Below are positions 1 to 39,252 of a stretch of 39,252 nt of DNA, in pieces. The DNA lies in assembly GCA_029210725.1 (NCBI GenBank), contig JARGFM010000009.1:1-39252 (forward strand). The letters run 5' to 3'. The translations under genes were made by a program, and so were the position numbers. The stretch is from Bacteroidales bacterium. GTDB taxonomy: Bacteria; Bacteroidota; Bacteroidia; Bacteroidales; GCA-2748055. Within the stretch, counting starts at the first letter, position 1. Every line of letters starts with the position of its first letter. Below the pieces are notes generated by a model that was not told where the DNA came from, did not search any database, and worked only from the letters and a program-made list of their open reading frames with translations.

Positions 1-312
1 AAGGCACTGCTGGAAGAGCATGTCGAAAGGGTTGTGATGCCCAAGAAGGGCAAGCCCAATAAGCAGGAAAAGGAGGAAGAAAGTCAGCGGCAGTTCAAGA
101 TACTGAGGAATAAACACAGTGCGGTGGAATCCAATATCAATGAGCTTGAACACAGAGGTCTGGATCGATGCCCTGATCGTGGTTATAAGAATTTTAAGCG
201 GTATATCGGCCTTGCAGTTGCTGCATATAACTTGCGGCGCATTGGCCAGGAACTAATTGCCATCCAACGCAGGAAGGAGCAGACCGAAAGAGAAATAAGA
301 GCAGCTGCATAA
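1..312 (+). mobile_element. Insertion-sequence transposase, C-terminal fragment (cut by left edge)
   Basis: The reading frame is open from base 1 and ends at a TAA at 310-312, giving about 103 residues; the true start lies outside the window. The stretch around residues 41-85, with 'HSAVESNINELEHRGLDRC' followed by a 'FKRYIGLAVAAYNLRRIG' block, resembles the C-terminus of DDE transposases of the ISNCY/IS1182/IS5-like group. In these the Glu of 'SAVES' would be the last catalytic acidic residue of the RNase H-like fold; that assignment is from memory of the family. The segment is rich in Lys, Arg and Glu. No downstream terminal inverted repeat could be identified without the left end of the element. 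Whether the full copy is intact cannot be told. Confidence 0.75.
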
Positions 313-506
313 AGGCTGCATCGAAATATATGATCAGATTGTCATCACACATGGGGATGGTATGTCCTTGAGGGTGAAATTATGATCCTAATTGTGAAAT
401 TCGGGTGACGTAAACCTGAAACAGATGAAGAAAGGTTCGCCTTGGATCTTCTGGAGCATGAAGAAAAAGAGCTGGTTAAACAGAAATTGAAAAAACAGGT
501 GTTTTC

Positions 507-537
507 TTTGAGACACTAATTAGCAAGATTATATTTG
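507..537 (+). promoter_or_regulatory. Bacteroidetes-type promoter (TTTG-N19-TATATTTG)
   Basis: TTTG at 507-510 and TATATTTG at 530-537 are separated by 19 bases. This matches the Bacteroidetes primary-sigma consensus TTTG-N19/20-TAnnTTTG with no mismatch. Transcription would begin near 544 and run rightward, giving a leader of about 250 nt before the oxidoreductase at 793. The sigma factor that would read it is encoded at 9844-10704. Confidence 0.65.
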
Positions 538-608
538 AGCTTTCCCCCATTTAGCTTTCAGATCAGGATTTTATTTTCTATTTTGATGCCCATTCATTAC
601 CCTCCCCC

Positions 609-758
609 ATGAGAGAGATTATATACCCGAAGAAACTGGATGTGCCCTGTACGCTGGGCAATATATTTGACCTTCAGGAATTTTTCTGCAGCGGCAGACA
701 AACCCGTTCTATTGCACACATTGAGCTGAAAAAATGCGAAAATATCCATTACAACTAA
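609..758 (+). CDS. Possible 49-residue small protein or leader ORF
   Basis: An ATG at 609 opens 49 codons ending in TAA at 756-758. It lies about 65 nt downstream of the predicted start of the 507-537 promoter and 34 nt before the oxidoreductase ATG. It has two Cys in the middle and one near the end, no signal peptide and no known motif. No clear Shine-Dalgarno is seen, but many Bacteroidetes genes lack one. It may be a leader peptide, a small protein or chance. Confidence 0.2.
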   Translation: MREIIYPKKLDVPCTLGNIFDLQEFFCSGRQTRSIAHIELKKCENIHYN

Positions 759-792
759 TTTCTTTTAAGCCAATCACTTATTCCACATTCCC

Positions 793-2196
793 ATGAAAAA
801 TTCAAATAAGCAGAACTCCAGGAGATCCTTTCTGAAAAAAGCAGCGCTGGGTGCTGCTGCTGTAAGCTCTGCTCCTGCAGTGCTGTCCCGGAATTACAGG
901 CAAAGTCTGCTGCTGGATTCCAGGTCCTACAAAGCTGAATCCCGGGCAGCCAATGATCAGATCAACCTGGCCCTGATCGGTACAGGGATCCAGGGCATCT
1001 TCGATACCATTTCGGCCCTCAGGGTCCCAGGTGTAAAACTGGTAGCCACCTGCGACCTCTATACGGGAAGACTGGCCCGAGCCACAGAGCTCTGGGGAGG
1101 GGATATCTTTACCACCAGGGATTACCGGGAGATCCTGGACCGGAAAGATGTGGATGCCGTGATTATTGCCACTCCTGACCATTGGCACAAGCGGATCAGC
1201 ATCGAAGCACTGAAGGCCGGGAAAGCGGTCTATTGTGAAAAACCCATGGTACAGAACTTTCATGAAGGACATGAGCTTATCGAAGCCCATCAGAAATCGG
1301 GCAAGGTCATGCAGGTGGGCAGCCAGGGCATGTCCTCCCTGGGAAATGAAAAAGCCAAGGAGCTTTATGAAGATGGAGCTATCGGAGAGATTGTCATGCT
1401 GGATATGTATAACGACCGGTACTCCTCGGAAGGGGCCTGGAACTATCCCATCCCTCCCGATGCCTCTCCTGAAACCGTTGATTTTGATACCTTTCTGGGT
1501 AGCGCTCCCAATGTTCCATTCGAATTAAAACGGTTTTTCAGATGGAGAAACTACAAAGACTACGGAACCGGAGTAGCAGGAGATTTGTTCGTACATGCCT
1601 TTTCCACGCTTAACTTTATCCTGAGCTCCAACGGTCCGGAAAGGGCACAGGCAACCGGAGGTCTGCGGTACTGGAAGGATGGCCGGGATGTCCCCGATGT
1701 GACCATAACCCTATATGATTATCCGGAAACCAAAACACATGCAGCTTTCAATGCTGCATTCCGTGTGAATTTCATTGCCGGGAACGGAGGAGGAGGCGGA
1801 TTCCGTCTGGTTGGAACTGAAGGGGAAATGCAGGTGGACTCTGATAGCATCAGACTGATCCGGGCAAAACTGGGAATGAAGCCTGAAGCTTATGCCCTGA
1901 TTGCTCATACGGAAGAGAATCAGAAGAAAATTATAGCCGCCTATGATAAGAAATTCGCCGATGAAAGATCCAAGGACCTGAATATCGGGGAGACCAGCTG
2001 GGTGGCCCCATCGGACTATAAAGGATCTCATTACGACCATTTCTACAACTTCTTCGAGGGGATCCGCGGAAATAAAGAAATTATCGAAAATCCCACTTTT
2101 GGTCTGCGTGCTGCCGGTGCTGCCCTTCTGGCCAATGAGAGTTATTACAAGGGACATCCGGTTCAGTGGGACCCTGATGCCATGAAACTAATCTAA
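793..2196 (+). CDS. Gfo/Idh/MocA-family NAD(P)-dependent oxidoreductase, Tat-exported
   Basis: 467 residues. The N-terminus carries a twin-arginine signal: 'SRRSFLKK' at residues 9-16 followed by an Ala-rich stretch to about 32, implying export of a folded, cofactor-loaded enzyme to the periplasm. A Rossmann fold follows, with the nucleotide-binding loop GTGIQG at 63-68 and the family EKP motif at 149-151, whose Lys is usually catalytic. The C-terminal half is the substrate-binding alpha/beta domain. Members oxidise or epimerise sugars and cyclitols, and some (GH109) cleave glycosides by a redox mechanism. The substrate cannot be read from sequence. It is the first of three exported-protein genes; the next begins 4 bp downstream. 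Confidence 0.88.
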   Translation: MKNSNKQNSRRSFLKKAALGAAAVSSAPAVLSRNYRQSLLLDSRSYKAESRAANDQINLALIGTGIQGIFDTISALRVPGVKLVATCDLYTGRLARATELWGGDIFTTRDYREILDRKDVDAVIIATPDHWHKRISIEALKAGKAVYCEKPMVQNFHEGHELIEAHQKSGKVMQVGSQGMSSLGNEKAKELYEDGAIGEIVMLDMYNDRYSSEGAWNYPIPPDASPETVDFDTFLGSAPNVPFELKRFFRWRNYKDYGTGVAGDLFVHAFSTLNFILSSNGPERAQATGGLRYWKDGRDVPDVTITLYDYPETKTHAAFNAAFRVNFIAGNGGGGGFRLVGTEGEMQVDSDSIRLIRAKLGMKPEAYALIAHTEENQKKIIAAYDKKFADERSKDLNIGETSWVAPSDYKGSHYDHFYNFFEGIRGNKEIIENPTFGLRAAGAALLANESYYKGHPVQWDPDAMKLI

Positions 2197-2200
2197 CAGA

Positions 2201-3091
2201 ATGATATCTATGAAGAGAGTCCTTTTTTCAATCTGCCTTCTATTAATGGCAGTATTCCTGTTTGCACAGGATCAGCCCTTAAATGTAATAGTACTGGGTG
2301 CGCATCCCGACGATTGTGAAGGCGATGCGGGTGGTCTTGCTTTGCTGTATGCCAGGATGGGACACCATGTGAAATTTGTTTCTCTTACCAACGGAGATGC
2401 CGGACACTACGCCATGGGAGGCGGAGCCCTGGCCAAGGTGCGAATGGCCGAGGCAGCAGAAGCCGGAAAGAGACTGGGAGTGAAGGAATATGTGGTCATG
2501 GATAACCACGATGGCGAGCTGATGCCCACCCTGGAGAACCGGCTGAAGGTGATCCGGGAGATCCGGAAATGGAACACCGATATCGTGATTGGTCCCCGGC
2601 CCAACGATTACCATCCGGATCACCGCTATACGTCCATATTAATGCAGGATGCAGCTTTCATGGTCATAGTCCCCAATGTGGCTCCCGATGTACCCCCGCT
2701 GGAGAAGAATCCGGTATTTCTCTATGCCGAGGACCGTTTTCAGAAACCAAATCCATTTGAAGCTGATATTGCCATCGATATTGATGAGGTCTTTGAACAG
2801 AAAATCAGCGGGATGGCTGCCCATACTTCTCAATATTTCGACTGGCTTCCATGGACCTCGGGAACCCTGGATCAGATTCCCGAGGATGAAGCAGCCAGGT
2901 TAAGCTACCTGGCCAAACGAAGGACATTCAGTCCCGGCGCATCCACCAGGGAGGCCCTGATCAAATGGTACGGAGAAAAGGGCAAGACTGTCCGGCATGC
3001 CGAAGGCTTTGAGATCTGTGAATATGGCAAGCAACCCAGCCAGGAAGAGCTGCAAAGGCTGTTCCCGATGCTTCCTCAGAGAGCCGACTGA
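2201..3091 (+). CDS. PIG-L (LmbE-like) deacetylase, exported
   Basis: 296 residues from ATG 2201; an ATG at 2210 (MKRVLF) is an equally good start. A hydrophobic signal peptide spans residues 5-22, ending near 'LFAQ'. The zinc motif HPDD occurs at residues 35-38, and a second His/Asp cluster, 'YHPDHR', at 137-142 supplies the remaining ligands. The family removes N-acetyl groups from amino sugars and glycoconjugates. It lies 4 bp after the oxidoreductase stop, so it is surely cotranscribed. An exported deacetylase beside an exported oxidoreductase suggests modification of an external amino sugar or glycoconjugate, but that is inference. Confidence 0.87.
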   Translation: MISMKRVLFSICLLLMAVFLFAQDQPLNVIVLGAHPDDCEGDAGGLALLYARMGHHVKFVSLTNGDAGHYAMGGGALAKVRMAEAAEAGKRLGVKEYVVMDNHDGELMPTLENRLKVIREIRKWNTDIVIGPRPNDYHPDHRYTSILMQDAAFMVIVPNVAPDVPPLEKNPVFLYAEDRFQKPNPFEADIAIDIDEVFEQKISGMAAHTSQYFDWLPWTSGTLDQIPEDEAARLSYLAKRRTFSPGASTREALIKWYGEKGKTVRHAEGFEICEYGKQPSQEELQRLFPMLPQRAD

Positions 3092-3096
3092 ATTTT

Positions 3097-3115
3097 CCGG
3101 AAGAGATACTTCCGG
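3097..3115. repeat. Perfect 7-bp hairpin between PIG-L and NIPSNAP genes
   Basis: CCGGAAG (3097-3103), loop AGATA, CTTCCGG (3109-3115), located 5 bp after the PIG-L stop. No T-run follows on either strand, so it is not a canonical intrinsic terminator. It may attenuate or stabilise the upstream mRNA. Confidence 0.4.
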
Positions 3116-3218
3116 GATCCCTCGTAAATGGATCCGGTTTACCATTGCAGGAAGCCAGTAAGAAAGCAAATGCTGCAAAGAAATTGCCTATCTTGACATG
3201 GAACCTAAGACGATTCTC

Positions 3219-4031
3219 ATGAAAAACACCACCTTGTTACTCCTTGCATTTTCGATCCTGATCCTGAGCTCCTGCACTCAAGCGGAAGACCAGACCAGGG
3301 CTGAAGCTGTTCAAGGCGAAAGCCTGCAGAGAGATTACTTCCAGCTGAAAATCTATAATTTTCAGAACGAAGAACAGGAAGCCCTCCTGGATGTTTATTT
3401 CCGGGATGCCCTTCTTCCCGCACTTCACCGCAACGGCATACAGAATGTGGGTGTCTTCAAAGCCATAGAAGAACTCATTGAACGTAAGGACTTTATAATC
3501 GTCCTGACGCCCTTCAACTCCCTGGATCACTTTGAAAAGCTGGATGCCCTTTTAATGGAAGATGCGGAGTACCTGCAATCTGCCGGCAACTATTTGAACG
3601 CTTCACACGATAATCCACCCTATGCGCGCATCGAAAGCATGATTTTGCGCTCCTTCAGCGCCACACCAGAATTAGTATTACCGGATTTGAACACCGCCCG
3701 TTCGGAGAGGGTTTATGAACTCAGAAGCTATGAGGCAGCCACTGAAAAGTTGTATAAGCTGAAAGTTGAAATGTTTAACGAAGGCGAATCGGCCCTGTTC
3801 CAGGAACTGAAATTCAATCCGGTCTTCTTTTGCGAAGTGCTCTCCAGTGCACATATGCCTCACCTGATCTACATGACTGCTCATGCAGACAGCACGGCTC
3901 AGAAGGAAAACTGGGATGCCTTTGTAAACCACCCGGAATGGGAGAGAATGAAGAACCTGGACAAATACCAGAATACGGTTTCAAACATCACCAGAACCCT
4001 GCTCTATCCGACCGAATACTCGGACTATTAG
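3219..4031 (+). CDS. NIPSNAP-family lipoprotein
   Basis: 270 residues from the ATG at 3219; an ATG at 3198 would add seven residues. The start gives a lipoprotein signal, hydrophobic with lipobox LSSC, so the protein is lipid-anchored. Two ferredoxin-like alpha/beta repeats follow: one beginning near 'YFQLKIYNF' and one near 'RVYELRSYE', ending with a Trp-rich 'HPEWERMK' segment. This is the NIPSNAP (dimeric alpha/beta barrel) pattern. Family function in bacteria is not established. It sits 127 bp downstream of the PIG-L gene with a hairpin between them and may be in the same transcript. Confidence 0.75.
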   Translation: MKNTTLLLLAFSILILSSCTQAEDQTRAEAVQGESLQRDYFQLKIYNFQNEEQEALLDVYFRDALLPALHRNGIQNVGVFKAIEELIERKDFIIVLTPFNSLDHFEKLDALLMEDAEYLQSAGNYLNASHDNPPYARIESMILRSFSATPELVLPDLNTARSERVYELRSYEAATEKLYKLKVEMFNEGESALFQELKFNPVFFCEVLSSAHMPHLIYMTAHADSTAQKENWDAFVNHPEWERMKNLDKYQNTVSNITRTLLYPTEYSDY

Positions 4032-4083
4032 AGATTCAGAATCTTCTGCAGGGCTTCCCCTGAGAGAGCTCCCATCGAAGGAA

Positions 4084-5478
4084 TCAATCCCCGGTGATCA
4101 GCCTGCGGATGCGTTCAATCTGCTTCTGCTTGTTTACTTCCCGTAAGCTCCTTGCAGTTTTGGTAAAGTAGGAGTGACTGGAGATGAATCTTAACTGCAG
4201 TTTGTTCCATTCGTTCAGTGTCCCGATCTTATCCTGTTCACTCAGCTCCTTATAGAGGGTGTTGGACACGGGTATCATATCGCTCCTGCCCAGGTAATCC
4301 AAATCCGCATCACATATGATCTGCTGATAGATATCCCCAGGCTCCGGTGGAAGTTTTGTGGCCATAATGATCCTGCAGATCTTTTCGATCTGCTCCTCCG
4401 AGTAGCCATATTCAGGCAGAAACTTCCTGGCCAGTTCAGTACCATGATATTCATGGTCGTCATAGGAAATGATGTGCCCCGCATCATGGAACAGGGCGGC
4501 AGTCTTTAAAAGCAGTATTCCTTCATCGTCAAGCCCCTCCGCCCAACCGATCAACTCCACCTCGGTGACCACATCCACCGTATGTTTCACATTGTGGTAG
4601 TAAAGGTACCGGGGCAGTTCATTTTCAAGCCTGTCCAGGATCATCTCCTGGATATCCGTAAACTGAATCAACTTGAATTTCGTATTGAACAAGGCATTGG
4701 GCATGACTCCCCTCCCACGCATGGAGAACTCCTGTCTGATGCCGTTTACCACAAACATCTCCAGGTCGCCCTTGTATTTAACTGGCATTTTTCCGTAATA
4801 CTCACAAACAAAAAACTCCTTGATCAGCTCGTAGGTCATCACTGAAATCAGGATTTTTCCACTATCGCCCACCCCCTGCATGCGGTGTGCTATATTGACC
4901 GTATCGCCTTTAATATCATAAGTTATCTTTTTCTTACCGGAGATGGTAGCGCTAACCGGCCCCGTATGAATACCCAGGCTCAGGTTCCAATAGCGGATAC
5001 CATCGATCCGCCTGAGCTGATTCAGAAAAATATTCATCTCCAGTGCCGCCATGACCACGTCGATGGGATTGGTGATGTTCTTCACCGGAATTCCCCCTGC
5101 GGCCATATAGGTATCCCCGATGGTCTTGATTTTATGGATCTTGTATTTTCTAAGGATCCGGTCGAATTCAATCAGCACTTCATCCAGCTGGTCCATGACC
5201 ACTTCGGAAGAGTCGTTATCGGTGAGATGCCTGAATCCGGTGATATAGGCAAAGAGGACCGTCGCCATCTTATACTTTCTGATCCTTTCTCCGGCCTCCT
5301 GGTACCTTTCTTCCTTCATTCCCAGGCGGGCATCTTTCAGGCGCAATTTCAGGTTTTCATTTTGTTCCGAGAGCCCAGCAACAGCCTTCTGCAACTTTTC
5401 ATTCCTGGCATAAAGGTCCTGGTTCTTCTTTACCAGTTTTTGGATCCGCTTTAACAGTTCATCCCTCTTTTGTCCCAT
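4084..5478 (-). CDS. Class III cyclase-homology plus HD-domain signalling protein
   Basis: 464 residues, no membrane segment. Residues 1-70 form a charged coiled coil. Residues 71-250 are a class III nucleotidyl cyclase domain: 'KTIGD' with metal Asp122, 'YDIKGD' at 187-192, and transition-state Asn195 and Arg199. Lys118 and Asp188 match adenylate rather than guanylate selectivity. The first metal-binding Asp of the usual 'FADIxGF' is Tyr78 here ('FAYITGF'), so catalysis is doubtful unless a partner supplies it. Residues about 285-440 are an HD phosphohydrolase domain with His/Asp ligands around 'YHNVKHT', 'FHDAGH' (331-332) and 'CDADLD'. It may be a pseudo-cyclase sensor controlling the HD enzyme. 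It is convergent with the NIPSNAP gene and divergent from the next gene. Confidence 0.82.
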   Translation of the reverse strand: MGQKRDELLKRIQKLVKKNQDLYARNEKLQKAVAGLSEQNENLKLRLKDARLGMKEERYQEAGERIRKYKMATVLFAYITGFRHLTDNDSSEVVMDQLDEVLIEFDRILRKYKIHKIKTIGDTYMAAGGIPVKNITNPIDVVMAALEMNIFLNQLRRIDGIRYWNLSLGIHTGPVSATISGKKKITYDIKGDTVNIAHRMQGVGDSGKILISVMTYELIKEFFVCEYYGKMPVKYKGDLEMFVVNGIRQEFSMRGRGVMPNALFNTKFKLIQFTDIQEMILDRLENELPRYLYYHNVKHTVDVVTEVELIGWAEGLDDEGILLLKTAALFHDAGHIISYDDHEYHGTELARKFLPEYGYSEEQIEKICRIIMATKLPPEPGDIYQQIICDADLDYLGRSDMIPVSNTLYKELSEQDKIGTLNEWNKLQLRFISSHSYFTKTARSLREVNKQKQIERIRRLITGD

Positions 5479-5487
5479 TATGTTTAA

Positions 5488-5495
5488 TATCTTTG
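5488..5495 (+). promoter_or_regulatory. Likely -7 element for the EEP-family gene
   Basis: TATCTTTG matches the Bacteroidetes -7 consensus TAnnTTTG, 21 bp before the ATG at 5517. No good TTTG -33 box lies at the right distance, so support is partial. It sits in the 38-bp gap between the divergent cyclase and phosphatase genes. Confidence 0.35.
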
Positions 5496-5516
5496 TCCAA
5501 TAAGCTAATTACACGC

Positions 5517-6545
5517 ATGAAAAACAGGGCCTTTTTTGCTGCACTCATACTCCTTGGCTTGCAGCCTCTCTACTCTCAGAAGAACGTAAAATCCTTCCTG
5601 GTGGTTTCATATAATGTGGAAAACCTTTTCGATACCGTCAATTCTCCTCTCTTCGAAGATGATGAATTCACCCCTTCCGGTGAAAAAGAGTGGACCTGGG
5701 ACCGGTACCAGAAAAAACAGAACGATCTGGCCAGGGTTTTCCTTTCCATTCCCGGCAAGGAGCTCCCGGCTCTTATCGGATTATCGGAGGTTGAGAGTAG
5801 TGAAGTTCTGGAAGATCTGACCAGAGTCAGGGGCCTTCGTAAAGGGGAGTATGCCTTCGTCCATGAAGATGATAAAGATCCACGTGGTATTGAGTGTGCC
5901 TTGCTGTACAAGCCCGAATTCTTCAAATACAAGTCGCATGAATATGTTCCCATTGAGGATCCTGTGGATCCGGACTACCTTTACAGGAGAATATTGCATG
6001 TGCAGGGAAGAGGACCGGACGGGTCCAGCCTGCATATATTTGTGAATCACTGGAAATCCAGAAGCGGAGGAGTACAGGAAACCGAAAGGCAGCGGATGTT
6101 TTCAGCCATAACACTCCGCAAGCAACTGGATATACTGATGGCCAGGGAGCCGGATTATAAAGTGATTATCATGGGCGACTTTAACGACGAACCTACAAAC
6201 CGGAGCATCAGCCACGGACTTTCGGCCCTGAACAAACGCCGGAATATCCAGCTGGGAGAGCATTACAATCTCTTCTATGATCTCCACAACACAGAGGGCA
6301 AGGGGACCTACAATTACCAGGGCAACTGGAACATGCTGGACCAGATGATCGTCTCCTACAGCCTGCTGAACCAGGAGAGGGGCCTGAGCACGGGATTCGA
6401 GAACGGGAAGATTCTGAAAGAGGAGTGGATGTTATATCCCAGTGAGAAATATGGAGAGAGCCTGCCCTCTGCCACTTACGGGGGACCTGAATACTACGGG
6501 GGACCCAGCGACCATCTCCCCATCTATGTGGAATTCACCTGGTAG
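5517..6545 (+). CDS. Exported endonuclease/exonuclease/phosphatase (EEP) family protein
   Basis: 342 residues from ATG 5517. The open frame reaches a TTG at 5493, but that codon overlaps the -7 element, and the ATG starts a normal signal peptide (MKNRAFF... to 'LYSQ'). Metal and catalytic motifs of the DNase I/inositol phosphatase fold occur in order: 'SYNVENLFD', 'LSEVE', 'VNHWKSR', 'MGDFNDEP' and a terminal 'SDHLPI', giving the Asn, Glu, His, Asp/Asn and Asp-His residues of an active enzyme. It could be an extracellular nuclease or a phosphodiesterase; the sequence does not decide. uvrB starts 1 bp after its stop. Confidence 0.83.
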   Translation: MKNRAFFAALILLGLQPLYSQKNVKSFLVVSYNVENLFDTVNSPLFEDDEFTPSGEKEWTWDRYQKKQNDLARVFLSIPGKELPALIGLSEVESSEVLEDLTRVRGLRKGEYAFVHEDDKDPRGIECALLYKPEFFKYKSHEYVPIEDPVDPDYLYRRILHVQGRGPDGSSLHIFVNHWKSRSGGVQETERQRMFSAITLRKQLDILMAREPDYKVIIMGDFNDEPTNRSISHGLSALNKRRNIQLGEHYNLFYDLHNTEGKGTYNYQGNWNMLDQMIVSYSLLNQERGLSTGFENGKILKEEWMLYPSEKYGESLPSATYGGPEYYGGPSDHLPIYVEFTW

Positions 6546-6546
6546 C

Positions 6547-8565
6547 ATGGAATTCAGACTTACTTCGGATTATAAACCTACCGGTGACCAGCCGGATGCC
6601 ATTCAGCAACTGGTGGATGGATTCAGGGCCGGGGAGCAGTTCCAGACTCTTCTGGGAGTAACCGGATCCGGAAAAACCTTTACCGTGGCCAACGTGATCC
6701 GGGAGCTGGAGCGGCCGGTCCTGGTCCTCAGTCACAATAAAACCCTGGCAGCACAGCTTTACAGCGAATTCAAACAATTCTTTCCTGAAAATGCAGTGGA
6801 GTATTTTGTCAGTTATTACGACTACTATCAGCCCGAAGCCTATCTCCCTGTTACGGATACTTATATCGAAAAGGACCTCTCCATCAACGATGAAATTGAA
6901 AAGCTCAGGCTAAGCACTACCTCCTCCCTGCTATCGGGACGCAGGGATGTGCTTGTGGTCTCTTCGGTGTCCTGTCTATATGGTATCGGGAATCCTGCCG
7001 ATTTCCACAACTCCACCATCCGGGTCCGCAAGAACGAAATGCTTAGCAGGAATGTGTATCTGCGCAGACTGGTGGATGGCTTATACTCCCGGAACGAAGT
7101 GGACTTTAAGCCAGGGACCTTCCGCGTGCGGGGCGATACGGTGGACATTCACCTGGCCTACCGGGACCTGGCCTACCGGGTGGAATTCTGGGGCGACGAG
7201 ATCGATTCCCTCAAATCCATCCACCCGGTGACGGGACACACTATCGAGGAACATCAGGAGGTCGTAATCTTCCCGGCCAATATATTCATCACCTCCAAGG
7301 AACGCACAAAGGCCGCCATTGAGGAGATCCAGGACGACATGATGAAGCAGGTGGATTTCTTTAAAAGAGAGCAAAAACTCATTGAGGCACAACGGATAGA
7401 AGAGCGTGTCACCTACGACCTGGAGATGATCAGGGAACTGGGATATTGTCCGGGCATTGAGAACTATTCCAGGTATTTTGACGGCCGTCCCCCGGGCACC
7501 AGGCCCTTCTGCCTTCTGGATTATTTCCCCGATGATTTTATTACAGTGATTGATGAAAGTCATGTCACCCTTCCCCAGGTTCACGCCATGTATGGCGGAG
7601 ACTATTCCAGGAAGAAGAACCTGGTGGAATATGGCTTTCGGCTTCCGGCGGCAGTAGATAACAGACCGCTCAGGTTCAATGAATTTGAGAACCTCATCGG
7701 GCAGACTCTGTTCGTTAGCGCCACACCGGCTGACTATGAGCTGGAACGCTGTGGCGGGATTATCGTGGAGCAGGTGATCCGTCCCACCGGACTGCTGGAT
7801 CCGGCCATAGAGATACAGCCAAGTCTGAACCAGATCGACCACCTGATCGGTGAGATCAACCAGCGTGTGGATAAGCGGGAACGGGTCCTGGTTACCACAC
7901 TGACCAAAAGGATGGCAGAGGAGCTAAGCAGCTACCTGACCAAATTGAACATCCGGACCCGGTACATCCATTCGGATGTGGATACCATGGAACGGGTGGA
8001 GATCCTGGAGGGGCTCAGAAGGGGCGATTTTGATGTACTGGTCGGAATCAACCTCCTCAGGGAGGGACTGGATTTGCCGGAGGTATCCCTGGTTGCCATC
8101 CTGGATGCTGATAAAGAGGGCTTCCTGAGATCGGAACGCTCCCTGACCCAGACGGCAGGACGGGCAGCAAGGAACCTGAACGGGAAAGTGATCATGTATG
8201 CCGACAAGATTACCGGCTCCATGCAGCGGACCATAGATGAAACCAACAGGCGCAGGGAAAAGCAACTGGGATATAACGAAAAGCACCAGATCACCCCTAC
8301 CCAGATCATAAAATTAACATACAGTCTCTTTGACAAGAGCCTCGAGCAGAAGAACATACAGAGTGCCTATGCAGACCAGGCAAAAAGTGATCTTGCCGCC
8401 GATCCGGTCGTCAGATATATGGGAAAGCCGGAACTGGAACGTGCCATAGACGCGGCCAGAAAGCAAATGGAAAAGGCGGCCAGGGAGCTGGACTTTATCG
8501 AAGCTGCCCGTTTCCGGGATGAAATGTATGCCCTCCAGGAGCTAATAAACAATCTGGATAACTGA
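6547..8565 (+). CDS. uvrB: Excinuclease ABC subunit B
   Basis: 672 residues from ATG 6547, the standard UvrB length; the in-frame extension back to 6442 overlaps the preceding gene and is not used. UvrB is the DNA-damage verification helicase of nucleotide excision repair, loaded by UvrA and joined by UvrC. Visible are the Walker A loop GVTGSGKT at 37-44, the beta-hairpin signature 'YYDYYQPEAY' that inserts between strands, the DESH box, helicase motifs ending 'QTAGRAARN', and a C-terminal UVR coiled coil that contacts UvrC. It begins 1 bp after the EEP gene, so the two are cotranscribed. Confidence 0.97.
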   Translation: MEFRLTSDYKPTGDQPDAIQQLVDGFRAGEQFQTLLGVTGSGKTFTVANVIRELERPVLVLSHNKTLAAQLYSEFKQFFPENAVEYFVSYYDYYQPEAYLPVTDTYIEKDLSINDEIEKLRLSTTSSLLSGRRDVLVVSSVSCLYGIGNPADFHNSTIRVRKNEMLSRNVYLRRLVDGLYSRNEVDFKPGTFRVRGDTVDIHLAYRDLAYRVEFWGDEIDSLKSIHPVTGHTIEEHQEVVIFPANIFITSKERTKAAIEEIQDDMMKQVDFFKREQKLIEAQRIEERVTYDLEMIRELGYCPGIENYSRYFDGRPPGTRPFCLLDYFPDDFITVIDESHVTLPQVHAMYGGDYSRKKNLVEYGFRLPAAVDNRPLRFNEFENLIGQTLFVSATPADYELERCGGIIVEQVIRPTGLLDPAIEIQPSLNQIDHLIGEINQRVDKRERVLVTTLTKRMAEELSSYLTKLNIRTRYIHSDVDTMERVEILEGLRRGDFDVLVGINLLREGLDLPEVSLVAILDADKEGFLRSERSLTQTAGRAARNLNGKVIMYADKITGSMQRTIDETNRRREKQLGYNEKHQITPTQIIKLTYSLFDKSLEQKNIQSAYADQAKSDLAADPVVRYMGKPELERAIDAARKQMEKAARELDFIEAARFRDEMYALQELINNLDN

Positions 8566-8588
8566 CAGGCATAGTAAAACAAGAAGCC

Positions 8589-9724
8589 TCATTGCTCCAA
8601 GGACACGGGATAATCGACAAAGAAGGTGGTCCCTTCAGGACCAGAGCTGGTAAAGCCCGCCTTTCCTTTCAGAAACTCTTCACTCAGCAGCTTTATGCTG
8701 TATGTTCCCAGGCCCCTTCCGGTTCCCTTTGTGGAAAATGATCGCTGAAAAATCTGCAATTGTACTTCCCTGGGAATTACTCCCGGATTTTGTACACTTA
8801 TCCGGACTTTTTCTCCGTTCTTCACACAGGAAAGTGTAACGATCTCTCCGTCTTTTATGGCTTCCAGTGCATTTTTGATCATATTGCCGAGAATACGGCT
8901 CAGGATGACTGCATCAGACAGCATAATAACATCTTCACACCTGGAATCCAGCTCAATAACTTTTCCTTTTGCCTCCTCATGCCCCATATACTGGTTCTTG
9001 ATCCTTTCCAGGAGCTCCAGGGTGCCAAATTCCATCAGCTTTAACCGCAGTTGCCCCTTTTCGGCCTGAATTAGCTGAGTGTAGGAGTCAATCTCATCCA
9101 ACAGTTATCGGATAGGTCCATAATCATTTTCCAGATCTTATCGCTTTCGCCTTTCTCCATGCTTAATCTGCTGAATCCCTGAATGACTCCGGCCGTGTTC
9201 TTCACGTCATGCAAAAAGAGCCTCTCCAGAAACCCCTTTCTCTTTTCATCCGCTATATCAGACACTGAGAACACGATGAACAGCTCTTCCTGATGTTTCA
9301 GCTGTGAGGCCGTAACCCTTAGATCCAGAGCCTGATGACCGTCCTTTAGCCTGATTCTGCACTCCTGCACATCCAGGCCACTCTCCATACTGTTCAGAAT
9401 TGCCCTGACAGCTCCGCACTCCCTGCAATATTCGCTTGTGCCACAGCCACCTTCCATCATATCTGCAAATACACATCCCAGAGCTTCTCCTGCACGCAAA
9501 CCCAGTAGGGATGTCACATCGACTTCTCCCAGCAGATTCATAAACGCTTTATTGGCAAAAACAAGCTGACGCTGTTCGTTCAGGATCAGGATCGCCATGG
9601 AAACAGAGTCCAACACACTGATTAACATGTGATTATCCTTGAAGTGCTGGTATTGCCTCCTGATCTCTTCCTTATCAGCACGCCATGCAGGCGCAAACCA
9701 GGTAATGGCTCTTTTCTCTTCCAT
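8589..9724 (-). pseudogene. PAS-domain sensor histidine kinase, frameshifted
   Basis: Two overlapping frames together give one kinase of about 378 residues. The N-terminal part (9724 to about 9105) has a PAS domain (residues about 30-140) with a cysteine cluster C-x9-C-x5-C-x2-C, then a 'FLHDVKNTAG' histidine phosphoacceptor helix. The second part (about 9101 to 8589) holds the ATPase domain, with N-box 'NMIKNALEAI' and 'TGRGLGTYS'. The join reads DLSDNC then LDEIDSY. One extra base in the A-run opposite 9105-9106 would restore 'DLSDKLLDEID'. This is either a sequencing or assembly error in a short homopolymer or a recent inactivating deletion. No response-regulator gene is adjacent. Convergent with uvrB. 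Confidence 0.75.
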
Positions 9725-9790
9725 GGAATGTTGCGTCTTTTAGTGGGAGCCAATATAGCAAAAACAGGGATATTAGCGGAAAGGCGTCAC

Positions 9791-9825
9791 AACAAAAACG
9801 GGGTCACCAAAAGGCAGCCCCGTTT
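9791..9825 (-). terminator. Intrinsic terminator of the sigma factor gene
   Basis: AAACGGGG (9796-9803) pairs with CCCCGTTT (9818-9825). Read leftward, the stem is followed by a T-rich tract (complement of 9791-9797). It lies just downstream of the sigma factor stop at 9844. Confidence 0.65.
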
Positions 9826-9843
9826 CACGATCAAAATTATGTC

Positions 9844-10704
9844 TTACCCCAGGTATGTCTTCAAAAGTTTACTCCTGGAAGTGTGGCGCAGTCTGCGTAT
9901 CGCTTTTTCCTTGATCTGACGCACACGTTCGCGGGTCAGTCCGAATTTTTCGCCAATCTCTTCCAGGGTCATCTCCTGACAGGCAATGCCAAAGAATAGT
10001 TTAATGATATCTCTTTCCCTTTCGGTAAGCGTGGCCAGAGCCCTGTCTACCTCGCGGGATAAAGATTCATTGATAAGGGTGTTGTCCGCATTTGGAGAAT
10101 CATTGTTCACCAGAACATCCAGCAGACTGTTGTCTTCACCATCGACAAAGGGTGCATCAACGGAAACATGTCTTCCCGAAACACGGAGTGTGTCAGCCAC
10201 TTTCTCCTTGGGAAGATCGAGGGCTTCAGCGAGCTCCTCCGGGGTAGGGGTTCTTTCATTCTCCTGCTCGAACTTCGAAAACGCCTTATTAATCTTGTTC
10301 AGTGAACCAACCTGGTTCAGTGGAAGGCGTACGATCCTCGATTGCTCTGCCAGTGCCTGGAGGATCGATTGCCTGATCCACCACACGGCATAGGAGATAA
10401 ACTTAAAGCCCCTGGTTTCGTCAAATTTTTCAGCGGCCTTGATCAAACCCAGATTCCCTTCATTAATAAGGTCGGGCAAACTAAGCCCCTGGTTCTGATA
10501 CTGTTTAGCCACTGATACGACAAACCTCAGATTTGCCCGGGTGAGTTTTTCCAGGGCGGCCCGGTCGCCCTTTTTGATCCGTTGAGCCAATTCAACCTCT
10601 TCCTCAACAGTGATCAACTCTTCCTTACCAATCTCCTGCAAATACTTGTCTAACGAAGCACTTTCCCTGTTGGTAATGGATTTTGTGATCTTTAACTGTC
10701 TCAT
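9844..10704 (-). CDS. rpoD: RNA polymerase primary sigma factor, Bacteroidetes short form
   Basis: 286 residues. Sigma-70 regions are all visible: 1.2 ('[15 protein letters not shown]'), 2 (core binding and -10 recognition, '[15 protein letters not shown]' and '[13 protein letters not shown]'), 3 ('[11 protein letters not shown]') and 4.2 with the helix-turn-helix '[23 protein letters not shown]'-type block near residues 240-265. It lacks the long acidic region 1.1 of E. coli sigma-70, as is usual for the phylum's housekeeping sigma. It would read the TTTG/TAnnTTTG promoters in this window. It is monocistronic, with its own promoter and terminator. Confidence 0.95.
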
Positions 10705-10745
10705 GTACTACTTCTCCAATCAAATGAATAGATAAAAAATCTTTG

Positions 10746-10777
10746 CAAATGTACCCGCTTATTTATCTTTAGTCAAT
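10746..10777 (-). promoter_or_regulatory. Promoter of the sigma factor gene
   Basis: On the - strand, TACATTTG (10753-10746) matches the -7 consensus. ATTG (10777-10774), a one-base variant of TTTG, lies 20 bases upstream. The predicted start is near 10740, about 36 nt before the ATG. The surrounding DNA is very AT-rich. Confidence 0.6.
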
Positions 10778-10836
10778 TTAAATAAGCATTATTTTAATAT
10801 ATCTGTAATATGCAGGTAATATGGATCAGGGAGATT

Positions 10837-12273
10837 CTACATGCCAAAAGCATAATAAGATCTGGAACCGTTCCGGTCTAAACCCTCAATAATAACCCCT
10901 CCTTCAGAATCTTTCAATATAGCCGCAATATCATTAACACTGCCAACCGGCTTTTTGTTTACCGAGGTCAGCACAAATCCCTCCTCGATTCCAACCTTTT
11001 TAAACTTTCCATTCCGGACCGATTTAACTTTGAGGCCATGGCCTATACCCAGACTTTGCTTCTCCCTTTCCGACAGTGGTTCAAAACTGGCACCCAGCAA
11101 CTCCATCACATCATCTCTCTTCACAATTTCGGTGTTCCCTTCTAAGTTACGCAAGATCAGGTCAAATTGTTTCATGTTTCCGTCTCTTTTAACAACTACC
11201 TTCACCTTCTGTCCGGGCCGGTACTTGGATATCACTTCCTGTAACTCGGCGGAACTGTTTACCCTTTTATTATCAATGGAAATGATGATATCCTTTTCTC
11301 TGATTCCAGCATTTCGGGCAGCGCCATCCTCACGGACACGCACCACATAAACTCCTTCAATCTTGTCGACATCTTCCTGCTGGACCAGTTCAGCCGTCAC
11401 ATCTCTGATCTCGACACCCAGTATAGCTCTCTGCACTTCTCCATATTCCATAAGATCCTGAACAATTTTTTCCACGATGGTTACCGGAATTGCAAATGAA
11501 TAGCCGGTAAAGGCTCCGGTTCGGGATGCAATGGCCGTATTAATCCCTACCAGTTCACCCCTGGTGTTTATCAGGGCGCCACCGCTGTTTCCAGGATTAA
11601 CCGCTGCATCGGTCTGGATAAAAGATTCAATACTAAACTCCTGGGATCGCAGAATATTGATATTTCTTGCCTTGGCACTTACGATCCCGGCGGTAACGGT
11701 GCTGGTAAGGTTATAAGGGTTTCCGATGGCCAGCACCCATTCTCCCAGGCGAAGTGCATCCGAATCTCCAAATCTCAGACTGGTAAGCCCTTCGGCATCC
11801 ACCTGAAGGAGGGCCAGGTCCGTAGTGGGATCGGTCCCGATGAGCCTGGCACTGAACTCCTGCTTGTTATTCAGCACCACCAGGATTTCATCCGAACCGT
11901 CAATCACATGATTATTGGTCACGATATACCCTTTTTCCGAGATAATCACTCCACTGCCAAAACCAAGTATAGGCGGCGCTTCTCCCCGGGGTTGATCCCC
12001 GTAAAAGAATTCATACAGGGGATTTACCTGATACTCCCTGAACACCTTGGTCTTTACATGGACAACCGCATTGATGGACTGTTCCACCGCCGCTGTAAAA
12101 TCAAGCGCGCTGCCCGATTCGACTCCCGGGAGACTGACATAGCGGTAGCTGTTTTCCACAGGCACTTCCACCACAGCCGCCTCAGGTTGAAACCACCTGG
12201 CATATACAAAAATTGCAGCCATTGCACCCAGAACTGCGACCACAAATAAACCCAAGAATCTTCTTGCTTTCAT
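10837..12273 (-). CDS. DegP/HtrA-family periplasmic serine protease
   Basis: 478 residues. One hydrophobic segment at about 6-26 anchors or exports it. The trypsin-like domain shows the full triad: His122 in 'TNNHVID', Asp152 in 'TDLALL' and Ser230 in 'NPGNSGGAL'. Two PDZ domains follow, about 275-370 ('GVYVVRVREDGAARNAGI') and about 385-470 ('GLKVKSVRNGKFKKVGI'). HtrA proteins degrade or chaperone misfolded envelope proteins. The length and two PDZ domains fit DegP/DegQ. It lies 132 bp upstream of the sigma factor gene on the same strand but is separated from it by the sigma gene's own promoter. Confidence 0.93.
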   Translation of the reverse strand: MKARRFLGLFVVAVLGAMAAIFVYARWFQPEAAVVEVPVENSYRYVSLPGVESGSALDFTAAVEQSINAVVHVKTKVFREYQVNPLYEFFYGDQPRGEAPPILGFGSGVIISEKGYIVTNNHVIDGSDEILVVLNNKQEFSARLIGTDPTTDLALLQVDAEGLTSLRFGDSDALRLGEWVLAIGNPYNLTSTVTAGIVSAKARNINILRSQEFSIESFIQTDAAVNPGNSGGALINTRGELVGINTAIASRTGAFTGYSFAIPVTIVEKIVQDLMEYGEVQRAILGVEIRDVTAELVQQEDVDKIEGVYVVRVREDGAARNAGIREKDIIISIDNKRVNSSAELQEVISKYRPGQKVKVVVKRDGNMKQFDLILRNLEGNTEIVKRDDVMELLGASFEPLSEREKQSLGIGHGLKVKSVRNGKFKKVGIEEGFVLTSVNKKPVGSVNDIAAILKDSEGGVIIEGLDRNGSRSYYAFGM

Positions 12274-12293
12274 TATACTGTATTTTTAATTAA

Positions 12294-12301
12294 TAACTTT
12301 G
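12294..12301 (+). promoter_or_regulatory. Possible -7 element for dapF
   Basis: TAACTTTG fits TAnnTTTG in the 153-bp AT-rich gap between the divergent protease and dapF genes. The nearest -33-like box (TTTC at 12268-12271) is 22 bp away, so the match is incomplete. Confidence 0.3.
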
Positions 12302-12426
12302 TTTCGCGGAATTCCTGTTTTCAAATTCCGTGCCTTTAACATGGCAATTTACTATCATAACAACTTGAATCGAAGAAAAATTGGTAAACCTAAGGCCTTT
12401 TAACCTTTTTTAACGCACCACACCCT

Positions 12427-13221
12427 ATGCTTGTTCAATTCTCTAAATATCATGGTACTGGGAATGATTTCATTATGATTGACGGAAGGCATCTGCAAAG
12501 CTCCCATTTTCACACTGAAATTATCAGACAGCTCTGCGACCGCAGGTTCGGGGTGGGCGGAGACGGACTCATTTTCCTGGAGAAAAGCAGTCGCTTCGAT
12601 TTCACCATGCGGTATTATAATGCAGATGGCAAAGAGGGAACCATGTGTGGGAACGGCGGCCGCTGTATTACCGCTTTTGCCAGGAGACTGGGAATCACAG
12701 GCCGGGAAACTGTATTTGAGGGGATCGACGGGACACATAGTGCATCCATCGGGACTCATGGGGAAATTCGGCTGAAACTGGCAGATGTGTCGGGGATTCA
12801 GCAGCTGGAAGATGGTTACCTGCTCAACACGGGATCCCCCCATTTTGTAATCCTCGCGGCGAACCTGGAGGAAACTGATGTGGAGGGTATTGGCGCGGAG
12901 ATCAGGAAGCAGAAGAGGTTTGGACCCGGAGGTGTGAATGTCAACTTTCTGGAGGCAGATGCCTCTTCAGCTCAGATAGCAGTCAGGACCTTTGAACGGG
13001 GAGTGGAAGCAGAAACCTGGTCCTGCGGGACCGGTGTCACCGCCGCTGCCATTACGGCCTGTTCACATTTCAATACTGACATAAGGTCATACCAGGTCAG
13101 GACCAGAGGGGGAATGCTGAATGTCTCCTTCAGGGTCCTGGATAAGCAAAACTTTAGTGAAATCTACCTGACGGGACCTGCGTCATATGTGTACGATGGG
13201 TCCGTCGATATTGCTATCTGA
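12427..13221 (+). CDS. dapF: Diaminopimelate epimerase
   Basis: 264 residues. Interconverts LL- and meso-diaminopimelate, the last step before lysine and the source of the peptidoglycan cross-linking residue. The two catalytic cysteines are present: Cys74 in 'MCGNGGRC' and Cys200 in 'WSCGTGVT'. 'YHGTGNDF' near the N-terminus and 'NTGSPHFV' are also characteristic. Length is close to the usual 270-280. Its last 39 bp overlap the end of the convergent flavodoxin-like gene. No other lysine gene is near. Confidence 0.95.
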   Translation: MLVQFSKYHGTGNDFIMIDGRHLQSSHFHTEIIRQLCDRRFGVGGDGLIFLEKSSRFDFTMRYYNADGKEGTMCGNGGRCITAFARRLGITGRETVFEGIDGTHSASIGTHGEIRLKLADVSGIQQLEDGYLLNTGSPHFVILAANLEETDVEGIGAEIRKQKRFGPGGVNVNFLEADASSAQIAVRTFERGVEAETWSCGTGVTAAAITACSHFNTDIRSYQVRTRGGMLNVSFRVLDKQNFSEIYLTGPASYVYDGSVDIAI

Positions 13222-13698
13222 TCCGAGCTCATGGATGGTCCGGGCAAACTGCAGGATCCTGTGAAAATCAATATCCGGTTCCTTATTCAGCCGGGCGGCC
13301 TTCCTGGTCATGATCTTCTGCAGCAGGTTCATCTTCTTGATATTCAATTCTCCCCCGAAGAACCCGCTGGCCAGAGCATGCTCCACCAGCTGTGACGGGA
13401 AAGCGCGGTCGATCAGCTCCTTCTCATTGGCATCCGGGTCCATACAACACACAAATAGCCCAACCTGCTTTTTTAAGAGTATATCCAGATTGCTGGTGCA
13501 AAATTTATGAACGGACCGCTGGATCATCCCTTCGTGGATGGAACCTCCCACAATAATGGTATCATGCTTCTGCAGGTTATACCTTCTGCGGCTGGAGATA
13601 CGGATCATCTCCACCCCTTCTCCAAGATCTTCCTTCAACCTGGAGGCACACTGTTCTGTGCATCCCAGTGTAGTCGAGTATGCAATAAGGGTTTTCAT
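13183..13698 (-). CDS. Flavodoxin-domain protein (HemG/menaquinone-dependent protoporphyrinogen oxidase-like)
   Basis: 171 residues, cytoplasmic. The N-terminal 'AYSTTLGCTEQCA' is the FMN-phosphate loop of flavodoxins, and 'DTIIVGGSIHEGMI' corresponds to the second FMN-contacting loop. 'FVCCMDP' and 'FFGGELN' follow the Flavodoxin_5/HemG pattern. HemG oxidises protoporphyrinogen IX, but many family members have other redox partners and there is no haem gene nearby, so the substrate is uncertain. The C-terminus runs 39 bp into dapF on the opposite strand. Confidence 0.75.
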   Translation of the reverse strand: MKTLIAYSTTLGCTEQCASRLKEDLGEGVEMIRISSRRRYNLQKHDTIIVGGSIHEGMIQRSVHKFCTSNLDILLKKQVGLFVCCMDPDANEKELIDRAFPSQLVEHALASGFFGGELNIKKMNLLQKIMTRKAARLNKEPDIDFHRILQFARTIHELGSDSNIDGPIVHI

Positions 13699-13839
13699 GT
13701 GTTTTTTTTCCTCAGGGCGTTTTAAAAGTACACTATTTGTTAATAAATCCCTGCTCTTCAGCTTCTATTTTTTATCTTAATTGTACCACAGGAATAACAA
13801 TTTGATATACATTTACGTATTAGAGGTAAAACAGCATAT

Positions 13840-14157
13840 ATGTCGGACAAAAAATCAGAAGTCAGAAAAGCTCCTGTCATTAACGATGGAGCCAGGAAAA
13901 AGAGAGCCCAGAAGAAATACTCCCTTCCGGTAATCGGACATTTCGCCGACAGGAGTGTGGAATTTAAAAGCATCCTGGAAGCTGAGCAGGTCACCGGAAT
14001 CCCTTACCACCTGATCTTCGAGGCTTGTATTGGAAAGATATTTAAAGCCAAGAATGTGCACTGGGAATTCAAGAAAGGTAACCACTATATCAAATACAAA
14101 GCCTTTTATATCAATGCGCAGGACAATTACAAACGAGTTAGCGGATTTAATGGCTAG
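13840..14157 (+). CDS. Small basic NUMOD1-like protein of unknown function
   Basis: 105 residues. The first 30 are rich in Lys and Arg. Residues about 38-80 ('EFKSILEAEQVTGIP', 'ACIGKIFKAKNVHWEF') resemble the NUMOD1-type helix-turn-helix module ('s-eAa..tGi....I..c..g....a.g..W'), usually a DNA-binding part of homing endonucleases. No nuclease domain is attached, so a stand-alone nucleic-acid-binding protein is possible. The resemblance is by eye only. It is a single gene divergent from the flavodoxin gene and followed by a strong terminator, which argues that it is really expressed. Confidence 0.6.
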   Translation: MSDKKSEVRKAPVINDGARKKRAQKKYSLPVIGHFADRSVEFKSILEAEQVTGIPYHLIFEACIGKIFKAKNVHWEFKKGNHYIKYKAFYINAQDNYKRVSGFNG

Positions 14158-14183
14158 GAACCTGTTCCTGACAAAAATTGAAT

Positions 14184-14217
14184 AAGGGGGCTGTATCAAA
14201 AGGTACAGCCCCTTTTT
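14184..14217 (+). terminator. Strong intrinsic terminator
   Basis: GGGGCTGTA (14187-14195) and TACAGCCCC (14204-14212) form a 9-bp GC-rich stem with an 8-nt loop, followed by TTTTT at 14213-14217. It ends the 105-aa gene. An A/T-rich tract on the other side could also help stop gnd transcription from the right. Confidence 0.85.
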
Positions 14218-14233
14218 CTAAGGGAAAAAATAC

Positions 14234-15688
14234 TTAGATGTTGTAGGTGGATGAGCTGGTATCTCCCCCTCTTCCGGTCCAGTTGGTATGGAAAAATTCA
14301 CCCCGTGGCCTGTCGACGCGTTCATAGGTATGCGCCCCGAAATAATCCCGCTGAGCCTGCAACATATTGGCAGGAAGTCGTTCCGACCGGTAGCCGTCAA
14401 AATAATTCAGCGCCGTGGTAAAGGCCGGAACAGGAATCCCATTCACCAGGGCTGTGGCAACCACTTTGCGCCAGCCCTCCTGGGCAGCCTCCACTTTTCC
14501 CTTAAAGAAAGGATCCAGCAGCAGGTTAGGGAGGGCAGGATTCCGATCAAAAGCCTCCTTTATTTTGTCCAGGAAGGCCGAGCGGATGATGCATCCCCCT
14601 CTCCACAGCAGGGCAATCCCTCCGTAATTCAGTTCCCAGTCATACTCCCTGGCTGCCTCACGCATCAGCGTGTATCCCTGGGCATAGGACACGATCTTGG
14701 AGGCATAGAGGGCGCTCCGGATATCCTGGATAAAGATCTCCCGGTCGCCTCCGTAGGAAGGGACAGGACCCGAGAGTAGTTTTGAAGCTTCCACCCTTTC
14801 TTCCTTGAGGGCGGAGAGGCACCTGGCAAATACCGATTCCCCGATCAGTGTCAGTGGGATTCCCAGGTTCAGAGCCTCGATCCCGGTCCACTTCCCGGTT
14901 CCCTTCTGTCCGGCTGTATCCAGAATCTTCTCCAGCAGGGGTTCTCCATCCTTATCCCTAAAACCCAGAATATCCCGGGTAATCTCAATCAGATAACTGT
15001 CCAGCTCCCCTTTGTTCCATTCTGCGAACACATCGTGCATCTCATCTGCACTCATTCCCAGCAGGTTCTTCATAAGGTTGTATGCCTCGCTGATCAATTG
15101 CATATCCCCGTATTCAATACCATTGTGCACCATCTTCACAAAATGACCGGCTCCATCTTCCCCCACCCAGTCGCAGCAGGGAGTGCCATCCTCCACTTTG
15201 GCCGATATGGCCTGGAAAATATTTTTCACGTGCGGCCAGGCATCCGCCGACCCACCGGGCATGATGGAAGGACCCAGGAGAGCTCCCTCCTCCCCTCCCG
15301 AAACGCCGGTTCCAATATACAGCAGGCCTTTGCTCTCCACGTAACGGGTCCGGCGAACGGTGTCCGGAAAATGAGAGTTTCCCCCGTCAATGATTATATC
15401 GCCCTTCTCCAGGTGGGGAATCAGTATCTCGATAAAGTCATCCACCGGTTTTCCGGCCTTTACCAGCAGCATCACTTTCCTGGGTCTTTCCAGGGAAGCA
15501 ATGAACTCTTCCATGGAGTGCGCTCCCTTGAAATTTTTATTCTTTCCCCGGCCGTTCATAAACTTATCCACCTTCTCAAGGGTGCGATTATAAACAGCCA
15601 CTGTAAAGCCGTTTCGCTCCATGTTCAGCACCAGGTTCTCACCCATAACTGCCAGTCCGATCAGTCCGATATCTGCTTTTGCTTTCAT
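14234..15688 (-). CDS. gnd: 6-phosphogluconate dehydrogenase, decarboxylating
   Basis: 484 residues. Oxidises and decarboxylates 6-phosphogluconate to ribulose 5-phosphate with NADP(H) or NAD(H). The Rossmann loop is 'GLAVMGENLVLNM'. 'GGNSHFPDT' and 'GTGVSGGEEGA' bind substrate, and the catalytic Lys/Glu helix is 'HFVKMVHNGIEYGDMQ'. The C-terminal tail ends with a Thr/Ser-rich segment after 'HTNWTGRGGDT'. Length is typical of the long dimeric form. No glucose-6-phosphate dehydrogenase is adjacent. Instead, gnd is 44 bp downstream of pdxB at the end of the LacI-led uronate operon, with no obvious promoter in the gap, suggesting a role beyond the ordinary pentose phosphate pathway. Confidence 0.95.
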   Translation of the reverse strand: MKAKADIGLIGLAVMGENLVLNMERNGFTVAVYNRTLEKVDKFMNGRGKNKNFKGAHSMEEFIASLERPRKVMLLVKAGKPVDDFIEILIPHLEKGDIIIDGGNSHFPDTVRRTRYVESKGLLYIGTGVSGGEEGALLGPSIMPGGSADAWPHVKNIFQAISAKVEDGTPCCDWVGEDGAGHFVKMVHNGIEYGDMQLISEAYNLMKNLLGMSADEMHDVFAEWNKGELDSYLIEITRDILGFRDKDGEPLLEKILDTAGQKGTGKWTGIEALNLGIPLTLIGESVFARCLSALKEERVEASKLLSGPVPSYGGDREIFIQDIRSALYASKIVSYAQGYTLMREAAREYDWELNYGGIALLWRGGCIIRSAFLDKIKEAFDRNPALPNLLLDPFFKGKVEAAQEGWRKVVATALVNGIPVPAFTTALNYFDGYRSERLPANMLQAQRDYFGAHTYERVDRPRGEFFHTNWTGRGGDTSSSTYNI

Positions 15689-15732
15689 TCTTTTTGCTTT
15701 AATTTTTTAATTGATTCTATGATGTTTCATTT

Positions 15733-16875
15733 TCACATACACTGATCCGACAGGACATCAAATCCCAGTTCCTCCAGGATGCCTCTTAACTCAGGATATC
15801 CCTGGAACAGCCGGACCGCAAAGGCAGGCGGTTCCCGTCGAAAGGGGTAATCGCCCCGTAAGATCTCAAAGTGATCCGGAGAGTTCCTGAAGCGTTGATC
15901 GTCCAGACCAATATCATAGCCTTTTCTGTATATATCCCATAAGAGCTCTGTAAGCCTGGAATCACCAGCATCGGCAAGTATCTCCGGATGGTCCGGAGCG
16001 GGGATACCGTCAGGGGCCCACAAATCCAGTCCCAGATCAAAGAATCGGCTGAGGGAACGAACCGACATGGTGGTGCCATTGGCCTTTCCATCCAGCGAAT
16101 AACCTGCGATATGCGGGGTTGCCAGTGTAAGGATATCCAGCAGGTCCCTGTTAACGTCCGGTTCGTTTTCATATACATCCAGGATCACATCGGATAATAT
16201 TCCCTCACGGATCCCTTCCGGAAGTGCCTCCTCATCCACCACGGCTCCTCGGGAAGAATTAAGCAGGATGGTCCCTTTATTCAGGGAAGAAATAAACTCC
16301 CTGTCCACCATATGGAAGGTGTTATCCACGCCCCCTTTGTTCAGAGGAACATGCAGGCTGATAATATCCGATTTTTCCTTCAACTCCTCCAGAGTGACAA
16401 ACTCCGCACTGCCCTCTGCCCGCGTGCGGGGTGGATCATAAAGCAGCACTTTCATTCCAAGCGTCCTGCCTGCATGGGCTACTTTGCTTCCCACATTCCC
16501 GACACCGATGACCCCCAAGGAAAGTCCCCTGAGCTCGAAGCGGCGATGGACTGCCAGCCAGAGCAGGGCAGAGACCACATACTGCTCCACCGAAGAGGAG
16601 TTGCAGCCCGGGGCATTGGTCCAGCCGATCCCGTTCTCCGTGCAATAGGAGGTATCGATATGATCGTAACCGATGGTAGCCGATGCAATAAACCTGATTG
16701 AGGTCCCTTCCAGCAGCTCTCTGTTACACCGGGTACGCGTCCGTATAATTAAAGCATCGGCATCCAGGAGCTGCTTCCGGGAAATCTCACTACCGGGAAG
16801 ATACTCCACCCTGGCTCTGTCCTCCAGCGCCCCTGCCAGGAAAGGGATTTTATGGTCGGCAACTATCTTAATCAT
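15733..16875 (-). CDS. pdxB: Erythronate-4-phosphate dehydrogenase
   Basis: 380 residues from ATG 16875 (ATG 16878 also possible). The 'ATGATTAAG' start overlaps the TAA of the upstream LarA-like gene, so translation is coupled. Oxidises 4-phosphoerythronate in DXP-dependent vitamin B6 synthesis. PdxB features: N-terminal 'IVADHKIPF', 'SATIGYDHID', 'NAPGCNSSSVEQYV', Rossmann loop 'GVGNVG', catalytic Arg in 'SSRGAVVDEEAL', Glu in 'YENEPDV', His in 'TPHIAGYSLDGKANGTT', and a C-terminal dimerisation domain that plain hydroxyacid dehydrogenases lack. No other pdx gene is nearby. Its partners are a uronate reductase, a racemase homolog and gnd. 4-phosphoerythronate is known to inhibit 6-phosphogluconate dehydrogenase, so a protective role is plausible. 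Confidence 0.9.
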   Translation of the reverse strand: MIKIVADHKIPFLAGALEDRARVEYLPGSEISRKQLLDADALIIRTRTRCNRELLEGTSIRFIASATIGYDHIDTSYCTENGIGWTNAPGCNSSSVEQYVVSALLWLAVHRRFELRGLSLGVIGVGNVGSKVAHAGRTLGMKVLLYDPPRTRAEGSAEFVTLEELKEKSDIISLHVPLNKGGVDNTFHMVDREFISSLNKGTILLNSSRGAVVDEEALPEGIREGILSDVILDVYENEPDVNRDLLDILTLATPHIAGYSLDGKANGTTMSVRSLSRFFDLGLDLWAPDGIPAPDHPEILADAGDSRLTELLWDIYRKGYDIGLDDQRFRNSPDHFEILRGDYPFRREPPAFAVRLFQGYPELRGILEELGFDVLSDQCM

Positions 16876-18154
16876 CATCCTTCGTTTTGAACTTATCCTT
16901 CCAGGCCCATAATCCCAGTGCAGGATTTGAGATATAGTATACCTGCTCGCCGTCGGGCATGATATTAAATCCATCTCTCATGATCCGGGGATTATAACGG
17001 GCCCATGTCTCCTCCAGCTCAGCAAAGCCGTAGTTTACCGCTTCGATCTCCTGCCTTGATAAATGACCGGGGCAGTAAGTTACATGAAACCTCCCCTCCG
17101 TGGACCCGTGGATCAGGTGAGCCGCTGCACTCAGATTCTGCTTCAGATCGCTGTTCTCTTCCACGGCTTGTAATATTTCCGGAGTGGTCCGATAGGCGTA
17201 TTTCCGGATCAGCCGGTCTATTTCAGCATCTTCGCCAAACTCTTTCAGGCCGGGTGCCAGAACCAGCAACTCTCCGCCATCGGCCATGGCCATCCGCGTC
17301 CTGTATATACTCTTGTTTCCCAGCCAGGTACTTTTAAATTCACCGGGCTCCAGGTATACCACCACCTTGGAAAGGGGTTCCTCCAGCATCTGGAAATTGA
17401 CCTTCAGGGAGAGTGCGGAGGCTTTCAAAAAACACTCTTCATCATCCCCGATAAAGAGTCCGCGTACCACCAGATCACCGGAGTGGTTCCGGCCCACCAC
17501 TGAAAGAATATAAACAATGGGAAGTCCAGCAGCAAAATGGTCCGAAGCATAGTTCAGCACTTCCCTGACCGGCGTTGAGGCCCGGCCCATAATTCGCTCC
17601 ATCCCGAAAGCAGCTCCCAGGTAATGGCTCTTGTTGATCCCTTCCGGCCCGCCGGTCCCAACAAAAATATTCTTATTGTAATTGGCCATTCCTGTCACCT
17701 CATGGGGGACCACCTGCCCGATGGACAGGATCAGGTCGTGCCCGCCCTCCGACAGGAGCCTGTTGACCTGTGCAGGCCAGGAATAGCTGACCCTCCCCTC
17801 CGAAACTGTTTCAATAAAGGAGGGGGGCACCTCTCCCAGGGTAACGACATCCTTTCGCCAATCGTGAATCCTGAATAAGGATGGGGGCACCGCCCCATAC
17901 ATCCGGCTGATCTCCTCCCCGGTCATGGCCCGGTGTGTGCCCAGGGCCGGAAGCACATCGGTCAGGTGTCTGCCGAAATACTCCCAGGCGATCTCGGTCA
18001 TCCGCCCTGCCATACTGTGAACCCTGGTTATATCAGGCGGCACGGCCAGAACCCTCTTCCTGGGACCGATTTTTTGAAATACACCGGTCAGAGCCTTTGC
18101 GATCGTCCGGTCTGTGAGCACCTCACCGGGTGCGCCCTGTTCAAAATAGATCAT
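16868..18154 (-). CDS. LarA-like nickel-pincer racemase/epimerase homolog
   Basis: 428 residues from ATG 18154, which has GGAGGAG six bases upstream inside the end of the preceding gene; the TTG at 18169 is rejected. The family (DUF2088/lactate racemase) uses a nickel pincer nucleotide to epimerise 2-hydroxyacids. Residues matching LarA are present: His74 in 'LGTHR', His151 in 'VPHEVTG', Lys161 in 'NYNKNIF' and His177 in 'NKSH'. The 10- and 16-residue spacings equal those of LarA His174, Lys184 and His200, from memory. 'PPDITR' is also family-like. It sits between UxuB and PdxB, so the substrate is probably a sugar acid such as mannonate/gluconate rather than lactate. No larB, larC or larE cofactor gene is in the window. 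Confidence 0.82.
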   Translation of the reverse strand: MIYFEQGAPGEVLTDRTIAKALTGVFQKIGPRKRVLAVPPDITRVHSMAGRMTEIAWEYFGRHLTDVLPALGTHRAMTGEEISRMYGAVPPSLFRIHDWRKDVVTLGEVPPSFIETVSEGRVSYSWPAQVNRLLSEGGHDLILSIGQVVPHEVTGMANYNKNIFVGTGGPEGINKSHYLGAAFGMERIMGRASTPVREVLNYASDHFAAGLPIVYILSVVGRNHSGDLVVRGLFIGDDEECFLKASALSLKVNFQMLEEPLSKVVVYLEPGEFKSTWLGNKSIYRTRMAMADGGELLVLAPGLKEFGEDAEIDRLIRKYAYRTTPEILQAVEENSDLKQNLSAAAHLIHGSTEGRFHVTYCPGHLSRQEIEAVNYGFAELEETWARYNPRIMRDGFNIMPDGEQVYYISNPALGLWAWKDKFKTKDDD

Positions 18155-18155
18155 T

Positions 18156-19007
18156 CTACACTCCTCCAAATGCGTTGTATCCCCCGTCCACCGGGATACA
18201 GATTCCGGTAATAAAACGGCTCATATCCGATACGAGATAGAGCAGAGTGCCATTCAAATCGTCCGGCGCCCCAAACACCCCCATGGGAGTATTGGCAATA
18301 ATCTTCTCCCCCCGGGGTGTCAGAGCGCCTGTATGTTCATCGGTAAGCAGGAAGCGGTTCTGATTGGTCAGGAAGAACCCGGGTGCTATGGCATTCACCC
18401 TCACCCCCACTCTGGCAAAATGGACCGCCAGCCATTCGGTAAAGTTATTAATGGATGCTTTGGCTGCCGAATAGGCCGGAATCTTCGTGAGCGGCTTATA
18501 GGCATTCATGGAGGAGATATTCAGAACCACCCCGCTCTGGCGCATGACCATATCCCTGGTAAAAACCATGGTTGGAAGAAGGGTTCCCGTGAAATTGAGC
18601 TGAAACACCTTTTGAAACCCCTCCAGTTCCAGTCCAAAAAATCCGTCCTCCAGATGATCCAGCTCCCCGACGGTAATCTGTTCCAGTAAGGTAGTGGCCT
18701 TTGGAGAATTCCCGCCTGCTCCGTTGATCAGAATATCGATCTCACCCAGCTCTCTCCTTATTTTTTCTCTCACCTTATCCAGGGAGTTCCTGTCCAGCAC
18801 ATCGGCCCTGAATCCATAACTTCTGATCCCCAGTTCGGCCGTAATACCAGAGGCTGCTTTCTTTGCGGCCCCTTCATCAATGTCCAGGATTACTGTAATG
18901 ACCCCGGCTGCAGCAAGCCCCCTGGCCATGGAGGTCCCCAGCACTCCGCCGCCTCCCGTGATTACACATATTTTGTTCCTTAAGCCAAGCAATGCCGGAT
19001 GTTCCAT
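18156..19007 (-). CDS. uxuB: SDR-type D-mannonate oxidoreductase (fructuronate reductase)
   Basis: 283 residues. Short-chain dehydrogenase with 'TGGGGVLG' cofactor loop (17-24), 'NGAGGNSPKATT' and catalytic Ser and Tyr-x3-Lys ('SSMNAY', 'YSAAK'). The 'GAGGNSP' extension and the insertion before the active site are typical of the SDR-type UxuB described in Bacillus, which reduces D-fructuronate to D-mannonate. The start follows the LacI stop with no gap, and the stop is 1 bp from the LarA-like start. UxaE and UxaC across the divergent promoter make fructuronate, supporting the assignment. Another sugar-acid dehydrogenase of this subfamily cannot be excluded. Confidence 0.85.
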   Translation of the reverse strand: MEHPALLGLRNKICVITGGGGVLGTSMARGLAAAGVITVILDIDEGAAKKAASGITAELGIRSYGFRADVLDRNSLDKVREKIRRELGEIDILINGAGGNSPKATTLLEQITVGELDHLEDGFFGLELEGFQKVFQLNFTGTLLPTMVFTRDMVMRQSGVVLNISSMNAYKPLTKIPAYSAAKASINNFTEWLAVHFARVGVRVNAIAPGFFLTNQNRFLLTDEHTGALTPRGEKIIANTPMGVFGAPDDLNGTLLYLVSDMSRFITGICIPVDGGYNAFGGV

Positions 19008-20069
19008 CTATTCAGAGGTATTAGTTTGATAAAAACGCAGATTTTCACGGGTGATAATATCAATGGGAAGCCACTGTTTCGCTTCAGGTTTCCGATTAAA
19101 AACCACCAGGTTAAACAGGGATAACAAACCCTTGTAGGCCTGTTCTTCAGGCTTTTGAGAAAGCAGGAAGTCGATACGTCCCAGTTTCAGATATTCGATA
19201 TTTTCCGGAAGCAGGTCATAACCCACCAGCCGGACCCGGTCCCGCCCCGTTTCTTCCAGGAAACGGGCCACCTTATGGACCCTTGAATTGGTCACAAATA
19301 GTCCGGAAATATCATGAGCTGCACAAAGCCTGCCCAGCTCCTCCTTCAGCATAAGGTCATCGGCCCCATTCAGATCTATGCTCAGCAGATGTTTCCGTTT
19401 ACCCTTCAAATGTGCAAAATGATCTCTGAATCCCCTCTCCCTCTCAATGATGTGAGCATAGTGCTCCTTTCTGGCAGACAAATTCACAATGGCCACATCC
19501 TTTTCTGGTTCCAATCCGTAAAGGACCAGCCGGGCAGCTACGTAACCGCTTTGATAAGCATCCTGCCCTACAAAACTGCTTACAAAGGCAGAGTCGAGCA
19601 GGGAGTTGAAGAGGATCACCGGAAGATTCGCAGCGGCGCAGCGGCCCAGGAATGCCATGGATTCTTCTGTAAAGACCGGGGCAAAAAGGACTCCCTCGGC
19701 CTTCTCATAAGGAAAACGATCCAGGATGGCCGTAAAACTCTCCCGGTCTACCTGGTCGAAGTAAAAAGGGTGAAGATGTATATGATTTTGGTCCAGCGCT
19801 TCAAGGGCCTGGCGGATCCCCTGTCGTGGCAGCTCCCAAAAGGTATGATCACTAACAACACCCGGCATCACCACAGCCAGGTGGATATCTCGCTTCATGG
19901 CCAGTGAACGGGCTGCAATATCGGGTTTGTAGTCGAACTGTTGCAACAGTTTCCGGACCTTCTCACGCGTGGAAGGAGATACCTCTCCGCGATTATGGAT
20001 CACCCGGTCAACGGTTCCCACGGAAACCCTGGCAATTTCAGCAATATCCTTGATCCTGATCTTAGCCAT
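19008..20069 (-). CDS. LacI-family transcriptional regulator of the hexuronate locus
   Basis: 353 residues. The N-terminal helix-turn-helix and hinge ('IKDIAEIARVSVGTVDRVIHN', continuing to 'KPDIAARSLA') occupy residues 5-58. The rest is a periplasmic-binding-protein-like effector domain of the sugar type, with 'DRFPYEKAEGVLFAPV' and 'GYVAARLV' blocks. It is first in the leftward operon and divergent from uxaE, the usual place for a local repressor. The likely operator is the palindrome at 20177-20196. The effector is presumably a uronate intermediate; which one is not evident. Confidence 0.9.
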   Translation of the reverse strand: MAKIRIKDIAEIARVSVGTVDRVIHNRGEVSPSTREKVRKLLQQFDYKPDIAARSLAMKRDIHLAVVMPGVVSDHTFWELPRQGIRQALEALDQNHIHLHPFYFDQVDRESFTAILDRFPYEKAEGVLFAPVFTEESMAFLGRCAAANLPVILFNSLLDSAFVSSFVGQDAYQSGYVAARLVLYGLEPEKDVAIVNLSARKEHYAHIIERERGFRDHFAHLKGKRKHLLSIDLNGADDLMLKEELGRLCAAHDISGLFVTNSRVHKVARFLEETGRDRVRLVGYDLLPENIEYLKLGRIDFLLSQKPEEQAYKGLLSLFNLVVFNRKPEAKQWLPIDIITRENLRFYQTNTSE

Positions 20070-20131
20070 ATACCTTTTATTTCAACAGCCTGCGACAGGC
20101 ATCCACCTGAAACTGTTCCGCTTTCGTGGAC

Positions 20132-20139
20132 CAAAATTA
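20132..20139 (-). promoter_or_regulatory. Likely -7 element for the LacI-uxuB-larA-pdxB-gnd operon
   Basis: TAATTTTG on the - strand matches TAnnTTTG, about 63 nt before the LacI ATG. No TTTG -33 box is in register. A TTTCGTGG sequence at 20122-20129, resembling half of the proposed operator, lies at the predicted start site and would allow autoregulation. Confidence 0.4.
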
Positions 20140-20176
20140 CGTATTTTTTTTAGGAAAAAGTCACTAAATTTCTTAA

Positions 20177-20196
20177 TTTCGTGTCCGTACACGGAA
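20177..20196. promoter_or_regulatory. Putative LacI-family operator
   Basis: CGTGTCCGTACACG at 20180-20193 is a 14-bp near-palindrome with central CG, the hallmark of LacI-family operators. The symmetry extends outward to TT and AA two bases away. It lies 17 bp upstream of the uxaE ATG and overlaps a TAATTTCG sequence (20174-20181) that may be a weak -7 element, so binding would block uxaE-uxaC transcription. Confidence 0.6.
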
Positions 20197-20209
20197 ATCC
20201 GTTAATCCT

Positions 20210-21451
20210 ATGAAATTAGAGAAGTACTCCCTGGGAATAGGAGACAGGTTCGGTCAGCAGGGACCTGCCCAGCTAAAGGCCCTGATACAGGCCAGAGACC
20301 TGGGAATAGAAATGGTCCCGGTATGGAACAAATCAAACCGCGAACACCAGATCGTACGCTCCTCTCCAAAGGATACCCTCCTGGAGGCGGAGACTGCGGT
20401 CAGGGAGCTGAATTGGGAACACCCTTATTATGTGGATGCGGACCATATCAATCTGAAGACGGTGGACCCCTTCCTGGATTATGCCAACTTTTTCACCCTC
20501 GATGTGGCCGGTTCTATTGGTTCCGGGATCAAGGAGCATGAACTTAGGGAGTTCCTGGAAGTAGCTTCTGCCTATGCAGGAAAACTTGCCATACCCGGGA
20601 TAAAGAAACCTTTTACAGTAAGCGAAAAACAGCTGATCAAGATCGCCGGGGATTTCCTGGCAGCGGTTCGTGAAGCGGAAGCCATTTATACCCGTATTGC
20701 CGGAAGCAAGGGAGCTGACAACTTTATTGCAGAGATCTCCATGGATGAAGTGGAAGAAGCTCAAACACCCGCTGAGCTGTTTTTCATCCTGATGATGATT
20801 AGTCATTATGAAATCCCGGCCCAGACCATCGCCCCGAAATTTACAGGCAGGTTTAACAAGGGGGTTGATTATGAGGGCGATGTTAAACGGTTCAGAAAAG
20901 AGTTTGAAGAGAACCTGCTGGTCATCGATTTTGCAGTGAAATCCTTCGGACTGCCACCAAACCTCAAGCTGAGTGTGCATTCGGGAAGTGACAAATTCAC
21001 CATTTACCCCGTCATGGGTGAGCTGATTAAAAAACATAATGCAGGAATCCATGTGAAAACCGCCGGGACCACCTGGCTCGAGGAGCTCGTCGGACTGGCG
21101 ATGGCCGGCGGGGATGCCTTGCAGATGGCCGGGGAAATCTATCGCAGTGCCTATGAAAGAAGGGAGGAACTGTGCGGACCTTACCAGGCCGTTATTGATA
21201 TAGATGCTGCCACGCTGCCCGACCCGGAAGAGGTGCTGCATTGGAACAGTCAAAAATTCGCCACCACCCTCAGGCATATTCCCGGCCATCCCAACTACCA
21301 TCCTGGCTTCCGTCAGCTGCTGCATGTGGGGTATAAGGTGGCTGCAGAGATGGGAGAGGTCTACCTGACCATGATCCGCTCACATGGCGAATTGATTGGC
21401 GAACAGGTAAGGAGCAATATTTTTGAAAGACACATACAAAGATTGTTTTAA
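20210..21451 (+). CDS. uxaE: Tagaturonate epimerase
   Basis: 413 residues. UxaE epimerises D-tagaturonate at C3 to D-fructuronate, linking galacturonate to the glucuronate branch. Shared with the Thermotoga enzyme, as I recall it, are 'GIGDRFG' at the start, 'DADHIN' (metal-site Asp/His), 'ISMDEVEEAQTP', 'SVHSGSDKFTIYP' and 'IHVKTAGTTWLE'. The protein starts at the first of these motifs, so it lacks the roughly 80-residue N-terminal extension of the Thermotoga protein; no upstream start could add it, because an intergenic regulatory region precedes the ATG. uxaC starts 11 bp downstream in the same operon. Confidence 0.85.
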   Translation: MKLEKYSLGIGDRFGQQGPAQLKALIQARDLGIEMVPVWNKSNREHQIVRSSPKDTLLEAETAVRELNWEHPYYVDADHINLKTVDPFLDYANFFTLDVAGSIGSGIKEHELREFLEVASAYAGKLAIPGIKKPFTVSEKQLIKIAGDFLAAVREAEAIYTRIAGSKGADNFIAEISMDEVEEAQTPAELFFILMMISHYEIPAQTIAPKFTGRFNKGVDYEGDVKRFRKEFEENLLVIDFAVKSFGLPPNLKLSVHSGSDKFTIYPVMGELIKKHNAGIHVKTAGTTWLEELVGLAMAGGDALQMAGEIYRSAYERREELCGPYQAVIDIDAATLPDPEEVLHWNSQKFATTLRHIPGHPNYHPGFRQLLHVGYKVAAEMGEVYLTMIRSHGELIGEQVRSNIFERHIQRLF

Positions 21452-21462
21452 GGGAACAGCCC

Positions 21463-22866
21463 ATGAAGAAGTTTCTGGACAAAGATTTCCTGCTGGAGAG
21501 TGAAACAGCCCGAAGGCTCTACCACGAAGTGGCTGCCGGTATGCCCATTATTGACTATCACTGTCACCTGGATCCCGGACTGATTGCAGAAGATGCGAAA
21601 TTTGAGAACCTGACTCAGGTCTGGTTGTCAGGGGATCATTACAAATGGAGAGCCATGCGTGCCAACGGGGTGGAGGAGCGATACTGCACGGGAGACGCCT
21701 CAGATGAGGAAAAATTCAAAAAATGGGCCGCCACGGTTCCCGACACCCTGCGAAACCCGCTTTATCACTGGACACACCTGGAACTGGAGCGCTATTTTGG
21801 TATCCGTGATCTGCTGAATGAGGAGAGTGCTCCCTTCATCTACCAGCAGGCAGGGGAATTGCTTCAATCGGATTCTTTCAGTGTGCGCAAGCTGATTCGG
21901 AAGATGAATGTGGAAGTGATTTGTACCACCGATGATCCTGTGGACTCTCTGGAGCACCATCGGAAGATCAGAGAGGATGGATTTGAAACCAGGGTACTTC
22001 CCGCCTGGAGACCTGACAAGTCTATGGCTGTGGAAGATCCGGCTGCATACAACCTTTACCTGGACAGACTGGAACAGGCTTCAGATACCTCCATTTCCTC
22101 CTATATGGATCTGCTGACCGCACTGCAGGAAAGACACGATTTCTTTCACCAGATGGGCTGCCGCCTTTCGGACCACGGTCTGGAAGTCTTCCATGCTGAA
22201 GAATTTGACCACCAGGACATTGAAAAGATTTTTCTAAAGATAAGAAAGGGACGAGCCCTGAATCAGCTGGAAGTGGAGCGTTTTAAGTCTGCCATGCTCA
22301 TCGAACTGGCCGTCATGGATCATGAAACAGGCTGGACCCAGCAGTTTCATGTAGGTGCTATCCGGAATAATAACAGCCGCCGTTTCCTTGAACTGGGTCC
22401 CGACACCGGCTTCGATTCCATAGGAGATCTTTTAATGGCCAGGTCCATGTCCAGGTTCCTGGACCGTCTGGACCAGCAAAACCAACTGACAAAAACCATT
22501 GTTTACAACCTCAATCCAAGGGACAATGCCCTGATTCTTACCATGCTCAATAATTTCAACGATGGCCTGATTCCCGGGAAAATGCAGTTTGGTTCAGGAT
22601 GGTGGTTTATGGATCAGAAATATGGAATGACCGAGCAGTTAAACACCCTCTCTACCCTGGGACTGCTTAGCCGGTTTGTGGGAATGCTGACCGATTCCAG
22701 AAGCTTTCTCTCCTACCCGCGCCATGAATATTTCCGCAGGATTCTCTGTAACCTTGTGGGTGGAGATGTGGAACGGGGTGAGATCCCGAACCAGGCTTCC
22801 CTGATTGATAATCTGGTAAAGAATGTGTGTTATTACAACGCAAAAGAGTATTTTGCGCTGAAGTAA
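21463..22866 (+). CDS. uxaC: Uronate isomerase (glucuronate/galacturonate isomerase)
   Basis: 467 residues, the usual UxaC length. Amidohydrolase-superfamily enzyme that converts D-glucuronate to D-fructuronate and D-galacturonate to D-tagaturonate. The metal-binding 'DYHCHLDP' is near residue 30, and 'VWLSGDHYKWRAMR', 'TTDDPVDSLEHH' and 'NPRDN' are family signatures. It sits 11 bp after uxaE. With UxaE and UxuB it forms a complete route from both hexuronates to mannonate. The downstream DUF5686 gene starts 11 bp after its stop and may be read through. Confidence 0.95.
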   Translation: MKKFLDKDFLLESETARRLYHEVAAGMPIIDYHCHLDPGLIAEDAKFENLTQVWLSGDHYKWRAMRANGVEERYCTGDASDEEKFKKWAATVPDTLRNPLYHWTHLELERYFGIRDLLNEESAPFIYQQAGELLQSDSFSVRKLIRKMNVEVICTTDDPVDSLEHHRKIREDGFETRVLPAWRPDKSMAVEDPAAYNLYLDRLEQASDTSISSYMDLLTALQERHDFFHQMGCRLSDHGLEVFHAEEFDHQDIEKIFLKIRKGRALNQLEVERFKSAMLIELAVMDHETGWTQQFHVGAIRNNNSRRFLELGPDTGFDSIGDLLMARSMSRFLDRLDQQNQLTKTIVYNLNPRDNALILTMLNNFNDGLIPGKMQFGSGWWFMDQKYGMTEQLNTLSTLGLLSRFVGMLTDSRSFLSYPRHEYFRRILCNLVGGDVERGEIPNQASLIDNLVKNVCYYNAKEYFALK

Positions 22867-22877
22867 ACAATAAAGCC

Positions 22878-25511
22878 GTGGTTAATAAAACGATCAGATC
22901 GGTAGCCGTATGTCTGTTATTGCTGCTCTTTTTGATCCCTGTAAGATCGCAGGGCATAAAGGGCGAGATCCGGGATTTAAACGGTGATCCGGTTCCCTTC
23001 GCCGCCATTTTCATCAAGGAGCTGACCAGGGGAACAACCTGTAATGCACTGGGTTTATTCTCCTTACCACTTCCGGAAGGCAGTTACACCATCTTTTTCC
23101 GCAGCCTGGGTTATACAGAAGTCTCACGAAACGTTGAGCTTGGTTCGGAATTCATCGACCTGGTTATTGAGCTACCTCCCCAGACTTACATGATCCCGGA
23201 GGTCAGGATCAGCGCCTCGGGAGAGGATCCTGCTTACTGGATCATGCGAAAAACCATCGGACTGGCCAATTACCACCTGAATGAGGTGCTGAATTACCAG
23301 GCGGAGATTTATATCAAGGGAAGTGCTCTTCTGGAAAAACTGCCCAGGGCCATTGCGCGGAGAATAGAAGTAAATAACATCCGGGTAGAAGAGGGCGAAG
23401 CCTATATGCTCGAATCGCTCAACGAAGTGAAGTTTACGGCTCCCGATAAATACGAGATGCGGGTCATTGCTTCGCAAAACACCCTTCCGGGATACGCGGA
23501 AAACGTAAATCCCATGGATTATGTGAATGCCAGTCTCTATCAGCAGCAGATAGAAGGGATTATCTCTCCCCTGGCCCGGAACGCCTTTTCCTATTACCGC
23601 TTCAGGTTTGACGGGACCTTCCTGGAGGGCACCCATATTATCAACAAGATCAAGGTGACCCCCAAAAGAAAGAGTCTGCAATTATGTGAGGGCTACCTCT
23701 ACGTGGTGGAGGATCTCTGGAGCCTGCATTCTGCAGATCTTTCTGTAAACACCATTGCAGGAACCGTAAAACTGAAGCAAATTTTTGCCAATGTGATAAT
23801 GGATGCCTGGCTGCCGGTCAACCACCAGATCGGGGTGGATGTGGATATTGCCGGTGTCCTGGCCAGTGTGACCTATGTTTCCTCACTGAAGTATTCCGAT
23901 GTTATTCTGAATCCCAACCTCCCTGAGGCCTATTTCACCAGTACAAAAGGGCTTGAAGAGGAAGAAGAACTGGCCGATGAAGAGCCTGTCTCCAGAGAGC
24001 AGGAGAAAATCAACGAACTAATTCAAAAGGAGGAGCTGACAAACCGGGATGTGCAACGTCTGTCCAGGCTCATGGAAAAAGAAGCGGCCAAATCCACACC
24101 GGAACCGGAGGGTGGTGACCTGAACCGGACCGGCACCACCTTTACGGTGGCTGACAGCGCGGTAAAGAACGATTCCCTCTACTGGAACGCTGTCCGTCCC
24201 ATTCCGCTTACTCCCGAGGAGCATATTACCCTGAAGGTGAGGGATTCCATCATAGGTATTCAGAAAGCCTCTGTTCCTTCCGGATCTGACACCATCAGAT
24301 CCACTCCGCACAGGCAGAAAAGATTCCGGGGTGTTCTCACGGGGCGCACTTATACCAAAAGCAGGGGAAGGCTGCGATTTACCCATGACGGACTGATCGA
24401 CCTGGACCGGCTTGGATACAATACGGTGGACGGGCTCACCTATGGGCAGGGCTTTCATCTGAACTGGAAACCCGATACCATGCTGACTATGCGTTCCTTC
24501 TTCGCAGCGGAATATGCTTTCCAAAGAAAGGCTCCCATGATCACCTGGAACACAGACCTTTTATATGCGCCCCTGGCCCGTGGAAAGCTAGCCCTGTACC
24601 TGAATTACACCTCCTCTGATTTCAATGGTTTTTCGGGTATTCCAAAGGCCACCAACATGGTTTATACTCTTTTTTTCAGGGAGAATTATATGAAAAAATA
24701 TGAGCAGATTGATGCCACCCTCTATAACCGGATCGATGTAGCCAATGGATGGGAGCTGAGCACATCGCTTAGCTATGGGCAGCAAAACAGCCTGGTCAAT
24801 CATAGTGACTTCTCCTTTTTTCTCAGGAACAAAAAGGATTTCGACCCAAACATCCCCGGAGGTCTTCTGGCGGATGACCCCTCACTGGGAGACTTTCAGA
24901 AACTGATGGGGCTTTTGCGGATGGAATTCACACCCAAACAGCCTTACGAGGTCCGAACCTACAGAAAGGATCTGCGTCCATCTCCCTGGCCCACCTTCCT
25001 GCTCGAATACCGGCATGCCTTTCCCCTGGAAAATGAGGGATGGTCAGATTTCAGCCTGCTTTCAGCAGGAGTGACACATTCCGTCGAAACAGGGCTCTTA
25101 TCCACCCTGGACTGGTCCCTGGGTTCCGGATACTTCCTCCATAAGGGAGCCATGCATTTTTCTGACTTCCGGCATTTCAAATCAAGTCCCCTCTACATCG
25201 ATATAGCAGGCTTTGAAGATGCCTTGATGCTTTTGGATTATTACGAAGCCAGTACCTCCGAGTACTGGGTGCATGCAGATGCCAGGCTCACCTCTTCCTA
25301 CCTGATGCTCAAGTTTCTTCCCTGGTTCAGTGAGCGGCTCTGGAAGGAGTCGCTGGGAGTCACTTATCTTTATACACCGCAGGCCCCTCACTACATTCAG
25401 ATGGGCTACAGCCTGAACGAACTGTTCTTCCTGATGGATCTGGGCCTCTATGTAGGTTTCCAGGAGGGAGCCTACAAAGGCTTCGGAGCTCGTGTTAATT
25501 TCAGGTTTTAG
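22878..25511 (+). CDS. DUF5686/carboxypeptidase-regulatory-like outer membrane protein
   Basis: About 877 residues from a GTG at 22878; an earlier GTG at 22827 would overlap uxaC by 40 bp and give no better signal peptide. A hydrophobic signal ending near 'PVRSQG' is followed by a carboxypeptidase-D regulatory-like beta-sandwich (about 25-105, 'GEIRDLNGDPVPFAAIFI') and then the long DUF5686 region. The C-terminal half has alternating aromatic/polar strands and ends in 'GARVNFRF', a terminal Phe typical of outer membrane beta-barrels. A Glu-rich linker lies near residues 370-390. The family is common in Bacteroidota with no established function. Confidence 0.78.
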   Translation: MVNKTIRSVAVCLLLLLFLIPVRSQGIKGEIRDLNGDPVPFAAIFIKELTRGTTCNALGLFSLPLPEGSYTIFFRSLGYTEVSRNVELGSEFIDLVIELPPQTYMIPEVRISASGEDPAYWIMRKTIGLANYHLNEVLNYQAEIYIKGSALLEKLPRAIARRIEVNNIRVEEGEAYMLESLNEVKFTAPDKYEMRVIASQNTLPGYAENVNPMDYVNASLYQQQIEGIISPLARNAFSYYRFRFDGTFLEGTHIINKIKVTPKRKSLQLCEGYLYVVEDLWSLHSADLSVNTIAGTVKLKQIFANVIMDAWLPVNHQIGVDVDIAGVLASVTYVSSLKYSDVILNPNLPEAYFTSTKGLEEEEELADEEPVSREQEKINELIQKEELTNRDVQRLSRLMEKEAAKSTPEPEGGDLNRTGTTFTVADSAVKNDSLYWNAVRPIPLTPEEHITLKVRDSIIGIQKASVPSGSDTIRSTPHRQKRFRGVLTGRTYTKSRGRLRFTHDGLIDLDRLGYNTVDGLTYGQGFHLNWKPDTMLTMRSFFAAEYAFQRKAPMITWNTDLLYAPLARGKLALYLNYTSSDFNGFSGIPKATNMVYTLFFRENYMKKYEQIDATLYNRIDVANGWELSTSLSYGQQNSLVNHSDFSFFLRNKKDFDPNIPGGLLADDPSLGDFQKLMGLLRMEFTPKQPYEVRTYRKDLRPSPWPTFLLEYRHAFPLENEGWSDFSLLSAGVTHSVETGLLSTLDWSLGSGYFLHKGAMHFSDFRHFKSSPLYIDIAGFEDALMLLDYYEASTSEYWVHADARLTSSYLMLKFLPWFSERLWKESLGVTYLYTPQAPHYIQMGYSLNELFFLMDLGLYVGFQEGAYKGFGARVNFRF

Positions 25512-25522
25512 AGACTTTCTGC

Positions 25523-26698
25523 ATGAACCGTAAGCCGACCCTGATCCTGCTGCTCCTGCTTCTTTTTCCAGGAATCCATGCCCAGCCTGGGAATGAGATC
25601 GATTGGGAATATGAGATTGATCTGCTGGCCAGGGAACTGGCAGCGAAACACCCCGGGCTCTTGTCCGTCGAGCTTCAACAGGTTCTTGCAGCCATGGGAG
25701 ATGCCCAGACCCAGGTCAATTACCATTTTCTGATAGACAAATTTAGGATTCTGCCCTTGGAATTATACTGGTTTGAGGACGGGATTTATGTCCTGGAGAC
25801 CGATAAGCAGTATGAGCCTGCCCTGGGAAAAAAACTGACCGCTGTCAACGGCTTTCCCCTGGATACTGTAATTGATTCACTGGCCACCTTGCTGGACAAT
25901 AATAACCAGTCTGTGCTGAAAAACAGCATTCCCCGCATGCTTACCTGGTATCAATTACCGGAGCACTTTGGTTTTGCCTCTAAAGAAAAGCTCACTTTAA
26001 CTTTCAGTGGCAGTCCGGAGAAAACCCTCCATGTGGCGCTGCCCTGTAAACCGGGAGAGCTGGTGACGGTTCAGCCTCCATCGCTCCCCCTGGGGTGGCA
26101 GGATCAGAAAAGCTATTTCCGGGACCACTATTTTGAAAACGAGCATATCTACTACATCCAGTACAACCGCTGCTGAAGCCGGGAGGCAGAAGAGGATTAC
26201 GGCTCGGGTGCGTCGGCCCTGTTTATGCCCTCCTTCAAAGAGTTTGAAAAACAGGTCATCCGGGTACTCAGGAAAAAAGAAATTGACAAGCTGGTATTTG
26301 ATCTGCGCTTCAACGGGGGCGGACATTCCCGCCAGGGAACTGAATTTATAAGAAAAATATGCCGTTCGCTGCCTGAAAACAAGGGAGAGGTCTTTGTGCT
26401 GATAGGCAGAAGCACCCGTGAAGCTGCCATCATCAACGCCGTTGATTTTATGAAAAGCACCAGGGTGATCCTGGTGGGAGAAGAGACCAGTGGGACAGCG
26501 AATCATTTCGGGGATGTCAAACGTTTTGTGCTTCCCGAATCCAGGCTGATTATCAGCCACCCGAGCACCTACTATTCCCTTCTGGAGGAAGATCGCCCGT
26601 CGATGGAACCCGACCTTCACACGCCCATGGATTTCAAGCAATATATGAGTGGCACCGATCCGGCCCTGGAGGCCGTTCGCCGGTACAAACAACCTTAG
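25523..26698 (+). pseudogene. S41-peptidase-like protein interrupted by an in-frame TGA
   Basis: One reading frame of 391 codons is split by TGA at 26174-26176. The first 217 residues have a signal peptide (to 'GIHAQ') and the N-terminal and PDZ-like parts. The remaining 173 residues hold the tail of an S41/C-terminal-processing-protease-like domain, with 'LVFDLRFNGGGHS' and 'LVGEETSGTANHFGD'. In relatives, as I recall, the stop position is Trp ('YNxCWS'), so a single TGG to TGA change explains it. The nucleophile Ser region ('TFSxA' in S41) reads 'TREAA', so catalysis was probably already lost. TGA is a normal stop in neighbouring genes. It starts 11 bp after the DUF5686 gene. Confidence 0.75.
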
Positions 26699-27376
26699 CT
26701 ATTCCTCCAGGATCAATCCACGCATAATCAGGTACTGTGCTGCTATATAGCTAAGCATGATCAGGAACCCGGCCAGGGGGATCTCGCTGTGGAACTTGTT
26801 AAATGCGATCAAACTGTCAGACAGCAGGAACAGCAAGGATCCTGCAAAGACCAGTTTGAAACTGCTGTCCCCTACCCTGCCCGAGCGGTTAAGAGCCGTC
26901 ATGGACATCAGCATCAGTGAAATAGCGTAGATAGCAATCACAGGTTTCATCATCCCCTCCAGACCAGGGAAGAGCAGGACCAGCATTCCGGCCACATAGG
27001 CCATAAAGAAAACGGAAAGCCAGGGTCTTCTTTGCAGCAAGCCCTTTCCTCCTGTTTCACTGTATCGGGCAAAGGTGTAGATATAGCTAAGCTGTGCAAG
27101 GAAAAACCCTCCCACTCCTGCGAAGAAAAATAATTCATTTTTTCCAGACAACATCAGAAAATTATCGCCTGCCCAGGAGAAGAAAAAAGCCAGCAATACC
27201 GGAATGCTTAAAGCACTTTTCCTCATGTATAGCAGAAAATAGACGGCCATCCAGATCATGATCAGGGGTTTCACAAAGTACTCCATCTGGATATTGTCAA
27301 GTAGTCTGCCAAGGAGTTCAACCAGGACAATCACCGCAAACAGCAGATGCATCATCAGGGAGGTATTCTTTTTCAT
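26699..27376 (-). CDS. YhhN-family membrane protein (lysoplasmalogenase-like)
   Basis: 225 residues from ATG 27376 (MKKNTSLM); the longer open frame back to 27490 crosses the kduI start and is not used. Seven or eight membrane segments alternate along the whole length. Conserved YhhN features include 'VKPLIMIWMAVYF', 'FFFSWAGDNFLML' and 'LLFLLSDSLIAFNKF', whose acidic residues in the membrane are thought to be catalytic. The animal relative TMEM86B cleaves the vinyl ether bond of lysoplasmalogens; in bacteria the substrate is uncertain. Its stop codon abuts that of the S41-like gene on the other strand. Confidence 0.8.
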   Translation of the reverse strand: MKKNTSLMMHLLFAVIVLVELLGRLLDNIQMEYFVKPLIMIWMAVYFLLYMRKSALSIPVLLAFFFSWAGDNFLMLSGKNELFFFAGVGGFFLAQLSYIYTFARYSETGGKGLLQRRPWLSVFFMAYVAGMLVLLFPGLEGMMKPVIAIYAISLMLMSMTALNRSGRVGDSSFKLVFAGSLLFLLSDSLIAFNKFHSEIPLAGFLIMLSYIAAQYLIMRGLILEE

Positions 27377-27451
27377 GGTTCTGTTATTTATACAGGTAAA
27401 TATAGCAGCCCTTTTAGTAACTTTAGTCCCGTACCAGTAAAAAACTGAAAT

Positions 27452-28294
27452 ATGAGTAAAATCCATTATGAAGTGAGATTTTCGAATCATCCCGAAGATA
27501 CCAGACTATACGGGACCGGGAGATTGAGGAAAGAGTTCCTGGTAGAGAAATTGATGGTACCCGGAGAAATCCATATGGTTTATTCAATGAACGACCGTTA
27601 TATCGTGGGGGGGGCGGTTCCTGTCTCCGAACTGGAACTGACCGGCATCGATCCGCTGAGATCAGCCTATTTTTGTGAACGCCGGGAGCTGGGCATCATC
27701 AATGTGGGGGGAGCGGCTACCATCCGGGTAGACGATATCGAATATGACCTGGACTATAAGGAAGCCCTCTATGTGGGTGCGGGATCCCGGCATATCAGGA
27801 TGATCAGCAGAGTGGAGGAGAGACCGGCACATCTCTATTTCAATTCAGCTCCTGCCCATCAGTCCTATCCATCCAGAAGAGTTACCCTGGCAGATGCTGA
27901 GGTGGCAGAACTGGGAAGCCTGGAGCAATCCAATGCCAGAAAGATCAATAAGCTTCTGGTCCATCCGCTGGTAAAGACCTGCCAGTTGCAGATGGGGATG
28001 ACCGAATTAAAACATGGATCCGTATGGAACACCATGCCGCCTCACCTGCATGACCGCAGGATGGAAGCCTACTTCTATTTTGAGCTTCCTGAAGGGCAGG
28101 CGATCTGTCACTTTATGGGTGATCCAAAGGAGACCAGACATATCTGGCTGCAGAACGAACAGGCGGTCATTTCTCCTCCATGGTCCATCCATTCCGCAGC
28201 AGGGACAAGCAACTATATCTTTATCTGGGGAATGGCCGGGGAGAATCTGGATTACGCAGACATGGATATGTTTCAACCCGATGAATTGCGCTAA
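27452..28294 (+). CDS. kduI: 5-dehydro-4-deoxy-D-glucuronate isomerase
   Basis: 280 residues, near the 278 of E. coli KduI. Isomerises 5-dehydro-4-deoxyglucuronate, the open form of the unsaturated uronate released by polysaccharide lyases, to 3-deoxy-D-glycero-2,5-hexodiulosonate. Double cupin fold. The zinc ligands appear in 'PPHLHDRRMEAYFYF' (two His and a Glu) and 'WSIHSAAGT' (His). It is the first gene of the rightward operon running to 36940, with kduD 10 bp downstream. A TAACTTTA sequence at 27418-27425 may be a one-mismatch -7 element. Confidence 0.95.
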   Translation: MSKIHYEVRFSNHPEDTRLYGTGRLRKEFLVEKLMVPGEIHMVYSMNDRYIVGGAVPVSELELTGIDPLRSAYFCERRELGIINVGGAATIRVDDIEYDLDYKEALYVGAGSRHIRMISRVEERPAHLYFNSAPAHQSYPSRRVTLADAEVAELGSLEQSNARKINKLLVHPLVKTCQLQMGMTELKHGSVWNTMPPHLHDRRMEAYFYFELPEGQAICHFMGDPKETRHIWLQNEQAVISPPWSIHSAAGTSNYIFIWGMAGENLDYADMDMFQPDELR

Positions 28295-28304
28295 TACTTA
28301 AGGC

Positions 28305-29096
28305 ATGTCGCAGCTACTATTTGATCTGAAAGGAAAAACAGCCCTGATCACAGGGGGGACCCATGGACTGGGCATGGCCATTGCCACAGGACTGGCAGAG
28401 GCGGGGGCCTCTATTATTATCAACGGCCACAGTCCGGCTAAACTTGAGTCTGCCCGGCAAACCTATGCCAATAAGGGGATCAGCGCCCACACCTATCTGC
28501 TTGATATACGCGATGAAGCTGAAGCAGAGAGGATCATTCCCATCATGGAAAAGGAGGCGGGCCCCATTGATATTCTGGTTAATAACGCGGCCATTATCAA
28601 AAGAATTCCGATCCTGGAGATGAAAGCAGCGGATTTCCGGGAAATCCTGGATGTAAACCTGACCGGCCAGTTTATCATGGCAAAAGCAGTGGCCAGGGGG
28701 ATGGTCAGGCGCAGGAGCGGGAAAATCATCAATATTTGCTCCATGATGAGTGAACTGGGAAGGGATACTGTTTCCGCCTATGCTGCTGCCAAAGGCGGAT
28801 TGAAAATGCTCACCCGGAACATGGCCACCGAATGGGCCAGATACAACATCCAGATCAACGGCCTGGGCCCGGGCTACTTTGCCACCGAGCAGACCGCTCC
28901 TCTGCGTGCTAAAGGACATCCTTTAAATGAATTTATTATTGCCCGGACACCGGCCGGCAGATGGGGAAATCCGGAAGACCTGGCCGGAACAGCCGTATTT
29001 CTGGCCTCCCGAGCATCCGATTTTGTAAACGGTCAGATTATTTATGTAGATGGAGGAATCCTGGCCACCATTGGAAAACCTTCCAACGAAGAATAA
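28305..29096 (+). CDS. kduD: 2-dehydro-3-deoxy-D-gluconate 5-dehydrogenase
   Basis: 263 residues. Short-chain dehydrogenase that reduces the KduI product to 2-keto-3-deoxygluconate. 'TGGTHGLGMA' is the cofactor loop, 'NNAAI' the structural motif, and Ser in 'CSMMSE' with 'YAAAKGG' gives the catalytic residues. 'GPGYFATEQT' and 'VDGGILAT' are typical near the C-terminus. Placement 10 bp after kduI makes KduD much more likely than other SDR activities, including the related gluconate 5-dehydrogenase. Confidence 0.9.
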   Translation: MSQLLFDLKGKTALITGGTHGLGMAIATGLAEAGASIIINGHSPAKLESARQTYANKGISAHTYLLDIRDEAEAERIIPIMEKEAGPIDILVNNAAIIKRIPILEMKAADFREILDVNLTGQFIMAKAVARGMVRRRSGKIINICSMMSELGRDTVSAYAAAKGGLKMLTRNMATEWARYNIQINGLGPGYFATEQTAPLRAKGHPLNEFIIARTPAGRWGNPEDLAGTAVFLASRASDFVNGQIIYVDGGILATIGKPSNEE

Positions 29097-29205
29097 GATG
29101 AGCAAAACAAGCATCCTGTGCCTTTTCCTGTCTAAGCTATTAAAAAGTATTTAAAGGCTGAGGCTGAAAGATGGACCCGGGCGGTGGTCCCTGCGAATTG
29201 AGTTA

Positions 29206-29234
29206 TTTGTTTTATGGCAAGAATTATATCTTTA
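29206..29234 (+). promoter_or_regulatory. Possible internal promoter before the KDPG aldolase gene
   Basis: TTTG at 29206-29209 and TATCTTTA at 29227-29234 approximate the Bacteroidetes promoter, with 17-bp spacing (19-20 is usual) and one -7 mismatch. The 190-bp gap after kduD holds no gene and no clear terminator. Confidence 0.3.
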
Positions 29235-29286
29235 CCCGATAAACTCTACTTTAAAATCTGCAAGCCGTTATTCTAAAAGCCATACC

Positions 29287-29949
29287 ATGAAGAGACTTGA
29301 TGTTGTACTGAGCATGAGGGAGACTGGAGCGATCCCCCTTTTCTACCATCCCGATATTGAAGTCATGAAAGAGGTAATCTCCGCATGCTACCGTGGAGGT
29401 ATGAACATCTTCGAGTTCACCAACCGGGGCGATATGGCACATGAGCTTTTTGCAGAACTGGTCGTCTGGGGCCGCAAAGAGTTGCCCGGTCTGATCCTGG
29501 GTGCAGGGACGGTGGTTGACGCCGGAACCTGCTCGCTTTATATCCAGACAGGGGCCAGATTTATTGTATCCCCCCTGCTCAATGAGGAGATGGCCCGGGT
29601 ATGCAACCGCCGTAAGGTCCTCTGGGTCCCCGGATGCGCCACTGCCTCTGAAATCGGGAGAGCCGAAGAGCTTGGGGCCGAGCTGGTGAAACTCTTTCCA
29701 GGTCCCACCGTAGGAGGAGCCGATTTCTTAAAAGCCTACCTGGGGCCCTGTCCCTGGTCCAGTATCATGCCCTCGGGAGGAGTATCTCCCACCCTTGAAA
29801 ACCTCAGCGGATGGTTCAGGGCCGGCGCATTCTGTGTGGGGATGGGTTCCCGGTTGATTACCGGGGAGATCATCAGCCAGGCGAATTATAAGCTCCTGGA
29901 AGAGACCGCCAGAGAGGCCATGGAGATCATCCGAAATCTGAAGGGATAA
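29287..29949 (+). CDS. eda: 2-dehydro-3-deoxy-phosphogluconate (KDPG) aldolase
   Basis: 220 residues. Class I aldolase cleaving KDPG to pyruvate and glyceraldehyde 3-phosphate. The catalytic Glu lies in 'IFEFTNRG', 'GAGTV' forms the phosphate/substrate loop, the Schiff-base Lys is in 'ELVKLFPG', and 'MPSGGVSPT' binds phosphate. Length is normal. It follows KduI and KduD in pathway order, with the KDG kinase candidate at 37001-38074 supplying its substrate. The first TRAP gene begins 6 bp after its stop. Confidence 0.92.
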   Translation: MKRLDVVLSMRETGAIPLFYHPDIEVMKEVISACYRGGMNIFEFTNRGDMAHELFAELVVWGRKELPGLILGAGTVVDAGTCSLYIQTGARFIVSPLLNEEMARVCNRRKVLWVPGCATASEIGRAEELGAELVKLFPGPTVGGADFLKAYLGPCPWSSIMPSGGVSPTLENLSGWFRAGAFCVGMGSRLITGEIISQANYKLLEETAREAMEIIRNLKG

Positions 29950-29955
29950 GTGCAT

Positions 29956-30933
29956 ATGAAGATCCGCTCAATACTTATTCTGCCTCTTTTTCTGTGTTTA
30001 GTTGCCGGTTGCAGAACTCAGCAGCAGGGAGAGGCTCTGAAACTGGCCCACGGGCTCGATCCCTCCCACCCGGTGCACAGTGCCATGGTCTATATGGCAG
30101 AAAGGTGCCGGGAAATCTCAAACGGTGCATTAACCATTGATATATACCCCAGCGGTCAGCTTGGGTCTGAACAACAGTGCGTGGAGCTCCTGCAGATTGG
30201 CAGCCTGGCCATTACCAAAGTTTCGGCCGCAGTCATGGAAAGTTTTACCGAAGAGTTCAAGGTCCTGGGCCTGCCTTACGTGTTCAGGTCCAAGGAGCAC
30301 TCCTTCCAGGTTCTGGACGGAGAGATCGGGGATGAATTACTGCTAAGTACGGAACCCTTCTGGATCAGGGGCCTCTGCTTCTACGATGCAGGAAGCCGGA
30401 GTTTTTACACCATTGACAAACAGATCAATCACCCTGATGATTTGAAGGGCTTAAAAATCAGGGTCATGAAAAGCATCACTGCCATGGAAATGGTTAAAGC
30501 CCAGGGGGGCTCCCCCACCCCGATCTCCTGGGGTGAACTTTACACAGCCCTGCAAAGCGGTGTGGTGGACGGTGCCGAGAACAATCCTCCCAGTTTCTAT
30601 ACCAGTCACCACTACGAAGTCTGTAAGTACTACAGCCTGAACGAACATACCATGGTACCCGATGTACTTATTATCAGTCAGAAGGTATGGGGAAAACTCT
30701 CTGCCCGGGAACAAAGCTGGCTGCAGCAGGCGGCCGACGAGTCGGTTCCGGTTCAGAGAAAACTCTGGGCCGAATCCGAAAAAATGTCCCTGGAGATCGT
30801 TAAGGAGGCTGGAGTTGTGATCAGCTATCCCGACAAGGCACCCTTTTCAGAGAGGGTCACTGAATTGCTGGAATCGTACCGGGAAAATGAAAAACTGTAT
30901 GATCTGATCACCCGGATCAGGGAAGTACAATAG
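29956..30933 (+). CDS. TRAP transporter solute-binding lipoprotein (DctP family)
   Basis: 325 residues from ATG 29956; the GTG at 29950 is less likely. The signal is a lipoprotein type with lipobox VAGC, so the binding protein is tethered to a membrane rather than free, as often in Bacteroidota. The DctP family pattern is clear: 'GSEQQCVELLQIGSL', 'LKGLKIRVM' with the Arg that salt-bridges the carboxylate of the ligand, and 'LQSGVVDGAENNP'. Downstream of a KDPG aldolase and uronate genes, the ligand is probably a hexuronate or unsaturated uronate monomer. Confidence 0.92.
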   Translation: MKIRSILILPLFLCLVAGCRTQQQGEALKLAHGLDPSHPVHSAMVYMAERCREISNGALTIDIYPSGQLGSEQQCVELLQIGSLAITKVSAAVMESFTEEFKVLGLPYVFRSKEHSFQVLDGEIGDELLLSTEPFWIRGLCFYDAGSRSFYTIDKQINHPDDLKGLKIRVMKSITAMEMVKAQGGSPTPISWGELYTALQSGVVDGAENNPPSFYTSHHYEVCKYYSLNEHTMVPDVLIISQKVWGKLSAREQSWLQQAADESVPVQRKLWAESEKMSLEIVKEAGVVISYPDKAPFSERVTELLESYRENEKLYDLITRIREVQ

Positions 30934-30949
30934 TGACAAAGCTGTGCCA

Positions 30950-31420
30950 ATGAGAAAATTTCAATATAAGTTAAACAGAGTGCTGGAGCTAAGCCTGGTC
31001 ATCCTGATGACCATCCTGGTGCTGGATGTGCTCTGGCAGGTATTCAGTCGTTACCTGCTCTCCTCTCCCAGCTCATTTACAGATGAACTCGCCGGCTTCC
31101 TTTTAATCTGGGTGGGGGTGCTGGGTGCAGCCTATGTTGCCGGCAGAAAGGAACACCTGGCCATCGATATCCTGGTTCAGAGATCGCCGCCAGGCAGGCA
31201 GCGCCTGCTGCTTTTCATCATTCACTCCCTGATCTTTTTGTTTGCCCTCTCGGTCATGGTCACCGGCGGAGTGGTATTGATGTATACCCGCTTTGCCCTG
31301 CAGGTAAAATCAGCAGCCCTTCAGCTTCCACTGGGCTATGTTTATGTGGTGCTTCCCATCAGCGGACTGATCATCATGTATTACGAAGTGCTGCATATCC
31401 TTCAATTAAAAAAAACCTGA
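30950..31420 (+). CDS. TRAP transporter small permease (DctQ family)
   Basis: 156 residues from ATG 30950 (GTG 30944 is an alternative). Four membrane helices are evident, about 10-32, 45-65, 83-105 and 125-145. The family motif near helix 1-2 reads 'WQVFSRYLL', followed by 'FTDELAGFLLIWVGVLGAAYV'. It stabilises the large permease. It lies between the binding-protein and DctM genes, with gaps of 16 and 4 bp. Confidence 0.9.
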   Translation: MRKFQYKLNRVLELSLVILMTILVLDVLWQVFSRYLLSSPSSFTDELAGFLLIWVGVLGAAYVAGRKEHLAIDILVQRSPPGRQRLLLFIIHSLIFLFALSVMVTGGVVLMYTRFALQVKSAALQLPLGYVYVVLPISGLIIMYYEVLHILQLKKT

Positions 31421-31424
31421 TCGC

Positions 31425-32879
31425 ATGGAAGTTCTGGTGCTTGTCCTCAGCTTTGCTCTCCTCTTACTGATCGGAGTGCCCATTGCCTTCAGTATAGGCA
31501 TCTCCGGGATCCTGACCATGTTGCTCTCCATCGACACCGTGCCGGCCCTGACCACTTTCGCCCAGCGGATGGCTACCGGTCTGGACAGCTTTGCCCTGCT
31601 GGCCATTCCTTTCTTTGTGCTGGCAGGAGGTATCATGAACAGCGGAGGGATTGCCATGCGGCTAATCAACTTTGCCAGGGTACTGGTGGGTAAACTTCCT
31701 GCCGGACTGGCCTTTGTAAATGTGATTGCCAATATGCTTTTTGGTGCTATTTCAGGTTCTGCCGCAGCGGCTACTTCCGCCATAGGCAGTATCATGGGAC
31801 CTGAAATGAAAAAGGAAGGATATGATGAGAGTTTCAGCACCGCTGTCAATATCACCTCGGCCACCACAGGGCTTACCATCCCTCCCAGTAATATCCTGAT
31901 TATATATTCCCTGGCCAGCGGCGGGGCCTCCATTACCGCACTCTTCCTGGCCGGATATATCCCAGGAATACTCACGGGACTCGGAATCATGCTGGTTGCC
32001 ATGTCGATGATGGTTTTGAAAAACAGGGGACTGAAAGGGCTGACTGCCCTGCTGGGCAAGGTGCTCCTGGTCTCTGTGGCCCTGGTGGGAGCCGGGATCG
32101 GACTGAAAGCGGTGCATGGAGTTTCTGTTATGGCTTTCAGGGGACTTATTTACGCCCTGTTCACCCTGTTCCTGGCATATTCGGTCTACAAGTCGGCCAC
32201 CAACTGGTCATTTTTCAAATTCGCCATCAGGAAATTTATCGATGCCCTGCCATCCTTGCTAATGCTGGTCATTGTCATTGGAGGAATCGTAGCTGGCTTT
32301 TTCACTGCTACCGAAGCATCGGCCGTGGCCGTACTCTATGCACTGATCCTTGCCCTGATCTATAAAGAGATCAGCCTGAAGAATCTTCCGGCTATCATTC
32401 TGAAATCGGTGCGCACCACCTGTATTGTGCTGCTGCTGGTGGCCACCAGCATCGGGATGTCATGGATCATGTCTTATGAAAACATCCCGCAAAATGTAAG
32501 CAACGGTCTGTTGAATCTCAGCGACAATCCCCTGATTATCCTGCTGGTTATCAATTTTATCCTTCTCGTTGTGGGAATTTTTATGGATATGACTCCGGCT
32601 GTTCTGATTTTCACTCCCATTTTTTTGCCAGTTGTTTCCGCCCAGCTGGGCATGGATCCCGTCCATTTTGGTATTATCATTGTACTGAACCTCTGCGTGG
32701 GGATCTGCACCCCGCCTGTGGGATCTGTCCTGTTCATCGGTTGCAGTGTGGCAAATCTGAAAATTGAGCAGGTGATCAAACCCCTGCTGCCCATGTTTAT
32801 CATCATGATAGTGGTCCTGATGCTGGTAACTTACATTCCCTCACTGAGCCTTTGGCTCCCCAATCTGCTTATGAAATAA
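31425..32879 (+). CDS. TRAP transporter large permease (DctM family)
   Basis: 484 residues, somewhat longer than the usual 425-430 because of an extra hydrophobic stretch near residues 190-260. Multiple membrane helices span its length. DctM signatures include 'GVPIAFSIGISG', 'ALLAIPFFVLAGGIMNSGGIAMR', 'GAISGSAAAATSAIGSIM', 'TIPPSNILIIY' and 'VCTPPVG'-like 'GICTPPVG'. Sodium-driven uptake with the binding protein and DctQ. The stop at 32879 is 15 bp before the kinase ATG. Confidence 0.93.
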   Translation: MEVLVLVLSFALLLLIGVPIAFSIGISGILTMLLSIDTVPALTTFAQRMATGLDSFALLAIPFFVLAGGIMNSGGIAMRLINFARVLVGKLPAGLAFVNVIANMLFGAISGSAAAATSAIGSIMGPEMKKEGYDESFSTAVNITSATTGLTIPPSNILIIYSLASGGASITALFLAGYIPGILTGLGIMLVAMSMMVLKNRGLKGLTALLGKVLLVSVALVGAGIGLKAVHGVSVMAFRGLIYALFTLFLAYSVYKSATNWSFFKFAIRKFIDALPSLLMLVIVIGGIVAGFFTATEASAVAVLYALILALIYKEISLKNLPAIILKSVRTTCIVLLLVATSIGMSWIMSYENIPQNVSNGLLNLSDNPLIILLVINFILLVVGIFMDMTPAVLIFTPIFLPVVSAQLGMDPVHFGIIIVLNLCVGICTPPVGSVLFIGCSVANLKIEQVIKPLLPMFIIMIVVLMLVTYIPSLSLWLPNLLMK

Positions 32880-32894
32880 TTGAACCAACTCGCT

Positions 32895-34385
32895 ATGTAC
32901 TTACTTGGATATGACGTCGGAAGCTCTTCGGTGAAAGCCAGCCTGATCAATGCAGAATCCGGGCGGCAGGTAGCTTCAGCCTTTTACCCCAAAAAGGAAA
33001 TGAAAATTGATGCACCCATGGCCGGCTGGGCCGAACAGGATCCGGAACAATGGTGGACCAATCTGAAGCTTGCCACCAATGACGTGATGCAGTCTGCAGA
33101 GATTGATCCCTCCTCCATCAAATCCATTGGCATTGCCTACCAGATGCACGGACTGGTACTGGTAGACAAGGATCACCAGCTGCTTCGTTCCTCCATCATC
33201 TGGTGCGACTCCCGGGCTGTTTCCCATGGCGACCATGCCATGGAGAAAATCGGTCAGGAGCTCTGTCTTTCTCACCTGCTGAACTCCCCTGGAAATTTCA
33301 CGGCTTCCAAACTGAGCTGGGTCATCATGAATGAGCCTGATATCTACGAAAAAGCATACAAATTCATGCTGCCGGGTGACTATATAGCCATGAAGCTGAC
33401 CGGGGAGATCAATACGACGATATCAGGTCTGTCAGAAGGAATCATGTGGGATTTCCAGAAAAACTCCCTGGCAGATTTTCTGCTGGAATACTACGGAATC
33501 CATAAGCACCTGGTCCCCGATATTGTACCCACCTTTTCAGAGCAGGGACGTCTCACCAGACCAGCTGCCGAAGAACTTGGACTGGTGCCCGGAATCCGGA
33601 TTGCCTACCGTGCCGGCGACCAGCCCAACAACGCATTTTCCCTGAATGTGCTGAATCCCGGCGAAATAGCTGCCGCCGCTGGCACCTCCGGAGTGGTTTA
33701 CGGGGTAAGTGATGAAGTAAAGTATGATCCGCGAAGCAGGGTTAATACCTTTGCTCACGTAAATCACAGTCCGGAACTAAACAGGCTGGGGGTGCTGCTA
33801 TGCATCAACGGCACCGGAATACAATATTCCTGGCTGAAGCAACACCTGGCCCGGAGGGAAATGAATTATCCGGCCCTGAACGACCTGGCGCTTGACGCGC
33901 CCATCGGCTCAGAAGGACTCCTGATGCTTCCCTTCGGGAACGGCGCCGAACGAATGCTGGGAAACAAAGATGTGGGGGCCACCATAAAAAATATTAATTT
34001 TAATATTCATAACAGTTCCCATCTGGTAAGAGCAGCCCAGGAAGGTGTGGCCTTCTCCATGCATTATGGAATGGCGATCCTGAAGGAGACAGGCATTCAT
34101 CCCTCGGTGATCAGGGCCGGGATGGCCAATATGTTCCTGAGCCAGGTTTTCAGAGAGACCCTGGCTGAAATATCCGGGGCTACCATCGAATTGTATGATA
34201 CCGACGGCTCCATTGGAGCAGCCAACGGGGCCGGAATCGGATCCGGCACATACGCATCATTCGAAGAGGCCTTTGAGAACCTGAATATGAGAATGGTCAT
34301 TGAACCTTCACACCGGCATTCCGAAGAGTACGCGGACGCTTATAACAAATGGAGCGAGGTCCTGGAAAAAAATATTCATATATAG
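32895..34385 (+). CDS. xylB: Xylulokinase (FGGY family)
   Basis: 496 residues from ATG 32895; the TTG at 32880 is rejected. FGGY kinase with 'GYDVGSSSVKASL' phosphate-binding strand, 'IAYQMHGLVLVD' (xylulokinase-like QMHG), 'IIWCDSRA', 'GDQPNNAF' with the catalytic Asp, and 'GTSGVVYG'. Phosphorylates D-xylulose to xylulose 5-phosphate. Immediately upstream of xylA. Related FGGY members phosphorylate gluconate, so a second activity cannot be ruled out, but the QMHG motif and xylA neighbour favour xylulose. Confidence 0.9.
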   Translation: MYLLGYDVGSSSVKASLINAESGRQVASAFYPKKEMKIDAPMAGWAEQDPEQWWTNLKLATNDVMQSAEIDPSSIKSIGIAYQMHGLVLVDKDHQLLRSSIIWCDSRAVSHGDHAMEKIGQELCLSHLLNSPGNFTASKLSWVIMNEPDIYEKAYKFMLPGDYIAMKLTGEINTTISGLSEGIMWDFQKNSLADFLLEYYGIHKHLVPDIVPTFSEQGRLTRPAAEELGLVPGIRIAYRAGDQPNNAFSLNVLNPGEIAAAAGTSGVVYGVSDEVKYDPRSRVNTFAHVNHSPELNRLGVLLCINGTGIQYSWLKQHLARREMNYPALNDLALDAPIGSEGLLMLPFGNGAERMLGNKDVGATIKNINFNIHNSSHLVRAAQEGVAFSMHYGMAILKETGIHPSVIRAGMANMFLSQVFRETLAEISGATIELYDTDGSIGAANGAGIGSGTYASFEEAFENLNMRMVIEPSHRHSEEYADAYNKWSEVLEKNIHI

Positions 34386-34422
34386 TGTCTGATATTCAAA
34401 TAATCGATTAAATAAAAATGCA

Positions 34423-35754
34423 ATGGACTACTTATTAGGAGACAAAGAGTATTTCCCGGGCATCGGGAAGATCCAATTCGAAGGCAGGGAATCGGATAAT
34501 CCCCTGGCTTTCAAATTCTATGACGAAAACCGGGTAGTGGCTGGAAAACCCTTGAAAGAGCATCTGCGCTTTGCCATAGCCTACTGGCACACCTTCTGCG
34601 GAACCGGCGAGGATCCCTTCGGACCAGGTACCCAGATCTTTCCCTGGGCTGCAGAAAAAGATGGCATCCGGGGGGCCAAAAATAAGATGGATGCAGCCTT
34701 TGAGTTTTTCACCAAGATTGGAGCGCCCTATTATTGTTTTCATGATATCGACCTGGTCCCGGAAGGAGAGTCGCTGAGTGAGTATGAGTCCAATATGAAG
34801 GCCATCGTGGAATATGCGGGTCAGAAGCAGGCAGCCTCCGGTGTCAAACTCCTGTGGGGTACTGCCAATGTTTTCTCCAATCCCCGCTATATGAACGGGG
34901 CGGCCACCAATCCCGATTTCCACGTACTTCCCTGGGTGGCCACCCAGGTGAAAAATGCCCTGGATGCCACCATAGCCCTGGGTGGTGAAAACTATGTTTT
35001 CTGGGGAGGACGGGAAGGTTATATGTCCCTTCTGAATACAGATATGAAGCGCGAACAGGAGCACCTGGCCAGATTCCTGCATATGGCCAGGGACTATGCG
35101 CGAAAAAATGGATTTATCGGTCCCTTCCTGATCGAACCCAAACCCATGGAACCCACCAAGCACCAGTATGATTTTGATACCGCTACCGTAATCGGATTCC
35201 TGCAGAAACACGGTCTGGATGGTGACTTCAAAATGAATATCGAAGTGAACCATGCCACCCTGGCGGGCCACACCTTCCAGCACGAGTTGCAGGTGGCCGT
35301 GGATAACGGGCTCTTTTGCTCCATAGATGCCAACCGGGGCGACTACCAGAATGGCTGGGATACAGACCAGTTCCCCATCAATCTGTACGAATTGATTGAA
35401 GCCATGCTGCCCATCGTGGAGGCAGGCGGATTTAGCTCGGGCGGGATTAATTTTGATGCAAAGACGCGACGCAACAGCACCGATCTGGAGGATATCTTTA
35501 TCGCCCATATTGCCGGCATGGACGTTTTTGCCAGGGCCTTTGAGATCACCCTGGAATTGCTGGAGAAATCAGCCTTCAGAAAGATGAGGGCAGATCGTTA
35601 TGCCTCCTTTGACAGTGGTGACGGAGCCAGGTTCGAGCAGGGAAAACTGAAGCTGGAGGAGCTCAGCGCCCTGGCAAAGCTCCATGGCGAGCCCAGACAG
35701 ATCTCCGGAAAACAGGAACTTTATGAATCCCTCATCAACCAGTATATGAAGTAA
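34423..35754 (+). CDS. xylA: Xylose isomerase
   Basis: 443 residues, the long class II type. Converts D-xylose to D-xylulose. Metal-binding and catalytic residues are in '[12 protein letters not shown]' (His/Asp pair), 'VFWGGREGY', '[16 protein letters not shown]', '[16 protein letters not shown]' and '[16 protein letters not shown]'. It is 37 bp after xylB. Its place inside a KduI/KduD/TRAP operon points to a xylose-containing uronan, not free xylose alone. Confidence 0.97.
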
Positions 35755-35776
35755 ATCATATTCTTAACTAAAAGGT

Positions 35777-36940
35777 ATGAAACAACTAAGCTTATTCATA
35801 AATACCAGCCTTCTGGCACTATCGACCATGGCTCTGATCAGCTGCACAGGAAGTACAGAACCTGCCCAATCCCTGAATTTTTATGTGGGTTCTTCCAAGG
35901 GGAGCCTTTCTCATTCCATTTACCTGTGCAGACTTGATCCTGCTGCTCAGGAGTTTACAGTGGCGGACTCCTTTGCGGGTGCCCGGGGAGGGTCCTACCT
36001 GGCTCTCTCTCCCGGAAACCATTACCTCTTTTCCATTAACCAGGCATCGGTGAACGGACAGGGGAACGAGTCCAGTGTGAGCTCCTTTGCCATTGATCCC
36101 GCCGATCTCAGTCTGAAACTCATCAACAGCAGGAGCAGCAAAGGTTCAGGCATATGCCATATCCATTGCAGCCGGACGGGAGACTATATTTTCGCAGCCA
36201 ACTATGGCAGCGGTCATGTCTCGGCGCTACCGGTAAGGGAGAACGGGGAAATCGGGACAGCCAGCTCGGTGGTTAGCGGTGAGGGAAGTGGCCCGGTGAA
36301 AAGCAGGCAGGAGGGTCCGCATGCACACCAGGCAGTCCTGGATCCCGGGCAGAATTTCCTGCTGGTTCCCGACCTGGGAACGGACAAGGTGTTTCTCTAT
36401 TCCTTTGATGAGAAGAGTGGGATCCTGAGCCCGAACCCGGCACAAGCCTTCTTTGAACTGGCCCCGGGAGCTGGTCCCCGCCACCTGGCCTTTCATCCGG
36501 ACGGACATTCCCTCTATATCGTGAACGAGCTGAACTCCACCCTCACCGCCTGTAGTTATGAGGGCAGCAAGGGGCGCATCAAGGAACTGAATACCGTCCT
36601 TACGGTGGACAGTACCCACCAGGGAATGAGATATCCGGCAGCCGTCAGGGTACACCCCAATGGAAAATACCTGTACGCTTCCACCCGAGGAGAAAACTCC
36701 TGCATAAGTACCTTTAAAATCAGGGAGGACGGCACTGTCTCAAGAATCCAGGTGGTGGAGCAGGTACCCGCCTGGCCCAGGGATTTCAACCTGGATCCTT
36801 CCGGAAAGATAATGCTGGTGGCCGGGGAGCGTTCGGATGAGATCATGCTCTATCTGGTTGATCCCCTGAGCGGCATCCTGACAAAGACCGGTGCGGTGGT
36901 AAAATTGCCTGCTCCTGCCTCCATCCTCTTTGTTCCCTGA
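35777..36940 (+). CDS. Beta-propeller lactonase-family lipoprotein (YbhE/6-phosphogluconolactonase-like)
   Basis: 387 residues. Lipoprotein signal with lipobox ISC near residue 23, so it acts in the periplasm or at the surface rather than on a cytosolic sugar phosphate. The seven-bladed propeller repeats ('YLALSPGNHYLFSIN', 'GPRHLAFHPDGHSLYIVNE', 'RVHPNGKYLYASTRG', 'NLDPSGKIMLVAGE') match the lactonase family, including the 'EGPHAHQ' segment with active-site-like His. Located 22 bp after xylA, it may hydrolyse aldonolactones such as xylono- or uronolactones outside the cell. The substrate is inferred. It closes the operon; no clear terminator follows. Confidence 0.85.
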   Translation: MKQLSLFINTSLLALSTMALISCTGSTEPAQSLNFYVGSSKGSLSHSIYLCRLDPAAQEFTVADSFAGARGGSYLALSPGNHYLFSINQASVNGQGNESSVSSFAIDPADLSLKLINSRSSKGSGICHIHCSRTGDYIFAANYGSGHVSALPVRENGEIGTASSVVSGEGSGPVKSRQEGPHAHQAVLDPGQNFLLVPDLGTDKVFLYSFDEKSGILSPNPAQAFFELAPGAGPRHLAFHPDGHSLYIVNELNSTLTACSYEGSKGRIKELNTVLTVDSTHQGMRYPAAVRVHPNGKYLYASTRGENSCISTFKIREDGTVSRIQVVEQVPAWPRDFNLDPSGKIMLVAGERSDEIMLYLVDPLSGILTKTGAVVKLPAPASILFVP

Positions 36941-37000
36941 TCCATGAGATAAGGATCGGAAAAAGTTCGGCCTGTCAATCTTACGGAATATCAATAATTG

Positions 37001-38074
37001 CTAGCGCTGCACTCTGGCATTCCCCTGCCAGATGCTCCATATTTGTTCCTCATCGGCCGGTTGGGCATAATCGCTTTCCAGGGTGGCCACCAGCGCCCCG
37101 GCAGCCCAGCCAAACTGGATCCACTTAACAGGTTCCCACCCCTTCAGGATGGCATAGAGCATTCCGCTGACAAAACCGTCTCCACCGCCTATGCGGTCAT
37201 ACACATAGATTTCCCGAGGTTCGACCACGTGCCAGTTGCCCATTTCAGAGATAATTCCGCCCCACATATGCCTATTGGCGCTGATCACCTGGCGAAGGGT
37301 GGTTGCGTATACGGAAACATCCGGGAAAGACTCCTGAACGCGATGAATCATTCCCTTAAAGCCCTCAATCTTTGCTCCCAGCTCCTTTCCTCCAGCTTCA
37401 GGGCCCTTAATACCCAGGCAGAGTTGAAAGTCCTCCTCGTTCCCGATAAGAATATCTGAAATAGAAGCGATCCGGGTAAAAACCTCATGCAGCTGCTTTT
37501 CCCTGCCCTCCCAGAAAGAAGCCCGGTGGTTCAGGTCGAAAGAGATACGGGTGCCGTGCTTTTTTGCAGCCCTGGCAATCTCCAGGCAGAACTGACTGGT
37601 TTCCGGCGACAGTGCCGCAATAAGTCCCGAAAGATGTACAATCTTTGCACCCTCATCTCCAAATATACGGTCCAGGTCAAAGTCCTTCACATCCAGCCTT
37701 CGCCCTACCTCTCCGGCCCGGTCGTTGTATACCCGGGGGCCGCGTGATCCGGAACCTGAATCCGCGATATTGATCTGGTGCCGGTAGCCCCATGGGTTTC
37801 CCTGTTCGACCTCCGGACCTTCAAATTCCATGTGCCGGCTGGCCAGGTTGTCCTTGATCTTTCTGGCAACAGGGCTCCCTTTAACAAAATTGGTCAGGAT
37901 TTTCACCGGCAGGCCCAGGTAAGAGGCGGTGCTTCCTACATTGGATTCTGCACTTGTTACCTGCAATTTAAAGAGCTCACTGCTGTGTACAGGCTGACCG
38001 TTTACCGGGGTGATCCGGATTCCCATGCTGGTGGGGATGATCATGGCATATTTAGCATCTTTTCTCAGTTCCAT
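37001..38074 (-). CDS. kdgK: PfkB-family sugar kinase, probably 2-dehydro-3-deoxygluconokinase
   Basis: 357 residues. Ribokinase-like fold with 'GSTASYLGLPVKILTNF' near the N-terminus, 'LSGLIAALSPE', 'SFDLNHRASFW' (a KdgK-typical D-N-x-R strand) and the ATP-site/catalytic 'DRIGGGDGFVSGM'. The pathway from KduI and KduD to the KDPG aldolase on the other strand lacks only this kinase, so KDG phosphorylation is the most economical assignment. Fructokinase-like alternatives exist in the family. It is 34 bp downstream of the sulfatase on the same strand and convergent with the lactonase gene. Confidence 0.8.
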   Translation of the reverse strand: MELRKDAKYAMIIPTSMGIRITPVNGQPVHSSELFKLQVTSAESNVGSTASYLGLPVKILTNFVKGSPVARKIKDNLASRHMEFEGPEVEQGNPWGYRHQINIADSGSGSRGPRVYNDRAGEVGRRLDVKDFDLDRIFGDEGAKIVHLSGLIAALSPETSQFCLEIARAAKKHGTRISFDLNHRASFWEGREKQLHEVFTRIASISDILIGNEEDFQLCLGIKGPEAGGKELGAKIEGFKGMIHRVQESFPDVSVYATTLRQVISANRHMWGGIISEMGNWHVVEPREIYVYDRIGGGDGFVSGMLYAILKGWEPVKWIQFGWAAGALVATLESDYAQPADEEQIWSIWQGNARVQR

Positions 38075-38108
38075 AACTTCAGTTTTTCAATTGGAAATAT
38101 AGTTCTTT

Positions 38109-39252
38109 TTACAAACCGAAGAAACCCGGTTCCAGCTTCAGGGTATCGGCCATCTGGTCCTGGGTCTCCTGTAATTTAACGAACATGCTCCGGACCCGGT
38201 CCTGCTGTCCGGTGGCTCCGGCCAGGTCGAAGCGTTCCGCGGGATCATTGAGCAGATCAAATAGCCTGATCACTCCGGCCCCCGGGTAGACGATCAGTTT
38301 ATAGTCATCGATCCGGATCATCCGTTGCAGGTCCATATAGGCTCCGTATATTTCAGGGTAAGCGGTGGTCGTGTTCTTCGCCTCAATCACAGGCCTCAGG
38401 CTCTTGAAATCCACCCACTCGGGAACGGTACCTCCTGCATACTCAATCACCGTGGGCATGATATCCTGCAGGTATACCACCCTCTTCTCCCGATTCCCTG
38501 CAGGTATTCCCGGACCCGCTACCATCAGGGGCGAACGCATGCTGTGATCGTACATATTCTGCTTTCCCATCAGTCCATGCTGTCCCACCGACAGTCCATG
38601 ATCGGCCGTGAAAAAAATATAGGTGTTATCTGCCTGCCCGCTCTCCTCGAGATGGTCAAGGATCCGACCGATCTGGGCATCCAGATGAGAGATCAGGGCA
38701 TAGTATTCCTGACGGTGAACCTTTACGGCATATCCGGTTCTTGGAAAGGGGGCCAGCTTTTCATCGCGGAGGGTGGCAGCGCATCCTATTTCATCTTTAA
38801 AAGGATACTCCGGTAAAAAATTACCGGGAACAGAGATACTGTCCAGCGGATAGAGATCCACATACTCTTTGGGCGACTGGCGCGGATCGTGCGGCGCATT
38901 AAAGGCCACATACATAAAGAAAGGATTTTCTGAGAGCTTTGCCTGGTCAAGAAAACCCATGGTTTCATTGGCCACCACCTCACTCCAGTGAATACCTCCC
39001 TCCCAGAATCCTCCGAAAGCAGTGTCCCAGGGGGTCCACTCCCAATCATCCTGATCCAGGGGCCGGTCGTACATCTCCGGTACGGCCCCGGGCATTCCTC
39101 CCCTGACCGTTCCCACCCGTCTGAAAACCTCGGGCGGAGGGATGTTCACGTGCCACTTTCCTGTCATATAAGTGTCGTAACCCAGTCGCTCCATCTCCTT
39201 GCTCCATAATTGTCCGGTGGCAGCCAGGCTGTCCAGTTTGTTCTCCAGGGTA
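38109..39252 (-). CDS. Type I sulfatase, N-terminus cut by the right edge
   Basis: The frame is open to the window's end; 380 residues are visible, including 19 codons before the first in-window ATG. Arylsulfatase-superfamily motifs are present: 'TGKWHV' (active-site Lys and His), 'FVAFNAPHDP'-type 'YVAFNAPHDPRQSP', 'FTADHGLSVGQHGLMGK' with the metal-binding Asp-His and the second Lys, and the C-terminal small domain. The Cys-x-Pro-Ser-Arg site that matures to formylglycine lies outside. It hydrolyses sulfate esters, here presumably from a polysaccharide feeding the neighbouring uronate/xylose genes. It is probably cotranscribed with the kinase downstream. Confidence 0.9.
   Translation of the reverse strand, partial: TLENKLDSLAATGQLWSKEMERLGYDTYMTGKWHVNIPPPEVFRRVGTVRGGMPGAVPEMYDRPLDQDDWEWTPWDTAFGGFWEGGIHWSEVVANETMGFLDQAKLSENPFFMYVAFNAPHDPRQSPKEYVDLYPLDSISVPGNFLPEYPFKDEIGCAATLRDEKLAPFPRTGYAVKVHRQEYYALISHLDAQIGRILDHLEESGQADNTYIFFTADHGLSVGQHGLMGKQNMYDHSMRSPLMVAGPGIPAGNREKRVVYLQDIMPTVIEYAGGTVPEWVDFKSLRPVIEAKNTTTAYPEIYGAYMDLQRMIRIDDYKLIVYPGAGVIRLFDLLNDPAERFDLAGATGQQDRVRSMFVKLQETQDQMADTLKLEPGFFGL

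Follow-up and report, generated by a model that had tools for sequence, protein, structure and literature searches.

The window analysed here, a stretch of 39,252 nucleotides from a Bacteroidales genome, probably encodes a dehydratase-free hexuronate pathway in which carbon passes from mannonate through gluconate and 6-phosphogluconate to ribulose-5-phosphate, all substrates being assigned from sequence and gene context. In this pathway UxaC would isomerise galacturonate and glucuronate, UxaE would interconvert tagaturonate and fructuronate, and an SDR enzyme would reduce fructuronate to D-mannonate at the expense of one reducing equivalent. A nickel-pincer LarA homologue would then invert C2 to yield D-gluconate, a kinase, most likely the PfkB-family protein encoded at 37001–38074 on the reverse strand, would convert this to 6-phosphogluconate, and Gnd would produce ribulose-5-phosphate by decarboxylation, regaining the reducing equivalent spent by the SDR enzyme. 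As an idea the hexuronate bypass is already known, the route having been proposed in 2012 for Thermotoga maritima (as recounted in PMC6978723 and PMC7583248) and GntE activity having been demonstrated in 2020. New here are the probable hexonate-kinase families, the wide taxonomic spread and the pairing of PdxB with Gnd.

Most of the proposed genes are arranged in two divergent units. Leftward run the genes for a LacI-family regulator with a LacI HTH and a periplasmic-binding-like domain (19008–20069), an SDR fructuronate reductase/D-mannonate oxidoreductase in the UxuB/UxaD role (18156–19007; NF006132, 369 bits against a cut-off of 281), the LarA homologue, a putative nickel-pincer hexonate 2-epimerase of group 18 (16868–18154; NF052594, 641 bits, curated cut-off 500), the 4-phosphoerythronate dehydrogenase PdxB (15733–16878; NF001309, 437 bits, a narrow pass over 434) and the NADP-dependent decarboxylating 6-phosphogluconate dehydrogenase Gnd (14234–15688; TIGR00873, 778 bits, cut-off 427), with intergenic spacings of 0, 1, −11 and 44 bp. 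Rightward lie the tagaturonate-fructuronate epimerase gene uxaE (20210–21451; Pfam PF16257, 185 bits, cut-off 27.1) and the uronate isomerase gene uxaC (21463–22866; NF002794, 655 bits, cut-off 387). ATG starts were assigned to larA, for which an alternative TTG at 18169 is possible, and to pdxB, where the start was matched to PdxB relatives and the ORF list had placed it at 16974. Gene order, spacing and divergence are as the first-pass annotation of this DNA had described them, now borne out by gene calls and family profiles. A palindromic operator-like site with the core CGTGTnCGnACACG lies between lacI and uxaE (20178–20195), and an exact copy of this core precedes lacI in 15 of the 34 loci from relatives that were scanned. 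Promoters and terminators of consensus type turned up less often than in shuffled sequence, and the 44-bp gap before gnd contains none, which leaves it likely that gnd is co-transcribed with the rest of the lacI operon.

The first-pass annotation had noted the lack of a mannonate dehydratase in the window, and this absence extends to the whole genome, which is 98.6% complete: a Pfam search for UxuA returned no match, window included, while the same search was positive in 5 of 14 control genomes, including E. coli and Bacteroides ihuae. The canonical isomerase (Ashwell) pathway thus lacks its mannonate dehydratase UxuA in this genome. No Edd was found in the genome, the Edd/IlvD family being represented by IlvD only, and none of the five enolase-superfamily (PF13378) matches in the genome exceeded the ManD cut-off (best 152.7 against 550). 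Considered as ManD or as enolase-superfamily gluconate dehydratases, L021, L023, L024 and L025 were set aside as epimerase-like, a DgcA-like racemase, MenC-like and an enolase, respectively. The fifth protein, L022, is galactonate dehydratase-like, at 184 bits below the cut-off of 311. This enolase-superfamily protein without assignment could be invoked, along with the presence of Eda, KduI and KduD within the window and the proximity of the PfkB protein to KDG kinases, for a reading in which an unrecognised dehydratase turns mannonate into KDG, with LarA, Gnd and PdxB accessory and the PfkB protein a second KDG kinase. However, the L022 gene adjoins a rhamnosidase gene, LarA and Gnd are linked across phyla, and the kinase comparisons given below also point away from it, so that we consider such a dehydratase route decidedly unlikely. 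KduI, KduD and Eda (27452–29949, forward strand) are context outside the main route and would serve a separate unsaturated-uronate route via KDG.

Known gluconokinases appear to be missing as well. Six FGGY_N matches were recovered from the genome, five of them over the cut-off, and NCBIfam cut-offs identify no gluconokinase among the six; five of these proteins were excluded as GlpK, a XylB-like protein by XylA, a RhaB-like protein by a FucI-like one, AraB and a ROK-family protein, leaving a protein of 456 aa (L004) with no NCBIfam assignment as the remaining FGGY candidate. Nothing in the genome exceeded the cut-off for P-loop GntK (best 17.5 against 113.75 bits), the best three of nine matches being a CMP kinase, an adenylylsulfate kinase and a shikimate-kinase-like protein. 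A T. maritima type route would call for a known gluconokinase, either FGGY, the type to which T. maritima GntK presumably belongs, or P-loop GntK, and none was found. The FGGY gene of the window, directly upstream of the xylose isomerase gene, is best read as encoding a xylulokinase, and forms part of a stretch on the forward strand (29950–36940) that provides context only, with the TRAP transporter DctPQM, XylA and a lactonase-family protein. The first-pass annotation had suggested a route from mannonate through gluconate to the pentose phosphates that needs only a gluconokinase, encoded elsewhere or a promiscuous FGGY enzyme. The route itself is supported by the absence of UxuA, the group-18 LarA, the presence of LarC and LarE and the conserved Gnd; its FGGY kinase is poorly supported.

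The LarA homologue falls into LarA group 18, a family named "putative hexonate epimerase". Across an alignment of ten relatives, the positions D, R, H, H-E, K, H, W, K and N are invariant. They align with GntE2 (4nar), the NPN-binding and catalytic positions being conserved, and include those that PMC7583248 names for NPN binding, catalysis and substrate. A profile of the group-18 alignment scored 163 bits against 4nar. Mannonate/gluconate epimerisation was described in 2020 for LarA homologues of groups 19 and 20 (GntE1 and GntE2; PMC7583248), matching the mention in the earlier annotation of a LarA relative with gluconate 2-epimerase activity, and D-mannonate/D-gluconate interconversion is also reported for LarAH15 and LarAH10 (PMC11770544). 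GntE2 and the window LarA have the NPN, catalytic and hexonate signature positions in common, whereas activity has been assayed for GntE1 and GntE2 and the window protein, of group 18, is a putative epimerase. A search of the genome for the NPN-cofactor genes larC and larE found both, adjoining one another and nikR elsewhere in the genome, which together with the family membership supports the earlier proposal of a nickel-dependent hexonate epimerase in the operon. In its account of group 18, PMC7583248 leaves the substrate as 'a hexonate', which would accommodate a different pair such as altronate or galactonate epimers, with an indirect link to Gnd. We regard this as very improbable, given that the SDR enzyme and UxaE would supply mannonate. 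To our knowledge, gluconate, the C2 epimer of mannonate, is also the only hexonate that reaches the substrate of Gnd in two steps, which counts against another pair.

For the phosphorylation of gluconate (or mannonate), locus linkage, a tree and a structural model point to the PfkB-family sugar-acid kinase as the most likely enzyme, a better fit than an FGGY protein. Its gene lies inside the window and outside the coordinates covered by the earlier annotation, apart from the lacI operon and with a sulfatase gene 34 bp upstream. The PfkB type closest to that of the window occurs in 36 of 80 LarA loci (25 at 62–76% identity, 11 at 34–41%), within 300 bp of larA in 30 of the 36. In the tree, 38 window-type and LarA-linked PfkB rows stand apart from 22 others, KDG-kinase-like ones included, with support of 98/97. 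The window protein does not group with the KDG-kinase-like PfkB encoded separately in its own genome (contig position 43197–44231), and scored 28 against the NF052444 cut-off of 400. Its AlphaFold model (pLDDT 88) has the T. maritima KDG kinase 2afb as its nearest fold in a PDB fold search. Compared with KdgK of the PfkB family (2afb, 1v19), it shares the fold and R119, N182, R184 and D299 (window numbering throughout), which are common to window-type and KDG-kinase-like rows, but belongs to a separate branch linked to larA and gnd, with D, E and H at positions 105, 122 and 269 in 38/38 window-type or LarA-linked rows replacing E, S and N in 12/12 KDG-kinase-like rows. These residues argue against a second KDG kinase, as does a second PfkB beside the LarA-linked one in 12 of the 80 loci, which in six of the 12 (L129, L135, L164, L165, L200, L201), and likewise in L072, falls into the KDG-kinase-like branch. 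Since the nearest solved relatives of the window protein are KDG kinases, a KDG-kinase role nevertheless keeps some probability. Relatives have 21 PfkB orthologues, of which those of G022, G029 and G040 alone are encoded within a few genes of larA, those of G000, G002 and G015 being 19–31 kb away on the same contig. Of the 50 loci that extend for 3 kb on each side, 16 have neither this kinase nor the second type described below within 3 kb. A common regulon of the kinase with the lacI operon was considered and set aside, as no operator-like site was found near PfkB in the window or the adjoining 12.7 kb (L107; up to two mismatches), nor in the PfkB loci of relatives scanned (up to one mismatch). 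Literature searches found no relevant paper on a PfkB-family gluconokinase and nothing usable on KDG-kinase binding residues.

A diverged PPi-PFK-like kinase (PFK425) is present in 12 of the 80 LarA loci (9 at 66–83% identity, 3 at 37–39%), and in none of the 80 do PfkB and PFK425 occur together. Group-18 LarA was found in 30 of 61 relatives, of which 19 have PfkB (at least 70% identity), seven have PFK425 (at least 76%), four have neither and none has both at these thresholds. G040 carries PfkB and, elsewhere, a PFK425 homologue of 58% identity. Kinase type changes 15 times on the LarA tree, and PFK425 is hardly clustered on it, with 13 changes against a shuffled mean of 14.9, a value as low in 75 of 500 shuffles. 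For the presence of both kinases in G040 and the near lack of clustering of PFK425, slightly less weight is given both to the proposed pathway and to the reading of these proteins as new kinase families.

A comparison across relatives, as advised in the earlier annotation, found larA, pdxB and gnd side by side again in the same genus, family and order, an arrangement thus beyond chance. The isolates Mariniphaga sediminis SY21 (L160) and Carboxylicivirga linearis FB218 (L135) also have the locus. Gnd, which had been taken as part of the epimerase operon, is a conserved partner, found in 49 of the 80 LarA loci and within 3 kb in 47, and the linkage spans phyla. Exceptions include pdxB–gnd apart from larA (L074, G048), a lacI operon of SDR then PdxB with larA elsewhere on the contig (L066/L111, G022) and a 143-aa ORF call between larA and pdxB (L072, G029); the five Acidobacteriota loci have neither Gnd nor kinase. 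Four of the 30 LarA genomes (G012, G019, G024, G029) have a full-length UxuA and five others (G015, G017, G018, G022, G023) a partial or broken one, hence the epimerase route is not always a replacement for UxuA.

The first-pass annotation had given no explanation for PdxB. Of the 20 loci with pdxB, 18 have it directly beside gnd. The substrate of PdxB, 4-phosphoerythronate, inhibits Gnd. We posit that PdxB probably has a dual role, supplying the vitamin B6 route of the cell and clearing 4-phosphoerythronate, which would inhibit Gnd at high pentose-phosphate flux. A PdxB that has lost its B6 role was rejected as the sole explanation, firstly because this genome, like 51 of 61 relatives, has PdxJ and secondly because this PdxB, whose best PDB matches are solved PdxB structures, is the only match over the cut-off in the genome. 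An HAD phosphatase as a substitute for PdxB showed no clean pattern (of the 80 loci, 3 have it together with PdxB and 13 have it without).

The closest known system is the T. maritima hexuronate locus aldH-pelB-gnd-uxaRED-gntEK, an UxaR regulon most of whose genes are 2- to 5-fold up on pectin, as presented in PMC3750489. As in the window, genes for UxaE, a reductase, a LarA-family epimerase and Gnd cluster there, with that for a gluconate kinase, and a pentose-phosphate route has been proposed. In contrast to the window, the LarA homologue is of group 20 (PMC7583248) rather than 18, the regulator is the GntR-family UxaR rather than LacI, the kinase is named GntK where the window and its relatives have PfkB or a PFK-like protein, and PdxB, present in the window operon, does not appear among the genes listed in PMC3750489. 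A further difference is uxuA, which is present in T. maritima and absent from the window genome. In Lactobacillus suebicus, according to PMC6978723, an upper isomerase pathway likewise leads to 6-phosphogluconate and Gnd, redox-neutral to ribulose-5-phosphate, but mannonate is phosphorylated first and carbon then proceeds to phosphoketolase; the kinase and epimerase are without assigned genes in that account, the only one that a literature search for 'mannonate kinase' returned. A corresponding order here, with the PfkB protein phosphorylating mannonate and the LarA homologue epimerising 6-phosphomannonate to 6-phosphogluconate, would agree with such an epimerisation in L. suebicus cell extracts (PMC6978723) and with a kinase gene often directly upstream of larA. 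It is nonetheless unlikely, as characterised GntE enzymes use unphosphorylated mannonate and signature positions of GntE2 recur in group 18.

Epimerisation before phosphorylation, as we favour, amounts to a concrete substrate prediction for LarA group 18, and provides candidate genes for a kinase step missed by searches for known gluconokinase families. A reasonable but tentative extension is that the LarA-linked PfkB and its PPi-PFK-like replacement are two new gluconate (or mannonate) kinase families, unrelated to each other, which, together with LarA group 18 and Gnd, may form a nickel-dependent pathway from uronates to pentose phosphate that is widespread in Bacteroidota, Ignavibacteriota, Planctomycetota and Verrucomicrobiota, with PdxB beside Gnd acting in metabolite proofreading that directs 4-phosphoerythronate to a vitamin B6 precursor. 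Such proofreading would be a bacterial handling of 4-phosphoerythronate that reuses the inhibitor rather than destroying it. The kinase and epimerase pair may also bear on the unassigned pathway genes of L. suebicus. If the reading is true, in at least four phyla many uncultured bacteria would route uronic acids, both those from pectin and plant glucuronates, to pentose phosphate and not to KDG, which would alter the redox balance and fermentation products predicted for them and link their use of uronates to the supply of nickel.

The operon lacI-SDR-larA-pdxB-gnd (14234-20069; SDR, the D-mannonate oxidoreductase) runs leftward with successive gaps of 0, 1, -11 and 44 bp and is divergent from uxaE-uxaC (20210-22866). 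Gnd, the LarA homologue, the SDR and UxaC exceed curated cut-offs, PdxB does so narrowly and UxaE was assigned by Pfam; both the spacing and the family scores bear out the arrangement described in the first-pass annotation. An operator-like site, CGTGTnCGnACACG, lies without mismatch at 20180-20193 and recurs upstream of lacI in relatives: of the 34 relative loci that were scanned, 15 have it without mismatch. The remaining 19 comprise L063 (whose contig stops at lacI), L066, L072, L073 (where one mismatched site occurs), L074, L075 and 13 stretches that had been retrieved for a different purpose. When up to three mismatches are allowed, the extended 18-mer is expected 0.06 times per shuffled window and was observed once, with one mismatch. 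A second site ~310-355 bp from the first on the lacI side in L064, L068, L071 and others is probably within lacI, and such pairs in several relatives suggest looping.

The LarA homologue belongs to NF052594, 'nickel-dependent putative hexonate epimerase', a family named for group 18 of the LarA superfamily (PMC7583248). That paper demonstrated mannonate/gluconate epimerisation by enzymes of groups 19 and 20 and, from signature residues, proposed a hexonate substrate for group 18. Searched against the PDB, a profile from ten group-18 proteins matched one sequence, the mannonate/gluconate epimerase GntE2 (4nar, 163 bits), with which the nickel-pincer cofactor, catalytic and signature positions of group 18 align. 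NikR, LarE and LarC are mutually adjacent on contig C16, and a very distant second LarA-like match (18.7 bits, contig C17:83823-84245) may be another nickel-cofactor user.

The window opens contig C9 (135,695 bases) in a 3.81 Mb genome that is 98.6% complete. The mannonate dehydratase UxuA, noted at first as missing from the window, has no Pfam match in the whole genome (the identical search was positive in 5 of 14 control genomes). None of the genome's five enolase-superfamily proteins, L022 included, is ManD by cut-off, and IlvD is the sole IlvD/Edd family member, so that Edd is missing too. Nor was any known gluconokinase found in the genome, where the first-pass annotation had thought one might lie. 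The candidate for this step is the window's PfkB (37001-38074, minus strand), 34 bp downstream of a sulfatase gene. That sulfatase gene (38109-39252) continues past the window end, intact in frame there; at 4084-5478 the window also encodes a protein in which an adenylate/guanylate cyclase domain precedes an HD domain. No operator-like site was found near the PfkB gene, so that joint regulation of this gene and the operon is not supported in this genome.

Among 61 relatives, 32 had NF052594 matches (28 over cut-off, two large pieces and two weak), and 30 were counted as LarA-positive, with the large pieces (G003, G006) in and the weak matches (G016, G030) out. A scan of named genomes for group-18 LarA gave at least 592 stretches, 574 of them confirmed, and the best 80 loci were used, four of which (L122-L125) are probably the same records as relatives G013, G002, G015 and G020. 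By record title, these 80 span Bacteroidota, Ignavibacteriota, Planctomycetota, Verrucomicrobiota, Acidobacteriota and others; many are clipped by contig ends, and 50 have 3 kb on both sides of larA. Gnd was present in 49 of the 80 (47 within 3 kb of larA; 35 of the 50 unclipped loci), the SDR in 57, PdxB in 20 and UxuA in seven. A Gfo/Idh/MocA-family oxidoreductase of ~331 aa occurs in 16 (e.g. L182:11305-12291), often directly 3' of larA. At the five Acidobacteriota loci (L150, L168, L195, L196, L199) neither Gnd nor a kinase was found, so the enzyme may act differently there or its partners lie elsewhere.

PdxB directly adjoins Gnd in 18 of the 20 PdxB-bearing loci (in L180 Gnd is two genes off; L138 reaches a contig end without Gnd). 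6-Phosphogluconate dehydrogenase is inhibited by 4-phosphoerythronate, and Bacillus subtilis is described as requiring a phosphatase against this compound on pentose-phosphate-feeding carbon (PMC6449344). PdxB may therefore help to keep this Gnd inhibitor low; such a role would not be universal, since Gnd lacks PdxB at 30 of the 80 loci, and PdxB can also serve vitamin B6 synthesis, as PdxJ is present in the genome.

In G022, G029 and G040 (L066, L072, L075), an orthologue of the window's PfkB is a few genes away from larA at most. Across the best 80 loci, a PfkB closest to the window's was found in 36 (25 at 62-76% identity, 11 at 34-41%; ≤300 bp from larA in 30) and PFK425, a PPi-PFK-like kinase, in 12 (nine at 66-83%, three at 37-39%), usually followed by a HAD hydrolase; no locus had both and 32 had neither. 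Within 3 kb at the 50 unclipped loci the counts were 26, 8 and 16 with neither. In whole-genome searches of the 61 relatives, PfkB (≥70% identity) occurred in 21 and PFK425 (≥76%) in seven; at these thresholds the 30 LarA-positive relatives comprised 19 with PfkB, seven with PFK425, none with both and four with neither (G007, G010 and G011, 69-85% complete; G033, 100%). G040 encodes PfkB plus, elsewhere, a PFK425 homologue 58% identical. PfkB occurs without group-18 LarA in G008 (58% complete) and G016 (88%). Counting against a tight larA link in this lineage, PfkB adjoins xyl or lactonase genes rather than larA in six of seven same-genus genomes whose PfkB locus was read (G000, G002, G008, G012, G014, G015; in the seventh, G016, the contig is short). 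Among relatives, the kinase in L109, L112, L114 and L119 has a second PfkB (33-36% identical) in tandem with it, which is absent beside the window gene.

Could this PfkB be simply a KDG kinase? Its AlphaFold model (pLDDT 88) has T. maritima KDG kinase 2afb as nearest fold, and R119, N182, R184 and D299, which we take to have roles in binding and catalysis, are common to 38 PfkB rows and 12 KDG-kinase-like rows. D/E at 105, E/S at 122 and H/N at 269 separate these two sets with no exceptions. In a careful 60-row tree, the 38 (28 window-type plus 10 from Ignavibacteriota/Verrucomicrobiota) split from 22 others by a 98/97 branch, with a long-branch warning from the program; rows were drawn mostly from LarA loci, making closeness to larA partly a matter of sampling, and two of the 22 (L147, L185) also lie ≤two genes from larA. 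Both types coexist: L072 (G029) carries UxuA, window-type PfkB, LarA, PdxB, Gnd, a second PfkB and Eda in a single run, a LarA-linked PfkB accompanies a KDG-kinase-like branch member in 6 of the 80 loci, and 3.9 kb past the window the same genome carries a second-type PfkB as well. Judged by these residues and groupings, the window's PfkB is probably not simply a KDG kinase.

The nearest solved relatives of PFK425 are PPi-dependent phosphofructokinases, the best of which has GGGDS where PFK425 has GGNDS and, seven residues before MG, a lysine where PFK425 has a proline (DPVLVLQAMG). GGNDS is present in 17 of the 18 PFK425 sequences examined, the exception being a fragment; five of the 18 had been picked from relatives by GG.DS and so do not test it. 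DPV occurs in 13 of the 18, and the rest are more divergent, incomplete or without a match. The basic residue that E. coli PfkA has at the proline position binds the substrate 6-phosphate, and its loss makes an unphosphorylated substrate plausible. The kinase and HAD hydrolase form a cassette between the SDR and larA in L064 (10628-12956), L068, L069, L070, L071 and L074; relatives with it are without window-type PfkB.

On the LarA tree (61 rows; quick and weakly resolved) kinase type required 15 changes and PFK425 versus the rest 13, at least three of them forced by starred branches; shuffled labels gave a mean of 14.9 and as few as 13 in 75 of 500, so the observed 13 is hardly fewer. We read this as unrelated kinases having repeatedly replaced one another at a single position, a pattern that argues for a shared reaction; the poorly resolved tree or larA transfer could also add some changes.

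The pathway idea has been published (Rodionova 2012, as cited in PMC6978723, PMC7583248 and PMC3750489). In T. maritima, most genes of the two uronate operons were 2- to 5-fold up on pectin, although the organism failed to grow on galacturonate or gluconate (PMC3750489). L. suebicus has a close variant of the route, its genes unknown (PMC6978723, in part), and the accessible text of a planctomycete study reports no gluconokinase gene and proposes a KDG route (PMC5673643). Our literature search, which most subscription papers lay outside, returned neither a PfkB- or PFK-like kinase assigned to this step nor a description of the route in Bacteroidota.
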